A stretch of DNA of 49,866 nucleotides from Acholeplasmatales bacterium (lineage in GTDB: Bacteria > Bacillota_I > Bacilli_A > Acholeplasmatales > Anaeroplasmataceae), in the NCBI GenBank assembly GCA_016280975.1, contig JAEEHU010000021.1, positions 1 to 49,866 of the forward strand, in the 5' to 3' direction. This document shows, in pieces, positions 1 to 49,866 of the stretch. Numbering within the stretch: position 1 is the first letter of the stretch; the number at the start of each line of letters is the position of its first letter. Under the pieces are notes generated by a model that made no database searches, had not been told where the DNA came from, and was given only the letters and a program-made list of their open reading frames with translations. Made by a program: the position numbers and the translations under genes.

Positions 1-126
1 CTTTAAGACAGGTTACCTACGTGTTACTCACCCGTTCGCCATGGTCTAGCAAGCTAAACCATTCGACTTGCATGTATTAGGCACGCCGCCAGCGTTAATC
101 CTGAGCCAGGATCAAACTCTCCATAA
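1..126 (-). rRNA. 16S ribosomal RNA, 5' end (partial, runs off the window)
   Basis: Reverse complement reads AGAGTTTGATCCTGGCTCAGGATTAACGCTGGCGGCGTGCCTAATACATGCAAGTCGAA...GGCGAACGGGTGAGTAACACGTAGGTAACCTG, the conserved 16S 5' region. Confidence 0.98.
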
Positions 127-215
127 AATTTATGTCTATTGTTTGTTTAATCTTTTTTGCTCAATTCTTAAATCTGAATTGCGTTTTTTATTGTTTGTAA
201 TTCCTTCGTCATATA

Positions 216-232
216 CAGTTTTCAAAGATTAC
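216..232 (-). promoter_or_regulatory. rRNA leader antitermination-like boxA element
   Basis: Reverse complement GTAATCTTTGAAAACTG resembles the CTTTGAAAACT element of Firmicutes rRNA leaders; lies between promoter and 16S. Confidence 0.45.
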
Positions 233-264
233 ATCTTGCTGCCTTAAAATCGACAGCCTTAATC

Positions 265-292
265 ATTTTATCACTTTAAAATTCGTTGTCAA
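265..292 (-). promoter_or_regulatory. rrn promoter: TTGACA - 16 bp - TAAAAT
   Basis: Reverse complement TTGACAACGAATTTTAAAGTGATAAAAT upstream of 16S; -35 at 287-292, -10 at 265-270. Confidence 0.8.
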
Positions 293-330
293 CATAAATT
301 TTATCTTTTTTTAATATTTTTTTTAAAAAA

Positions 331-369
331 ATAAAAAAGCTACCTAAGTAAGCGCTTTTTAGGTAGCCT
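331..369 (-). terminator. Rho-independent terminator overlapping the 3' end of the ATPase CDS
   Basis: Minus strand GCTACCTAA-AAAGCGCTTAC-TTAGGTAGC followed by TTTTTTATTTTTTT. Confidence 0.8.
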
Positions 370-907
370 CAATAAAATTCGATATGATTTTTAGTAGTTT
401 TTCATCCTTTTGATAGTCAAAATTAGATGAATCGATATCTATAACAATTCCAGGGTATTTCACTTTCCTTAAATTGTCTAATGTTTTAATGAAATCCTCT
501 ATGTTTGTAAAATCCTGTGCCTTATGAACATAGTGTCTATTTTCATTTAATCTACGAATGAATCTTTCATGTAGTATTTTATTATCACCCTTAAATACGA
601 ATGATAATACTTCTATATTATATATATTAATAAGGTTATAGATTTCTTCCATCTCATAATCCTTGAAATTAGATTCTAATAATAAGATATCCTTATTCTT
701 TTCTATCTCATATTTCATTATTTCAAATGATGCTTTAGAAAGCTTTAGGTTTTCTTCTCTATTTTCTGCAATAAAGATATCACCTAATATTTCCTTTAAT
801 CTATCCTTATTAATAACTGTAATATTAAATTTTTCTCCAATGATATTAGAATAGGTTGATTTACCTGATGCTAAATCTCCTCCAAATAGAATCAATTTAC
901 TCATCAT
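359..907 (-). CDS. P-loop ATPase / kinase-like protein
   Basis: 182-aa ORF with N-terminal Walker A (FGGDLASGKST). Confidence 0.7.
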   Translation of the reverse strand: MMSKLILFGGDLASGKSTYSNIIGEKFNITVINKDRLKEILGDIFIAENREENLKLSKASFEIMKYEIEKNKDILLLESNFKDYEMEEIYNLINIYNIEVLSFVFKGDNKILHERFIRRLNENRHYVHKAQDFTNIEDFIKTLDNLRKVKYPGIVIDIDSSNFDYQKDEKLLKIISNFIEAT

Positions 908-3128
908 AATCTCCTAATTTATCAGATCCATCTTTTAGTAATTTATTAAACTCATCAACTGGTATAGGCTTTGAATAATAAAAGCCTTGCGCATAATTAC
1001 AGCCAAATGTTTTTAATAAATCGATATATTCTTTTGTTTCTACACCCTCAGCTATTGCAGGGATTTCAAGTGAATGTGCTAAATCTAGTACTGTCTCAAT
1101 AATTTTTCTACTTCTTTCCTCGTTAGACGAGAAGAATTTTAAATCAATCTTTAAGACATCAAATTCTACGTCCTTTAATACATTTAAAGATGAGTATCCA
1201 GATCCAAAGTCATCCATTAAAATCTTAAAGCCATAACTTCTTAATCTATCTACTGTATTTTTAATTAGATTAATATCTTCCATGAATATTGATTCAGTAA
1301 TTTCAAGCTCTAAATATTTTGGATTAACATTATATCTTCTTACTAAATTAATAATATCATCAACAAATGAAGGTATTAGTAAGAATATTCTTGATACATT
1401 AACTGAAATTGGATAAAGCTTTAAATTATTATTCTCTCTCCATTTTAAATATTTAATTGTTTGTTCCCAAACGAATTTATCAAGCTTAGTGATAAATCCA
1501 TTTCTTTCGAATACCGGAATAAAAACACCTGGAGAAATAATTTTACCATCTCTTATCCATCTTACTAAAGCCTCAGCTCCAATAATTTCACTTTTATTAA
1601 TATCATATTTAGGCTGTAGGTAAATTACAAATTCACCATGCTTTAGGCCTGATTCCATATTGTTAATAATATCCTGCTCTAAAACCTTACTCTTAAACAT
1701 TTCTTCACTATATACTCCATAAGGCTTATCAAGACGATACTTAACACTACGGGATGCAGCCATTGATGAATCAATTATTGCTGGAAGTGGAACAGCATCT
1801 GACTTAATTTCAAATACACCAACTGATAAAGTAATTGAAAATCTTGAATTATACAAATTTACTGAATACTTTAACGTACTAATAAACTTTTCAAGCATTT
1901 CCTTTGTTCCATCAAACAAAATCTCGAAATGGTCAGCGCCGAATCTACCATAAATCATATCGTACTTACTTGATAAATTTATTAATGTTTGACCAATGAA
2001 TATTAATAAATTATCTCCTTCAGGCATACCAAAATATCTATTATATATTGCAAGTCTATCGATATCAAAGGATATCATATATAATCCATACTTTGAAGTT
2101 CCTCTTAATTTCATAATAGCTTGCTTAATGAATTCCTTTTTATTATAAATACCAGTTAATTCATCATACTTATCTGCATATCTTACCTGAGCCTCTAGCT
2201 CATTTTTTATATTAATAGCTTCTTCTACCTCTAATGTATTATTTCTTAAGGCCAATACTAAATAGCATTTACCATCTAAAAATATTTTTGAATATTTTAA
2301 TACCTGATGATAAACCTTATCATCAATTACCTTTCTAACATTGATAAAGAAATTATCATTATCCTCTAGGTATGTTAAAACATTATCAAAATTTATTACT
2401 ACATTAAATCTTGCTAAATCATCAGGATGAACTACTCTCTTATAATTATTCATTAGCTCATCATAGGTTTCAAAGTCATCATAATTTGAAAGTAGCCTTG
2501 TGAATATCTTATCATTCTTATAAAATAGCTGGAATTTTTTATTACTTGTATCAATTAAGAAGATACTTGAATATTCGCTTGTCGCACTAGCTATTACGTT
2601 AACTTGACTTTCAAAGTCCTTCTTTTGAGTCTCAATTCTTTCTTGGGACTCATGCTCAAGCTTCTTATATAAAATAGGAAGACGCAATTTCTGTCCTAAA
2701 TATTTAATAATAGCTCGTTCATTTTTAGTCCATACTCTATTTGGGTTTTTAGCATCTAAAAATCCTAAGATACCATCTAGTGTATTTTTATCTCTAAATA
2801 TACCGAAGTGTAATATCTTATACTCTGGTGGCATAATAATGTCAGCGTGATCACATACTCCATCATCAGGATAGTAATAATATAGCTTTTTACAAATATG
2901 CTCATTTAGGGTATATTTCTTTGAAATAACATTAAAATCCTTATCGATAGAATAGAAATCTGATTGTAATGCATAAGTCTTCATATCAATGAACGCAACA
3001 AAGACTGCAGTTAGGTTCATCATAGTTCTAACCTTATCAAATAATTCTAATAATTTTTTATCATCTAATATTTCATCGCTTTGATCTGATGAAAAATAAG
3101 AATGCAAAAAAAATCCTATTTCTGACAT
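897..3128 (-). CDS. GAF/PAS-like sensor with degenerate GGDEF and intact EAL domain (probable c-di-GMP phosphodiesterase)
   Basis: GGDEF site reads RFGADHF (degenerate); EAL motifs GAEALVRW, LEITESIF, DDFGSGYSSL, AEGVET, QGFYYSKPI. Confidence 0.9.
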   Translation of the reverse strand: MSEIGFFLHSYFSSDQSDEILDDKKLLELFDKVRTMMNLTAVFVAFIDMKTYALQSDFYSIDKDFNVISKKYTLNEHICKKLYYYYPDDGVCDHADIIMPPEYKILHFGIFRDKNTLDGILGFLDAKNPNRVWTKNERAIIKYLGQKLRLPILYKKLEHESQERIETQKKDFESQVNVIASATSEYSSIFLIDTSNKKFQLFYKNDKIFTRLLSNYDDFETYDELMNNYKRVVHPDDLARFNVVINFDNVLTYLEDNDNFFINVRKVIDDKVYHQVLKYSKIFLDGKCYLVLALRNNTLEVEEAINIKNELEAQVRYADKYDELTGIYNKKEFIKQAIMKLRGTSKYGLYMISFDIDRLAIYNRYFGMPEGDNLLIFIGQTLINLSSKYDMIYGRFGADHFEILFDGTKEMLEKFISTLKYSVNLYNSRFSITLSVGVFEIKSDAVPLPAIIDSSMAASRSVKYRLDKPYGVYSEEMFKSKVLEQDIINNMESGLKHGEFVIYLQPKYDINKSEIIGAEALVRWIRDGKIISPGVFIPVFERNGFITKLDKFVWEQTIKYLKWRENNNLKLYPISVNVSRIFLLIPSFVDDIINLVRRYNVNPKYLELEITESIFMEDINLIKNTVDRLRSYGFKILMDDFGSGYSSLNVLKDVEFDVLKIDLKFFSSNEERSRKIIETVLDLAHSLEIPAIAEGVETKEYIDLLKTFGCNYAQGFYYSKPIPVDEFNKLLKDGSDKLGDYDE

Positions 3129-3196
3129 TGAATCACCTCCATCTTAAATATTTAGAATAGATATGTATGAAAGTATTATAACACATTTTTGAAAAT

Positions 3197-3232
3197 AAAA
3201 AAAGCACTACTTGATTTCTCAAGTAATGCTTA
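3197..3232 (-). terminator. Rho-independent terminator
   Basis: Minus strand AGCATTACTTGAGAAATCAAGTAGTGCTTTTTTT. Confidence 0.75.
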
Positions 3233-3247
3233 TATATTTTTAATATA

Positions 3248-3466
3248 TTATCCTCTACTAAATTTACCAATTAGTAGGAAGAATAAAACTGAGCCAGCTG
3301 CCCCTACACCAAGTGTAATATAAGCTACAACACTAGGTACCATTGGAATAAATATCATCGCAACTCCAGCCCATAATAATGCGTTAAATAAAGCTGTTAA
3401 AAGGCATATTAATGTCAATTTAAAATTAGATGCCTTTGAATGTGATTTTTGTAAAGATGTTGACAT
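3248..3466 (-). CDS. Small membrane protein, unknown function
   Basis: 72-aa ORF with two hydrophobic segments; adjacent to a co-oriented DUF1294 gene. Confidence 0.55.
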   Translation of the reverse strand: MSTSLQKSHSKASNFKLTLICLLTALFNALLWAGVAMIFIPMVPSVVAYITLGVGAAGSVLFFLLIGKFSRG

Positions 3467-3475
3467 AATACCCTC

Positions 3476-3778
3476 CTAAAATACAAATGTGAATGCTATT
3501 AAGGCACCTAATACTGCTGCCTCTAACAATAATGAAAAATAAATTACCATTGAAAAATAAACCTTATCAGTTTTATGGTGAGCAAGTATTCTTCCAAAGA
3601 ATGCTCCTATAGCTCCACCTAAAGCTGTAAATCCTAACAATGTCTTTTCTTTAATTCTAACTGCGCCACCGCCATTTTTAGCCATATTCTTATCTTTAAA
3701 GAATAAGAATAAAGTAATTATGCTTAAAAGCACAAGGTAGCCAACATATCCTATTAATACATATAATAATGGTCCCAT
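3476..3778 (-). CDS. DUF1294-like membrane protein
   Basis: 100-aa ORF; R-IKEKTLLGFTALGGAIGAFFGRILAHHKT resembles the DUF1294 core. Confidence 0.7.
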   Translation of the reverse strand: MGPLLYVLIGYVGYLVLLSIITLFLFFKDKNMAKNGGGAVRIKEKTLLGFTALGGAIGAFFGRILAHHKTDKVYFSMVIYFSLLLEAAVLGALIAFTFVF

Positions 3779-3829
3779 ACCTAATACCCTCCTTTACTTA
3801 TTATAAAACAATAGCTTCTTTTATAAAAG

Positions 3830-3856
3830 GAAAAAGATGGAATAAATCCATCTATT
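3830..3856 (-). terminator. Putative rho-independent terminator
   Basis: Minus strand GATGGATTTATTCCATCTTTTTCC just after the stop of 3859..6018. Confidence 0.55.
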
Positions 3857-3858
3857 TT

Positions 3859-6018
3859 CTATTGAGTCCAGCTTTGTGATACATTACTTCCGTTATATAA
3901 AGTATATGATGTACCTGATACTAAATATTCAGATGCTATAAAGAATGAATAGCAAGTCTGTGATACTTCTGTAGTGATAGTTTCATTATTAAGAGTTATT
4001 GAATATGTACCCTTAGTAAATGAATAGCTTGATGTAGTTTGGCTACCTGGTCTCATACCAAAGTTTCCACCACCAGATGTGCCGTATAATTTATAGTTAA
4101 TTCCACTTGGGGTAGTTGATACAGGTCCAAATGCTATAAATGTTCCACCAGTCATTGTAAATGTACCATCAATATCTAACGCTGCCATATTACCTGATGA
4201 ATCTGATGTTGGATTCTTAGTAATTACTACACCACCAGTTTGCTTATAATTTCCATTTGAATCAATTCCATCTGTATCACCTGATCCTACAGTAACATCA
4301 AGTAGGCCTCCAGTTATATTAACTAAAGTTTGACTAACTCCACTTGTTGCGTTTACTCCATCATCTGATCCATATACATATGTTAGACCACCTGAAATAT
4401 TAATAACATTTCCTTCTAATCCCTCATAGGCATTAATAACATTAATTAAGCCTCCAGAGATATTTAAATTAGAATCAGCATGTATTCCATCATCACCAGA
4501 CATTACATTTACTGTACCACCAGATATAGTAACATTACCTAAGCCTGTAGAGCCATTTTCTAATGTAGCACCATAAGTTGCATGAATGCTATCATCATCT
4601 GATTTAATATTTATTTCACCAGCTGAAATATTAATCTCATTATCAGATTTAATACCCTTTTTTGAATATTCAGAACTTACTGTATAATTTTGCCAATCAC
4701 CAGTTATCTTTTTACTTGATGATGATGTAGATAGTTTAGTTACATTATATAAATCCTTATTCTCATTTATAGTTCCACCACCACTAACTGATAAGTAATT
4801 AGTAGTTGAGAAATTATCTATAGTTGTGCCACTAGAAAACATATAGAATTGAATATTTTGATAGCCTGATGCCATATCAAATTCATAAATATAATATGTT
4901 GTTGATTGGCTTCCACCAAACATATTACTATTACCACTTGATACTACTTGTGCGCTTTTATATGTGATTTCCTTCCAAGTATATGTTCCATCATTATTAT
5001 ATAAATATGCAGCGAATACATTATTCTTATAGCTATTATAAATAGCACTTGTCACTCTAAAATACTTTTTAGTTGATGATATTGAAGCAAGAGTTCCTGT
5101 ATATTTAGAATATGAATCTGTAAATATATTGATGTTTGGCTCATTTCCACTTTCATCACTTTCTATATTTACATTGTAACTACTATCTATACCATCACAT
5201 GCGGCATAAATATCTAAATTAGTAGCGCCTAATATATTAATATTACCCTTTTGATTTTGTTTAGATGAAATATCAGAATTAGATGTCTTAATTCCATCTC
5301 CTCCTGTTGATATTAAAAAAATATCTCCTGATTGTATTTCAACCTCATCATTACCCTTTAAGGCATTATCTAGTGCAGTTACCTTTAGGGTTAAATTCTT
5401 TATTTCTAAATCATCTTTTGTATGAATACCATTATTTACATTACCATTAACAACTAAAGAGCCCTTACCTTGAATATTTAAATCACATTCAGAATAGATT
5501 GCGGCACTACCTATTCCATCACCTTCAATATAAGATGATCTTAAATCAGAGATTTCATTATAGGTTCCTTCTTTTGCTTTAATCTTAACCTTACTTGCAT
5601 TCTTTATATAAATTGGTGAATTGGCAGTTGATGAAATAGATACTCCATTTAAGTTTAAGATTACTTCTGCATCGTCAGCCGCATCAACAATAATATATCC
5701 ATCACTTAAATTACCTGTAAGTGTATACTCACCCGCAGTTGTAATTGTATAAATATCTGATGTACTAGTAACAGAGGCATTATTACTATCAACTATACTA
5801 AAAGTTGATGTGATTTCAGTCTTTTCTTCCTCGGCATCCTTTGCATCACCAGTTTCCACTATCTCAGTTGATTTAGATGAAGTTCCTATTGTTCCACTAC
5901 TTACACTTTGATTATTATTGTTACTACTATTATTACTATTTGTTCCATTACTTGTAATAGAGCATGAAGCCAAAACAAGTGATAACAATAGTAATGTACC
6001 TACTAATGATTTTTTCAT
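3859..6018 (-). CDS. Lipoprotein with Cthe_2159/DUF4353-type carbohydrate-binding beta-helix
   Basis: Lipobox LVLASCS; repeated beta-helix strings (INISAGEINIKSDDDSIHAT, VTISGGTVNVMSGDDGIHADSNLNISGG). Confidence 0.8.
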   Translation of the reverse strand: MKKSLVGTLLLLSLVLASCSITSNGTNSNNSSNNNNQSVSSGTIGTSSKSTEIVETGDAKDAEEEKTEITSTFSIVDSNNASVTSTSDIYTITTAGEYTLTGNLSDGYIIVDAADDAEVILNLNGVSISSTANSPIYIKNASKVKIKAKEGTYNEISDLRSSYIEGDGIGSAAIYSECDLNIQGKGSLVVNGNVNNGIHTKDDLEIKNLTLKVTALDNALKGNDEVEIQSGDIFLISTGGDGIKTSNSDISSKQNQKGNINILGATNLDIYAACDGIDSSYNVNIESDESGNEPNINIFTDSYSKYTGTLASISSTKKYFRVTSAIYNSYKNNVFAAYLYNNDGTYTWKEITYKSAQVVSSGNSNMFGGSQSTTYYIYEFDMASGYQNIQFYMFSSGTTIDNFSTTNYLSVSGGGTINENKDLYNVTKLSTSSSSKKITGDWQNYTVSSEYSKKGIKSDNEINISAGEINIKSDDDSIHATYGATLENGSTGLGNVTISGGTVNVMSGDDGIHADSNLNISGGLINVINAYEGLEGNVINISGGLTYVYGSDDGVNATSGVSQTLVNITGGLLDVTVGSGDTDGIDSNGNYKQTGGVVITKNPTSDSSGNMAALDIDGTFTMTGGTFIAFGPVSTTPSGINYKLYGTSGGGNFGMRPGSQTTSSYSFTKGTYSITLNNETITTEVSQTCYSFFIASEYLVSGTSYTLYNGSNVSQSWTQ

Positions 6019-6126
6019 AATTGTCCCTCACTTTCAACTTCATTATAGACTAAAATTAGAAAAAATCTACTAGGTAAGCCATTTTTACAATATTTCACAT
6101 TTTCGCTCACATATTTTGACACAATT

Positions 6127-6160
6127 AAAAAAGAAAAAAGCAGGAGAAATTCTCCTGCAT
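6127..6160 (-). terminator. Rho-independent terminator
   Basis: Minus strand GCAGGAGAATTTCTCCTGCTTTTTTCTTTTTT. Confidence 0.8.
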
Positions 6161-6177
6161 ATAATTAATAAAATTTA

Positions 6178-6594
6178 TTATTCAGTCTTTTCTTCTGCTG
6201 TTTCATCTGTCTTAGCTGTAAATACTACATATAATATTGCCATTACGATAATAACAAATATTACTGCAAGTACTACTGCTGGAATCCAAGCTTCTGCGAT
6301 ATTAACTGCCATAAATACAATTGAGCCTGCAACACCTACTAAAGCTGATAAGCATCCAATGATAGAAATCTTACTTGCTGCAGCCTCATTATTATAGTCT
6401 TCGGAATTCATAACAATTCCTAAACCAAATATACTAGCGATTACACTAGCAAATGCAAATGCAAATGAAATCCAGTATTTTGCATTAAACTTTCCCTCGA
6501 ATGGTACAGCGAATGCAACTACAGTGAATACAACTAAAAGTAGAATCACTCCTGCAAAAATAAATTTTAATTTGTTTTGTGAACTTTTTGACAT
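6178..6594 (-). CDS. Four-helix membrane protein, unknown function
   Basis: 138-aa ORF with hydrophobic segments and a charged C-terminus. Confidence 0.6.
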   Translation of the reverse strand: MSKSSQNKLKFIFAGVILLLVVFTVVAFAVPFEGKFNAKYWISFAFAFASVIASIFGLGIVMNSEDYNNEAAASKISIIGCLSALVGVAGSIVFMAVNIAEAWIPAVVLAVIFVIIVMAILYVVFTAKTDETAEEKTE

Positions 6595-6677
6595 CCTTTC
6601 ATCACCTTACCTTTAAATAATTATAAAATAAAATAATTAAAAAGTCAATTTTAGCTAAGTCTCATAGTATTTTGGGC

Positions 6678-6708
6678 AAAAAAATGACGTGAAAATTCAC
6701 ATCATTTT
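6678..6708 (-). terminator. Rho-independent terminator downstream of ddh
   Basis: Minus strand AAATGATGTGAATTTTCACGTCATTTTTTT. Confidence 0.7.
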
Positions 6709-6716
6709 ATCAATAA

Positions 6717-7694
6717 TTATAATGTATGCTTTAATAATTCAGAATAATCTACAGGAGAGATATCTCTTGGTGCGAAATCAAATACTGTCTTACAACCAGC
6801 TTCTCCTCTTGCATTTAATCTATATGCTCCTCTTGCGTAAGCTACTAGGATTGAACCTGTGAATTCTGGATTTGAATCAAGCTTTAAGCTATATTCAATA
6901 ACATGCTTAACACCTTCAGATGTTTCACCTGATCTAATTACAAATCCACCATGAGGCATCTTAGAGTGATTCTTCTTTAATTCTTCAGCTGAAATGAAGT
7001 TAACTACTGTGTCATAATCACTGAAGTAATCTGGCATATTCTTAATTTCGTTTTCAATACGTGCCTTATCTGCACCCTCTTTAACTACAACATAGCATTC
7101 TCTTTTGTGCTTTTGTCTTGTAGTAAGGTATGGATTTTCACCACTTCTTACACTTTCAAGTGCTTCTTCAACAGGAATAGTATATTGTCTTGCATCTAAT
7201 ACACCTTCAACTCTTCTTATAGCATCTGAATGTCCTTGGCTAATTCCTTTTCCCCAGAATGTATAAGTTGAACCATTTGGTAAAATAGATTCCATAATTG
7301 CTCTATTAATAGAGAACATACCTGGATCCCAACCAGTTGAAATAACTCCAACCTTACCAGCTTCTCTTGCACTCTTATCTACATTTTGGAAATGCTCACT
7401 TACATGGGCATGTGTGTCAAATGAATCAACAACATTAAAATACTTTGCTAATTCTGGTGTTTGAACTGGTAAATCAGTTCTAGAACCACCACAAATGATT
7501 AATACATCAATTTTATCTTTAAAGCTCTTAATTGTATCTGCTTGATATACATTAACGCCTTTTGTTTCTATTTTTAAGTCTTCTGGATTTCTTCTTGTAA
7601 ATACAGCTACAAGCTCCATATCATCATTTTTCTTTATCGCAGTTTCAACGCCACGACCTAAATTACCATATCCGAAAATTCCAATTCTAATCAT
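6717..7694 (-). CDS. ddh: meso-diaminopimelate D-dehydrogenase
   Basis: MIRIGIFGYGNLGRGVE...STGWDPGMFSINRA...WGKGISQGHSDAIRRVEGV. Start moved from 7706 to 7694 because GGTGG lies upstream of this ATG. Confidence 0.93.
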   Translation of the reverse strand: MIRIGIFGYGNLGRGVETAIKKNDDMELVAVFTRRNPEDLKIETKGVNVYQADTIKSFKDKIDVLIICGGSRTDLPVQTPELAKYFNVVDSFDTHAHVSEHFQNVDKSAREAGKVGVISTGWDPGMFSINRAIMESILPNGSTYTFWGKGISQGHSDAIRRVEGVLDARQYTIPVEEALESVRSGENPYLTTRQKHKRECYVVVKEGADKARIENEIKNMPDYFSDYDTVVNFISAEELKKNHSKMPHGGFVIRSGETSEGVKHVIEYSLKLDSNPEFTGSILVAYARGAYRLNARGEAGCKTVFDFAPRDISPVDYSELLKHTL

Positions 7695-7782
7695 ACTAAA
7701 AACCACCTTTTACATAAAATTATATTCGAAAATTTTAAAAAGTAAAGAAAAAATATTCGAATATTACAAAATATTTTATATT

Positions 7783-8220
7783 TTATTTGTTTAAATCTTT
7801 TAATCTGTTTTCTATACCTAGCATATCCCTATTAATAATGTCATTAATAGCATCTAAAGACTTTAAAAGATTATTCATTTTAGTCACATTTTCAGGATAT
7901 AGCTTTCTTAATATTCTTCTTTTTTTGAAGTTACTAATATTTCCTAATGATTCTTTTGTTGCAAGAGAGAAAAAGTCAATCGCATCAAGACTTACATTTA
8001 AAAGCTTAGTTGCGAAATCCTCTTTATCTACTACAACAGGATAGAATTTTTCAAATGTATTAAATGCTTCAACTAATGTATTAGATAAACTAGATAGATA
8101 ATATTCCTTACCATATAAATTAACAAATTCAGTATGGATTTTAGCAAGCTTATTTCTATTATCTATAAAATCATTCATCTTTTTATTAAGTTCATCTACA
8201 CTTAAATTAATATTTTCCAT
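7783..8220 (-). CDS. Hypothetical helical protein
   Basis: 145-aa ORF with a convincing position and start, but no recognised motif. Confidence 0.5.
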   Translation of the reverse strand: MENINLSVDELNKKMNDFIDNRNKLAKIHTEFVNLYGKEYYLSSLSNTLVEAFNTFEKFYPVVVDKEDFATKLLNVSLDAIDFFSLATKESLGNISNFKKRRILRKLYPENVTKMNNLLKSLDAINDIINRDMLGIENRLKDLNK

Positions 8221-8228
8221 ATGAACTC

Positions 8229-9161
8229 CTATTTTTTAACAAATAATGAATTAAATATTGCAGGAACCTTTGCACTAATTTTAATTGATTCATTAGTATT
8301 AGGATCTCTAAATTCTAAGAATGATGCATGAAGGCCTAATCTTTTGATAGGATTCTTTGTTGATTGATATTTATCATCACCAACAATTGGATGACCTAAA
8401 TCCTTCATATGACATCTAATTTGATTCTTTCTTCCTGTATCAATTAATACTCTTAATAGTGAATATTCACTGGCCTCTTTTATAACCTCATAGTGAGTTA
8501 TTGCAAGCTCACCTGATGGATCATTAGTTGAATACATTAAATTATATTCATTAGATTTTAAATATGATTTAATAGTGTCACTCTTTTTAGGCATATGACC
8601 TTCTACTATCGCGTAGTATTCACGCTTAATTACATAGTCATTCCAATTTAATCTTAGAATAGATTGAGTCTTTGGGTTTTTAGTAAATACTAATACTCCA
8701 CTTGTCTCCTTATCTATTCTATGAATAGTAAATGGACGATAGTTCTTACTAATTGAAGCCATATAATCAGACAAAAGTGAATATGCAGATAAAGTTTCCT
8801 TATCTGATTCTACTGCAAGTAGTGAATTTGGCTTATCTATTGCGATATAGTTTTCATCTTCATAAATAATATCAATTCTTGGAATAAATTCCTTCTTCTT
8901 TGCCTTTGGCTTAGCTTCCATATTTCTTACTGGATTTTTAGCTATTTTAATTTCATCTTCCTTAGCAATTGGATAATTAAATTGAGTAACAACAACTCCA
9001 TTTACTAATATTTGATGATTCTTAAGAAGGTTTTTAACATTATTTCTTGATTGATCCATCGAATTAAGAAGGAAGTCTAATAATTCACCACTTCTTTTTA
9101 CCTTCATTATTTTTGTATATATAATTGTTTCTTTTTTATCCTTGTTATTATTCTTCATCAT
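8229..9161 (-). CDS. RluA-family pseudouridine synthase with S4-like N-terminus
   Basis: FTIHRIDKETSGVLVFTKN catalytic motif and GRKNQIRCHMKDLGHPIVGDDKY. Confidence 0.93.
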   Translation of the reverse strand: MMKNNNKDKKETIIYTKIMKVKRSGELLDFLLNSMDQSRNNVKNLLKNHQILVNGVVVTQFNYPIAKEDEIKIAKNPVRNMEAKPKAKKKEFIPRIDIIYEDENYIAIDKPNSLLAVESDKETLSAYSLLSDYMASISKNYRPFTIHRIDKETSGVLVFTKNPKTQSILRLNWNDYVIKREYYAIVEGHMPKKSDTIKSYLKSNEYNLMYSTNDPSGELAITHYEVIKEASEYSLLRVLIDTGRKNQIRCHMKDLGHPIVGDDKYQSTKNPIKRLGLHASFLEFRDPNTNESIKISAKVPAIFNSLFVKK

Positions 9162-10626
9162 ATTCCATCACAAGCCTACATGCTTTCTTCCATTTATCAT
9201 AGGATACACTATAATTAGTATCCTTTGGTTTATATAATTTAGTTCTCTTATATCTTTCTTTAATTTCCTCAAATGATTTAACAATACCCTTATTTAAAGA
9301 AACTAAATAACAAATACCCAAGCTTGTTGCCTCACTTGTAGAGATAGCACTAATATTTGTTTTAGTAATATCTGATTCTGCCTGCATCAAGATTGAATTA
9401 GTTGATGCACCACCATCAACAGATATTAAATCAACATCTATTTTAGTATCATCCTTCATAGAAAGTAATACATCATAATTTAAATATGCAACACCAAGTA
9501 TTGTTGCGAAGGCTATATCGTGCTTACTTGTACCTCTAGTCATACCTAAAATAGCACCCTTAGCCTCACTTGACCAATAAGGAGCTCCAAGTCCAGTTAG
9601 AGATGGTACAAATATTACACCATTTGAATCAGTTGGCATAAAATTCTCATCATCAAATGATTTAACTATCTCAAGGTTATCTCTAATATATTTAAATGCA
9701 GCTCCTGCACAAAATACACTACCCTCTAAGGCATAGGCAACAGTATCACCTATTTTATAGGCAACTGTTGTTAATAGTCCATTATTACTCTTATGTGGAG
9801 TTCTACCAGTATTAAGTAACATAAATGAACCAGTTCCATATGTTATTTTTAAATCACCCTCATATAAACAAGTATGACCAATTAATGATGCCTGTTGATC
9901 TCCTGCAATAGCACAGATTTCAAAATCACCATATTTTTTAATTCTTTCTTCTGTAATCATACCAATAGTTTCATTTGATGAAACAAGCGCTGGAAGTATT
10001 GATTCTGATACTCCAAATATATCAAGTAATTCCTTATCCCAGCTAAGTGTATGAATATTAAATAGCAATGTTCTTGATGCATTTGTATAATCAGTAACAT
10101 GCTTACCAGTTAATCTATATATTAGCCATGAATCAATAGTACCAAATGAAAGATTTCCCTGATCCATTAATTCTTTAGCGCCACTTACGTTATCTAAAAT
10201 CCATTTAATTTTAGACGCACTAAAATAAGGATTAATAATTAATCCAGTTTTTTCATTAATTACCTTTTCATATCCCTTATTCTTTAAATCTGTACAAATA
10301 GAATCAGATTGAACTGATTGCCAGCATATAGCATTATAAATAGGCTTACCTGTTGTTTTATCCCAAAGTACTGTTGTTTCTCTTTGGTTAGTAACACCAC
10401 AGCCTACTATATCCTTTAAATCAATATTAACTTCCTTTAATGCTTGATGCATTAATTTAACAACATCCTCATAAATAATATCAGCGTCAAATTCAACGTA
10501 TCCTGGCTTAGGATAGATTTGAGCTAATTCCTTTTGTGCTTTAAAAATAGAATTACCTCTTCTATCATAAATTATTACTCTTGATGATGTAGTTCCTTGA
10601 TCGATAACTAGTATGTATTTACTCAT
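9148..10626 (-). CDS. glpK: Glycerol kinase
   Basis: YILVIDQGTTSSRVIIYD, GCGVTNQRETTVLWDKTTGKPIYNAICWQ, FVPSLTGLGAPYW. Confidence 0.95.
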   Translation of the reverse strand: MSKYILVIDQGTTSSRVIIYDRRGNSIFKAQKELAQIYPKPGYVEFDADIIYEDVVKLMHQALKEVNIDLKDIVGCGVTNQRETTVLWDKTTGKPIYNAICWQSVQSDSICTDLKNKGYEKVINEKTGLIINPYFSASKIKWILDNVSGAKELMDQGNLSFGTIDSWLIYRLTGKHVTDYTNASRTLLFNIHTLSWDKELLDIFGVSESILPALVSSNETIGMITEERIKKYGDFEICAIAGDQQASLIGHTCLYEGDLKITYGTGSFMLLNTGRTPHKSNNGLLTTVAYKIGDTVAYALEGSVFCAGAAFKYIRDNLEIVKSFDDENFMPTDSNGVIFVPSLTGLGAPYWSSEAKGAILGMTRGTSKHDIAFATILGVAYLNYDVLLSMKDDTKIDVDLISVDGGASTNSILMQAESDITKTNISAISTSEATSLGICYLVSLNKGIVKSFEEIKERYKRTKLYKPKDTNYSVSYDKWKKACRLVMEYDEE

Positions 10627-10663
10627 AATATCACCTGATTTTATTATAACCTATTAAGCAAAT

Positions 10664-10686
10664 TAAAAAAACTCATAAATGAGTTT
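10664..10686 (-). terminator. Putative terminator
   Basis: Minus strand AAACTCATTTATGAGTTTTTTT. Confidence 0.5.
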
Positions 10687-10688
10687 AA

Positions 10689-11249
10689 TTAATTCTTTTT
10701 CTTAACGCTATATCCAAATTTACCAACATATTCTCCTAAGCTATAATACTCACCATGAGAATATGTAATTAAATTAGCATCCTCTAATTTTAATCTATTG
10801 TTTTTATCAATTAATGACTTATCAACTGATACATTTACTATATCAGCTAAGAACATATCATGACTTCCAAGAGGTATTATATCTCTTAGCTTACATTCTA
10901 AATTAACCGGAGACTCTAATATTCTTGGAGCCTTAACATAAAGTGATTCTTCCTTAGTTAATTTAAGATGCTCAAATTTATCTACATCTTTTCCACTTTT
11001 AACTCCGGCATAATCACATTTAAAGGCTAAGTCCTTTGTTACTAGGTTAACAACAAATTCCTTATTCTTTAAAATCATGTCATAGCTATATCTTGATTTT
11101 CTTAGTGATATATATAATATAGGTGGGTTAGTACAAACATTTCCACACCAAGCTACAGTCACTATATTTGAATTTTCCATATCTCCACATGATACCATAA
11201 CAACAGGTAGTGGATTGAGCATATTTCCGCCCTTCCAGTTTTCCTTCAT
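10689..11249 (-). CDS. Flavin reductase family protein (FMN-binding split barrel)
   Basis: PLPVVMVSCGDMENSNIVTVAWCGNVCTNPPILYISLRKSRYS. Start moved to 11249: AGGAGG-ACAT-ATG. Confidence 0.85.
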   Translation of the reverse strand: MKENWKGGNMLNPLPVVMVSCGDMENSNIVTVAWCGNVCTNPPILYISLRKSRYSYDMILKNKEFVVNLVTKDLAFKCDYAGVKSGKDVDKFEHLKLTKEESLYVKAPRILESPVNLECKLRDIIPLGSHDMFLADIVNVSVDKSLIDKNNRLKLEDANLITYSHGEYYSLGEYVGKFGYSVKKKN

Positions 11250-11261
11250 ATGTCCTCCTAC

Positions 11262-11290
11262 TTGACAAAAATGAAACACAATGCTATCAT
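11262..11290 (+). promoter_or_regulatory. Sigma-A-type promoter for the TetR gene: TTGACA - 17 bp - TATCAT
   Basis: TTGACA 11262-11267; TATCAT 11285-11290. Confidence 0.65.
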
Positions 11291-11291
11291 T

Positions 11292-11309
11292 ATGTTACAA
11301 TTGTAACAT
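11292..11309. promoter_or_regulatory. Candidate TetR-family operator, perfect 18-bp palindrome ATGTTACAATTGTAACAT
   Basis: Perfect inverted repeat between divergent genes, directly after the -10 of the TetR promoter. Confidence 0.75.
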
Positions 11310-11343
11310 TAAATTGTAGTTTTATCAACCATAGGAGGTCTCT

Positions 11344-11862
11344 ATGAAAAACGAATCATTCGCTAAAACGTGTCTTCAAGAAGCTTTTGTAAAATTGCTT
11401 TCTGAATACCCATTTGATGAAATAACAATCACTGATATTTCTTTAAAAGCTGGTGTTTCAAGAACAACGTTTTATAGACTATATACCTCTAAAGAAGATT
11501 TATTAAAGGAAATCAAAATCAATACTTTAAAGAATACATACGCTACAGTAAAGACTATCTCTTCTGGTGATATAAATAAAGGCTATGTTGAGTTTTATAA
11601 AAAAGTATATGACTGCAGAAACGATATTAAGGTTTATGCAAAGGCTCAAATACTAAACTATAATAACTTTGTTGATAATAATCTAATTGACAATATACAT
11701 ATTGAGCTTGGCTTTAAAGACGAATTTGAAAAAGCAGCATATCTTGGAGCACTTGGTGCACTAGCTGCAAGATGGATCAGAAACGACTTTAAAGAAACTC
11801 CTGAGGAAATGGCACAAATAACAATTAGAACAATTAAATTAAAAGCAAATGACCATGAATAA
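11344..11862 (+). CDS. TetR/AcrR family transcriptional regulator
   Basis: N-terminal HTH ITITDISLKAGVSRTTFYRLYTSKEDLLKEI; AGGAGG before ATG. Confidence 0.9.
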   Translation: MKNESFAKTCLQEAFVKLLSEYPFDEITITDISLKAGVSRTTFYRLYTSKEDLLKEIKINTLKNTYATVKTISSGDINKGYVEFYKKVYDCRNDIKVYAKAQILNYNNFVDNNLIDNIHIELGFKDEFEKAAYLGALGALAARWIRNDFKETPEEMAQITIRTIKLKANDHE

Positions 11863-11880
11863 TTTCATGGTCTTTTTTAT
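11850..11880 (+). terminator. Rho-independent terminator of the TetR gene
   Basis: GACCATGAATAATTTCATGGTCTTTTTTATT. Confidence 0.8.
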
Positions 11881-12671
11881 TATCCTAATGTGATATCTAG
11901 TACCATCATTAATATAAATCCAATTGCAAGTGATACAGTAACCCAGTTAGTATGCTCACCTGATTGAGCTTCTGGGATTAATTCTTCTACTATTACATAA
12001 ACCATCGCTCCAGCAGCAAATGATAATATGTATGGTAATATTGGTGTAACAAATGTTATTAATAATATTGCAAGACCACCAAATATTGGTTCAACAACTC
12101 CAGATAGACTTCCTAGTAGGAAGGCTTTTTTCTTTGTTGTTCCATTAGCGGCAAGTGGCATTGAAATAATAGCGCCCTCTGGGAAGTTTTGAATCGCAAT
12201 ACCAATCGCAAGAGTTAAAGCACCCATAACAGTTATAACTGTACTACCATAAATACATCCTGCAAGAACAACTCCTACAGCCATACCCTCAGGAATATTA
12301 TGAAGTGTAACTGCTAAAACTAGCATTGTGTTTTTCTTCATTCTTCCAGTTTTAATACCCTCAGGTACTTCTGTATCCTTATGTAAATGTGGAATTATAC
12401 TATCTAAAAGTAATAAGAATCCTATACCAAGTAAGAATCCAACCGCAGCTGGAACCCATGCAAAATTACCCATATCACCACTCATATTAATTGATGGTAA
12501 TATAAGTGACCAGATAGACGCGGCAAGCATAACTCCGGCAGCGAATCCATTTAATATTTTTTCTAGCTTCTTATTCATTTCCTTTCTCATAAAGAATACT
12601 AAGCTTGAGCCTAGTACTGTACCTAAAAAAGGAACTAATAATACTATTGTCACAACAAGTGGTTGATCCAT
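11880..12671 (-). CDS. ZIP family divalent metal transporter
   Basis: LHNIPEGMAVGVVLAG and QNFPEGAIISMPL, typical ZIP TM4/TM5 motifs. Confidence 0.92.
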   Translation of the reverse strand: MDQPLVVTIVLLVPFLGTVLGSSLVFFMRKEMNKKLEKILNGFAAGVMLAASIWSLILPSINMSGDMGNFAWVPAAVGFLLGIGFLLLLDSIIPHLHKDTEVPEGIKTGRMKKNTMLVLAVTLHNIPEGMAVGVVLAGCIYGSTVITVMGALTLAIGIAIQNFPEGAIISMPLAANGTTKKKAFLLGSLSGVVEPIFGGLAILLITFVTPILPYILSFAAGAMVYVIVEELIPEAQSGEHTNWVTVSLAIGFILMMVLDITLG

Positions 12672-12688
12672 TTTAATCTCTCCTAATT

Positions 12689-12704
12689 GTTAGGTAAACC
12701 TAAC
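12689..12704. promoter_or_regulatory. Candidate DtxR/MntR-type operator GTTAGGT-AA-ACCTAAC
   Basis: 7-bp inverted repeat between the -10-like TATAAT and the RBS of the ZIP gene; half-sites match the TTAGGT core of DtxR-type boxes. Confidence 0.6.
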
Positions 12705-12750
12705 GAATTATATTATACATAATATTAGTTTTATTATTCAACAATAAAAA

Positions 12751-12780
12751 GAAAAAAGCCTACAAAATTGTAGACTTTAT
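12751..12780 (-). terminator. Rho-independent terminator of pcrA
   Basis: Minus strand AGTCTACAATTTTGTAGGCTTTTTTC. Confidence 0.7.
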
Positions 12781-14897
12781 AGCTTTCTTATTGCTGGATG
12801 TGATGCCTTTAAGGTTTTAATACCAAATTTAGCAGAGAATGCCACCTTAATAACATCACCCTCTTGACTTACAACAACACCATCACCAAATAGCTTATGA
12901 TTAATCTTATCACCAAGTGTAATATCAGATGTTACCTTTTCTTCCTTCTTTGTTTCTAGTTTAACTTGAGGCTTTGTAAACTCTGTCTTAATATTATATG
13001 GATTAAAGATATCAAGAAGTGGTCTTTTCATTTCTTTAATGAATCTTGATTCAGAAAAATAATCCATCGAACCAAACTTAACTCTTGATTCAGATGAAGA
13101 TAGGAATAGATGATTTTTACTTCTTGTTATACCAACATAACAAATTCTTCTTTCCTCTTCCATTTCTGCATCACTTACAATCATATCAGATGGGAAAATA
13201 CCTTCATTCATTGCGTACATAAATACTGTATCAAATTCAAGACCCTTTACCTGATGATATGTTGATAATCTTACTGAATCATTATTATCAGTATCATTCT
13301 TATCAGTTCTAAGTGTTAAATCAGCTAAGAGTGCCTCTAATAGCTTTTTCTTAGTTTCCTCTTCGTAATAATCCTCAGCTTCAAGTAATACTGATTTGAA
13401 TTCTTGAATGTTATCCATTCTATCATTAAAGATATCAGGATCCTCTTCTTTTTTCATTTCTTCCTTATAGCCAGTTTCCTTAAGGATTATATCAATTAAG
13501 TCAGGTAATCTAACATTTTCAATTTGATTATAAATTGTATCTATAGTCTTCTTAAATTCAACTAAATTTATAGCACCCTGTGATTTAGATTCATAGAAAT
13601 CAATCGCATCATAAAGTGATAAATTCATTCTTTCAGCAACAGCTGCAAGCTTTTCTAAAGTTGCACCACCTATTTTTCTTTTAGGCTCATTTATAATTCT
13701 TTTAAAAGAAAAATCTTGGTTATGATTAATAATTATTTGTAAGTAAGCAATCATATCTTTAATTTCTTTTCTAGAAAAGAAAGATAAGCCTCCATAAATC
13801 TTATATGGAATCTTTGCCTTAATAAATGCATCTTCAAGCTCTCTTGATAAATAGTTGGCTCTATATAAAACTGCTATTTCCTTATAAGGAACTCCTGATA
13901 TGTTAATCTTTTTAATATTATCAACAATAAATGCAATTTCTTCTGCGGTTCTTTTAGCTGGATAATAAAGTGGCTTTTTACCACTTTTATTATTTGACTC
14001 TAAGACCTTTTTAATTTGATTTGGATTATGAGTAATACAATCATTAGCTAGGTTTAATATTTCAGTTGTAGAACGATAATTCTTTTCAAGTAATATTAGC
14101 TTATGCTCCAAAAAGTCATTTTTGAATCTTCTAATATTCTCAATCTTAGCACCTCTAAATGAGTAAATAGATTGAAAGTCATCACCAACTATAAATATAT
14201 TATGATGTCTAGTTGATAGCATAAATACTAAATTATACTGTGGAGTATTAGTATCCTGAAACTCATCAACTAATATATACTGAAATTTTTCCTGATAACG
14301 CTCTAATACATTTGGATTTTTCTTAAATAATTCAATTGTTTTTAGAATTAAATCATCAAAATCAAATAGATTATTCTTAACTAAATAATCACTATATTTT
14401 TTATTTACCTCATTAAAGGTATCCTTATTTCTCTCCTCAAAGAAATTAAACTTAATATCGTTTTTATATTTAGATATTAATTTAGACATTTCCTTAGGTC
14501 TAAAATCTAATTCTGTATCATCCTTAATTTCCTTTAGGATTTTAAGCTGATCATCATCATCGATAATTTGAAAGCCTCTTCTATAGCCCTCTAAATTATC
14601 AATTTCATCTCTTAATACACGTGCACAAAATGAGTGGAATGTTGAAATCCACATCCACTTTGTGTCCATATCTAAATTCTTAGCAATACGCTCTTTCATT
14701 TCATTTGCTGCCTTATTAGTAAATGTAACAGCAAGTATATTATAAGGATTTACTCCTAACTCCTTTATTAAGTAAGAAATTCTTGTAGTTAATACCTTAG
14801 TTTTACCAGAGCCCGCTCCGGCCATAACCATGATTGGACCTTCGGTATTAATTACAGCTTCCTTTTGTCTTTCATTAAGTCCATCAAGTAAATTCAT
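12777..14897 (-). CDS. pcrA: UvrD/Rep-family DNA helicase PcrA
   Basis: LNERQKEAV, GAGSGKTKVL, VDEFQDTN, QVKGLEFDTVF; C-terminal Tudor-like segment. Confidence 0.93.
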   Translation of the reverse strand: MNLLDGLNERQKEAVINTEGPIMVMAGAGSGKTKVLTTRISYLIKELGVNPYNILAVTFTNKAANEMKERIAKNLDMDTKWMWISTFHSFCARVLRDEIDNLEGYRRGFQIIDDDDQLKILKEIKDDTELDFRPKEMSKLISKYKNDIKFNFFEERNKDTFNEVNKKYSDYLVKNNLFDFDDLILKTIELFKKNPNVLERYQEKFQYILVDEFQDTNTPQYNLVFMLSTRHHNIFIVGDDFQSIYSFRGAKIENIRRFKNDFLEHKLILLEKNYRSTTEILNLANDCITHNPNQIKKVLESNNKSGKKPLYYPAKRTAEEIAFIVDNIKKINISGVPYKEIAVLYRANYLSRELEDAFIKAKIPYKIYGGLSFFSRKEIKDMIAYLQIIINHNQDFSFKRIINEPKRKIGGATLEKLAAVAERMNLSLYDAIDFYESKSQGAINLVEFKKTIDTIYNQIENVRLPDLIDIILKETGYKEEMKKEEDPDIFNDRMDNIQEFKSVLLEAEDYYEEETKKKLLEALLADLTLRTDKNDTDNNDSVRLSTYHQVKGLEFDTVFMYAMNEGIFPSDMIVSDAEMEEERRICYVGITRSKNHLFLSSSESRVKFGSMDYFSESRFIKEMKRPLLDIFNPYNIKTEFTKPQVKLETKKEEKVTSDITLGDKINHKLFGDGVVVSQEGDVIKVAFSAKFGIKTLKASHPAIRKL

Positions 14898-14899
14898 AA

Positions 14900-16471
14900 T
14901 TAGTCACCTAAGAATTCTTCATAAGTAGTAACTCTATCAGTTATAGAACCATCCTTATTAAATGAAATAATTCTATTGGCAACAGTCTCCAAAAGTTCAG
15001 CATCGTGTGATGAGAATAGGATATTTCCCTTATAGTTTGTCATACCTTCATTTAATGCTGTAATAGATTCCAAGTCTAAGTGGTTAGTTGGATCTTCTAA
15101 TACTAAAATATTTGGAGATTCAAGCATTAGCTTTGCAAACATACATCTAACCTTCTCACCACCAGATAGAACGTTACACTTCTTTAGAGATTCCTCACCA
15201 CTAAATAGCATTCTGCCTAACCAGCCACGAATGAATGTTTCTGTTTGATCTTCCTTTGAATATTGTCTTAACCAATCAACTAAAGAAAGCTCACTACTAA
15301 AATATTCCTTATTATCTTGCATTAGGTAACCAACACTTGTTGTAATACCCCACTTAAATTTACCAGTAAAGTCAGTATCCTTACCAGATAGGATATTAAA
15401 TAATGCAGTAATTTGAACTGATGATTCAGCTAAGAATGCAATCTTATCATTTTTATTAATTGTAAATGATAAATTTTCAAATACACCAGGCTTAGTTAAT
15501 TTCTCAACAGTTAGAATATCATTTCCAACCTCTCTATTTGGCTTAAAGCCAATATATGGATATCTTCTTGATGATGGCTCAATTGTAGAAACATCAATCT
15601 TTTCTAGTAACTTCTTTCTACTTGTTGCTTGACGAGATTTAGACTTATTAGCACTAAATCTTGCAATGAATTCTTGTAATTCCTTAATCTTATCTTGGGC
15701 CTTCTTATTTTGGTCCTTAGCTTGCTTTAATGCAAGTTGGCTTGATTCATACCAGAATTCATAGTTACCAACATATAATTTAATTTTTCCGTAGTCAACA
15801 TCACAAATATGAGTACATACGTTATTTAAGAAATGTCTATCATGAGATACTATTAAAACAGTGTTTTCGAAATTTAATAAGAAATTTTCAAGCCATCTAG
15901 TAGACTTATAATCTAGGTTATTAGTAGGCTCATCTAAAAGTAGGATGTCAGGGTTTCCAAATAATGCTTGAGCAAGTAATACCTTAATCTTAATCTTAGC
16001 ATCTAGATCACTCATTAGCATATAATAGCATTCACTATCTACACCTAAGCCTGCAAGTAAGCTTTCAGCGTCAGATTCAGCCTCCCAGCCACCAAGCTCT
16101 TGGAATTCACCTTCAAGCTCTGCTGCTCTTACACCATCTTCATCTGTAAAGTCAGCTTTCTCGTATAATCTATCCTTTTCATCTCTTATTTCAATTAATC
16201 TTTTATGTCCCAATAAAACTGTTTCAATTGCAGTTTTATCATTAAATGCATTTTGATCCTGCTTTAATGTAGACATTCTTTCATTCTTATCGATGATAAC
16301 CTCACCAGTAGTTGATTCAATCTCACCTGATAAGCACTTTAAGAATGTAGATTTACCAGCACCATTAGCACCGATAATTCCGTAACAATTACCCTTTGTA
16401 AATGTTAAATCAACATGCTCAAATAATTTTCTTGAGCCATATTGAATTCCTAAATTAACTGTTTTTAACAT
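14900..16471 (-). CDS. ABC-F family ATPase (YkpA/YbiT-like) with asymmetric degenerate motifs
   Basis: NBD1 Walker A GANGAGKST and LLLDEPTNNLD; NBD2 LSGGEKVR. Degenerate NBD1 signature and NBD2 Walker A. Start moved to 16471 (GGAGG-N8-ATG). Confidence 0.92.
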   Translation of the reverse strand: MLKTVNLGIQYGSRKLFEHVDLTFTKGNCYGIIGANGAGKSTFLKCLSGEIESTTGEVIIDKNERMSTLKQDQNAFNDKTAIETVLLGHKRLIEIRDEKDRLYEKADFTDEDGVRAAELEGEFQELGGWEAESDAESLLAGLGVDSECYYMLMSDLDAKIKIKVLLAQALFGNPDILLLDEPTNNLDYKSTRWLENFLLNFENTVLIVSHDRHFLNNVCTHICDVDYGKIKLYVGNYEFWYESSQLALKQAKDQNKKAQDKIKELQEFIARFSANKSKSRQATSRKKLLEKIDVSTIEPSSRRYPYIGFKPNREVGNDILTVEKLTKPGVFENLSFTINKNDKIAFLAESSVQITALFNILSGKDTDFTGKFKWGITTSVGYLMQDNKEYFSSELSLVDWLRQYSKEDQTETFIRGWLGRMLFSGEESLKKCNVLSGGEKVRCMFAKLMLESPNILVLEDPTNHLDLESITALNEGMTNYKGNILFSSHDAELLETVANRIISFNKDGSITDRVTTYEEFLGD

Positions 16472-16493
16472 TAATAATACCTCCATAGTTTAT

Positions 16494-16518
16494 AAAAGGC
16501 TCCAAAAGGAGTCTTTTA
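16494..16518 (-). terminator. Rho-independent terminator of glnS
   Basis: Minus strand AAAAGACTCCTTTTGGAGCCTTTT. Confidence 0.65.
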
Positions 16519-16523
16519 CTTTA

Positions 16524-18170
16524 TTATAATTTGAATGATGATTTTAAACCGCAAGTTCTATTAAATACTAATTTGTCCTTAGTAGAATCCTTATCAGTTA
16601 CATAGTAACCATTTCTAATGAATTGGAAATGATCAAATTCCTTAGTATCCTTTAGTGATTCTTCTACAAAACCATTTTGGATACTTAAAGAATTTGGATT
16701 TAATCTTTCCATGAAATCTAAATCCTTATTTTCTTCTGTTTCATCTAGCATTAATGGTTCAAATAATCTAAATTCAGATGGAATTGCAGTTGTAGCCTCA
16801 ACGAAATGAATATTTCCATTTGGCTTTCTTTCCTCAAATCCAGAGCCTGATTTAGTCTTAGGATCATATGTTGCGTGGATTAATGTAATATTACCATCCT
16901 TATCCTTTTCAACAGATGTTGCAGTAATAAAGTATGCATGCATTAATCTAACCTCAACGCCTAAAGCTAGACGCTTCCACTTCTTATTAGGCTTTTCCTC
17001 AATGAAGTCCTCACGTTCAATATAAACCTCACGAGAGAATGCAATCTTTCTTGAGCCCATTGATTCATCCTCTTGGTTATTTGGACAATCAAGGTACTCA
17101 ACTTGACCCTCTGGATAGTTATCAATAATAACCTTAACTGGATTAATAACTGCATTAGGTCTAATTGCCTTAAGCTTTAAGTCATTTCTTAATTCCTCAT
17201 CAAGTTGGAATGCCTCAACAGTTGAATTAACTCTTGAAAGTCCAGTTGATAGAATAAAGTTTCTAATTGAATCAGGTGTGAATCCTCTTCTTCTTAAGCC
17301 ACATAAAGTTGGCATTCTTGGATCGTCATAGCCTGATACCTTTTTACTATCAACAAGTTGACGAAGATATCTTTTTGACATAATTGTATTTGTAATATTT
17401 AATCTACCAAATTCATATTGATGTGGAACATGCTTCATTTCACATTTTTCAATGAACCAATCATATAAAATTCTATGATTATCATATTCTAGTGAGCATA
17501 AAGAGTGAGTAATTCCTTCAAATGAATCTTGAAGTGGATGAGCAAAGTCATACATAGGATAGATACACCACTTATTACCTTGACGGTGATGCTTAATATG
17601 TAATATACGATACATTGCTGGGTCACGCATATTAATATTAGGATGAGCCATATCTATCTTAGCTCTTAAAGTCTTTTCTCCATCTTTATACTTGCCATTT
17701 TTCATTTCTTCAAATAGCTTTAAGTTTTCTTCAACTGATCTATCTCTACATGGTGAGTTAATACCAGGTTCAGTTAATGTACCTCTATATTTACTCATCT
17801 CTTCTTGTGATAAATCATCAACATAAGCAAGGCCCTTCTTAATTAATAAAACTGCCTTTTCATATGTTGCCTCAAAATAGTCAGAGCCATAGAAAACGTT
17901 AGTTGGAGTATAACCTAACCACTTTAAGTCTTCGATTATACCTTCAACGAATTCCTTATCCTCTTTTGCAGGATTTGTATCATCAAATCTTAGGTTTGTT
18001 GTACCATTAAAAGCCTTAGCAAGCTCAAAGTTTGTGATAATAGCTCTTGCATGTCCTATATGTAAGTAAGCATTTGGTTCAGGTGGGAAACGAGTTGCTA
18101 TAGCATCTACTCTTCCCTCATCTAAATCATTTTGCATTATTGTCTTAATAAAATTGTTGATTTCAGCCAT
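16524..18170 (-). CDS. glnS: Glutaminyl-tRNA synthetase
   Basis: [17 protein letters not shown] (HIGH), [12 protein letters not shown] (KMSKS-like), [11 protein letters not shown]. Confidence 0.95.
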
Positions 18171-18239
18171 AATTAACCCCCAATAAATATATAAAAATAT
18201 TATATTATAGATAGCTTAATTTTAAAAGAATATAGTTAA

Positions 18240-19262
18240 TTATTTTCTTTTCATTTTATAAAAATCTTCTAAATCTAAAGATGCAATTGCATTTAAGGTT
18301 AAATCATCATAGTCATCCTTAAATACCATATGCTGATAGTAGCCTGCAACTGCAATCATAGCTGCGTTATCTGTACAATATTTGATTGAAGGAATAGATA
18401 TATTAAAGTCCTTACCCTCATCTAAGAATCTTTCCTTTAATCCCTTATTTGCAGATACACCTCCTGCAACTATAATGTTATTTACATTTAATTTCTTAGC
18501 AAGCTTTAAAGTCTTTCTTACTAATACCTCTGTTACACTATCCTGAAATGATCTACATAAATTATTTACATTAATTTCTTCACCGCGTTGATTGGCATTA
18601 TGGTTTAAATTGATTACTGCACTCTTTAAACCAGAGAATGAGAAATTAAAGCTATCATCATCTAGATATACTCTAGGTAGATGATATGTATCCTCGCCCA
18701 AATGCGCAAGTCTATCAACATGAGGTCCACCTGGATATGGAAGTCCTACAACGCGGGCAACCTTATCATATGCCTCTCCTACTGCGTCATCTAGTGTTTC
18801 ACCAATAATTTCAAATGAGAAATGATCCTTCATATAAATTAGCTCTGTATTTCCACCTGAAACAAGTAGCGCAACTAAAGGAAACTTCATCTCATGCTCA
18901 ATCGCATTTGCATAAATATGACCTGCAAGATGATGAACACCAATAATTGGCTTATTATACATCATTGCAAATGCCTTAGCAGCGTTTACTCCAACAAGTA
19001 ATGATCCAATTAAGCCTGGACCCATAGTTACTGCAACTAAATCAATCTCCTCAGGCTTAATATTCGCTGCCTCGAAAGCTTCCTTAAATACTAAAGTTAT
19101 TTGATAAACATGGTGACGAGATGCAACCTCAGGCACAACTCCACCAAATTTCTCATGAATCTTAATTTGTGAATTAATAGCATTTGATAAAACAACCTTA
19201 CCATCTCTTACTATAGATACTGATGTTTCATCACAGCTTGATTCTACTCCTAAAACAAGCAT
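18240..19262 (-). CDS. tsaD: tRNA t6A threonylcarbamoyltransferase TsaD
   Basis: [47 protein letters not shown]. Confidence 0.97.
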
Positions 19263-19267
19263 ATTAA

Positions 19268-19741
19268 TTACCTCGAAATTTCACTAAATTTTAATTTAAT
19301 AATATTAGATAAATCTTTTGGATTTACTTCTACCTGATATCCTATTTTTCCTGCAGAAAAGATAAATGTATTATAACGTAGTGCACTTCCATCAATAATA
19401 GTTGGGAATGCTTTTTTCATTCCAATAGGAGAGCAGCCTCCTCTTATATATCCTGTTATGTTAAGTAAATCCTTAACATGAATCATATCTAAGCTTTTAA
19501 CATTAAATTCACGAGCCGCAAGCTTTAAATCTAATTCCTTTAAAACAGGAATAACACATACAAAGTAATGATTCTTAGAATCAGTTAATACAAGTGTTTT
19601 AAATACTTGATCAGGATTTTGACCAAGAAGCGCTGCTACCTCATCACCTGCAACACATACTCCATCCTCATGTGGATATTCATATGCATTATATTTAATT
19701 TTTCTTTGATCTAAAATTCTCATTACATTTGTCTTTTCCAT
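19268..19741 (-). CDS. ybaK: Cys-tRNA(Pro) deacylase, YbaK/EbsC family
   Basis: [44 protein letters not shown]. Confidence 0.9.
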
Positions 19742-19742
19742 A

Positions 19743-20882
19743 TTATAAATCCTTATGATAATTGTAATTATAATCTAGGAGATCGAATCCTAATTTATAG
19801 TAAATCTCCTTTGGTGTATCTAAATTATCCGCAGTTAAATATAAATCATATATACCAATACTCTTTAAATACTTAACTACATATGAAAATAAAGATATTC
19901 CATAACCTTTTTTCTGATATTCATCAAGTACAACAAAGCCTTCAATCTTAGCACATTCCTTATATTTAAAGGCATGAACTGTACCAACTGGAATATCATT
20001 ATTATAAATAACAAAGCCTATTAGATCATCATTCTTAATAAGCTCATCAGTTAATCTTAATGCGTTTGATTTAGCATAACTTTCTCCATAGATAACTGAT
20101 GTTTTATATTCAACCTGATAATAATCATTCTTATTATCTATTTCTAATACTTTAACCTCACCTAGTCTATAATCCTCTTTTATTAATGAAATAGGTGAAT
20201 ACATCCTGATTTCCTCATCCTCTTCAAACTCAGGTAGATTAAGTTTTGATTTAGAATCTATTTCTAAGAATTCCTTATCATTATCCTTTTCTATTTTAAA
20301 AAGTAGCTTATCAAGCTTACTTTCATCCTTAATGAAATAGAAATTATGACAATATTTATCCTTTTGGATATCATCAGAATACTTTATATAATTCTTCTCA
20401 TCTTTAATCTTACAGAAGCATTTTAAATATTCACGTTCTATTTCATCCTTATCGATAAATACCTTTTGAAGTACTAATGCATTTTCTCCATTTTTATAAT
20501 AATTTTTTCTTACTGATATTTTCTTAAGACCAAATCTCTTATAAAAATTAATCGCATTTAAATTAGATTCTCTTACCTCTAATATTACTGATTTAGCACC
20601 CTTAGAATATAATTCCTTTAAAACTTGAGAGAATAATTTTGTACCAATATGCTTATTTTGATATTCCTTTTTTACACAGAAATTTAATATTTCTATTATT
20701 TCTCCATCAAACATTGATGAAATATAACCAAGTATTTTATTATCCTCTTCATAAACATAATAATAAGCAAGCTCAGATGTTAGTGCTAGCTCAAATATCT
20801 TTCTATCTAAGGAAGTATCTAATACCTCACGCTCTAAAGCTATTATTTCATCAATATCAGAAGCCTGATGTCTTCTAATCAT
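19743..20882 (-). CDS. Two-domain GNAT acetyltransferase: RimI-like N-terminus plus second GNAT at C-terminus
   Basis: N-terminus VKKEYQNKHIGTKLFSQVL...EVRESNLNAINFYKRFGLKKI; C-terminus VLDEYQKKGYGISLFSYVVKYL...YYKLGFDLLDY. Confidence 0.85.
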   Translation of the reverse strand: MIRRHQASDIDEIIALEREVLDTSLDRKIFELALTSELAYYYVYEEDNKILGYISSMFDGEIIEILNFCVKKEYQNKHIGTKLFSQVLKELYSKGAKSVILEVRESNLNAINFYKRFGLKKISVRKNYYKNGENALVLQKVFIDKDEIEREYLKCFCKIKDEKNYIKYSDDIQKDKYCHNFYFIKDESKLDKLLFKIEKDNDKEFLEIDSKSKLNLPEFEEDEEIRMYSPISLIKEDYRLGEVKVLEIDNKNDYYQVEYKTSVIYGESYAKSNALRLTDELIKNDDLIGFVIYNNDIPVGTVHAFKYKECAKIEGFVVLDEYQKKGYGISLFSYVVKYLKSIGIYDLYLTADNLDTPKEIYYKLGFDLLDYNYNYHKDL

Positions 20883-21453
20883 GATGATTTCTCTCCGCTT
20901 CTGTTTCTCTTAAATAATTAGGAGTAAGTAAATCCTTATTCTCAACTAATTCCTTATTCTTAAGTACATATAGTGGATCAACCTTATAGCTTGCATCATT
21001 AACTACTACATCATACTTAGATTCTAATAATTCGCTATTTGGATATAATGCTTCATTTTTGATATAAGTATTTGTATTCATATCAATAATCATTCCAAAT
21101 GAATTATTACGTCTAGCATCTATCATTGATAAAACTATACCTTTTGAGCCTGATGCCATAAGCTTTAATGTTGAAATAGTATAAAGTGGCTTATCCATAA
21201 ATGATGCGATCATTTTAGCAACACTTACAGCCATTCTAACTCCTGTATAAGAGCCAGGTCCATAGCCTACTACTACCTCATCTAAATTTTTAGCTTCAAT
21301 ATTATTTTTCTTTAAGCCCTTATCAATAATATCAACTATATTTTTAGCGTGATCATTTCTACCTTCAATATAAGATTCAAAAACTACATTCTCATCCTTT
21401 ACTATGGCAGTATATAAAATTTTTGTTGAAGAATCTAAAATTAATGAATACAT
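20875..21453 (-). CDS. tsaB: t6A biosynthesis protein TsaB
   Basis: LILDSSTKILYTAIV, VVGYGPGSYTGVRMAVSVAK; overlaps neighbours on both sides. Confidence 0.92.
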   Translation of the reverse strand: MYSLILDSSTKILYTAIVKDENVVFESYIEGRNDHAKNIVDIIDKGLKKNNIEAKNLDEVVVGYGPGSYTGVRMAVSVAKMIASFMDKPLYTISTLKLMASGSKGIVLSMIDARRNNSFGMIIDMNTNTYIKNEALYPNSELLESKYDVVVNDASYKVDPLYVLKNKELVENKDLLTPNYLRETEAERNHHD

Positions 21454-21896
21454 TATAATAAATCCTCTTTTTCTATATATTTTTTACCAATTCCTCTTAC
21501 TTCTATTCTTCTTTCATCATTATCTAACTTGAATAATTTGATTTCTAAATATTCAGAAGGAATTAATTCATCTACCTGATGAGGCCACTCAATAACTGTA
21601 ACACCATCAGCTTCTATATACTCTTCAAGATCAAAATCATTATTTAATCCATCTAGTCTATATAAATCTAAGTGATATAGATTAATATCACCAGAATATG
21701 TTTTAACGATTGTAAATGTAGGTGAATTTATTATTTTTTTTACGCCTAATGCTAGACCAATACCCTTAGTAATTGTAGTTTTACCTGCAGATAAGTCACC
21801 ATCAAGTAATACTACATCGCCTTCTTTTAAGACTTTACCTATTTTTTCACCTAATTTTATTGTTTCATCACTAGTTGATGTATTAAAACATTTCAT
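21453..21896 (-). CDS. tsaE: t6A biosynthesis ATPase TsaE
   Basis: LLDGDLSAGKTTITKGIGLALG, SPTFTIVKTY, LYHLDLYRL. Start moved to MKCFNTS. Confidence 0.93.
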   Translation of the reverse strand: MKCFNTSTSDETIKLGEKIGKVLKEGDVVLLDGDLSAGKTTITKGIGLALGVKKIINSPTFTIVKTYSGDINLYHLDLYRLDGLNNDFDLEEYIEADGVTVIEWPHQVDELIPSEYLEIKLFKLDNDERRIEVRGIGKKYIEKEDLL

Positions 21897-21993
21897 GATA
21901 ATCACCACCAAAAATTACAAAGATATTATACTCTTTTAATCAAAAAATATAAAGTTAAAATAATATATTTTAAAAAGTATACGGTTACATAGA

Positions 21994-22022
21994 AAAAAAG
22001 ACTATTTGAGAATAGTCTTTTC
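21994..22022 (-). terminator. Rho-independent terminator
   Basis: Minus strand AAAAGACTATTCTCAAATAGTCTTTTTTT. Confidence 0.8.
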
Positions 22023-22030
22023 ATTTTAAA

Positions 22031-23965
22031 TTAAACAGATACGATTTTATTATATTTAACTATGAATTCTACAAATGCATATTGATCTATTGGCTTTGAA
22101 TAGAAATATCCTTGAACATAATCAACCTTCATTGATTTAACCTGATTAATTTGAAGCTCTTCTTCAATTCCTTCAAATACTATCTTATGGCCTAAGCCCT
22201 TAATCATATCAATAGTTGAATTCATTACATATGATGCAATTCTATTTTCAAAATATGAATTAACCATATTCTTATCAAACTTAACAATTTCAACAGGCAT
22301 TTCAACGATATAGTTAAGATTAGAATTACCAGTACCGAAATCATCAAGTGAGAATGATACACCATAATCTCTTAATATTTTCATATTCTTTATAAGAATA
22401 TTTCTTGTTGATTGAGCAGTCTCAGTGATTTCTAAATTGATATATTTAGGATCAACATTATATCTTTCCATTATTTCAATGAATGATACTGCAAGATTCT
22501 CTTGCATGCACTGAACAGCTGATAAATTTACTTCAATATAATGTAAGCCTAAGGCTTCCATATTATTCTTACTAATAAATTCACATACATTTTCAAATAC
22601 TAATCTACCTAGTTCAATTATTCTTCCATCTTTTTCCATTTCTTCAATAAAATCAGATGGATAAATTAAATTGCCTTCATCATCCTTAAGTCTTACTAAA
22701 GCCTCCGCTGCAGTAAAAGATAAGTCTAAGTTAGAATAAATTGGTTGATAGAATACTTCAAAGCTACGCTTAGAAAATGCGACATCACATTTCTTATCCA
22801 TTTGGAACTTCTTATGAATTTCATAAGCAAGTGCCTTATTAACCTCAATAATCTTTTGATCATGAGATTTACTTCTTGTAAGTAAATAATTTATTGAGCT
22901 TAAAATATCTTTTCTATCATAAAATAAAGAAATATCTTCATAATGAATTATCTTAAATGGAATTTCAGATTTAATATTATTTCTTTTATAGATCTGTTCT
23001 TTTAATAAATCAGTTGCCTCTGATAATGCACGAGGGCTTAGAGAATCTCTTACAACAATGAAATTATTATCATCATTTCTAAATATTTTTTCTGCATTAA
23101 ATTCTCTTAATAAATCAGCTATAACCTTAGAAAATTGATTATCACCCATAATAGATGTTGCAATTTGATTATCATAATCAATTAAAACAAATCCTTTTTT
23201 TAGCTTCTTCTTATAGCAAATATCTAAATAATCCTCAAATGCTCTTTGAGTTAAAGCACCTGTTACTCTATCGATATTAAGTGATGGATTTTCAAGCATC
23301 ATATATATTACAAGTGAACCCATCGCTTCAGCAAATGATACTGATAAAATTGTTACACCAGAGCCTGCAAATACATAATTTACTAAGCCTTGAATTGAAG
23401 CACCTAATGTCCATACGCCTAAGAAAATACATACACCAATAAATCTCTTTTTGTACATCATTTTTCTTTTTACAATCGCAATTGCAAGTGTAATACCCAT
23501 TAGAATGAATGTTTCAATATAAGTAACAGTGACAGGAATACCACCGGTAAAGTCATTTAATCCATTAGGATCATAAGTTATTTCAAGTGTAGTTGTATAG
23601 GCAACTATAACACCTGCAATAAACATCACACCACCAAGTATTCTATAAAACCAAATCCACTTCCTCTTCATGTAAGTATCATTTAGTACATAGAATAGAC
23701 CTAGGTAGGCAACTAGCATACATGTAACAACATAAGTTCTACATAATGCATGAGTTAAAAATGAAAAGCTCATCCCATTTGATGCAACACCATCAATATT
23801 TAATGAGACAAGTGAAAAAATATCAATGACTGCGGAAGCAAAAATCGCTAATCCTTGATACAAAAATAGCTTATTTGATTTGACTGCAGCTTTTCTGTCA
23901 TAGAAGTAAAAAATAAAAATTACTATCATTACTACTACGCCAGCAACTTGTAGCAAAATGTTCAT
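22031..23965 (-). CDS. Multi-TM sensor with degenerate GGDEF and EAL domain
   Basis: About 7 N-terminal hydrophobic helices; GGDEF site replaced by RNDDNNF; EAL motifs AAEALVRL, LEITETA, DDFGTGNSNL, QGYFYSKPI. Confidence 0.88.
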   Translation of the reverse strand: MNILLQVAGVVVMIVIFIFYFYDRKAAVKSNKLFLYQGLAIFASAVIDIFSLVSLNIDGVASNGMSFSFLTHALCRTYVVTCMLVAYLGLFYVLNDTYMKRKWIWFYRILGGVMFIAGVIVAYTTTLEITYDPNGLNDFTGGIPVTVTYIETFILMGITLAIAIVKRKMMYKKRFIGVCIFLGVWTLGASIQGLVNYVFAGSGVTILSVSFAEAMGSLVIYMMLENPSLNIDRVTGALTQRAFEDYLDICYKKKLKKGFVLIDYDNQIATSIMGDNQFSKVIADLLREFNAEKIFRNDDNNFIVVRDSLSPRALSEATDLLKEQIYKRNNIKSEIPFKIIHYEDISLFYDRKDILSSINYLLTRSKSHDQKIIEVNKALAYEIHKKFQMDKKCDVAFSKRSFEVFYQPIYSNLDLSFTAAEALVRLKDDEGNLIYPSDFIEEMEKDGRIIELGRLVFENVCEFISKNNMEALGLHYIEVNLSAVQCMQENLAVSFIEIMERYNVDPKYINLEITETAQSTRNILIKNMKILRDYGVSFSLDDFGTGNSNLNYIVEMPVEIVKFDKNMVNSYFENRIASYVMNSTIDMIKGLGHKIVFEGIEEELQINQVKSMKVDYVQGYFYSKPIDQYAFVEFIVKYNKIVSV

Positions 23966-24050
23966 GTTAATTTCTCCTAATCAAATAATCCACAATTATA
24001 TTTTATCTTATTACATAAAATATATCAATAACGAAAATTTTCAGAAAATT

Positions 24051-24074
24051 AAAAACCCTAGCGAAACGCTAGGA
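24051..24074 (-). terminator. Rho-independent terminator
   Basis: Minus strand ATCCTAGCGTTTCGCTAGGGTTTTTAATTTT. Confidence 0.75.
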
Positions 24075-24080
24075 TTCTAA

Positions 24081-25190
24081 TTAATCTTCGAAATCAAAAT
24101 GATAGTTTAAATTGAATCTGTCTCTTAATTCAATGAATTCCTTTTGAACTGATTCATTGATTGGAACTCCACCATTTTTTAATCTATCTTGGTAAATTAA
24201 ATATTCCTTTTCACCAGCTGTATAGATCTTCTTTTCACCTGGTTGAAGCTTAGATGCTCTAACCTCTCTTAGGATATTACCTGTTATTTTTCTAGTTAAT
24301 TCTTCTCCTAAGAAATGGTTAGTATCAATTGCGATAAAGAAATGTCCTAAATGATATGGTCTCTTATTACCATTTTCATCCTTACCATCTAAGTCCTTTA
24401 AGAAAATACCATTTTGAAGGGCAGCAGATAGAATTTCAACAGCAAGTGCGTATCCATATCCCTTATAGCCACCAAGTGATTCACCAATACCACCAAGTGT
24501 AGTTAAGGCTGCGCTTCCTTCTCTTATTTTCTTTAAAGCAACCTTGGCATCACCTGTTACAGGATTACCATCACTATCAATGATTGTACCCTCATGAACA
24601 TCCTCACCAAGTCTTGCATAATATTCAATCTTACCATTTTGAGTAATTGATGTTGCACAGTCTAAAAGAAAGTCAAATTCCTCATCAGATGGAATACCTA
24701 TTGTAAGTGGATTTGTACCAAACATACCCTCAACACCAAATGTTGGGGCAACACTTGGACGAGCATTAGTACCAACAAGTCCAATACAGCCAGCCTTTGT
24801 TGCCATAGTTGCATAATAGCCTGCAATACCAAAGTGGCTTGAGTTTCTTACGGCAACCATACCCATACCATATTTCTTAGCCTTTTCTATTGCTAGATTC
24901 ATAGCCTTATAGCCAATAACATGACCCATACCATCATTACCATCAAATACAGCTGTAGTTTCAGTTTCTTTAACTACATCAATTTTTGTAACTGGATTTA
25001 GGATGCCTGCATCTATTCTATCTAAGTAAATTGGCTTAAATCTATTTACACCATGAGAATTAATTCCTCTTTTATCTGATTCTACAAGTACATCAGCGAT
25101 GATTTCTGCATCCTCACGCTTAATTCCATAATTTAGGAATACATCAATCATAAAATTCTTTACATAATCAAAATCTACACAATTTTTCAT
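24081..25190 (-). CDS. Ldh family (malate/L-lactate dehydrogenase type 2) oxidoreductase
   Basis: SDKRGINSHGVNRF, VRNSSHFGIAGYYA, GGYKGYGYALAVEILSAAL. Start moved to 25190 (GGAGG-N5-ATG). Confidence 0.88.
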   Translation of the reverse strand: MKNCVDFDYVKNFMIDVFLNYGIKREDAEIIADVLVESDKRGINSHGVNRFKPIYLDRIDAGILNPVTKIDVVKETETTAVFDGNDGMGHVIGYKAMNLAIEKAKKYGMGMVAVRNSSHFGIAGYYATMATKAGCIGLVGTNARPSVAPTFGVEGMFGTNPLTIGIPSDEEFDFLLDCATSITQNGKIEYYARLGEDVHEGTIIDSDGNPVTGDAKVALKKIREGSAALTTLGGIGESLGGYKGYGYALAVEILSAALQNGIFLKDLDGKDENGNKRPYHLGHFFIAIDTNHFLGEELTRKITGNILREVRASKLQPGEKKIYTAGEKEYLIYQDRLKNGGVPINESVQKEFIELRDRFNLNYHFDFED

Positions 25191-25251
25191 AAAAACCTCC
25201 ATTATTGTAGCTATTTATTATTTTAACATAAATATAGCTAATTTAGCCATA

Positions 25252-25279
25252 TAAAAAGGGAATTAATAAATAATTCCCT
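25252..25279 (-). terminator. Rho-independent terminator
   Basis: Minus strand TAGGGAATTATTTATTAATTCCCTTTTTAT. Confidence 0.7.
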
Positions 25280-25286
25280 AATTTAA

Positions 25287-25763
25287 CTAATCTTTTACCT
25301 GTATAACATTAGATTTTAGATAATTTAAGTTATTTATCGCATCATCCTTTGAATTGGTATTATAGGATGTTTTTACTATAATACCATTTTTGATGACGAT
25401 AGATGTTCTTAAAATGCCCATAACCTTTTTGCCATACATATTCTTTTCTCTTAAGACATCATATTTAGTTATGGCATCCTTATCAGGATCTGATACTAAT
25501 ATAAATGGTAATTCATACTTCTCTTTAAATTTCTTATGTGATTCTATAGTATCCTTTGATATACCTACTATTTCTGTATTTAGCTTTTTAAATTCAGGAT
25601 ATAATTCCTTATATCCTAAAGCATGACATGTACATCCTTTAGTATTATCCTTTGAATAGAAATACAAAATTACATTTCTATCATTAAAATCACTAAGCAT
25701 TATTTCAATTCCTCTATCAGAGGGAAGTAAAAAATCTAATATTTTATCATTTACACTAACCAT
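25287..25763 (-). CDS. Peroxiredoxin (BCP/AhpC-TSA type)
   Basis: VILYFYSKDNTKGCTCHALGYKELYPEFKKLNTEIVGISKD. Confidence 0.85.
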   Translation of the reverse strand: MVSVNDKILDFLLPSDRGIEIMLSDFNDRNVILYFYSKDNTKGCTCHALGYKELYPEFKKLNTEIVGISKDTIESHKKFKEKYELPFILVSDPDKDAITKYDVLREKNMYGKKVMGILRTSIVIKNGIIVKTSYNTNSKDDAINNLNYLKSNVIQVKD

Positions 25764-25767
25764 AAAT

Positions 25768-28608
25768 CTATGCCTTAAGTTTTCCTTCCTTAATTAATTT
25801 AATAACAACATCTGCCATATGTGGATCAAATTGTATCTCCTTACAGCGTTCAAATTCGGATATAATTTTTTCCTTTGGATAAGGATCCTTATATACCCTT
25901 CTTGTTGCCATCGCGTCAAAGCAGTCTGCACAACAAATAATTCTTGCGATATAAGGTATTTCTTCTCCTTTTAAGCCTTCAGGATATCCTCCACCACCAT
26001 ATCTTTCATGGTGGTATTTAGCACCTGCTTCTATATTTGGAATAGTTGAAATATCTTTTAGAATTGCTGCACCTTTTGTTGTATGGCTCTTCATTATTTC
26101 AAACTCTTCATCTGTAAGTCTTCCAGGCTTATTTAAAATAGCATCTGGAATACCTATTTTACCTATATCATGTAATAGCGCAATATAGTATAGGTTTTCA
26201 AGCTCATCGCCTTCCATACCAAGCGCTTCTGCTATAATTCTTGATGCATGACCAACTCTTATAGAGTGACCATTAGTGTAAGTATCCTTGGCATCGATTG
26301 TACGTGCAATAGCCTCAATTGACTCAATAGTTATTCCCTTTAGCTCGGCTTCTCTTTTCTTTGCTTTTTTATTTCTATTTGTTATAAATATGAAGTTTAA
26401 AGCACCTATTACAAGTAGTCCTAATACAGCAATTAATACCCAGAACCATACAGTTTCAAAATAAGCCTTATCCTTAGTAATAGTTAGGCTAATATCATTT
26501 TGACTTCTAGTTCCATCTGAATCAAGTGTATAAATACTTAATTCATATTTACCACCACGAAGGTTAGTATAATCAATTTTAAATGTTTCAGTTGATTGAA
26601 GAGCATTATATTCATTATCAACACCATTTAATTTATAGTAAACAGTATAATGCTGATCTAGTGTATTACTTAATACTGCAAAATAAATGGTAATTCTGTT
26701 TGCGTCACTCGATAAATTTATATTATTAATATCTACTTCCTTATCATCAATTGATACACCATCAATTGCTACCTTTCTTCTAATCTTTGCTTCCTTTTCC
26801 TTAGAAAAATCATGAACAAAGATTCCTCCTGCAGTCGTGAAATAATAACAATTAGTTGAGCTATCATAATAGCCTGATGAGTTTGCAACTAAGCTACTCT
26901 TAAGTCCATTATTTGAATCTAGAATTTCGAATAATAAATTATCACTAAATATATCATCACAAATATAGATATTTGTATCTGTACCAATTACATATTTATT
27001 ATCAATATAGGCAAGCTCAACAACTGAGCCTACAAAGTTAGCTTTTATTTCAGTTACCTTATCATCCTTATAATAGAATAATTTATTATTGTTATTGAAT
27101 AAAAGCGCACCATTTACATATAAGCACTTAAGTGGAGAGCTTAATTTATCATCAATTATAATTGGAGTATTAAATTCTAAATCTGTTATGGCAAATCCAG
27201 TTTCTTCTAATGCTAGATAAACTGTATCATTTCCATAATAAATATATAATACTCTTTTTGATAATTTCTTATTGTAATAATTTGTACCATCAAATCTACT
27301 TAATCCATAATTTGTACCAATTAACAAATAATTTCCTGCAACCCTAAGGCATCTAACCTGTCCTGCATTATTATAATTAGTTTCACCTGTCTCTGCTAAG
27401 GTTAATGAAGATATTTGATTAATTGTGCCAGTTACTGAATCATACTCAATTAAGTCATATAAATTAGAATCGTATGTTGCGATATAAAGCTTATTTTTAT
27501 ATACCTCTAAATCTCTAATTCTAACATCCTTAAGTAGATTAACTAGTTCATTTTCAATACTACCATTATTCTCATCAACTATATATAGACCTGTTGATGT
27601 TGCGATATAAGTTAAAGAATTATATTTTTCAATTGCATTAACACTTGTTGATTCTAAATTAAATTCAAAGAAATAATCAAATAATTCATTTGTTGTTATC
27701 TTTGATACACCAAATGAGCTTGAGGCAAGCCAAATATTATTTTCATAGTCTACTATTATTCTTTGAATAAATCCCTTAGCCTCTAGATTATCTACCTTTC
27801 TTACCTGATTATTTTCAGATATAAATAATCCAGTATCTGTTGCCATATAAATAATATTATCATGAATAATAATGTCATTTACACATTGGTTTCCACCAAT
27901 ATCTATTGTAGTAATTTCATTAGTGTTAACATTCTTTACTAAAACATTACCACTTTGCTCACCCATATATAAATGTTCATCACTATAATAAACACTTTTT
28001 ATAGGTGTAAACTTATAGTATTCAGAAACGTTAGAACTTAAGCTTCCATATACCTTATATGATGAATCGATATAAAAATACATCTTATCATCAAGTGGAG
28101 CTACCTTAACAATATTTCCCTTACCATTTGGATCAAGCTTAATTGTATTATTAGTAAATGAATATAAATATACACCTGTATCACTAGCTATAAAGGCAAC
28201 ATCTGAATATACCTTTATATCATGAATTGAAATCTTTTCATTTAATGTGTCAATTTCACTGACATTATCATATTCATCTTTAATAAATAAGCCATTTTGA
28301 GTTCCTATTATTACCTTATTTTGATAAGACGCAATTGATGTAATACCAGTTAAGTCATGGTCTTGATAAGTTGTATCAGTTTTAAAGCTTCTTGCATCAT
28401 ATCTAGTTAAGCCTGCATATTGACCAATCCAAATATAACCATCATCAGTTTGACATAAGGTATTTGCCTTACCTGTTAATAAACCATTATTAGCGTTATA
28501 ATTTGTCTCAGTCTTATCGCTTAAAAAAGACGACGCAAAAGCACTGTTAAAACATATTAAAATTGTGAATAAGCTTAAAAATATAGTAATTAATATCTTT
28601 TTTCTCAT
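25768..28608 (-). CDS. Extracellular beta-propeller (reg_prop/Y_Y_Y-like) sensor with TM and HD-GYP output
   Basis: Repeats GYIWIGQYAGLTRYD, NNIWLASSSFGVSKI; TM WFWVLIAVLGLLVIGALNFIFI; HD-GYP LLHDIGKIGIPDAILNKPGRL and HHERYGGGGYPEGL. Confidence 0.9.
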   Translation of the reverse strand: MRKKILITIFLSLFTILICFNSAFASSFLSDKTETNYNANNGLLTGKANTLCQTDDGYIWIGQYAGLTRYDARSFKTDTTYQDHDLTGITSIASYQNKVIIGTQNGLFIKDEYDNVSEIDTLNEKISIHDIKVYSDVAFIASDTGVYLYSFTNNTIKLDPNGKGNIVKVAPLDDKMYFYIDSSYKVYGSLSSNVSEYYKFTPIKSVYYSDEHLYMGEQSGNVLVKNVNTNEITTIDIGGNQCVNDIIIHDNIIYMATDTGLFISENNQVRKVDNLEAKGFIQRIIVDYENNIWLASSSFGVSKITTNELFDYFFEFNLESTSVNAIEKYNSLTYIATSTGLYIVDENNGSIENELVNLLKDVRIRDLEVYKNKLYIATYDSNLYDLIEYDSVTGTINQISSLTLAETGETNYNNAGQVRCLRVAGNYLLIGTNYGLSRFDGTNYYNKKLSKRVLYIYYGNDTVYLALEETGFAITDLEFNTPIIIDDKLSSPLKCLYVNGALLFNNNNKLFYYKDDKVTEIKANFVGSVVELAYIDNKYVIGTDTNIYICDDIFSDNLLFEILDSNNGLKSSLVANSSGYYDSSTNCYYFTTAGGIFVHDFSKEKEAKIRRKVAIDGVSIDDKEVDINNINLSSDANRITIYFAVLSNTLDQHYTVYYKLNGVDNEYNALQSTETFKIDYTNLRGGKYELSIYTLDSDGTRSQNDISLTITKDKAYFETVWFWVLIAVLGLLVIGALNFIFITNRNKKAKKREAELKGITIESIEAIARTIDAKDTYTNGHSIRVGHASRIIAEALGMEGDELENLYYIALLHDIGKIGIPDAILNKPGRLTDEEFEIMKSHTTKGAAILKDISTIPNIEAGAKYHHERYGGGGYPEGLKGEEIPYIARIICCADCFDAMATRRVYKDPYPKEKIISEFERCKEIQFDPHMADVVIKLIKEGKLKA

Positions 28609-28675
28609 AATTATCACAACCATTCTTATGGTTTATTATAACATATTTATAAATATAGAATAACTATTTTGCGTA

Positions 28676-28706
28676 AAAAAAGAGGAAATATTACATTTCC
28701 CCTTGT
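28676..28706 (-). terminator. Rho-independent terminator after the BspA-like gene
   Basis: Minus strand AAGGGGAAATGTAATATTTCCTCTTTTTTT. Confidence 0.7.
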
Positions 28707-28712
28707 TTTTAT

Positions 28713-31700
28713 TTACATCCAAATTGCAGGAAGTCCATTAGAATCAAAATGCCAGTAATTACCTGGAGCTGGTTGAGTTTCTGAATAATAGTATTTTGTC
28801 TTTGTTTTTAAAGTATTATCAATAGCACTTGCGATAGTATTCCATGCCTCACTTGTGCTTGCATAGAATACTTTATATAAAACATTACATTGATAGAATG
28901 AATTTGTTCCAACTGTCGTTATAGTACTTGGAATTACTATATAACTTAATTTAGAACAATATGCAAATGCATTAGATGCAATTACCTCTACTCCTTCTGG
29001 AACAATAACAGCCTCTATTTCTTTATTGTAATAGAATGCAAATTGATAAATGTCATATTTATCTACTTGATTTGAATCGTATTCAAATGATGTAGGTAAT
29101 TTTAAGATAGTATCAGAGCCTTTATAGCCAACTAAATAACCTTTATCTCCGCTATATGCAAATACATATCCATTTGCATCTTCAGTTAAAATTGATTTAT
29201 CTGTTAATGATTTATGAACAGCCATTGCATAATAGCATACATAACCCCAGTATGAACTACCCTTAGTTAAATTGCTCAAGCTTGACAAGTTATATACTTC
29301 AACTAAATCATAACAATTACTAAATGCATTTGAATTAATTGCTGTTAAAGTTGATGGAAGATTAATTCTTACTAAACTATAACAATTACAGAACGCATAT
29401 GTTGCAATTGTTTTTAATCCTTCAGATAATTCTACATATGTTAGGCCTTCACATCGATAGAAAGCATATAAGCCTATTTCAGTTACACTTTCTGGTACTG
29501 TAAGAGTCTTAATTTGATTGAAATTACGGAATGTATATTGACCTATTTTTGTTACTGTATTAGGTATAATAACATCTTCAAGCTTTGTATAATTAGCACC
29601 ATCATAAGTAACTGAACCACTATTATCTAAAATATAGAATGTCATTGGCTTATTAGTATTATACATAGGGCTTGCAGATTCATTCGCAAATGATAATTTT
29701 GCCCAATCTCCTATTGTTCCATCATAATATACATTTTCTAATGCTTGGTCATAATCAAATACACTACTTCCAAATTCTGCATTTAAAGTTTTAACTCTAA
29801 CATTTTTAAGTTTAGTACAATTTGAGAATGCACCAGATCCAATCTTTTCAACACTTTCAGATATTGTTAATGTTTGAAGATTGATACATGCACTAAATGC
29901 ATATGATCCAATTGTTACAAGTTGTGATGGAAGATTTACTTCAGTTATTGCTAAATTATTCTTAAATGCATATGTGCCAATCTTAGTTAATGTTGATGGG
30001 AATGAAACTGAAGTTACAGTTCTAAATCCATAGAATGTATAACTCTTAATTTCTTCTACTCCCTCAGGAATAACAACATCTTCTAAAAGTTTATAATTAT
30101 TGCCATCATATTCAATAGTTCCAGTTGAATCTTTTAGATAGAAATACATTCCATAGCACATAGGTGTTGAATCATCTGTTTCAAATGTATTAGATAACCA
30201 ATCTTCTATAGTGCCATCATAATATACATTTTCAAGACTTGAGCAATCTTTGAAAGAGTATTGTTTAAATGTAACATTTTTACAAGCTAATCTTAAATTT
30301 GTTAATGCTGAATTATCAGAGAATAGCCATTCTCCTAATTCAGTTATTGTGCTTGGAAGTGTTACATCTGTTAAATTTGTACATTCATCAAATGCGTTAT
30401 TTCCAATATATTCTACACCTTCAGGTATAACAATTGATGTAATAGCTGCCCTTGCAAAGCAGTTAGAACCAATTTTCTTTAATGTTGAAGGTAAAGTAAT
30501 TTCATTTATTACGTTAGTAACTGATTCACCATTTAAGTCATTATCAAATGCGCTAGAGCCTAATTCCACAACCTTAGTATTAGCTAGTAATACCTTTTTA
30601 AGCTTAGACATATGAGCAAATGAATAAGAATTAATATATTCAAGTGTAGTTGGGAATGAAATAGATGTTACCGTATTACATTCGTAGAATGCATAATCTC
30701 CAATTCCTATTACACCTTCAGGAATAACAACATTAGTAACGTATGTTAAGGATGTTAATGCACGTGAACCAATTAGTTTACAATCTGAATGAATAGTTAA
30801 GCTATTCATATCTGCGGTAGTACGTCCATATAAATATAAATATGGATTATTTTCATTTCCTAAATATTTGTTATATTCATAAGTTGTAGTCTTTAAATTA
30901 CCACAATTAGTAAATGGATATTCACCATATACTCTATATAAGGAATTAGGTAATGATAAATTAACTAGGCTTGTACAATTATAGAATGCCCTATCTTGAA
31001 TATATTTTAGACCATCTAAAATTGTTATATCAGTTATCTCAGAGCATCCTTCAAATGCTGATTTACCAAGTGTCTCAACTGAACCTGGGATAGTTACCTT
31101 CTTTAATGTAGTATTATTCTTAAATGCACCTTCAAAAATATCATAAGAATTATATGTAACATTATTCTTAGTATATGATTCTGGAAGTGTGATTTCTTCT
31201 TCACTTCCCTCATATCCAAATAAATATCCTTTTGAGTCAACATCAATAAATATAAATCCATCGCTATCAGTTTCAAAAATTGAAGGTTCAGATAATGATG
31301 TATGAATTACTAAGGCATTCTTTGTAACATTGCCATAAGTTGATGAACCAATCTCAAATTCTAAGTTAGATAAATTATATACTTCTAATAATTTTGTACA
31401 ACTAGAGAATGCATAATCACCAATTGATGTAACATTAGCTGGAATTACAATTGATGTTAATGATGAACAGGTATTAAATGCACTTTGATTAATAGTTGTA
31501 ATAGTTGATGGTAATGTAACTGATGTTAGTGATGTACAATCACAAAATAATAGTTTTGAAACATTTTTTACACCCTCATATAGAATTGCAGTCTTTATAT
31601 TAGTACAACCTTGGAATGGTTTAGAGCTTATATAACTAGAATTAGTACACTTAATTTCTACTGATTCAAGCTTCTCATTATAGATGAATTCTCCTGTACC

Positions 31701-34700
31701 AGTAGTTGTCGCCTTTAGGTTTGTTGGAAGAACTACATGTTTTAAACCACTATATGCAAATACATATTGACCTAATTCTTCTAATGATTCAGGAAGATCA
31801 CATTCTTCTAAATTAGGACATTTATAGAATGCATATGAATTAATCTTCTTTAAATTTGGAAGAATTACCTTTGTAAGACTTGCACATTCTTGGAATGCAG
31901 AATCCATAAGATAAGTATTTGCACCATCCATTTGAGATAAATCGGCAAACTCAATACTTGATTTTTCAAATGCATGATTATTAATTGTTTTTAATGTAGA
32001 TGGCGCAACAAAACTCTTGATATTTGTTAAAGAAAAACCATACCAATCTATTGTTGTAAGATTGTTTGAAAGTGTAACATTAGTAAGCTTTGTACAGCTT
32101 AAGAACATATATTCAGCAACTTTATTTATACCACCTAAATCAGCACTTACAAGAGATGTACATCCATTAAATAGATATGAACCTAGCTCACAAGATGAAG
32201 TAACCTCACTCAAGTCAATTGAAGTTAAACTTGTACAACTTGCAAATGCACGTTCACCAAGTGATACTATATTTTCACCTAACTTTAATGATGTTATACC
32301 AGTTTGATAGAATGCATAAGTACCAATTGATGTAACGCTATCTGGAATATTAATAGTCTTTAAGTATGATGCACCTCTAAATGCATTATTTGCTATTTCA
32401 GTTATATTTCCTGTTATAGTTAAATCTCTTAAAGTTCTAGGGACATAAGTATAAGTTGTTGATGTATAACCAAACATATAATTAAGTGTTTGGTTTGTAG
32501 TTCCATTACCTAAGAATGGTACTGATAATACTTCAATTGTTTGGTTAAACTCTAAAATCTTACCTAAAGATACAACTGAATTTGGAATAATTAGTGATTT
32601 TAAATTTTTACAAGCTGAGAATGCTGATTCAAGTACAATCTCACAACCATCCTTTACTTCTATATCAACTGCAGTCTTATCTGCTTTAATAAACCACTTA
32701 TATGGATTATCCTCAGGTCCAAAGTAATTACCGCCTTTTCCATCAGATGTTAAAACTAATTTTCTACAGTTATCAAATGCATGATCACCTATTGTTTCAA
32801 TACTATTTGGAAGTGTTACTGATGCTAAGCTTCTACAACCCGAGAATAAATATGAAGAAATTTCTGTGATAGCTAAATCCTTAAGTGAAATATTCTTAAT
32901 TGCTTCACAATTTTGGAATGCACCAACACCTATATATTCAATTGTTGAAGGAAGATTAATACTATTTAATGTATAACAGCTACCAAATGCATAATCTCCA
33001 ATTCTTGTCACATCACCAAGAAGTTGAATTTTTTGAACGCCATAACAATATCTAAATACACCTTCATTTATTTCTGTAATTGATGAAGGAACTTTAATTG
33101 TAGTTATATTTGAACAACCAGCAAATGCATATGCGCCAATTGATGTAATATTTTCTGTAATTGAAATACTTCTTAAGCCAGAACAACCATAGAATGCGCT
33201 CTCGCCAATTTCAGTAACACTATCTGGAATATTAATAGCTTCTAAGCTTGAGCATCCACTAAATAATCCATTTGGAATATATGTTAACTCGACTAATGTT
33301 ACTTCTTCTGATGTTGTTTCTTCTAAGAATGTTACTTCTTCTAGGCTCTTACAATTTTTAAATACATTATTACCAAAATTTGATATAGTAGCTGGTAGTG
33401 TAAGCTTTTTAATACCAAATCCATAGAATTGATAATTACCTAATTCTGTAACAGTTTCTGGAATTTCTAATTCATCAATTAAACTATATTTATTACCAAA
33501 TAAAGTATTATCTCCATTTGAATCCTTTATATAGAAATTAGATGCATAATACATTGGGGTATAAGTTTCTTCTTCAAAACTATAATCTAGCCAATCTAGC
33601 ATAGTACCATCAAAATATACACTCTTTAAGCCTTTTAAATAAGAGAATGGTTGATAGCCAATACTTCCAATTGAGCATGCAAACACTATATTTTCAACGC
33701 TTGACACGCTATCGAATGAATAAGAGTCAATACTTATATTCTCACCTGTTATACGAAGTGTCTTTAATTTTTCTGGTCTAGATGAAGATCCACTTCCTAC
33801 ACTACTAAATAAATTGCCAAAATAATAATCATATGGAACATCAAGTGTTTCTAGATTATCACACTTATATAAAACACTAGATGCCATTTGTGTGCCAGCC
33901 TTAAATGATATACTTGTATAATCTCCAAATGCAAGTGCACCATCATAAACCTTAACAATATCTTCTGGAATAGTTAAAGTCTTACTATCACCGATATATG
34001 CTAATAATACTTTATCTTCTCCATCTTTATATGTAACATAGCCACCAGTCTTATCTAAGAAATTATCTTCTTTATCAGTAATATTAGCTGAATACCATCC
34101 GACATATCCATTACTTGTTGATCTACTAATAGAAAGATTTGATTTATTTATTACTTGCTTTAATTTATTACAATATTGGAATGCATTTGTGTTAATTTGT
34201 GATAAGCTTTCTGGAAGTGTTATTTCATAAAGACTTGAACAATATTGGAATGCATATGCTCCAATTGTTTCCATACTTGATATATCTAATTCTTTCAATA
34301 CCTGATCGCTACTAAATGAATAATTATAAGCAGTTTTACAGCTCTTAATTGATACAGATTTTAAGCTTGTACAGCCAGAAACTGCTCTAATACCGATATA
34401 TGTCACACCATCAGCTTTAAATGATTTCATATTTGTACAACCATTAAATACATAATCATTTATTACTTTAACATTATTATCAAGTGTAACTGTTTCAATT
34501 AGCTTATTACCTTGGAATAAGTTACTTGAAATTTCAATACTATAATCTTCAATCGCATCAATTACTAAATCAGAAGATGTTACCTTATATGATAGAATTG
34601 TTGCCCACTTTTCTTCTCCTGATGTATAAGTATAATAAATCATATTATCAGTTCTAAACACTTGTTGTGGAGCATCATCTGAATCATGTACTACTTTTGC

Positions 34701-36008
34701 GTAATATCCTAAATATCCATTATATTCTGATCCAGTAGATGTATAAATATCAGGGCTTAGATTATAAACCTCATATAGATTACTACATCCATAAAATGCG
34801 TTATTTCCAATATTTTCAACTGACTCTGGTATAGTAACCATATTTATACTTTTATTACTCATAAATGCACTTGCGCCAATTGAATAATATTCATAAGTAT
34901 TATCTCCAATAGTTACTGTTTCAGGTAAAACTAAATCTGAATCTGTACCAGAATATGCAACTATTGTTGGGTAATCATTTTCAACCATAAATAGATAATC
35001 ACCAACAACACTAAATAAAGAATTATCATTCAATGAATCATGAATTACTCTAGCATAATATGCTATATATCCATAATCTGTAGAATCAATTTCAAGTTGT
35101 AATTTATCACTAGCATTTTCACTTGAACTATTAAATATTTCATATAATCTATTACAACCATAAAATGCATCGTCTCCTATTTCAGGCTTAGAATTAATTA
35201 CTAAGCTTAAAATAGTTGAATACTCAAAAGCATAACTGCCGATTGTATTTAAGGTTTTTGGTAGGATAACCTTACTTAAAGCATCATTATAAAATGCACT
35301 AGTTTCTATTTCAGTTACACCCTCTGGAATAATTAATGTTTCAGGTGCTTGTGCTACTAAGCCTTTAATAACACATGATGATTGAGTTGATGTAAATTCA
35401 AAATACTTAAAACTATCTGATACCTCAAATTTAGCATTAATATCTAAATTTGAAGTTATATTAAATGAATATGTTTTATCTTCTGATAATAACTCATCAC
35501 CATCATACCAACCTATAAAGTCATATCCAATATTAGGCTTTGCGGTTAGGATAGCATTATTATCATAAGTATAATATTCGCCACTACCAGAAACAATACC
35601 AATATTTGATGAAATTTCTTCAAGTGATAATGTAAATTTTAATGCCTTATATTTAATTTCAATTACAATATCACCATTTTTAGTGATTGTTTTTTGGCTA
35701 AATTCTTGAGCCACATAGCCTGGAAATTCTTTAGTTTGAGCATTTGTTAACTTTCCAACCTCGCCAGCTAAATTTTCTTGAGATACTAAATCATAGCCAC
35801 CATTTTTATTTTCAAGCTCATGCTTTACTATATATCCTTCAGCATCTCCTTTTGGCTTTATAGCATCAGGAATATCTAAATTAGGGTCAATAGTTTCATC
35901 AACTGTACCTCTATATTTTCCTGTTTGATTTGGATTTACTCCATTTTGACAAGAGGCTAAAGCTAAAAGTGAAATTGCTGCTAATGTTAATAAAATTCTT
36001 TTTTTCAT
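28713..36008 (-). CDS. Giant (2431 aa) BspA-like leucine-rich-repeat lipoprotein
   Basis: Lipobox LLALASCQN; many LRR_5 units (e.g. IPDSVTEIGESAFYGCSGLRSISI); N-terminal InlB B-repeat-like segment (GYDFIGWYDGDELLSEDKTYSFNITSNLDINAKFE). Confidence 0.93.
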   Translation of the reverse strand: MKKRILLTLAAISLLALASCQNGVNPNQTGKYRGTVDETIDPNLDIPDAIKPKGDAEGYIVKHELENKNGGYDLVSQENLAGEVGKLTNAQTKEFPGYVAQEFSQKTITKNGDIVIEIKYKALKFTLSLEEISSNIGIVSGSGEYYTYDNNAILTAKPNIGYDFIGWYDGDELLSEDKTYSFNITSNLDINAKFEVSDSFKYFEFTSTQSSCVIKGLVAQAPETLIIPEGVTEIETSAFYNDALSKVILPKTLNTIGSYAFEYSTILSLVINSKPEIGDDAFYGCNRLYEIFNSSSENASDKLQLEIDSTDYGYIAYYARVIHDSLNDNSLFSVVGDYLFMVENDYPTIVAYSGTDSDLVLPETVTIGDNTYEYYSIGASAFMSNKSINMVTIPESVENIGNNAFYGCSNLYEVYNLSPDIYTSTGSEYNGYLGYYAKVVHDSDDAPQQVFRTDNMIYYTYTSGEEKWATILSYKVTSSDLVIDAIEDYSIEISSNLFQGNKLIETVTLDNNVKVINDYVFNGCTNMKSFKADGVTYIGIRAVSGCTSLKSVSIKSCKTAYNYSFSSDQVLKELDISSMETIGAYAFQYCSSLYEITLPESLSQINTNAFQYCNKLKQVINKSNLSISRSTSNGYVGWYSANITDKEDNFLDKTGGYVTYKDGEDKVLLAYIGDSKTLTIPEDIVKVYDGALAFGDYTSISFKAGTQMASSVLYKCDNLETLDVPYDYYFGNLFSSVGSGSSSRPEKLKTLRITGENISIDSYSFDSVSSVENIVFACSIGSIGYQPFSYLKGLKSVYFDGTMLDWLDYSFEEETYTPMYYASNFYIKDSNGDNTLFGNKYSLIDELEIPETVTELGNYQFYGFGIKKLTLPATISNFGNNVFKNCKSLEEVTFLEETTSEEVTLVELTYIPNGLFSGCSSLEAINIPDSVTEIGESAFYGCSGLRSISITENITSIGAYAFAGCSNITTIKVPSSITEINEGVFRYCYGVQKIQLLGDVTRIGDYAFGSCYTLNSINLPSTIEYIGVGAFQNCEAIKNISLKDLAITEISSYLFSGCRSLASVTLPNSIETIGDHAFDNCRKLVLTSDGKGGNYFGPEDNPYKWFIKADKTAVDIEVKDGCEIVLESAFSACKNLKSLIIPNSVVSLGKILEFNQTIEVLSVPFLGNGTTNQTLNYMFGYTSTTYTYVPRTLRDLTITGNITEIANNAFRGASYLKTINIPDSVTSIGTYAFYQTGITSLKLGENIVSLGERAFASCTSLTSIDLSEVTSSCELGSYLFNGCTSLVSADLGGINKVAEYMFLSCTKLTNVTLSNNLTTIDWYGFSLTNIKSFVAPSTLKTINNHAFEKSSIEFADLSQMDGANTYLMDSAFQECASLTKVILPNLKKINSYAFYKCPNLEECDLPESLEELGQYVFAYSGLKHVVLPTNLKATTTGTGEFIYNEKLESVEIKCTNSSYISSKPFQGCTNIKTAILYEGVKNVSKLLFCDCTSLTSVTLPSTITTINQSAFNTCSSLTSIVIPANVTSIGDYAFSSCTKLLEVYNLSNLEFEIGSSTYGNVTKNALVIHTSLSEPSIFETDSDGFIFIDVDSKGYLFGYEGSEEEITLPESYTKNNVTYNSYDIFEGAFKNNTTLKKVTIPGSVETLGKSAFEGCSEITDITILDGLKYIQDRAFYNCTSLVNLSLPNSLYRVYGEYPFTNCGNLKTTTYEYNKYLGNENNPYLYLYGRTTADMNSLTIHSDCKLIGSRALTSLTYVTNVVIPEGVIGIGDYAFYECNTVTSISFPTTLEYINSYSFAHMSKLKKVLLANTKVVELGSSAFDNDLNGESVTNVINEITLPSTLKKIGSNCFARAAITSIVIPEGVEYIGNNAFDECTNLTDVTLPSTITELGEWLFSDNSALTNLRLACKNVTFKQYSFKDCSSLENVYYDGTIEDWLSNTFETDDSTPMCYGMYFYLKDSTGTIEYDGNNYKLLEDVVIPEGVEEIKSYTFYGFRTVTSVSFPSTLTKIGTYAFKNNLAITEVNLPSQLVTIGSYAFSACINLQTLTISESVEKIGSGAFSNCTKLKNVRVKTLNAEFGSSVFDYDQALENVYYDGTIGDWAKLSFANESASPMYNTNKPMTFYILDNSGSVTYDGANYTKLEDVIIPNTVTKIGQYTFRNFNQIKTLTVPESVTEIGLYAFYRCEGLTYVELSEGLKTIATYAFCNCYSLVRINLPSTLTAINSNAFSNCYDLVEVYNLSSLSNLTKGSSYWGYVCYYAMAVHKSLTDKSILTEDANGYVFAYSGDKGYLVGYKGSDTILKLPTSFEYDSNQVDKYDIYQFAFYYNKEIEAVIVPEGVEVIASNAFAYCSKLSYIVIPSTITTVGTNSFYQCNVLYKVFYASTSEAWNTIASAIDNTLKTKTKYYYSETQPAPGNYWHFDSNGLPAIWM
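29540..29730 (-). repeat. Copy 1 of the YYDGTxxDW non-LRR insertion module
   Basis: NVYYDGTIGDWAKLSFANESASPMYNTNKPMTFYILDNSGSVTYDGANYTKLEDVIIP. Boundaries approximate. Confidence 0.7.
30040..30226 (-). repeat. Copy 2 of the YYDGTxxDW insertion module
   Basis: NVYYDGTIEDWLSNTFETDDSTPMCYGMYFYLKDSTGTIEYDGNNYKLLEDVVIP. Boundaries approximate. Confidence 0.7.
33411..33617 (-). repeat. Copy 3 of the YYDGTxxDW insertion module
   Basis: SVYFDGTMLDWLDYSFEEETYTPMYYASNFYIKDSNGDNTLFGNKYSLIDELEIP. Boundaries approximate. Confidence 0.7.
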
Positions 36009-36019
36009 ACTTTAACCTC

Positions 36020-38944
36020 CTATTCTGTTATAGTTATATTTTGAATTGCTACAATAACAGCATTCATTTCATCATTTAAATAATATTCATTATCATAATA
36101 ATACTTATAAATTGAATAAACCTTATATTCTCCTACCTCACTAAATGACGGTATATCATCACTCCATGTAGCACCTTCATCAATTGAATATAAAACATCA
36201 TATTCATCTGTTAATGATTCAATTGAGAATATTATTCTTGATGCATATAAAGTATCAAGATTTGATAAGCTTACATTTCTATCCTCCGGATTAATAACAT
36301 AAAGAATTATGTTATATTGACTTCCTTCAACTATCATATCTTCTTTTCCTGCTACTGATGGCTTTTCCTCATAGTAGAATGGATAGCTAAAATGAACGCT
36401 TCCTTCAAGTGTAACATATCCCTCACAGCTTACTTCATATGTAAAATCAGGATTATCAGGATTCTTTTCAGATACAGTAACTGTAACATCAAGTGCCTCA
36501 TGAGTCATACTATTATAGTAACTTGAATTCTTTAAAATATTAGTATAAATCTCATAAGTATCACTATCTGGTGAAATAGTTGAGCCATCTTCTGCAGTTA
36601 GATATTCATATACGATTTCTGATTCACCACCAGGGAAATATGAATATCTTAATGTTCTATTATCATTTGAAATAATATCTATATTACTACCTAAAAGTTC
36701 AAGTCCATCAGATGCAATAACACCAGTTGTAATTAAGACTGTTGATGAGCCTCTTAATATAATATCAGATCCAACCTTATAATAAACTGTATGCTCTCCA
36801 ACCTCATCAATTGAAACATTTGCTTCATAAGTTACACCATCAGTTGAATATAAAACTGGGCTTTCAGATATTACAAAATCAAAATTAGTTCCAGGATAAT
36901 AATTTAAGCTATTCTTTATACTATATTCTGGTAAGCCATCTGGCGCTGTAAGTGAGAAATATACACTTAACAATAATGCAGATCTACGATTACTTGCATC
37001 CGGATATGTTAAGAATTCAACTGTAGATAAGCTATCAACTGGGAATCTATAAGTACTTGATGATGTAGCTAAATAAGTAGATGAATTGTCATCTAATGTA
37101 TCAGTCGGAAGATTAATATATCCTTCAAAGTCTGATAAGCCAAAATGACTAAGTAGATAAGATGTTGAAATTAAATAATTATCATCTTCTACAGTAATAT
37201 CACTTGTATTAAAGAAATAGCTATTTTCAGCTAATCTAACTACCATAACATCATCAATAGAAACTTCAATATCGTTATAATTTCTATATTCGCTATAATC
37301 AAATGTTAATGTAGTAGTTAAGGTATAATCAGTAAATGTAATAGTTACTTCAAATTCATTTACTCCAGAGCTTAATTCATAATAGCCTTCTGTTTTATAA
37401 TCATAATTAAATGAAACACTCTCATAATCATCTGATGTTAAGATTTTATTTCCAACAGTAAATTCAATATCACCAAATAATTCAGACTCTTTAACACCAT
37501 TATATTTGTTAAAACTACTTATTTCTGATATATCTAGATAACCTGATGTTGAAATTGCACGTGTTGAATGTAATCCAACATTTGAGGCAGTAAGATTGAT
37601 TGTAAAAGTACTACTATTATAATAATCAGCTATATCGCTAGGAAGTGTGATATCAAGTTCGTACTCTTTTGAACCATTTACTAGATTTCCTGTTCCTGTA
37701 AATGTTGAATTTGAGATATATGCGCTATCTCCTTCTGCACCTTTAATATCGATATAATCAAAGATATTAAATTTAGATAAAGCTAAATCAACACTCATAC
37801 CTGATATTAAACCAGGAACTGTTATATTATTCTTATATTCTATTTTTAAATCAGCTTTCTTTATTTCAATTACTGCATAATCCTCTTTTGCAGTAAAGCC
37901 TTCTGCTGAAATCTTATAATATACTCTATAAGATCCAGGAATTTTAAATATAGGATTAATCTCACTATATTCATCATTCTCATTCATCTTATAAAGAATA
38001 GTTGATTTTGGTGTTTTAACATCAATTGATATTTGATGATCTAATCCATCATATTGACCAAAATAGCCTGATGCTTGATATTCAATTTCAGAATATTGAA
38101 GAGTTTGACCAGTTTCCTTTGAAACCTTATCAATAACCTCTTGATAATCAGCCTCACTTGGTGGGGCAACAGTTAATTCAACCTCATCAAGATTTTGATT
38201 AGCATCTGCCTCATCATCAAATTGTTCATTTACATCACTTACCCAGTTATCTAGGATTTGATTAAATGAATCCTCTGGAACAACATTATCCTTAGGTACT
38301 GTTATTTCCATCTTTGAATTAGAAATATCAGAAATCTTACCCTTTATTACCTCATTATCCTTAACATCAAATACATAAAGCTCTGTAACACCCTTATATA
38401 CAGAATATTCCTCTACATATTCATTTTCGGTTTCACGTACGGCAAGACCAAATACTGTACCTCTTACGGCCATTACTGAGTTATTAGATGATAGGAAGAA
38501 TTCCTCATCCTCACCTAATTGGTTTTTAACCTCAGCTAAAACTTTACCACGAGTAACATAAACATTAGTCTTATATTTATCCTTACCCTCAGATTTAATC
38601 TTAACCTCTGTATTTTCACCTAAATAAATATATTTATCTTGGTCGAATTTAACAACAATTACTGATTCTGCCTTAACATTTAAGGTATCACCATCATATA
38701 AATTCATCCCCTTAAAGCAATTAATTGTCTCATTATCAGCTGTAACAGATGCCTCACCATCTATTTGAACAACCTTAATAGATCTTGCTTGATAAGAGTT
38801 GTTTGGCTCAACAACTGGATTATCTTGATTTTGAGATGGCTGTGAATTACTACCACCTAGTGTTAAAACCAAAATCAAAGTAAGTGCTGTTGCGAATACT
38901 ACAATTGATGAAATAATAATAATTAATAGTTTCTTCTTACTCAT
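36020..38944 (-). CDS. FecR-domain protein, single N-terminal TM, extended extracellular Ig-like/YDG-like region
   Basis: N-terminal TM; FecR core RSIKVVQIDGEASV...GENTEVKIKSEG...VYVTRGKVLAEVKN...NNSVMAVRGTVFGLAV; later GQYDGLDHQISIDVKTPKSTILYKMNENDEYS. Confidence 0.87.
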   Translation of the reverse strand: MSKKKLLIIIISSIVVFATALTLILVLTLGGSNSQPSQNQDNPVVEPNNSYQARSIKVVQIDGEASVTADNETINCFKGMNLYDGDTLNVKAESVIVVKFDQDKYIYLGENTEVKIKSEGKDKYKTNVYVTRGKVLAEVKNQLGEDEEFFLSSNNSVMAVRGTVFGLAVRETENEYVEEYSVYKGVTELYVFDVKDNEVIKGKISDISNSKMEITVPKDNVVPEDSFNQILDNWVSDVNEQFDDEADANQNLDEVELTVAPPSEADYQEVIDKVSKETGQTLQYSEIEYQASGYFGQYDGLDHQISIDVKTPKSTILYKMNENDEYSEINPIFKIPGSYRVYYKISAEGFTAKEDYAVIEIKKADLKIEYKNNITVPGLISGMSVDLALSKFNIFDYIDIKGAEGDSAYISNSTFTGTGNLVNGSKEYELDITLPSDIADYYNSSTFTINLTASNVGLHSTRAISTSGYLDISEISSFNKYNGVKESELFGDIEFTVGNKILTSDDYESVSFNYDYKTEGYYELSSGVNEFEVTITFTDYTLTTTLTFDYSEYRNYNDIEVSIDDVMVVRLAENSYFFNTSDITVEDDNYLISTSYLLSHFGLSDFEGYINLPTDTLDDNSSTYLATSSSTYRFPVDSLSTVEFLTYPDASNRRSALLLSVYFSLTAPDGLPEYSIKNSLNYYPGTNFDFVISESPVLYSTDGVTYEANVSIDEVGEHTVYYKVGSDIILRGSSTVLITTGVIASDGLELLGSNIDIISNDNRTLRYSYFPGGESEIVYEYLTAEDGSTISPDSDTYEIYTNILKNSSYYNSMTHEALDVTVTVSEKNPDNPDFTYEVSCEGYVTLEGSVHFSYPFYYEEKPSVAGKEDMIVEGSQYNIILYVINPEDRNVSLSNLDTLYASRIIFSIESLTDEYDVLYSIDEGATWSDDIPSFSEVGEYKVYSIYKYYYDNEYYLNDEMNAVIVAIQNITITE

Positions 38945-40769
38945 GGTATTCTCCCTCGTATCCCATAATATTTACTACTTCAAAACATTTAACTGGTTCC
39001 TTTTTGTTTTTAAACATTCTATCACCAGCATCTATAACCTCTACCCTATCCTTGATAACATCATAAACATCCTTAGAAATTAAAACCTGATTTCCAGATG
39101 CTGATGCTTCAATTCTAGATGCGGTATTAACTGTATCACCTATAGCTGTAAAGTCCATTCTAGTTTTAGAACCGATATTACCAATAACGGCATCACCATA
39201 ATGAACACCAACTCCGAATTCGAGCTTCTTATTATATTTTTCAAAAACTCTATCACAAATTGGCTTACCCTCTTTTACAATTCCATAGGCAGCACATACT
39301 GCTTTAAATATATAGTCATCTAAATCTACTGGTGCGTTAAATATAGCCATAACGCAGTCTCCAATAAATTTATCTACCATTCCACCATATTTAAATACCT
39401 GATTAGTTGACATCTCTAAGTATCCATTTAGGATATCAACAACATCCTCTGGATTTAATTCCTCACTCATCTTTGTAAATCCACGAATATCTACAAATAG
39501 ACAAGCAACATTTCTTTTTCTACCACCAAGTGCCATCGCATCTCTTTGCTTTTCAACTAATGCCTCTGCGACATCTGGTGAAATATAACGCTTAAATGTA
39601 CCTATTACTTCTTTCTTATGCTTATATTCGTTATAGTAGTGTAGGATTATTAATACTACAAACGCTACTGTTAAAACAATAAGTGGTAGTGTAATAAAGT
39701 AATATAGCTTAGCTGAATACATTATTAAAGATAAAATGAATTCTAAGCCAATTCCAAATAGGAATGCTACCATTCCTAAATAGAATATTAATGAAGTCAT
39801 TAAGAATGTTATAGCAAATGCTACAAATGTATTTATTAGAATATTTCCATATGCTGGCATATCCATATAAATTTCATTATTCATTAATGCCTCAATGATA
39901 TTACACTGTACCTCTACTCCAAACATCTCACCTATTGGAGAATTATAAATATCATTTGAAAGTCCTGTATCAACGGCACTTGCATAAGAACCAAATACTA
40001 CTATTTTTTCTCTAGTTCGAGAATAAGTTGAAGGATTACTTGAATCTCTAATTAAATCTGCCATTGAAATATAGCTAAACTTTGATGATACATTTTGAAC
40101 CTTGCCATCACCTGTATAATTTAATTCTGGCTTAGCATAATATTTAAAATAATATGCCTTATTCTCATCATAAGCCTTTAGCTCAATATTATTCTTATTT
40201 GCATATTCACTATAAATAGCATATGCAAGGCTATCATAATTTTTGCTTCTTAAATAAGTCTTTCTTACAGCCTCATCGCTATCTGTTTTAGCATCAACAT
40301 AACCTATAGCCTTAGAGCCCTCATAAATAGTATTTGATAGTCCATATGGGCTTTCAGTTCTACTCATACCATTTACACCTAAGATTACATTATGCTTAAG
40401 CATTGCGCTTTTTAAATTTGAATCGACTGTATCACAATCTCTTGCCTTATTAAAAATTACATCAAAGCCTATCGCATCAGGATGATATCCCTTTGTATCC
40501 CACATATTTAGGATATTAGCAAAATATCCTCTATATTCTACTGGATCATAGGCTCCATAATTTTCAATTGTTTCATCATCAATTCCAACAAGTAAAATCT
40601 CTGGTGCGGCATCTCCAACATGCTGATACATCGCATCATTTAATTTACTATCAACAATACCTAAAGGATTATAAAATGTAGCGATTATTGAAATAATAAG
40701 CATTAATAATGCAGCGACGCCTGAAAATATTAAATTTTTAAAGCTAAATCTAAATATCTTATTTTTCAT
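38937..40769 (-). CDS. CHASE2-domain class III adenylate/guanylate cyclase
   Basis: CHASE2-like PEILLVGIDDETIENYGAYDPVEYRGYFANIL; C-terminal TM cluster; cyclase ACLFVDIRGFTKMSE, GGMVDKFIGDCVMAIFNAP, DFTAIGDTVNTASRIE. Confidence 0.93.
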   Translation of the reverse strand: MKNKIFRFSFKNLIFSGVAALLMLIISIIATFYNPLGIVDSKLNDAMYQHVGDAAPEILLVGIDDETIENYGAYDPVEYRGYFANILNMWDTKGYHPDAIGFDVIFNKARDCDTVDSNLKSAMLKHNVILGVNGMSRTESPYGLSNTIYEGSKAIGYVDAKTDSDEAVRKTYLRSKNYDSLAYAIYSEYANKNNIELKAYDENKAYYFKYYAKPELNYTGDGKVQNVSSKFSYISMADLIRDSSNPSTYSRTREKIVVFGSYASAVDTGLSNDIYNSPIGEMFGVEVQCNIIEALMNNEIYMDMPAYGNILINTFVAFAITFLMTSLIFYLGMVAFLFGIGLEFILSLIMYSAKLYYFITLPLIVLTVAFVVLIILHYYNEYKHKKEVIGTFKRYISPDVAEALVEKQRDAMALGGRKRNVACLFVDIRGFTKMSEELNPEDVVDILNGYLEMSTNQVFKYGGMVDKFIGDCVMAIFNAPVDLDDYIFKAVCAAYGIVKEGKPICDRVFEKYNKKLEFGVGVHYGDAVIGNIGSKTRMDFTAIGDTVNTASRIEASASGNQVLISKDVYDVIKDRVEVIDAGDRMFKNKKEPVKCFEVVNIMGYEGEYHE

Positions 40770-40791
40770 AACTTTCCCTAATTACTTTTTC

Positions 40792-42225
40792 TTAACTTTT
40801 AAATTCTATGAATATTTCAACGAGTCTTTTATCAAGCTTACCTTCCTTATTAGCCATTTCATTTAAAATAGAAAGAGCTCTTTCGTTAGGCATTGGCTTT
40901 TTATAAGGTCTATCTGTTGAAACTAAGGATTCATAAATATCAACTATAGTAATGATTCTTACTAAAATTGATAAATCACTATCCTTTAGCTTATTTGGAT
41001 AGCCTGTACCATTTAAATATTCATGATGGCTTGCTGCAATATTTTTAACGTTACTGTATTTTTTACCAAATTTGATTTCCTTTAAAATCTCATTTGTATA
41101 AACAACATGCTTTTCAATTTCTAATCTTTCGGCTTGTGTTAATGTACCTCTTCTAATTAGTGCACACTCAAGCTCATTATCCTTTAGTATTTCAAGCTCA
41201 CCATAAGGAGTATCATATTTCTTATCCTTAATCTCATTTATAAAATTCAAATCATCATCAGATAAAAATGATGAATCATTTAATCTATTTATAAATGTGA
41301 TGATTTTATCTAAATATGATTTTTCCTTTTCATATTCATCCTTAGTGTATTTATTTTCCAAGTAATTATTTTTTATACAAGAATCAATTAGCTCATATCT
41401 TAAATTCATCATATCAATTGAACCTTCAAATCTTTTAGCCTTATTTAAAATCTCTAAAGGTACAATTAATTTACCAACATCATGTAGCATACAAGCTAGT
41501 ACTAATTCTTCTTTTTTATCCTTTGAAATGAAATAATAATTCTTTTCATTGATATAATCTACAAAGCTTGATGCAATGTTTGCTACATTTATTGTATGGA
41601 ATGCATTATATGGAGTTCTAGATTCAATTGCCTTTACCATGGCACTTACAAATGAATCTAATAATTCCTTAATGTTTTCATATAGTCTCATGTTATTAAG
41701 TAACACACTTGATAAAGAAGATAATGAATAAATAATTCTTTCCACTTCCTTTGAAAATGGAATTATCTTATCATTTTCAGTTGCGTTAATTAATTGCATT
41801 ACACCTAATACATTAGAATCTCTATCTAATAGTGGTAATACTAAAACTGATTCTGTGTGATAGTTATTAAGCTTATCATATTTCTTTGGACCCTCCCAAT
41901 TAAATATGCTATCCTTATAAACATCACTTACGTTTACTATCTTTTTAGTTCTAGCTGAGTAAGATGCGACACTTTGAGAATTAATATCAACTGGTGGTAA
42001 TTCTATTTTTTCATTTAGACCACCCTTTTTTATTCCCTTTGATTTTGTAATCATAAAGAAGAAATTTAATTTATCCTCATCTAAAAGATATAATGTTCCG
42101 CCATCTGCGTTTGATATTTCCATACCATCTTCTAATATTCTTGTTAATAGCTTTGTATAATCCTTTTCCTTAGTGATACTTTCAGTTATTTCAAGTATCC
42201 TTTCTAGATTTTCATTTAAAAGCAC
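40792..42225 (-). CDS. GAF domain plus HD-GYP-type phosphodiesterase
   Basis: GAF-like N-terminus (DGGTLYLLDEDKLNFFFM...LGVMQLINA); CMLHDVGKLIVPLEILNKAKRF and ASHHEYLNGTGYPNKL. Confidence 0.88.
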   Translation of the reverse strand: MLLNENLERILEITESITKEKDYTKLLTRILEDGMEISNADGGTLYLLDEDKLNFFFMITKSKGIKKGGLNEKIELPPVDINSQSVASYSARTKKIVNVSDVYKDSIFNWEGPKKYDKLNNYHTESVLVLPLLDRDSNVLGVMQLINATENDKIIPFSKEVERIIYSLSSLSSVLLNNMRLYENIKELLDSFVSAMVKAIESRTPYNAFHTINVANIASSFVDYINEKNYYFISKDKKEELVLACMLHDVGKLIVPLEILNKAKRFEGSIDMMNLRYELIDSCIKNNYLENKYTKDEYEKEKSYLDKIITFINRLNDSSFLSDDDLNFINEIKDKKYDTPYGELEILKDNELECALIRRGTLTQAERLEIEKHVVYTNEILKEIKFGKKYSNVKNIAASHHEYLNGTGYPNKLKDSDLSILVRIITIVDIYESLVSTDRPYKKPMPNERALSILNEMANKEGKLDKRLVEIFIEFKS

Positions 42226-42986
42226 TTGAAATCACTACCTTTCAAATAATTAATTGAATTAACTACCTTATCATAATCTCTAATCTCAATTAATATTGAT
42301 GTATCATCAGGTAATTTATTTATAAGCTTATAAGCATTTTTATAATCGATTATACCCTTACCTAATTCCATATGAGAATCAACTATCTTATCGTTATCAT
42401 TGATATGAATATGCCTAATATACTTAGAAAGCTTATTAAACCATTCCTCAATTGGAACAGGTGATATAGATGCGTGAGCAATATCAAGACATACTCCAAT
42501 TCTTTCATCATTTATTTCATTCATTAAACGAGCAAGTAGATCTGGGGCTAAATCAAACATATTCTCAACATATATTTCTAAGCCCTTATATTCACTTGCT
42601 AATTTTAAGAACAATTCCTTATGAACCTTAACCCAGTTATCCTGATATACTTTATCCTTCATCCAAGTTATATAATTTGTATGGAATACTACTCCCTTAC
42701 AATTAAGCTTTAAAGCAATATCAAGTGATGATCTTACTCTTTCTAATGATACTTCCTTTATTTTTTTATCCACTGAATCAAGAGTAATATCATAAAATAC
42801 TCCATGAAGTGTATCACCTTTTCTTTTTAAGCTTTGATATTTTGAAATAGTATCATTTAATTTCTCATTATTATCAAGTAAATTAGGATCAAAAAAGTCA
42901 TTGTATTCAAAGCCTAAATTATAATCACTTGCAAGCTTTAAATACTTATCTAATTCACTTAAATTTGGAATGACATAATACTTCAT
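42216..42986 (-). CDS. Sugar phosphate isomerase/epimerase-like TIM-barrel protein
   Basis: GVVFHTNY, IYVENMFDLAPDLLARLM, IGVCLDIAHASIS, HIHINDND, ELGKGIIDY. Start moved to 42986 (GGAGG-N6-ATG). Confidence 0.8.
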   Translation of the reverse strand: MKYYVIPNLSELDKYLKLASDYNLGFEYNDFFDPNLLDNNEKLNDTISKYQSLKRKGDTLHGVFYDITLDSVDKKIKEVSLERVRSSLDIALKLNCKGVVFHTNYITWMKDKVYQDNWVKVHKELFLKLASEYKGLEIYVENMFDLAPDLLARLMNEINDERIGVCLDIAHASISPVPIEEWFNKLSKYIRHIHINDNDKIVDSHMELGKGIIDYKNAYKLINKLPDDTSILIEIRDYDKVVNSINYLKGSDFKCF

Positions 42987-43021
42987 ATATATCCTCCTCA
43001 TAGAAAACAAAACATAGTATT

Positions 43022-43049
43022 ATTATAACATAATAATAAATATTATCAA
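43022..43049 (-). promoter_or_regulatory. Putative promoter of the five-gene signalling operon: TTGATA - 16 bp - TATAAT
   Basis: -35 at 43044-43049, -10 at 43022-43027, preceded by TG in the spacer. Confidence 0.5.
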
Positions 43050-43100
43050 TAATATGAACTATCCTTAGAGAATATAATTAAAAAACTGAATAAAAAACAC

Positions 43101-43144
43101 AAAAAAAGCTTTAGATTGATATAAAAATCAAAATAAAGCTTTTA
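43101..43144 (-). terminator. Rho-independent terminator of the metal ABC operon
   Basis: Minus strand AAAAGCTTTATTTTGATTTTTATATCAATCTAAAGCTTTTTTT. Confidence 0.75.
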
Positions 43145-43957
43145 TCTTTTTGTTATTTTTCCTATTAGTACCATTACTAAAAGTACTATTAAATTTACTA
43201 CTACTATTGTTGAACCAATTGGCCAGTCAACATACCAGTTAATTATTATTCCTGTTAGGAAGCATAATACAGATATAACTACGCTACCAATAACAACACT
43301 CTTATAGGTTTTAAATACCTGACGAGCTGAAATAGTTGGGAATATTATTAAGCTTGATATTAATAACGCACCCGTTAATTTCATACCTAAAACAACAGTT
43401 ATTGAGCATAGAATTGAAATTATAATATTATATATTCCAGTTCTACTTCCGTTTGATTTTAAGAAGTTTTCATCAAATGTTATCGCAAATATTCTGTTAT
43501 AGAATAATACGAATATTAATATTACAAAGAATGAAATAGAAACACTTAATATCATTTCTGTGGTTGTAATACCATAGATACTACCATATAGATATGATTC
43601 AATATCAATGTTAGTACCAGTTGAGTGAATTACAATATAACCAATAGCTAGTGATGATGATGCGATTAAAGCTATCGCACTATCACCATGTATTTTTGAT
43701 TTTTCTGTTAGCTTTAAAATCAAAAATGAGGATAGTATAACTATTGGCGTAGAAAATAGGATTGGTGCCCAATTTAAGGATACAGCTATTGCCATCGCAC
43801 CGAAGGCAACGTGAGATAGACCATCTCCTATCATTGAGTTCTTCTTTAATACCATAGTTACACCAAGTAAGGATGCACAAATAGAAATAGATATACCAAC
43901 AATTAAAGCATAAACGATGAACTGATAATTAAACATATCAAAAACACTAAGAATCAT
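43142..43957 (-). CDS. Zn/Mn-type metal ABC transporter permease
   Basis: Multi-TM ORF; MVLKKNSMIGDGLSHVAFGAMAIAV is typical of ABC-3 permeases. Confidence 0.9.
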   Translation of the reverse strand: MILSVFDMFNYQFIVYALIVGISISICASLLGVTMVLKKNSMIGDGLSHVAFGAMAIAVSLNWAPILFSTPIVILSSFLILKLTEKSKIHGDSAIALIASSSLAIGYIVIHSTGTNIDIESYLYGSIYGITTTEMILSVSISFFVILIFVLFYNRIFAITFDENFLKSNGSRTGIYNIIISILCSITVVLGMKLTGALLISSLIIFPTISARQVFKTYKSVVIGSVVISVLCFLTGIIINWYVDWPIGSTIVVVNLIVLLVMVLIGKITKR

Positions 43958-44630
43958 ATCCGTTCATCTCCAAATATTCATCTGTTGATGTAAAGCTATA
44001 TCCATCAACTCTTAATGATAATACCTTATTTCCAATTAATGAATCATTATCAATATCATGAGTAATCATAATAATTGCGATACTATGTCCTTCGTTTAAA
44101 TGCTTTAATGTTGTATAAAATTCACTTCTTGATTTTTGATCAAGATTATTTGATGGCTCATCAAGTATAAGTAAATTTGATGATGCGGCTAAGGCTCTTG
44201 CAAGTAGCACCTTCTGTCTTTGACCACCAGATAATTCATTGAAATTCTTATGCTCTAAATCCTTAATTCTTAAGGTTTCAAGTACCTCTTTTAATCTTTC
44301 CTTATCCTTCTTATTATAAAATGGTCTAAATCCCATTTTATTAATCATTCCTGATAAAATAACCTCTTTAACTGATGCTGGAAAGTTAGGATCAACCTTA
44401 GTTTCTTGTGGCATGTAGCCTATTTGGTTTTTCTTAATCTCAAGAAACTCAATATCGCCACTTATTGGCTTAATTAAGCCTAAAATGCCTTTGATTAAAG
44501 TTGACTTTCCAACACCATTTGATCCAACTACTAATATGAAATCATTTTTTGAAACGCTAAATGATATATCATTTATTACGACATCCTTATCGTAACCAAG
44601 TGATACATTATTAACATTAATAAGTGGCAT
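43947..44630 (-). CDS. Metal ABC transporter ATP-binding protein
   Basis: VGSNGVGKSTLIKGILG, MPQETKVDPNFPASVKEVILSG, LSGGQRQKVLLARAL, LLILDEPSNNLD. Confidence 0.93.
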   Translation of the reverse strand: MPLINVNNVSLGYDKDVVINDISFSVSKNDFILVVGSNGVGKSTLIKGILGLIKPISGDIEFLEIKKNQIGYMPQETKVDPNFPASVKEVILSGMINKMGFRPFYNKKDKERLKEVLETLRIKDLEHKNFNELSGGQRQKVLLARALAASSNLLILDEPSNNLDQKSRSEFYTTLKHLNEGHSIAIIMITHDIDNDSLIGNKVLSLRVDGYSFTSTDEYLEMNGYDS

Positions 44631-44640
44631 AAAATCACTC

Positions 44641-45621
44641 CTACTCTAATAATAATCTTAAGCTTGCTAAATTTGCTCTCATGTAATCTAAATAAGATTT
44701 TTTACTGTTAAAATCCTCAACTGATACATTATGCATTGAATAGAATGTTAGAACCTGTGGTTCTTCTCCACTATATCTTCCTGCATTAATATCATCTCTA
44801 ATAACACTTAATATAGTATTTGCATTTCTCTTATCTGATAATTCAATTACGAATATGTATTTTGAATTATTTTCTTCTACTTTAGATGCTAGGCTCATAA
44901 TAGAATTTCTTGATGCCTCAATTTGAGTTGAGCAACCCTTGAAGCACGCATCATATGATAGACCATATCTATTAACAAAATATAAAAGTGGGAATCTATC
45001 TGCGAATATCATAGTCTTCTTTTGCTTTGAATTACATAATCCTATAATTTGTTGATCTACCTCTCTTAGGCCTACTTGATATGAAGCACTATTATTTTCA
45101 AATGCGCTTTGATAATCTGGATAAATAACCTTTAATTCAGTAGTTATGGCATTAAGAATAATTAAAGCATTATCAATATCATTCCATACATGCTCATCAT
45201 ATCCTTCCTCTATGTCTTCTTCCTCATCGGCTGATGCTGGGTCTTCCTCGTTAACTAATAAACCATTATTGTTTTCTAAGACAGTAAACATATTAATTAC
45301 TTTAGTCTTACTATAATCAATCTTTGGTAATATTGATTTTTCAACCCATTGGCTATCTGACTCACCACCAACATAAATAAATAATTTACATGATAGGATA
45401 TCTCTAATATCCTTTGATGATGGATCATATCCATGAACCTTACTACCTGGCTTTAATAGCATTGAATATGAAATATCCTCAACATCCTTAGTTACTTCTC
45501 TTACGAAATCATATCCAACATAATTTGTTGCTATAATGTCGGCACCCTTTTCCTCACTACAACTTGCTAGGACTAATAATGAAATTAATCCTAATAAAAT
45601 AAGTTTTAATTTTTTTAACAT
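44641..45621 (-). CDS. ZnuA/AdcA-like metal-binding lipoprotein
   Basis: Lipobox LVLASCS; KPGSKVHGYDPSSKDI, acidic loop then DEHVWND, FADRFPLLYFVNRYGLSYDACFKGCSTQIEAS. Confidence 0.88.
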   Translation of the reverse strand: MLKKLKLILLGLISLLVLASCSEEKGADIIATNYVGYDFVREVTKDVEDISYSMLLKPGSKVHGYDPSSKDIRDILSCKLFIYVGGESDSQWVEKSILPKIDYSKTKVINMFTVLENNNGLLVNEEDPASADEEEDIEEGYDEHVWNDIDNALIILNAITTELKVIYPDYQSAFENNSASYQVGLREVDQQIIGLCNSKQKKTMIFADRFPLLYFVNRYGLSYDACFKGCSTQIEASRNSIMSLASKVEENNSKYIFVIELSDKRNANTILSVIRDDINAGRYSGEEPQVLTFYSMHNVSVEDFNSKKSYLDYMRANLASLRLLLE

Positions 45622-45626
45622 TCTCC

Positions 45627-46046
45627 CTATACCTCTATCGAAATAAATTTGCGATTACAATCATTACATACTCCTGTAATATAAGTATTTTGAGGTTCTA
45701 CTGTAAAGAATAGTTTCTTTTGAATCATCCTTAAGAATTCATTTGTCTCAATAGTTCCTAAATGAACCATTCTTCCACATTTCTTACATTCAAAATGAAA
45801 GTGCGCAAGACAATTAGTATTTTCAATGTATTGATATGTTGCATAATTCTTATCATTTGATTGATGCTTTAAAAGCTCTCCTGATTCTACTAATTTATCA
45901 ACATTTCTATAAATTGTTGCTAAATTAATATCATAGCCTTCATTTTTAATATGCTCATACATATCCTTACAGCTAAATCTTTTATTCTTATGCTCTGATA
46001 AAAATTTTAAGATATACTCTCTTGGCTTTGTGCTATAATTTGTCAT
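45627..46046 (-). CDS. Fur-family metalloregulator (Zur/PerR-like)
   Basis: REYILKFLSEHKNKRFSCKDMYEHI...INLATIYRNVDKLVESGEL; CKKCG and CNDC motifs. Start moved to MTNYSTK (AGAGG upstream). Confidence 0.88.
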   Translation of the reverse strand: MTNYSTKPREYILKFLSEHKNKRFSCKDMYEHIKNEGYDINLATIYRNVDKLVESGELLKHQSNDKNYATYQYIENTNCLAHFHFECKKCGRMVHLGTIETNEFLRMIQKKLFFTVEPQNTYITGVCNDCNRKFISIEV

Positions 46047-46078
46047 TCTAAAACCTCTTTTGCAAATCATTCGCAAAT

Positions 46079-46106
46079 ATTATAACTCAAATATTTTTTA
46101 TGTCAA
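46079..46106 (-). promoter_or_regulatory. Promoter of the Fur-metal ABC operon: TTGACA - 16 bp - TATAAT
   Basis: -35 at 46101-46106, -10 at 46079-46084. Confidence 0.7.
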
Positions 46107-46127
46107 TATAAATAATCTCAAATAAAA

Positions 46128-46157
46128 TAAAAAAGGTTGCCATTAGACAACCCTTAA
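46128..46157 (-). terminator. Rho-independent terminator of the hydrogenase gene
   Basis: Minus strand AAGGGTTGTCTAATGGCAACCTTTTTTATTTT. Confidence 0.75.
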
Positions 46158-46160
46158 ATA

Positions 46161-47666
46161 CTACTTCTTTAAATGAGTAATTTCTTCTTTATATTTAGAA
46201 TCGCAACAATTCTTTAATGTAGCTTCCTTTTGAGATACACCAACTAATGCCTTAGTCTTTGTAGGAGCATTAATTGTACCTGCACCTGATACACATCCAT
46301 AAGGACATGCCATACCCTCAAGTAGATATCCATCATACTTACCTTGCTTTGCAAGCTCAAGCATTTTCTTACAGTTAGATAAGCCTTGAGCAGATTGAAC
46401 CTTAACTTCCTTATCAGGATCAATTCTCTTAATTACATCAACAACAGCTTGAGCAACTCCACCAGCAACAGCGAATCCTCTACCATCTGATGATGTTTCA
46501 TTCTTTAATTCATCTTGAGTAAGCTTTGAGAAGTCTACATTCTTAGCTTCAAACATACCCATTAATTCCTCAAATGTTAATACGAAGTCAACATCTGATC
46601 TAACCTTTTTTCTTGAAGCTTCTAGCTTCTTAGATGCACATGGTCCAATAAATACAATCTTAGCATTTGGATGATTCTTCTTAACTAATCTTGCAGTTAA
46701 TACCATTGGTGTCATTGTCATTGAAATGTTTTCCTTAAATTCAGGGAATTCATTCTTAGCCATAACTGACCAGCTTGGACAACAAGATGTACCCATAAAC
46801 TTTAATTTAGATGGTACATTTTCTAAGAAATCATGTGCTTCATCAATAGCACATAGGTCAGCTCCAATTGATACTTCAACAACATCCTTAAAGCCTAGTT
46901 CTGCTAAAGCACTTCTAACAGTCTTTAGAGTAACCTTTGGTCCAAATTGACCAATGAAGGCAGGTGCCATTAAAGCATATACCTCAAAGTCATTCTTAAT
47001 TGCTTGAATAACTTGGAAAATTTGTGATTTATCAGCTATTGCACCAAATGGACAATTAACGATACATTGACCACAGGCAACACACTTATCATAATTGATC
47101 TTTGCTTTTCCATTTTCATCTGATTCAATTGCGTTAACTCCACAAGCCTTAGCACATGGACGCTCTCTATGTACTATAGCGTTATATGGACATACGTCTC
47201 TACATTTACCACAGTGAATACATAATGATTGATCAATATGTGATTTACCATTTACAATTTTAATTGCGCCCTTAGGACATACGTTAGCACAAGGATTTGC
47301 AAGACATCCAACACATACATCAGTTACATGGTATGATTCAGTTGGACATGCATTACAAGCAAATTCAATAACGTTAATTAGAGGTGGCTCATAATATTTT
47401 TCAGGCTTAATTGCCTCTTCAATACCCTTTGAAATTGGATTGTGCTCATCTGGTGATCTACGAGATAGACCTAAGGCAAGTCTAATTCTTTCACCTGCGA
47501 TAGCTCTTTCTAGGAAAATAGAATCACGATAAACTGGTTCACCTCTAAATAATTCATAAGGTATTTCATCAACTCTAGAATAATCTCCACCTTCATATCC
47601 TAGCTTTGCTACTTCCTTAAATATTTGTCTTCTTATCTTTATTAATGATGCATATGAATCAATCAT
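46161..47666 (-). CDS. [FeFe] hydrogenase, group B-like, with N-terminal ferredoxin-type clusters
   Basis: CxxCxxxC[PK] clusters (CIHCGKCRDVCP, CVACGQCIVNCP); H-cluster motifs TSCCPSW, GPCASKKLEA, EGMACPYGCVSGAG; N-terminus FRGEPVYRDSIFLERAIAGERIRLALGL. Confidence 0.88.
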   Translation of the reverse strand: MIDSYASLIKIRRQIFKEVAKLGYEGGDYSRVDEIPYELFRGEPVYRDSIFLERAIAGERIRLALGLSRRSPDEHNPISKGIEEAIKPEKYYEPPLINVIEFACNACPTESYHVTDVCVGCLANPCANVCPKGAIKIVNGKSHIDQSLCIHCGKCRDVCPYNAIVHRERPCAKACGVNAIESDENGKAKINYDKCVACGQCIVNCPFGAIADKSQIFQVIQAIKNDFEVYALMAPAFIGQFGPKVTLKTVRSALAELGFKDVVEVSIGADLCAIDEAHDFLENVPSKLKFMGTSCCPSWSVMAKNEFPEFKENISMTMTPMVLTARLVKKNHPNAKIVFIGPCASKKLEASRKKVRSDVDFVLTFEELMGMFEAKNVDFSKLTQDELKNETSSDGRGFAVAGGVAQAVVDVIKRIDPDKEVKVQSAQGLSNCKKMLELAKQGKYDGYLLEGMACPYGCVSGAGTINAPTKTKALVGVSQKEATLKNCCDSKYKEEITHLKK

Positions 47667-47761
47667 ATTTTATCCCCTTTTTTCTTTCTTTTTAAAATTC
47701 CAACTAATTATATTATAAAATATTTTTATCTTCAATAATAGTGAAACGCTATCAATAATTA

Positions 47762-47786
47762 AAAAAGGCTTTGATAAGCCTTATTT
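47762..47786 (-). terminator. Rho-independent terminator
   Basis: Minus strand AAGGCTTATCAAAGCCTTTTTTAATT. Confidence 0.75.
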
Positions 47787-47797
47787 TTAATACTCAA

Positions 47798-48697
47798 TTA
47801 CTTTACAAATGAATTATAAATCTTTTCATAGAAATATGATGTATTTATATCATCCTTAAATGCTTTAAATACCTCATGTGTTACCTTTGAATCATCAAGT
47901 GCGTTATGCTCCTGCTCATCAGATTTATCATAATAGCATTCATAAATCTTAAATAATCCTGGATCATTTTTTAATTCATAGAATGTTTTAATTAATTTCA
48001 TAATGTTAATAAATCTAGTCTTATTTTCTAAAGACTTACATTTATTAATCCTATATGAATCATTTAAAACTAAAATATCATTTTTTCCATATACAATGAT
48101 TGTTGGATTATATTTATCAAGTATAGCTTTAAAATCATTATAAAACTCTTGATATGGAATTGCTAAATTCTCATATTCTTCTAAAGTTATATTCAAAAAA
48201 TCTAATGCTCTTTTTGTTAACTGCTTATTTACTGTTGGCTTAACATATTTGTTATATGAATATAATTCATTTCCATCCTTATCAAATATAATTAAGCCTG
48301 CTTGAATTAATTCAGTGACAAAGCCAGGTCCCCTAAATTTATAGCTTGGCATTGTCATTTCTAAATCTAAAAACATAGTGTTATCTAAATTTGATAGAGT
48401 ATCATATACAGATTTGTTTATTTTCTTTTTATTAAAATAAACGATATGATCATTCTTACCAAATGCTTCTATTCTATTTATAGAAATGATTGGATAAGCT
48501 AAGAATCTTCCCTTATGAAGTAATTCATTGTCAAATTCAAGCTCAATCCAGTTATCTTGATATAAATATCTTCTAAAAAGATTCATTTGACTATTTTGAA
48601 AATAGAAAAAATCAATTTTTCTACCATTTTTAATTCCAATAATCTTACTATCAAGTTCAATCATATGGATTGGTCCATATATTTTCAAAATAATCAC
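47798..48697 (-). CDS. DEDDh-type 3'-5' exonuclease-like protein
   Basis: MFLDLEMTMP, ITLEEYENLAIPYQEFYNDF, EHNALDDSKVTHEVFKAF. Confidence 0.8.
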   Translation of the reverse strand: MIILKIYGPIHMIELDSKIIGIKNGRKIDFFYFQNSQMNLFRRYLYQDNWIELEFDNELLHKGRFLAYPIISINRIEAFGKNDHIVYFNKKKINKSVYDTLSNLDNTMFLDLEMTMPSYKFRGPGFVTELIQAGLIIFDKDGNELYSYNKYVKPTVNKQLTKRALDFLNITLEEYENLAIPYQEFYNDFKAILDKYNPTIIVYGKNDILVLNDSYRINKCKSLENKTRFINIMKLIKTFYELKNDPGLFKIYECYYDKSDEQEHNALDDSKVTHEVFKAFKDDINTSYFYEKIYNSFVK

Positions 48698-48700
48698 TTC

Positions 48701-49315
48701 CTATTTAGAAATTGAAATAGATATTCCATCACCTATATCAAAAATTGATGTTTCATAATTCTCATTATTAAGTAGGAATTCATGAAACATTTGTAGCTTC
48801 TTAACCATGTTTCTTACATTCTTTGATAATGATTCTAAATCACTATTAACTAAATTATGGAAATACATATTATCACATACGACAATTCCACCCTTATTTA
48901 ATAGTGGTGTATAAAGCTCAAAGAATTTTGTATATTGAGCCTTAGCAGCGTCAATAAAAATCATATCAAACTTCTTATCACTTAGCTTATCAAAAGAATT
49001 TAAGGCATCATCAAATATGATATTAACCTTACCATCTAAATTTAAATCAGAGATATTCTTCTTTGCCTCATTATACATAACCTCATCTCTTTCAATTGTG
49101 TAAACAGTTGAATCTGATGTCATTGACATAATAGATGCAGAATATCCGATAGCTGTACCTATTTCTAAAATATTTTTTGGCTTATATAAAGCTATTATAG
49201 TCTTTAAAATTGATAAGCCATCATCATTAATAATAGGTACATGATTTAATTTAGCGTATTCTCTCATTTCGTTTAATTTTTGATTAAACTTGAGATTATT
49301 AGTTACAACCTTCAC
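48701..49315 (-). CDS. SAM-dependent O-methyltransferase (YrrM-like)
   Basis: NILEIGTAIGYSASIMSM, FDMIFIDAAKAQYTKFFE, GGIVVCDNMYFHNLV. GTG start proposed at 49313-49315 after GAGGAAG; the longer track start reads the neighbour's Cys tail out of frame. Confidence 0.85.
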   Translation of the reverse strand: MKVVTNNLKFNQKLNEMREYAKLNHVPIINDDGLSILKTIIALYKPKNILEIGTAIGYSASIMSMTSDSTVYTIERDEVMYNEAKKNISDLNLDGKVNIIFDDALNSFDKLSDKKFDMIFIDAAKAQYTKFFELYTPLLNKGGIVVCDNMYFHNLVNSDLESLSKNVRNMVKKLQMFHEFLLNNENYETSIFDIGDGISISISK

Positions 49316-49631
49316 AGTCTTCCTCACAGTCGCATTCGCAGCTTCCGCAACTACCCTCGCATCCACCACAGCCAGGACATCCTTGGTTATTTTCTGCGTA
49401 ATCATTTAAAATTTCTTCAAGCATCTTCCACTCTTCTTCAGTTTTAACCTCAGAAAGCTCGCCCTTATCTCCGTCATTTGGATTATAGCAAGCGGCAGAT
49501 ATCTCATTTATTTTTTCATTATAAAATACAACATAGTCATTGTTGAATTCATCAGAATGATAAGTAAATAAAATCTTAGTTACGATTTCATTTCCGTCCT
49601 TATCAAATAGAATTAATGTTCTATCATCCAT
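49299..49631 (-). CDS. DUF1292 protein with Cys-rich C-terminal tail
   Basis: LILFDKDGNEIVTKILFTYHSDEFNNDYVVFY; C-terminus GCPGCGGCEGSCGSCECDCEEDCEGCN. Confidence 0.85.
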   Translation of the reverse strand: MDDRTLILFDKDGNEIVTKILFTYHSDEFNNDYVVFYNEKINEISAACYNPNDGDKGELSEVKTEEEWKMLEEILNDYAENNQGCPGCGGCEGSCGSCECDCEEDCEGCN

Positions 49632-49644
49632 ATATTAAATCTCC

Positions 49645-49866
49645 TTAAAATGATTTTTTATCTAAGAAGCCTTGAAGTATAACTACAGCGGCCATCTCAT
49701 CTTTTTTATTATGTCTATCTTTTCTTCTAACATTTCCTTCAATCATAGCTCTATCAACTATAACTGTAGTTAATCTTTCATCTTCTAAATGAACCTTAAT
49801 GCTACTCTTAGATTCTATCTTTTCTTTAAAAGAGACAGAGATAGAGGCTCTAATGCCACTATCTCC
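49645..49866 (-). CDS. ruvX: RuvX/YqgF Holliday-junction resolvase-like protein, C-terminal part (truncated by window edge)
   Basis: My own translation of the edge, absent from the ORF track: ...KVHLEDERLTTVIVDRAMIEGNVRRKDRHNKKDEMAAVVILQGFLDKKSF*. Confidence 0.88.
   Translation of the reverse strand, partial: GDSGIRASISVSFKEKIESKSSIKVHLEDERLTTVIVDRAMIEGNVRRKDRHNKKDEMAAVVILQGFLDKKSF

Follow-up and report, generated by a model that had tools for sequence, protein, structure and literature searches.

A conserved cAMP-type signalling operon in Anaeroplasma that may hold a new class of phosphodiesterase

To our knowledge, the usual teaching is that low-GC Gram-positive bacteria manage without cAMP signalling. 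The window analysed here, a stretch of 49,866 nucleotides that makes up one entire contig (JAEEHU010000021.1) of a 1.59 Mb assembly (99% complete), comes from a species of Anaeroplasma, a wall-less genus placed in the Mollicutes by NCBI, and it carries a CHASE2-domain class III cyclase within a run of five genes. This raises the question of whether these genes form a signalling system, and which of its parts are new.

Layout of the five genes

All five open reading frames lie on the minus strand, at the coordinates and with the spacings given in the initial annotation (a 10-bp overlap, a 22-bp gap, an 8-bp overlap and an 11-bp gap). The domains it had named were recovered above the Pfam cut-offs, namely AP_endonuc_2, GAF and HD_5, CHASE2 and Guanylate_cyc, FecR, and LRR_5. 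The first gene (42216..42986) encodes a TIM-barrel protein of the AP_endonuc_2 fold, a predicted metal phosphodiesterase that we refer to as TIM. It is followed by genes for a GAF-HD-GYP phosphodiesterase-like protein with a GTG start (40792..42225), a CHASE2 protein with a class III adenylate cyclase domain (38937..40769), a FecR-domain surface protein (36020..38944) and a BspA-like leucine-rich-repeat (LRR) lipoprotein of 2431 aa (28713..36008).

TIM starts behind a GAGGAGG ribosome site, and close to its 5' side lies a promoter-like site on the same strand (43022..43049), a consensus match only, which reads TTGATA-16-TATAAT with an extended -10 and agrees with the consensus in 11 of 12 positions. 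A terminator-like hairpin with a T-run (28680..28704, minus strand; 11 pairs, only 3 of them G-C) comes after the LRR gene. Both signals were expected from the initial annotation and both are present and well placed, but they are weak evidence, since the A+T-rich region holds 95 promoter matches where chance would give 121 and 3 terminator matches where chance would give 3.4. We infer that the five genes are transcribed as one unit. Their shared direction and spacing could arise by chance, but the conservation of the gene set could not. Beyond the hairpin, the next gene downstream (25768-28623) encodes a beta-propeller/Y_Y_Y sensor fused to HD-GYP (Pfam), and GGDEF-EAL and EAL genes are also found in the window.

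The cyclase and its surface partners

The cyclase has the features of the CHASE2 class III adenylate cyclases, with CHASE2 between transmembrane (TM) segments and the cyclase domain at the C terminus (PF05226, 103.6 bits; PF00211, 81.6 bits). One TM segment (13-31) is followed by the extracellular CHASE2 domain, three further segments (306-324, 331-349 and 358-376) and the cytoplasmic cyclase domain. An inactive domain would speak against a signalling role; the catalytic residues were found to be intact, with D427, K467, D471, T541 and N548 invariant in 92 of 92 homologues and R552 in 91 of 92. They comprise the two metal-binding aspartates (427 and 471), the adenylate-type purine pair (Lys467 and Thr541) and the transition-state residues (Asn548 and Arg552). 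From these residues the cyclase is predicted to be active, with cAMP as its probable product. The initial annotation had allowed either cAMP or cGMP; the Lys/Thr pair at the purine site favours the former and makes cGMP less likely.

The FecR protein begins with a membrane anchor (TM 8-26), carries its FecR domain at about 86-176 and continues in beta-rich modules to the end, which AF2 and Foldseek resolve as a long C-terminal string of beta-sandwich (Ig-like) modules. Its sequence matched no solved structure, and the fold search with its model returned only strings of Ig-like domains, at very low TM scores. The LRR protein scores 1055 bits to LRR_5 over 17 stretches and has a lipobox, LASC, at 17-20. 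Both proteins should face the outside. Only the name of the domain suggests that the FecR protein could work as a classical anti-sigma regulator for signals from an outer membrane, and we reject a FecIRA-type role as extremely improbable. The membrane anchor starts at residue 8 and there is no cytoplasmic anti-sigma part, PF04773 being the only domain found. Among the flanking open reading frames no sigma factor or outer-membrane receptor adjoins the operon, as had been noted initially, and Omp85 was not found in the window's genome by a search that was positive in diderm controls. The latter result also agrees with the single-membrane cell considered probable in the initial annotation.

Cyclase neighbourhoods were compared in relatives, where a lack of conservation would count against a functional set, and the set was observed to be conserved. 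The CHASE2-cyclase, FecR and LRR genes are contiguous in eight other loci of the order (G008, G024, G023, G018, G009, G002, G011 and G040:C55), the last of which belongs to another family than the window's, and are split in G019. FecR and LRR accompany the cyclase together. In G008 the order is cyclase-FecR-LRR-FecR-LRR, a tandem FecR-LRR pair behind one cyclase, which indicates that FecR-LRR duplicates as a unit. A divergent type of cyclase, with 31-39% identity to that of the window, is adjoined by TIM, GAF-HD-GYP and FecR genes in G025, G036 and G040:C41, and by TIM and GAF-HD-GYP genes in G006 and G043. The partners of both cyclase versions are joined in the window operon, and only there are all five genes contiguous. 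The association of one TIM-GAF-HD family with two very different cyclases favours a working link over passive synteny. The cyclase tree, made with FastTree only and marked by long branches, shows depth, not transfer routes.

Clostridia are, as far as we know, not usually thought to use cAMP signalling. A distant scan with one genome per species gave 80 named loci, mostly from Lachnospiraceae and other Clostridia, which are the best matches to the query and not a random sample. Among these top matches, FecR lies within 9 kb of the cyclase in 55 of 73 loci outside the Anaeroplasmatales, TIM in 44 of 73 and GAF-HD-GYP in 30 of 73; eight of the 73 have none of the three, and of these 8 only 2 extend for 5 kb or more in both directions. 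In plasmid records we found two CHASE2-cyclase regions, one of them unannotated and the other with an annotation that lists no FecR product. LRR was not found at the clostridial cyclase loci among the top matches. The large secreted partners there are unrelated proteins of 480-1240 aa (19 loci), mostly with an N-terminal hydrophobic segment.

Such variation of the large partner by lineage would fit an adhesin assembly of FecR and LRR that is merely co-expressed with the cyclase and passes no signal into CHASE2. The BspA-like LRR proteins are known chiefly as adhesins, the nearest NCBIfam model is HupY/LrrG, and the C-terminal regions of FecR look like Ig/S-layer strings. We nevertheless consider this explanation unlikely, since FecR, unlike LRR, remains a neighbour of CHASE2 cyclases in deeply separated branches and of CHASE2 kinases in Burkholderia (PMC5192318), so that its association is with CHASE2 and not with adhesion. 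As the part that is conserved with CHASE2 proteins everywhere, the FecR domain would be the likeliest partner of CHASE2.

The TIM-barrel enzyme and the GAF-HD-GYP protein

TIM contains the nine metal ligands of endonuclease IV (H61, H102, E141, D168, H171, H194, D203, H205 and E234), invariant in 54 of 54 sequences, and the same nine-residue set is listed for a solved endonuclease IV (PMC13113976). Its AF2 model (pLDDT 96) is nearest in Foldseek to the uncharacterised proteins TTHB071 and MJ1311, and then to endonuclease IV and epimerases. The best curated family is CbiR, itself a phosphodiesterase, yet TIM falls below its cut-off. Identity as a CbiR cobamide phosphodiesterase (43 bits against a cut-off of 105) and as endonuclease IV, Nfo (39 bits against 244), was rejected on these NCBIfam scores, although the nine-ligand trinuclear site is present. 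TIM resembles the CbiR/endonuclease IV branch of the AP endonuclease 2 superfamily as a putative TIM-barrel metallo-phosphodiesterase with the same metal ligands (PMC7733943, PMC13113976), but differs from it in scoring below the family cut-offs and in a context of cyclase and receptor instead of cobamide metabolism or DNA repair. As all nine ligands are kept, TIM is predicted to be a metal phosphodiesterase, possibly acting on cAMP.

The shared fold could belong to a sugar isomerase/epimerase or a DNA-repair enzyme unrelated to nucleotide signalling, and Foldseek does match 3-epimerases and endonuclease IV at TM 0.7-0.8. It is improbable that TIM is such an enzyme, given that it retains every endonuclease IV ligand while the D-x-H pair is missing in two aligned epimerase-like PDB chains, that it reaches the NCBIfam cut-off of no epimerase and of neither Nfo nor CbiR, and that in 40 of 78 loci among the top matches its gene comes immediately after that of the cyclase.

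The distribution of TIM follows that of the cyclase. Among 160 genomes of the order, it is present in 14 of 14 cyclase-positive genomes (in G002 as a fragment at a contig edge, counted as present) and in 3 of 146 cyclase-negative ones, and GAF-HD-GYP is present in 12 of 14 and 3 of 146, respectively. The association with the cyclase is also seen within the genus, whose genomes are not independent of one another (TIM, p = 2.8e-5; GAF-HD-GYP, p = 1.8e-3; the cNMP receptor described below, p = 1.6e-3). It is thus TIM and not the HD-GYP protein that keeps most closely to the cyclase. Searched for across the phylum, TIM turned up in 2 of 344 genomes, neither of them clostridial; TIM-like genes in G311 and G077 were set aside because their neighbours are unrelated.

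In the GAF-HD-GYP protein the HD...HHExxxGxGYP signature and the metal ligands are complete, the HD, HHE and GYP residues are invariant in 6 of 6 sequences, and an insert of about 100 aa lies inside the HD domain. The solved structures nearest to the HD part are the c-di-GMP/cGAMP enzymes PmGH (4mcw) and V-cGAP3 (5z7c). The GAF part is nearest to the cyclic-nucleotide-binding GAF domains of PDE5 and the cyanobacterial cyclase CyaB2; the Asn-Lys-Phe-Asp-Glu hallmark of such domains is incomplete by eye.

These relatives, and the GGDEF-EAL and EAL genes of the window, lend some weight to another explanation, namely that both enzymes serve a cyclic-dinucleotide pathway in which HD-GYP opens c-di-GMP and TIM finishes the linear dinucleotide, the operon being shared with a cAMP cyclase only for co-regulation or cross-talk. 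The two genes form a near-constant pair, which three genomes that lack both cyclase and receptor retain (G010, G013 and G017); the pair must have a use without this cyclase, and this argues against an exclusive role of TIM in cAMP signalling. We hold the dinucleotide pathway to be possible but doubtful. In Anaeroplasma bactoclasticum (98% complete) and in G019, TIM is retained without GAF-HD-GYP and beside the RCK and cNMP genes described below, which favours a cAMP-related role. TIM without GAF-HD-GYP is commoner at clostridial cyclase loci (22) than GAF-HD-GYP without TIM (8), and it is TIM that is present in every one of the 14 cyclase-positive genomes of the order.

A candidate output and the proposed pathway

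In the window's genome, outside the window, a stand-alone cNMP-binding protein (G000:C2:3229-3711) is encoded in one operon with a 2-TM/RCK-domain protein (G000:C2:2039-3229), the whole set spanning G000:C2:2039-6172. A scan of 60 relatives found short stand-alone cNMP_binding proteins only in cyclase-positive genomes. By profile search of the 160 genomes of the order, the stand-alone receptor is present in 9 of 14 cyclase-positive and 0 of 146 cyclase-negative genomes, which leaves 5 of the 14 without it. Its gene follows the 2-TM/RCK gene in every case and usually precedes an Mbeg1-like/D-Ala-D-Ala-ligase fusion. The receptor scores 70 bits to PF00027 and resembles the binding domains of PKA, PKG and HCN. 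Its phosphate-binding cassette, FGEMAL.D.DKRSATV, is kept in 10 of 10 apart from conservative changes (core FGE...R.AT, with invariant Gly-Glu and Arg). The RCK protein belongs to Slo-like_RCK, has plant CASTOR as its nearest solved chain and shows AGNDY or a similar sequence in its pore where TVGYG might be expected.

In G025 the channel operon lies directly against that of the cyclase, and in Lachnoclostridium (L131 and L133) the order is cyclase-x-x-FecR-RCK-cNMP-TIM. In other Lachnospiraceae the cyclase is immediately preceded by a gene for a cNMP_binding-SpoIIE fusion, and anti-sigma-kinase-type and STAS genes are found downstream. Altogether, a cNMP protein was found at 12 of 78 cyclase loci among the top matches. 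The stand-alone cNMP protein and the RCK channel are likely candidates for the output of the cyclase. This pair, the close tie of TIM to the cyclase and the phosphodiesterase likeness of TIM did not figure in the initial annotation.

The initial annotation had also considered the operon an undescribed system. This does not hold for its core, as a published cluster of Campylobacterota already combines a CHASE2-adenylate cyclase with a FecR-domain protein, a cAMP phosphodiesterase and a TPR protein (PMC9239204), and a CHASE2 kinase with FecR has been published for Burkholderia (PMC5192318). Like ours, the Campylobacterota cluster has a CHASE2-class III cyclase next to genes for FecR and a phosphodiesterase-like protein, and its distribution is patchy (PMC9239204). 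In our case, however, the host is wall-less and single-membraned, an LRR lipoprotein takes the place of the TPR protein (no TPR match was found by Pfam in any of the five operon proteins), the phosphodiesterase-like genes are those of TIM and GAF-HD-GYP, two in number, and RCK/cNMP is the candidate output. The BiofilmReg operon of Burkholderia, which controls biofilm, likewise places a FecR protein next to a CHASE2 sensor, but this sensor is a histidine kinase working with a response regulator and not with cAMP, and the FecR protein is held by a LysM peptidoglycan anchor and not by a membrane anchor (PMC5192318). In Sinorhizobium, the CHASE2 cyclases CyaD1/D2/K act with NsrA and Clr and answer a plant protein signal through NsrA, a separate surface protein, and the FecR-domain protein SMc02177 is a Clr target; that system has an outer-membrane beta-barrel receptor and a CRP-type regulator, genes which the window operon is without (PMC13001267, PMC5498481). 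In magnetotactic bacteria mtxA, encoding a TPR protein, precedes a CHASE2 cyclase (PMC4439547). Subscription papers aside, we found nothing in the literature on the version in Bacillota, on the TIM gene or on the receptor-channel link. The novelty lies in the presence of the system in Mollicutes and Clostridia, in the TIM enzyme and in the receptor-channel output.

Based on these observations, we lean, by a modest degree, towards the operon supplying that half of a cAMP pathway which sits at the surface and in the membrane. The membrane-anchored FecR protein with its Ig-like stalk and the LRR lipoprotein would form an extracellular recognition module. On binding of a surface ligand, the FecR domain may contact CHASE2 and pass the signal to the CHASE2-cyclase dimer, which would produce cAMP; this would bind the stand-alone cNMP protein and so control the co-operonic 2-TM/RCK ion channel. 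TIM may reset the signal as a phosphodiesterase, and GAF-HD-GYP would remove a cyclic nucleotide, either a cyclic dinucleotide or cAMP, under the control of its GAF domain. More tentatively, TIM could be a cNMP phosphodiesterase whose fold differs from those of the known classes I-III, and together with FecR/LRR, the CHASE2 cyclase, the cNMP subunit and the RCK channel it would make up a cAMP pathway that is complete from surface to channel, both in Mollicutes and in gut Clostridia.

We conclude that this is a real, conserved signalling operon of cAMP type with one potentially new enzyme class inside. The cultured strain A. bactoclasticum ATCC 27112 (G018), of the same GTDB genus as the window, has the operon on NZ_QXEV01000024.1 and carries the cyclase, FecR, LRR and TIM as well as the receptor and the channel; both the stimulus of CHASE2 and the reason for its FecR neighbour would become directly testable there. 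If true, cNMP hydrolysis by a TIM-barrel phosphodiesterase would establish a new class of enzyme, and the pathway would give a large gut lineage, comprising Anaeroplasma and many gut Lachnospiraceae, a second-messenger system for sensing the host or surfaces.

Cyclic-di-GMP genes in the window

Pfam domains identified a GGDEF-EAL protein (897-3128) and an EAL protein (22031-23965), both on the minus strand: a c-di-GMP toolkit within Anaeroplasma, a Mollicutes genus. On the same strand, directly 3' of the LRR lipoprotein gene, lies a further gene (25768-28623) whose Pfam domains describe a Reg_prop/Y_Y_Y beta-propeller sensor, in which HD-GYP replaces histidine kinase as the fusion partner.

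The RCK-cNMP operon and its third gene

Alignment of the RCK channel (L146:2039-3229, on contig C2 of the window's genome) with its homologues gave AGNDY/FGQDF as the pore motif, the canonical K+ filter being absent; the closest solved relative of the channel is CASTOR. Gene 3 of this operon encodes an Mbeg1-like lipase-type domain fused to a D-Ala-D-Ala ligase (L146:3725-6172), which is unexpected in Anaeroplasma, a wall-less genus; the fusion also occurs at L182:6227-8665.

Neighbours of CHASE2 cyclases in relatives

The relative G008 is without the RCK-cNMP pair, and its Mbeg1-like/ligase fusion gene is divergent from TIM-GAF-HD. On its contig C62 (L046/L047), SpoIIE-HATPase, STAS, RelA/SpoT-type, Na/H-exchanger and TrkA_C genes separate TIM-GAF-HD from the cyclase.

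In Lachnospiraceae, a cNMP_binding-SpoIIE fusion adjoins the CHASE2 cyclase (L128:6039-7217; similar at L072, L078, L092, L093, L116 and L143), accompanied by HATPase_c_2, STAS and GGDEF genes. This gene set possibly constitutes a cAMP-controlled partner switch. At many clostridial loci the CHASE2 cyclase adjoins a GAF-GGDEF or GGDEF diguanylate-cyclase gene (neighbourhood of L113:9968-11761; L088:269-1297; L143:5407-6705), which hints at cross-talk between cAMP and c-di-GMP.
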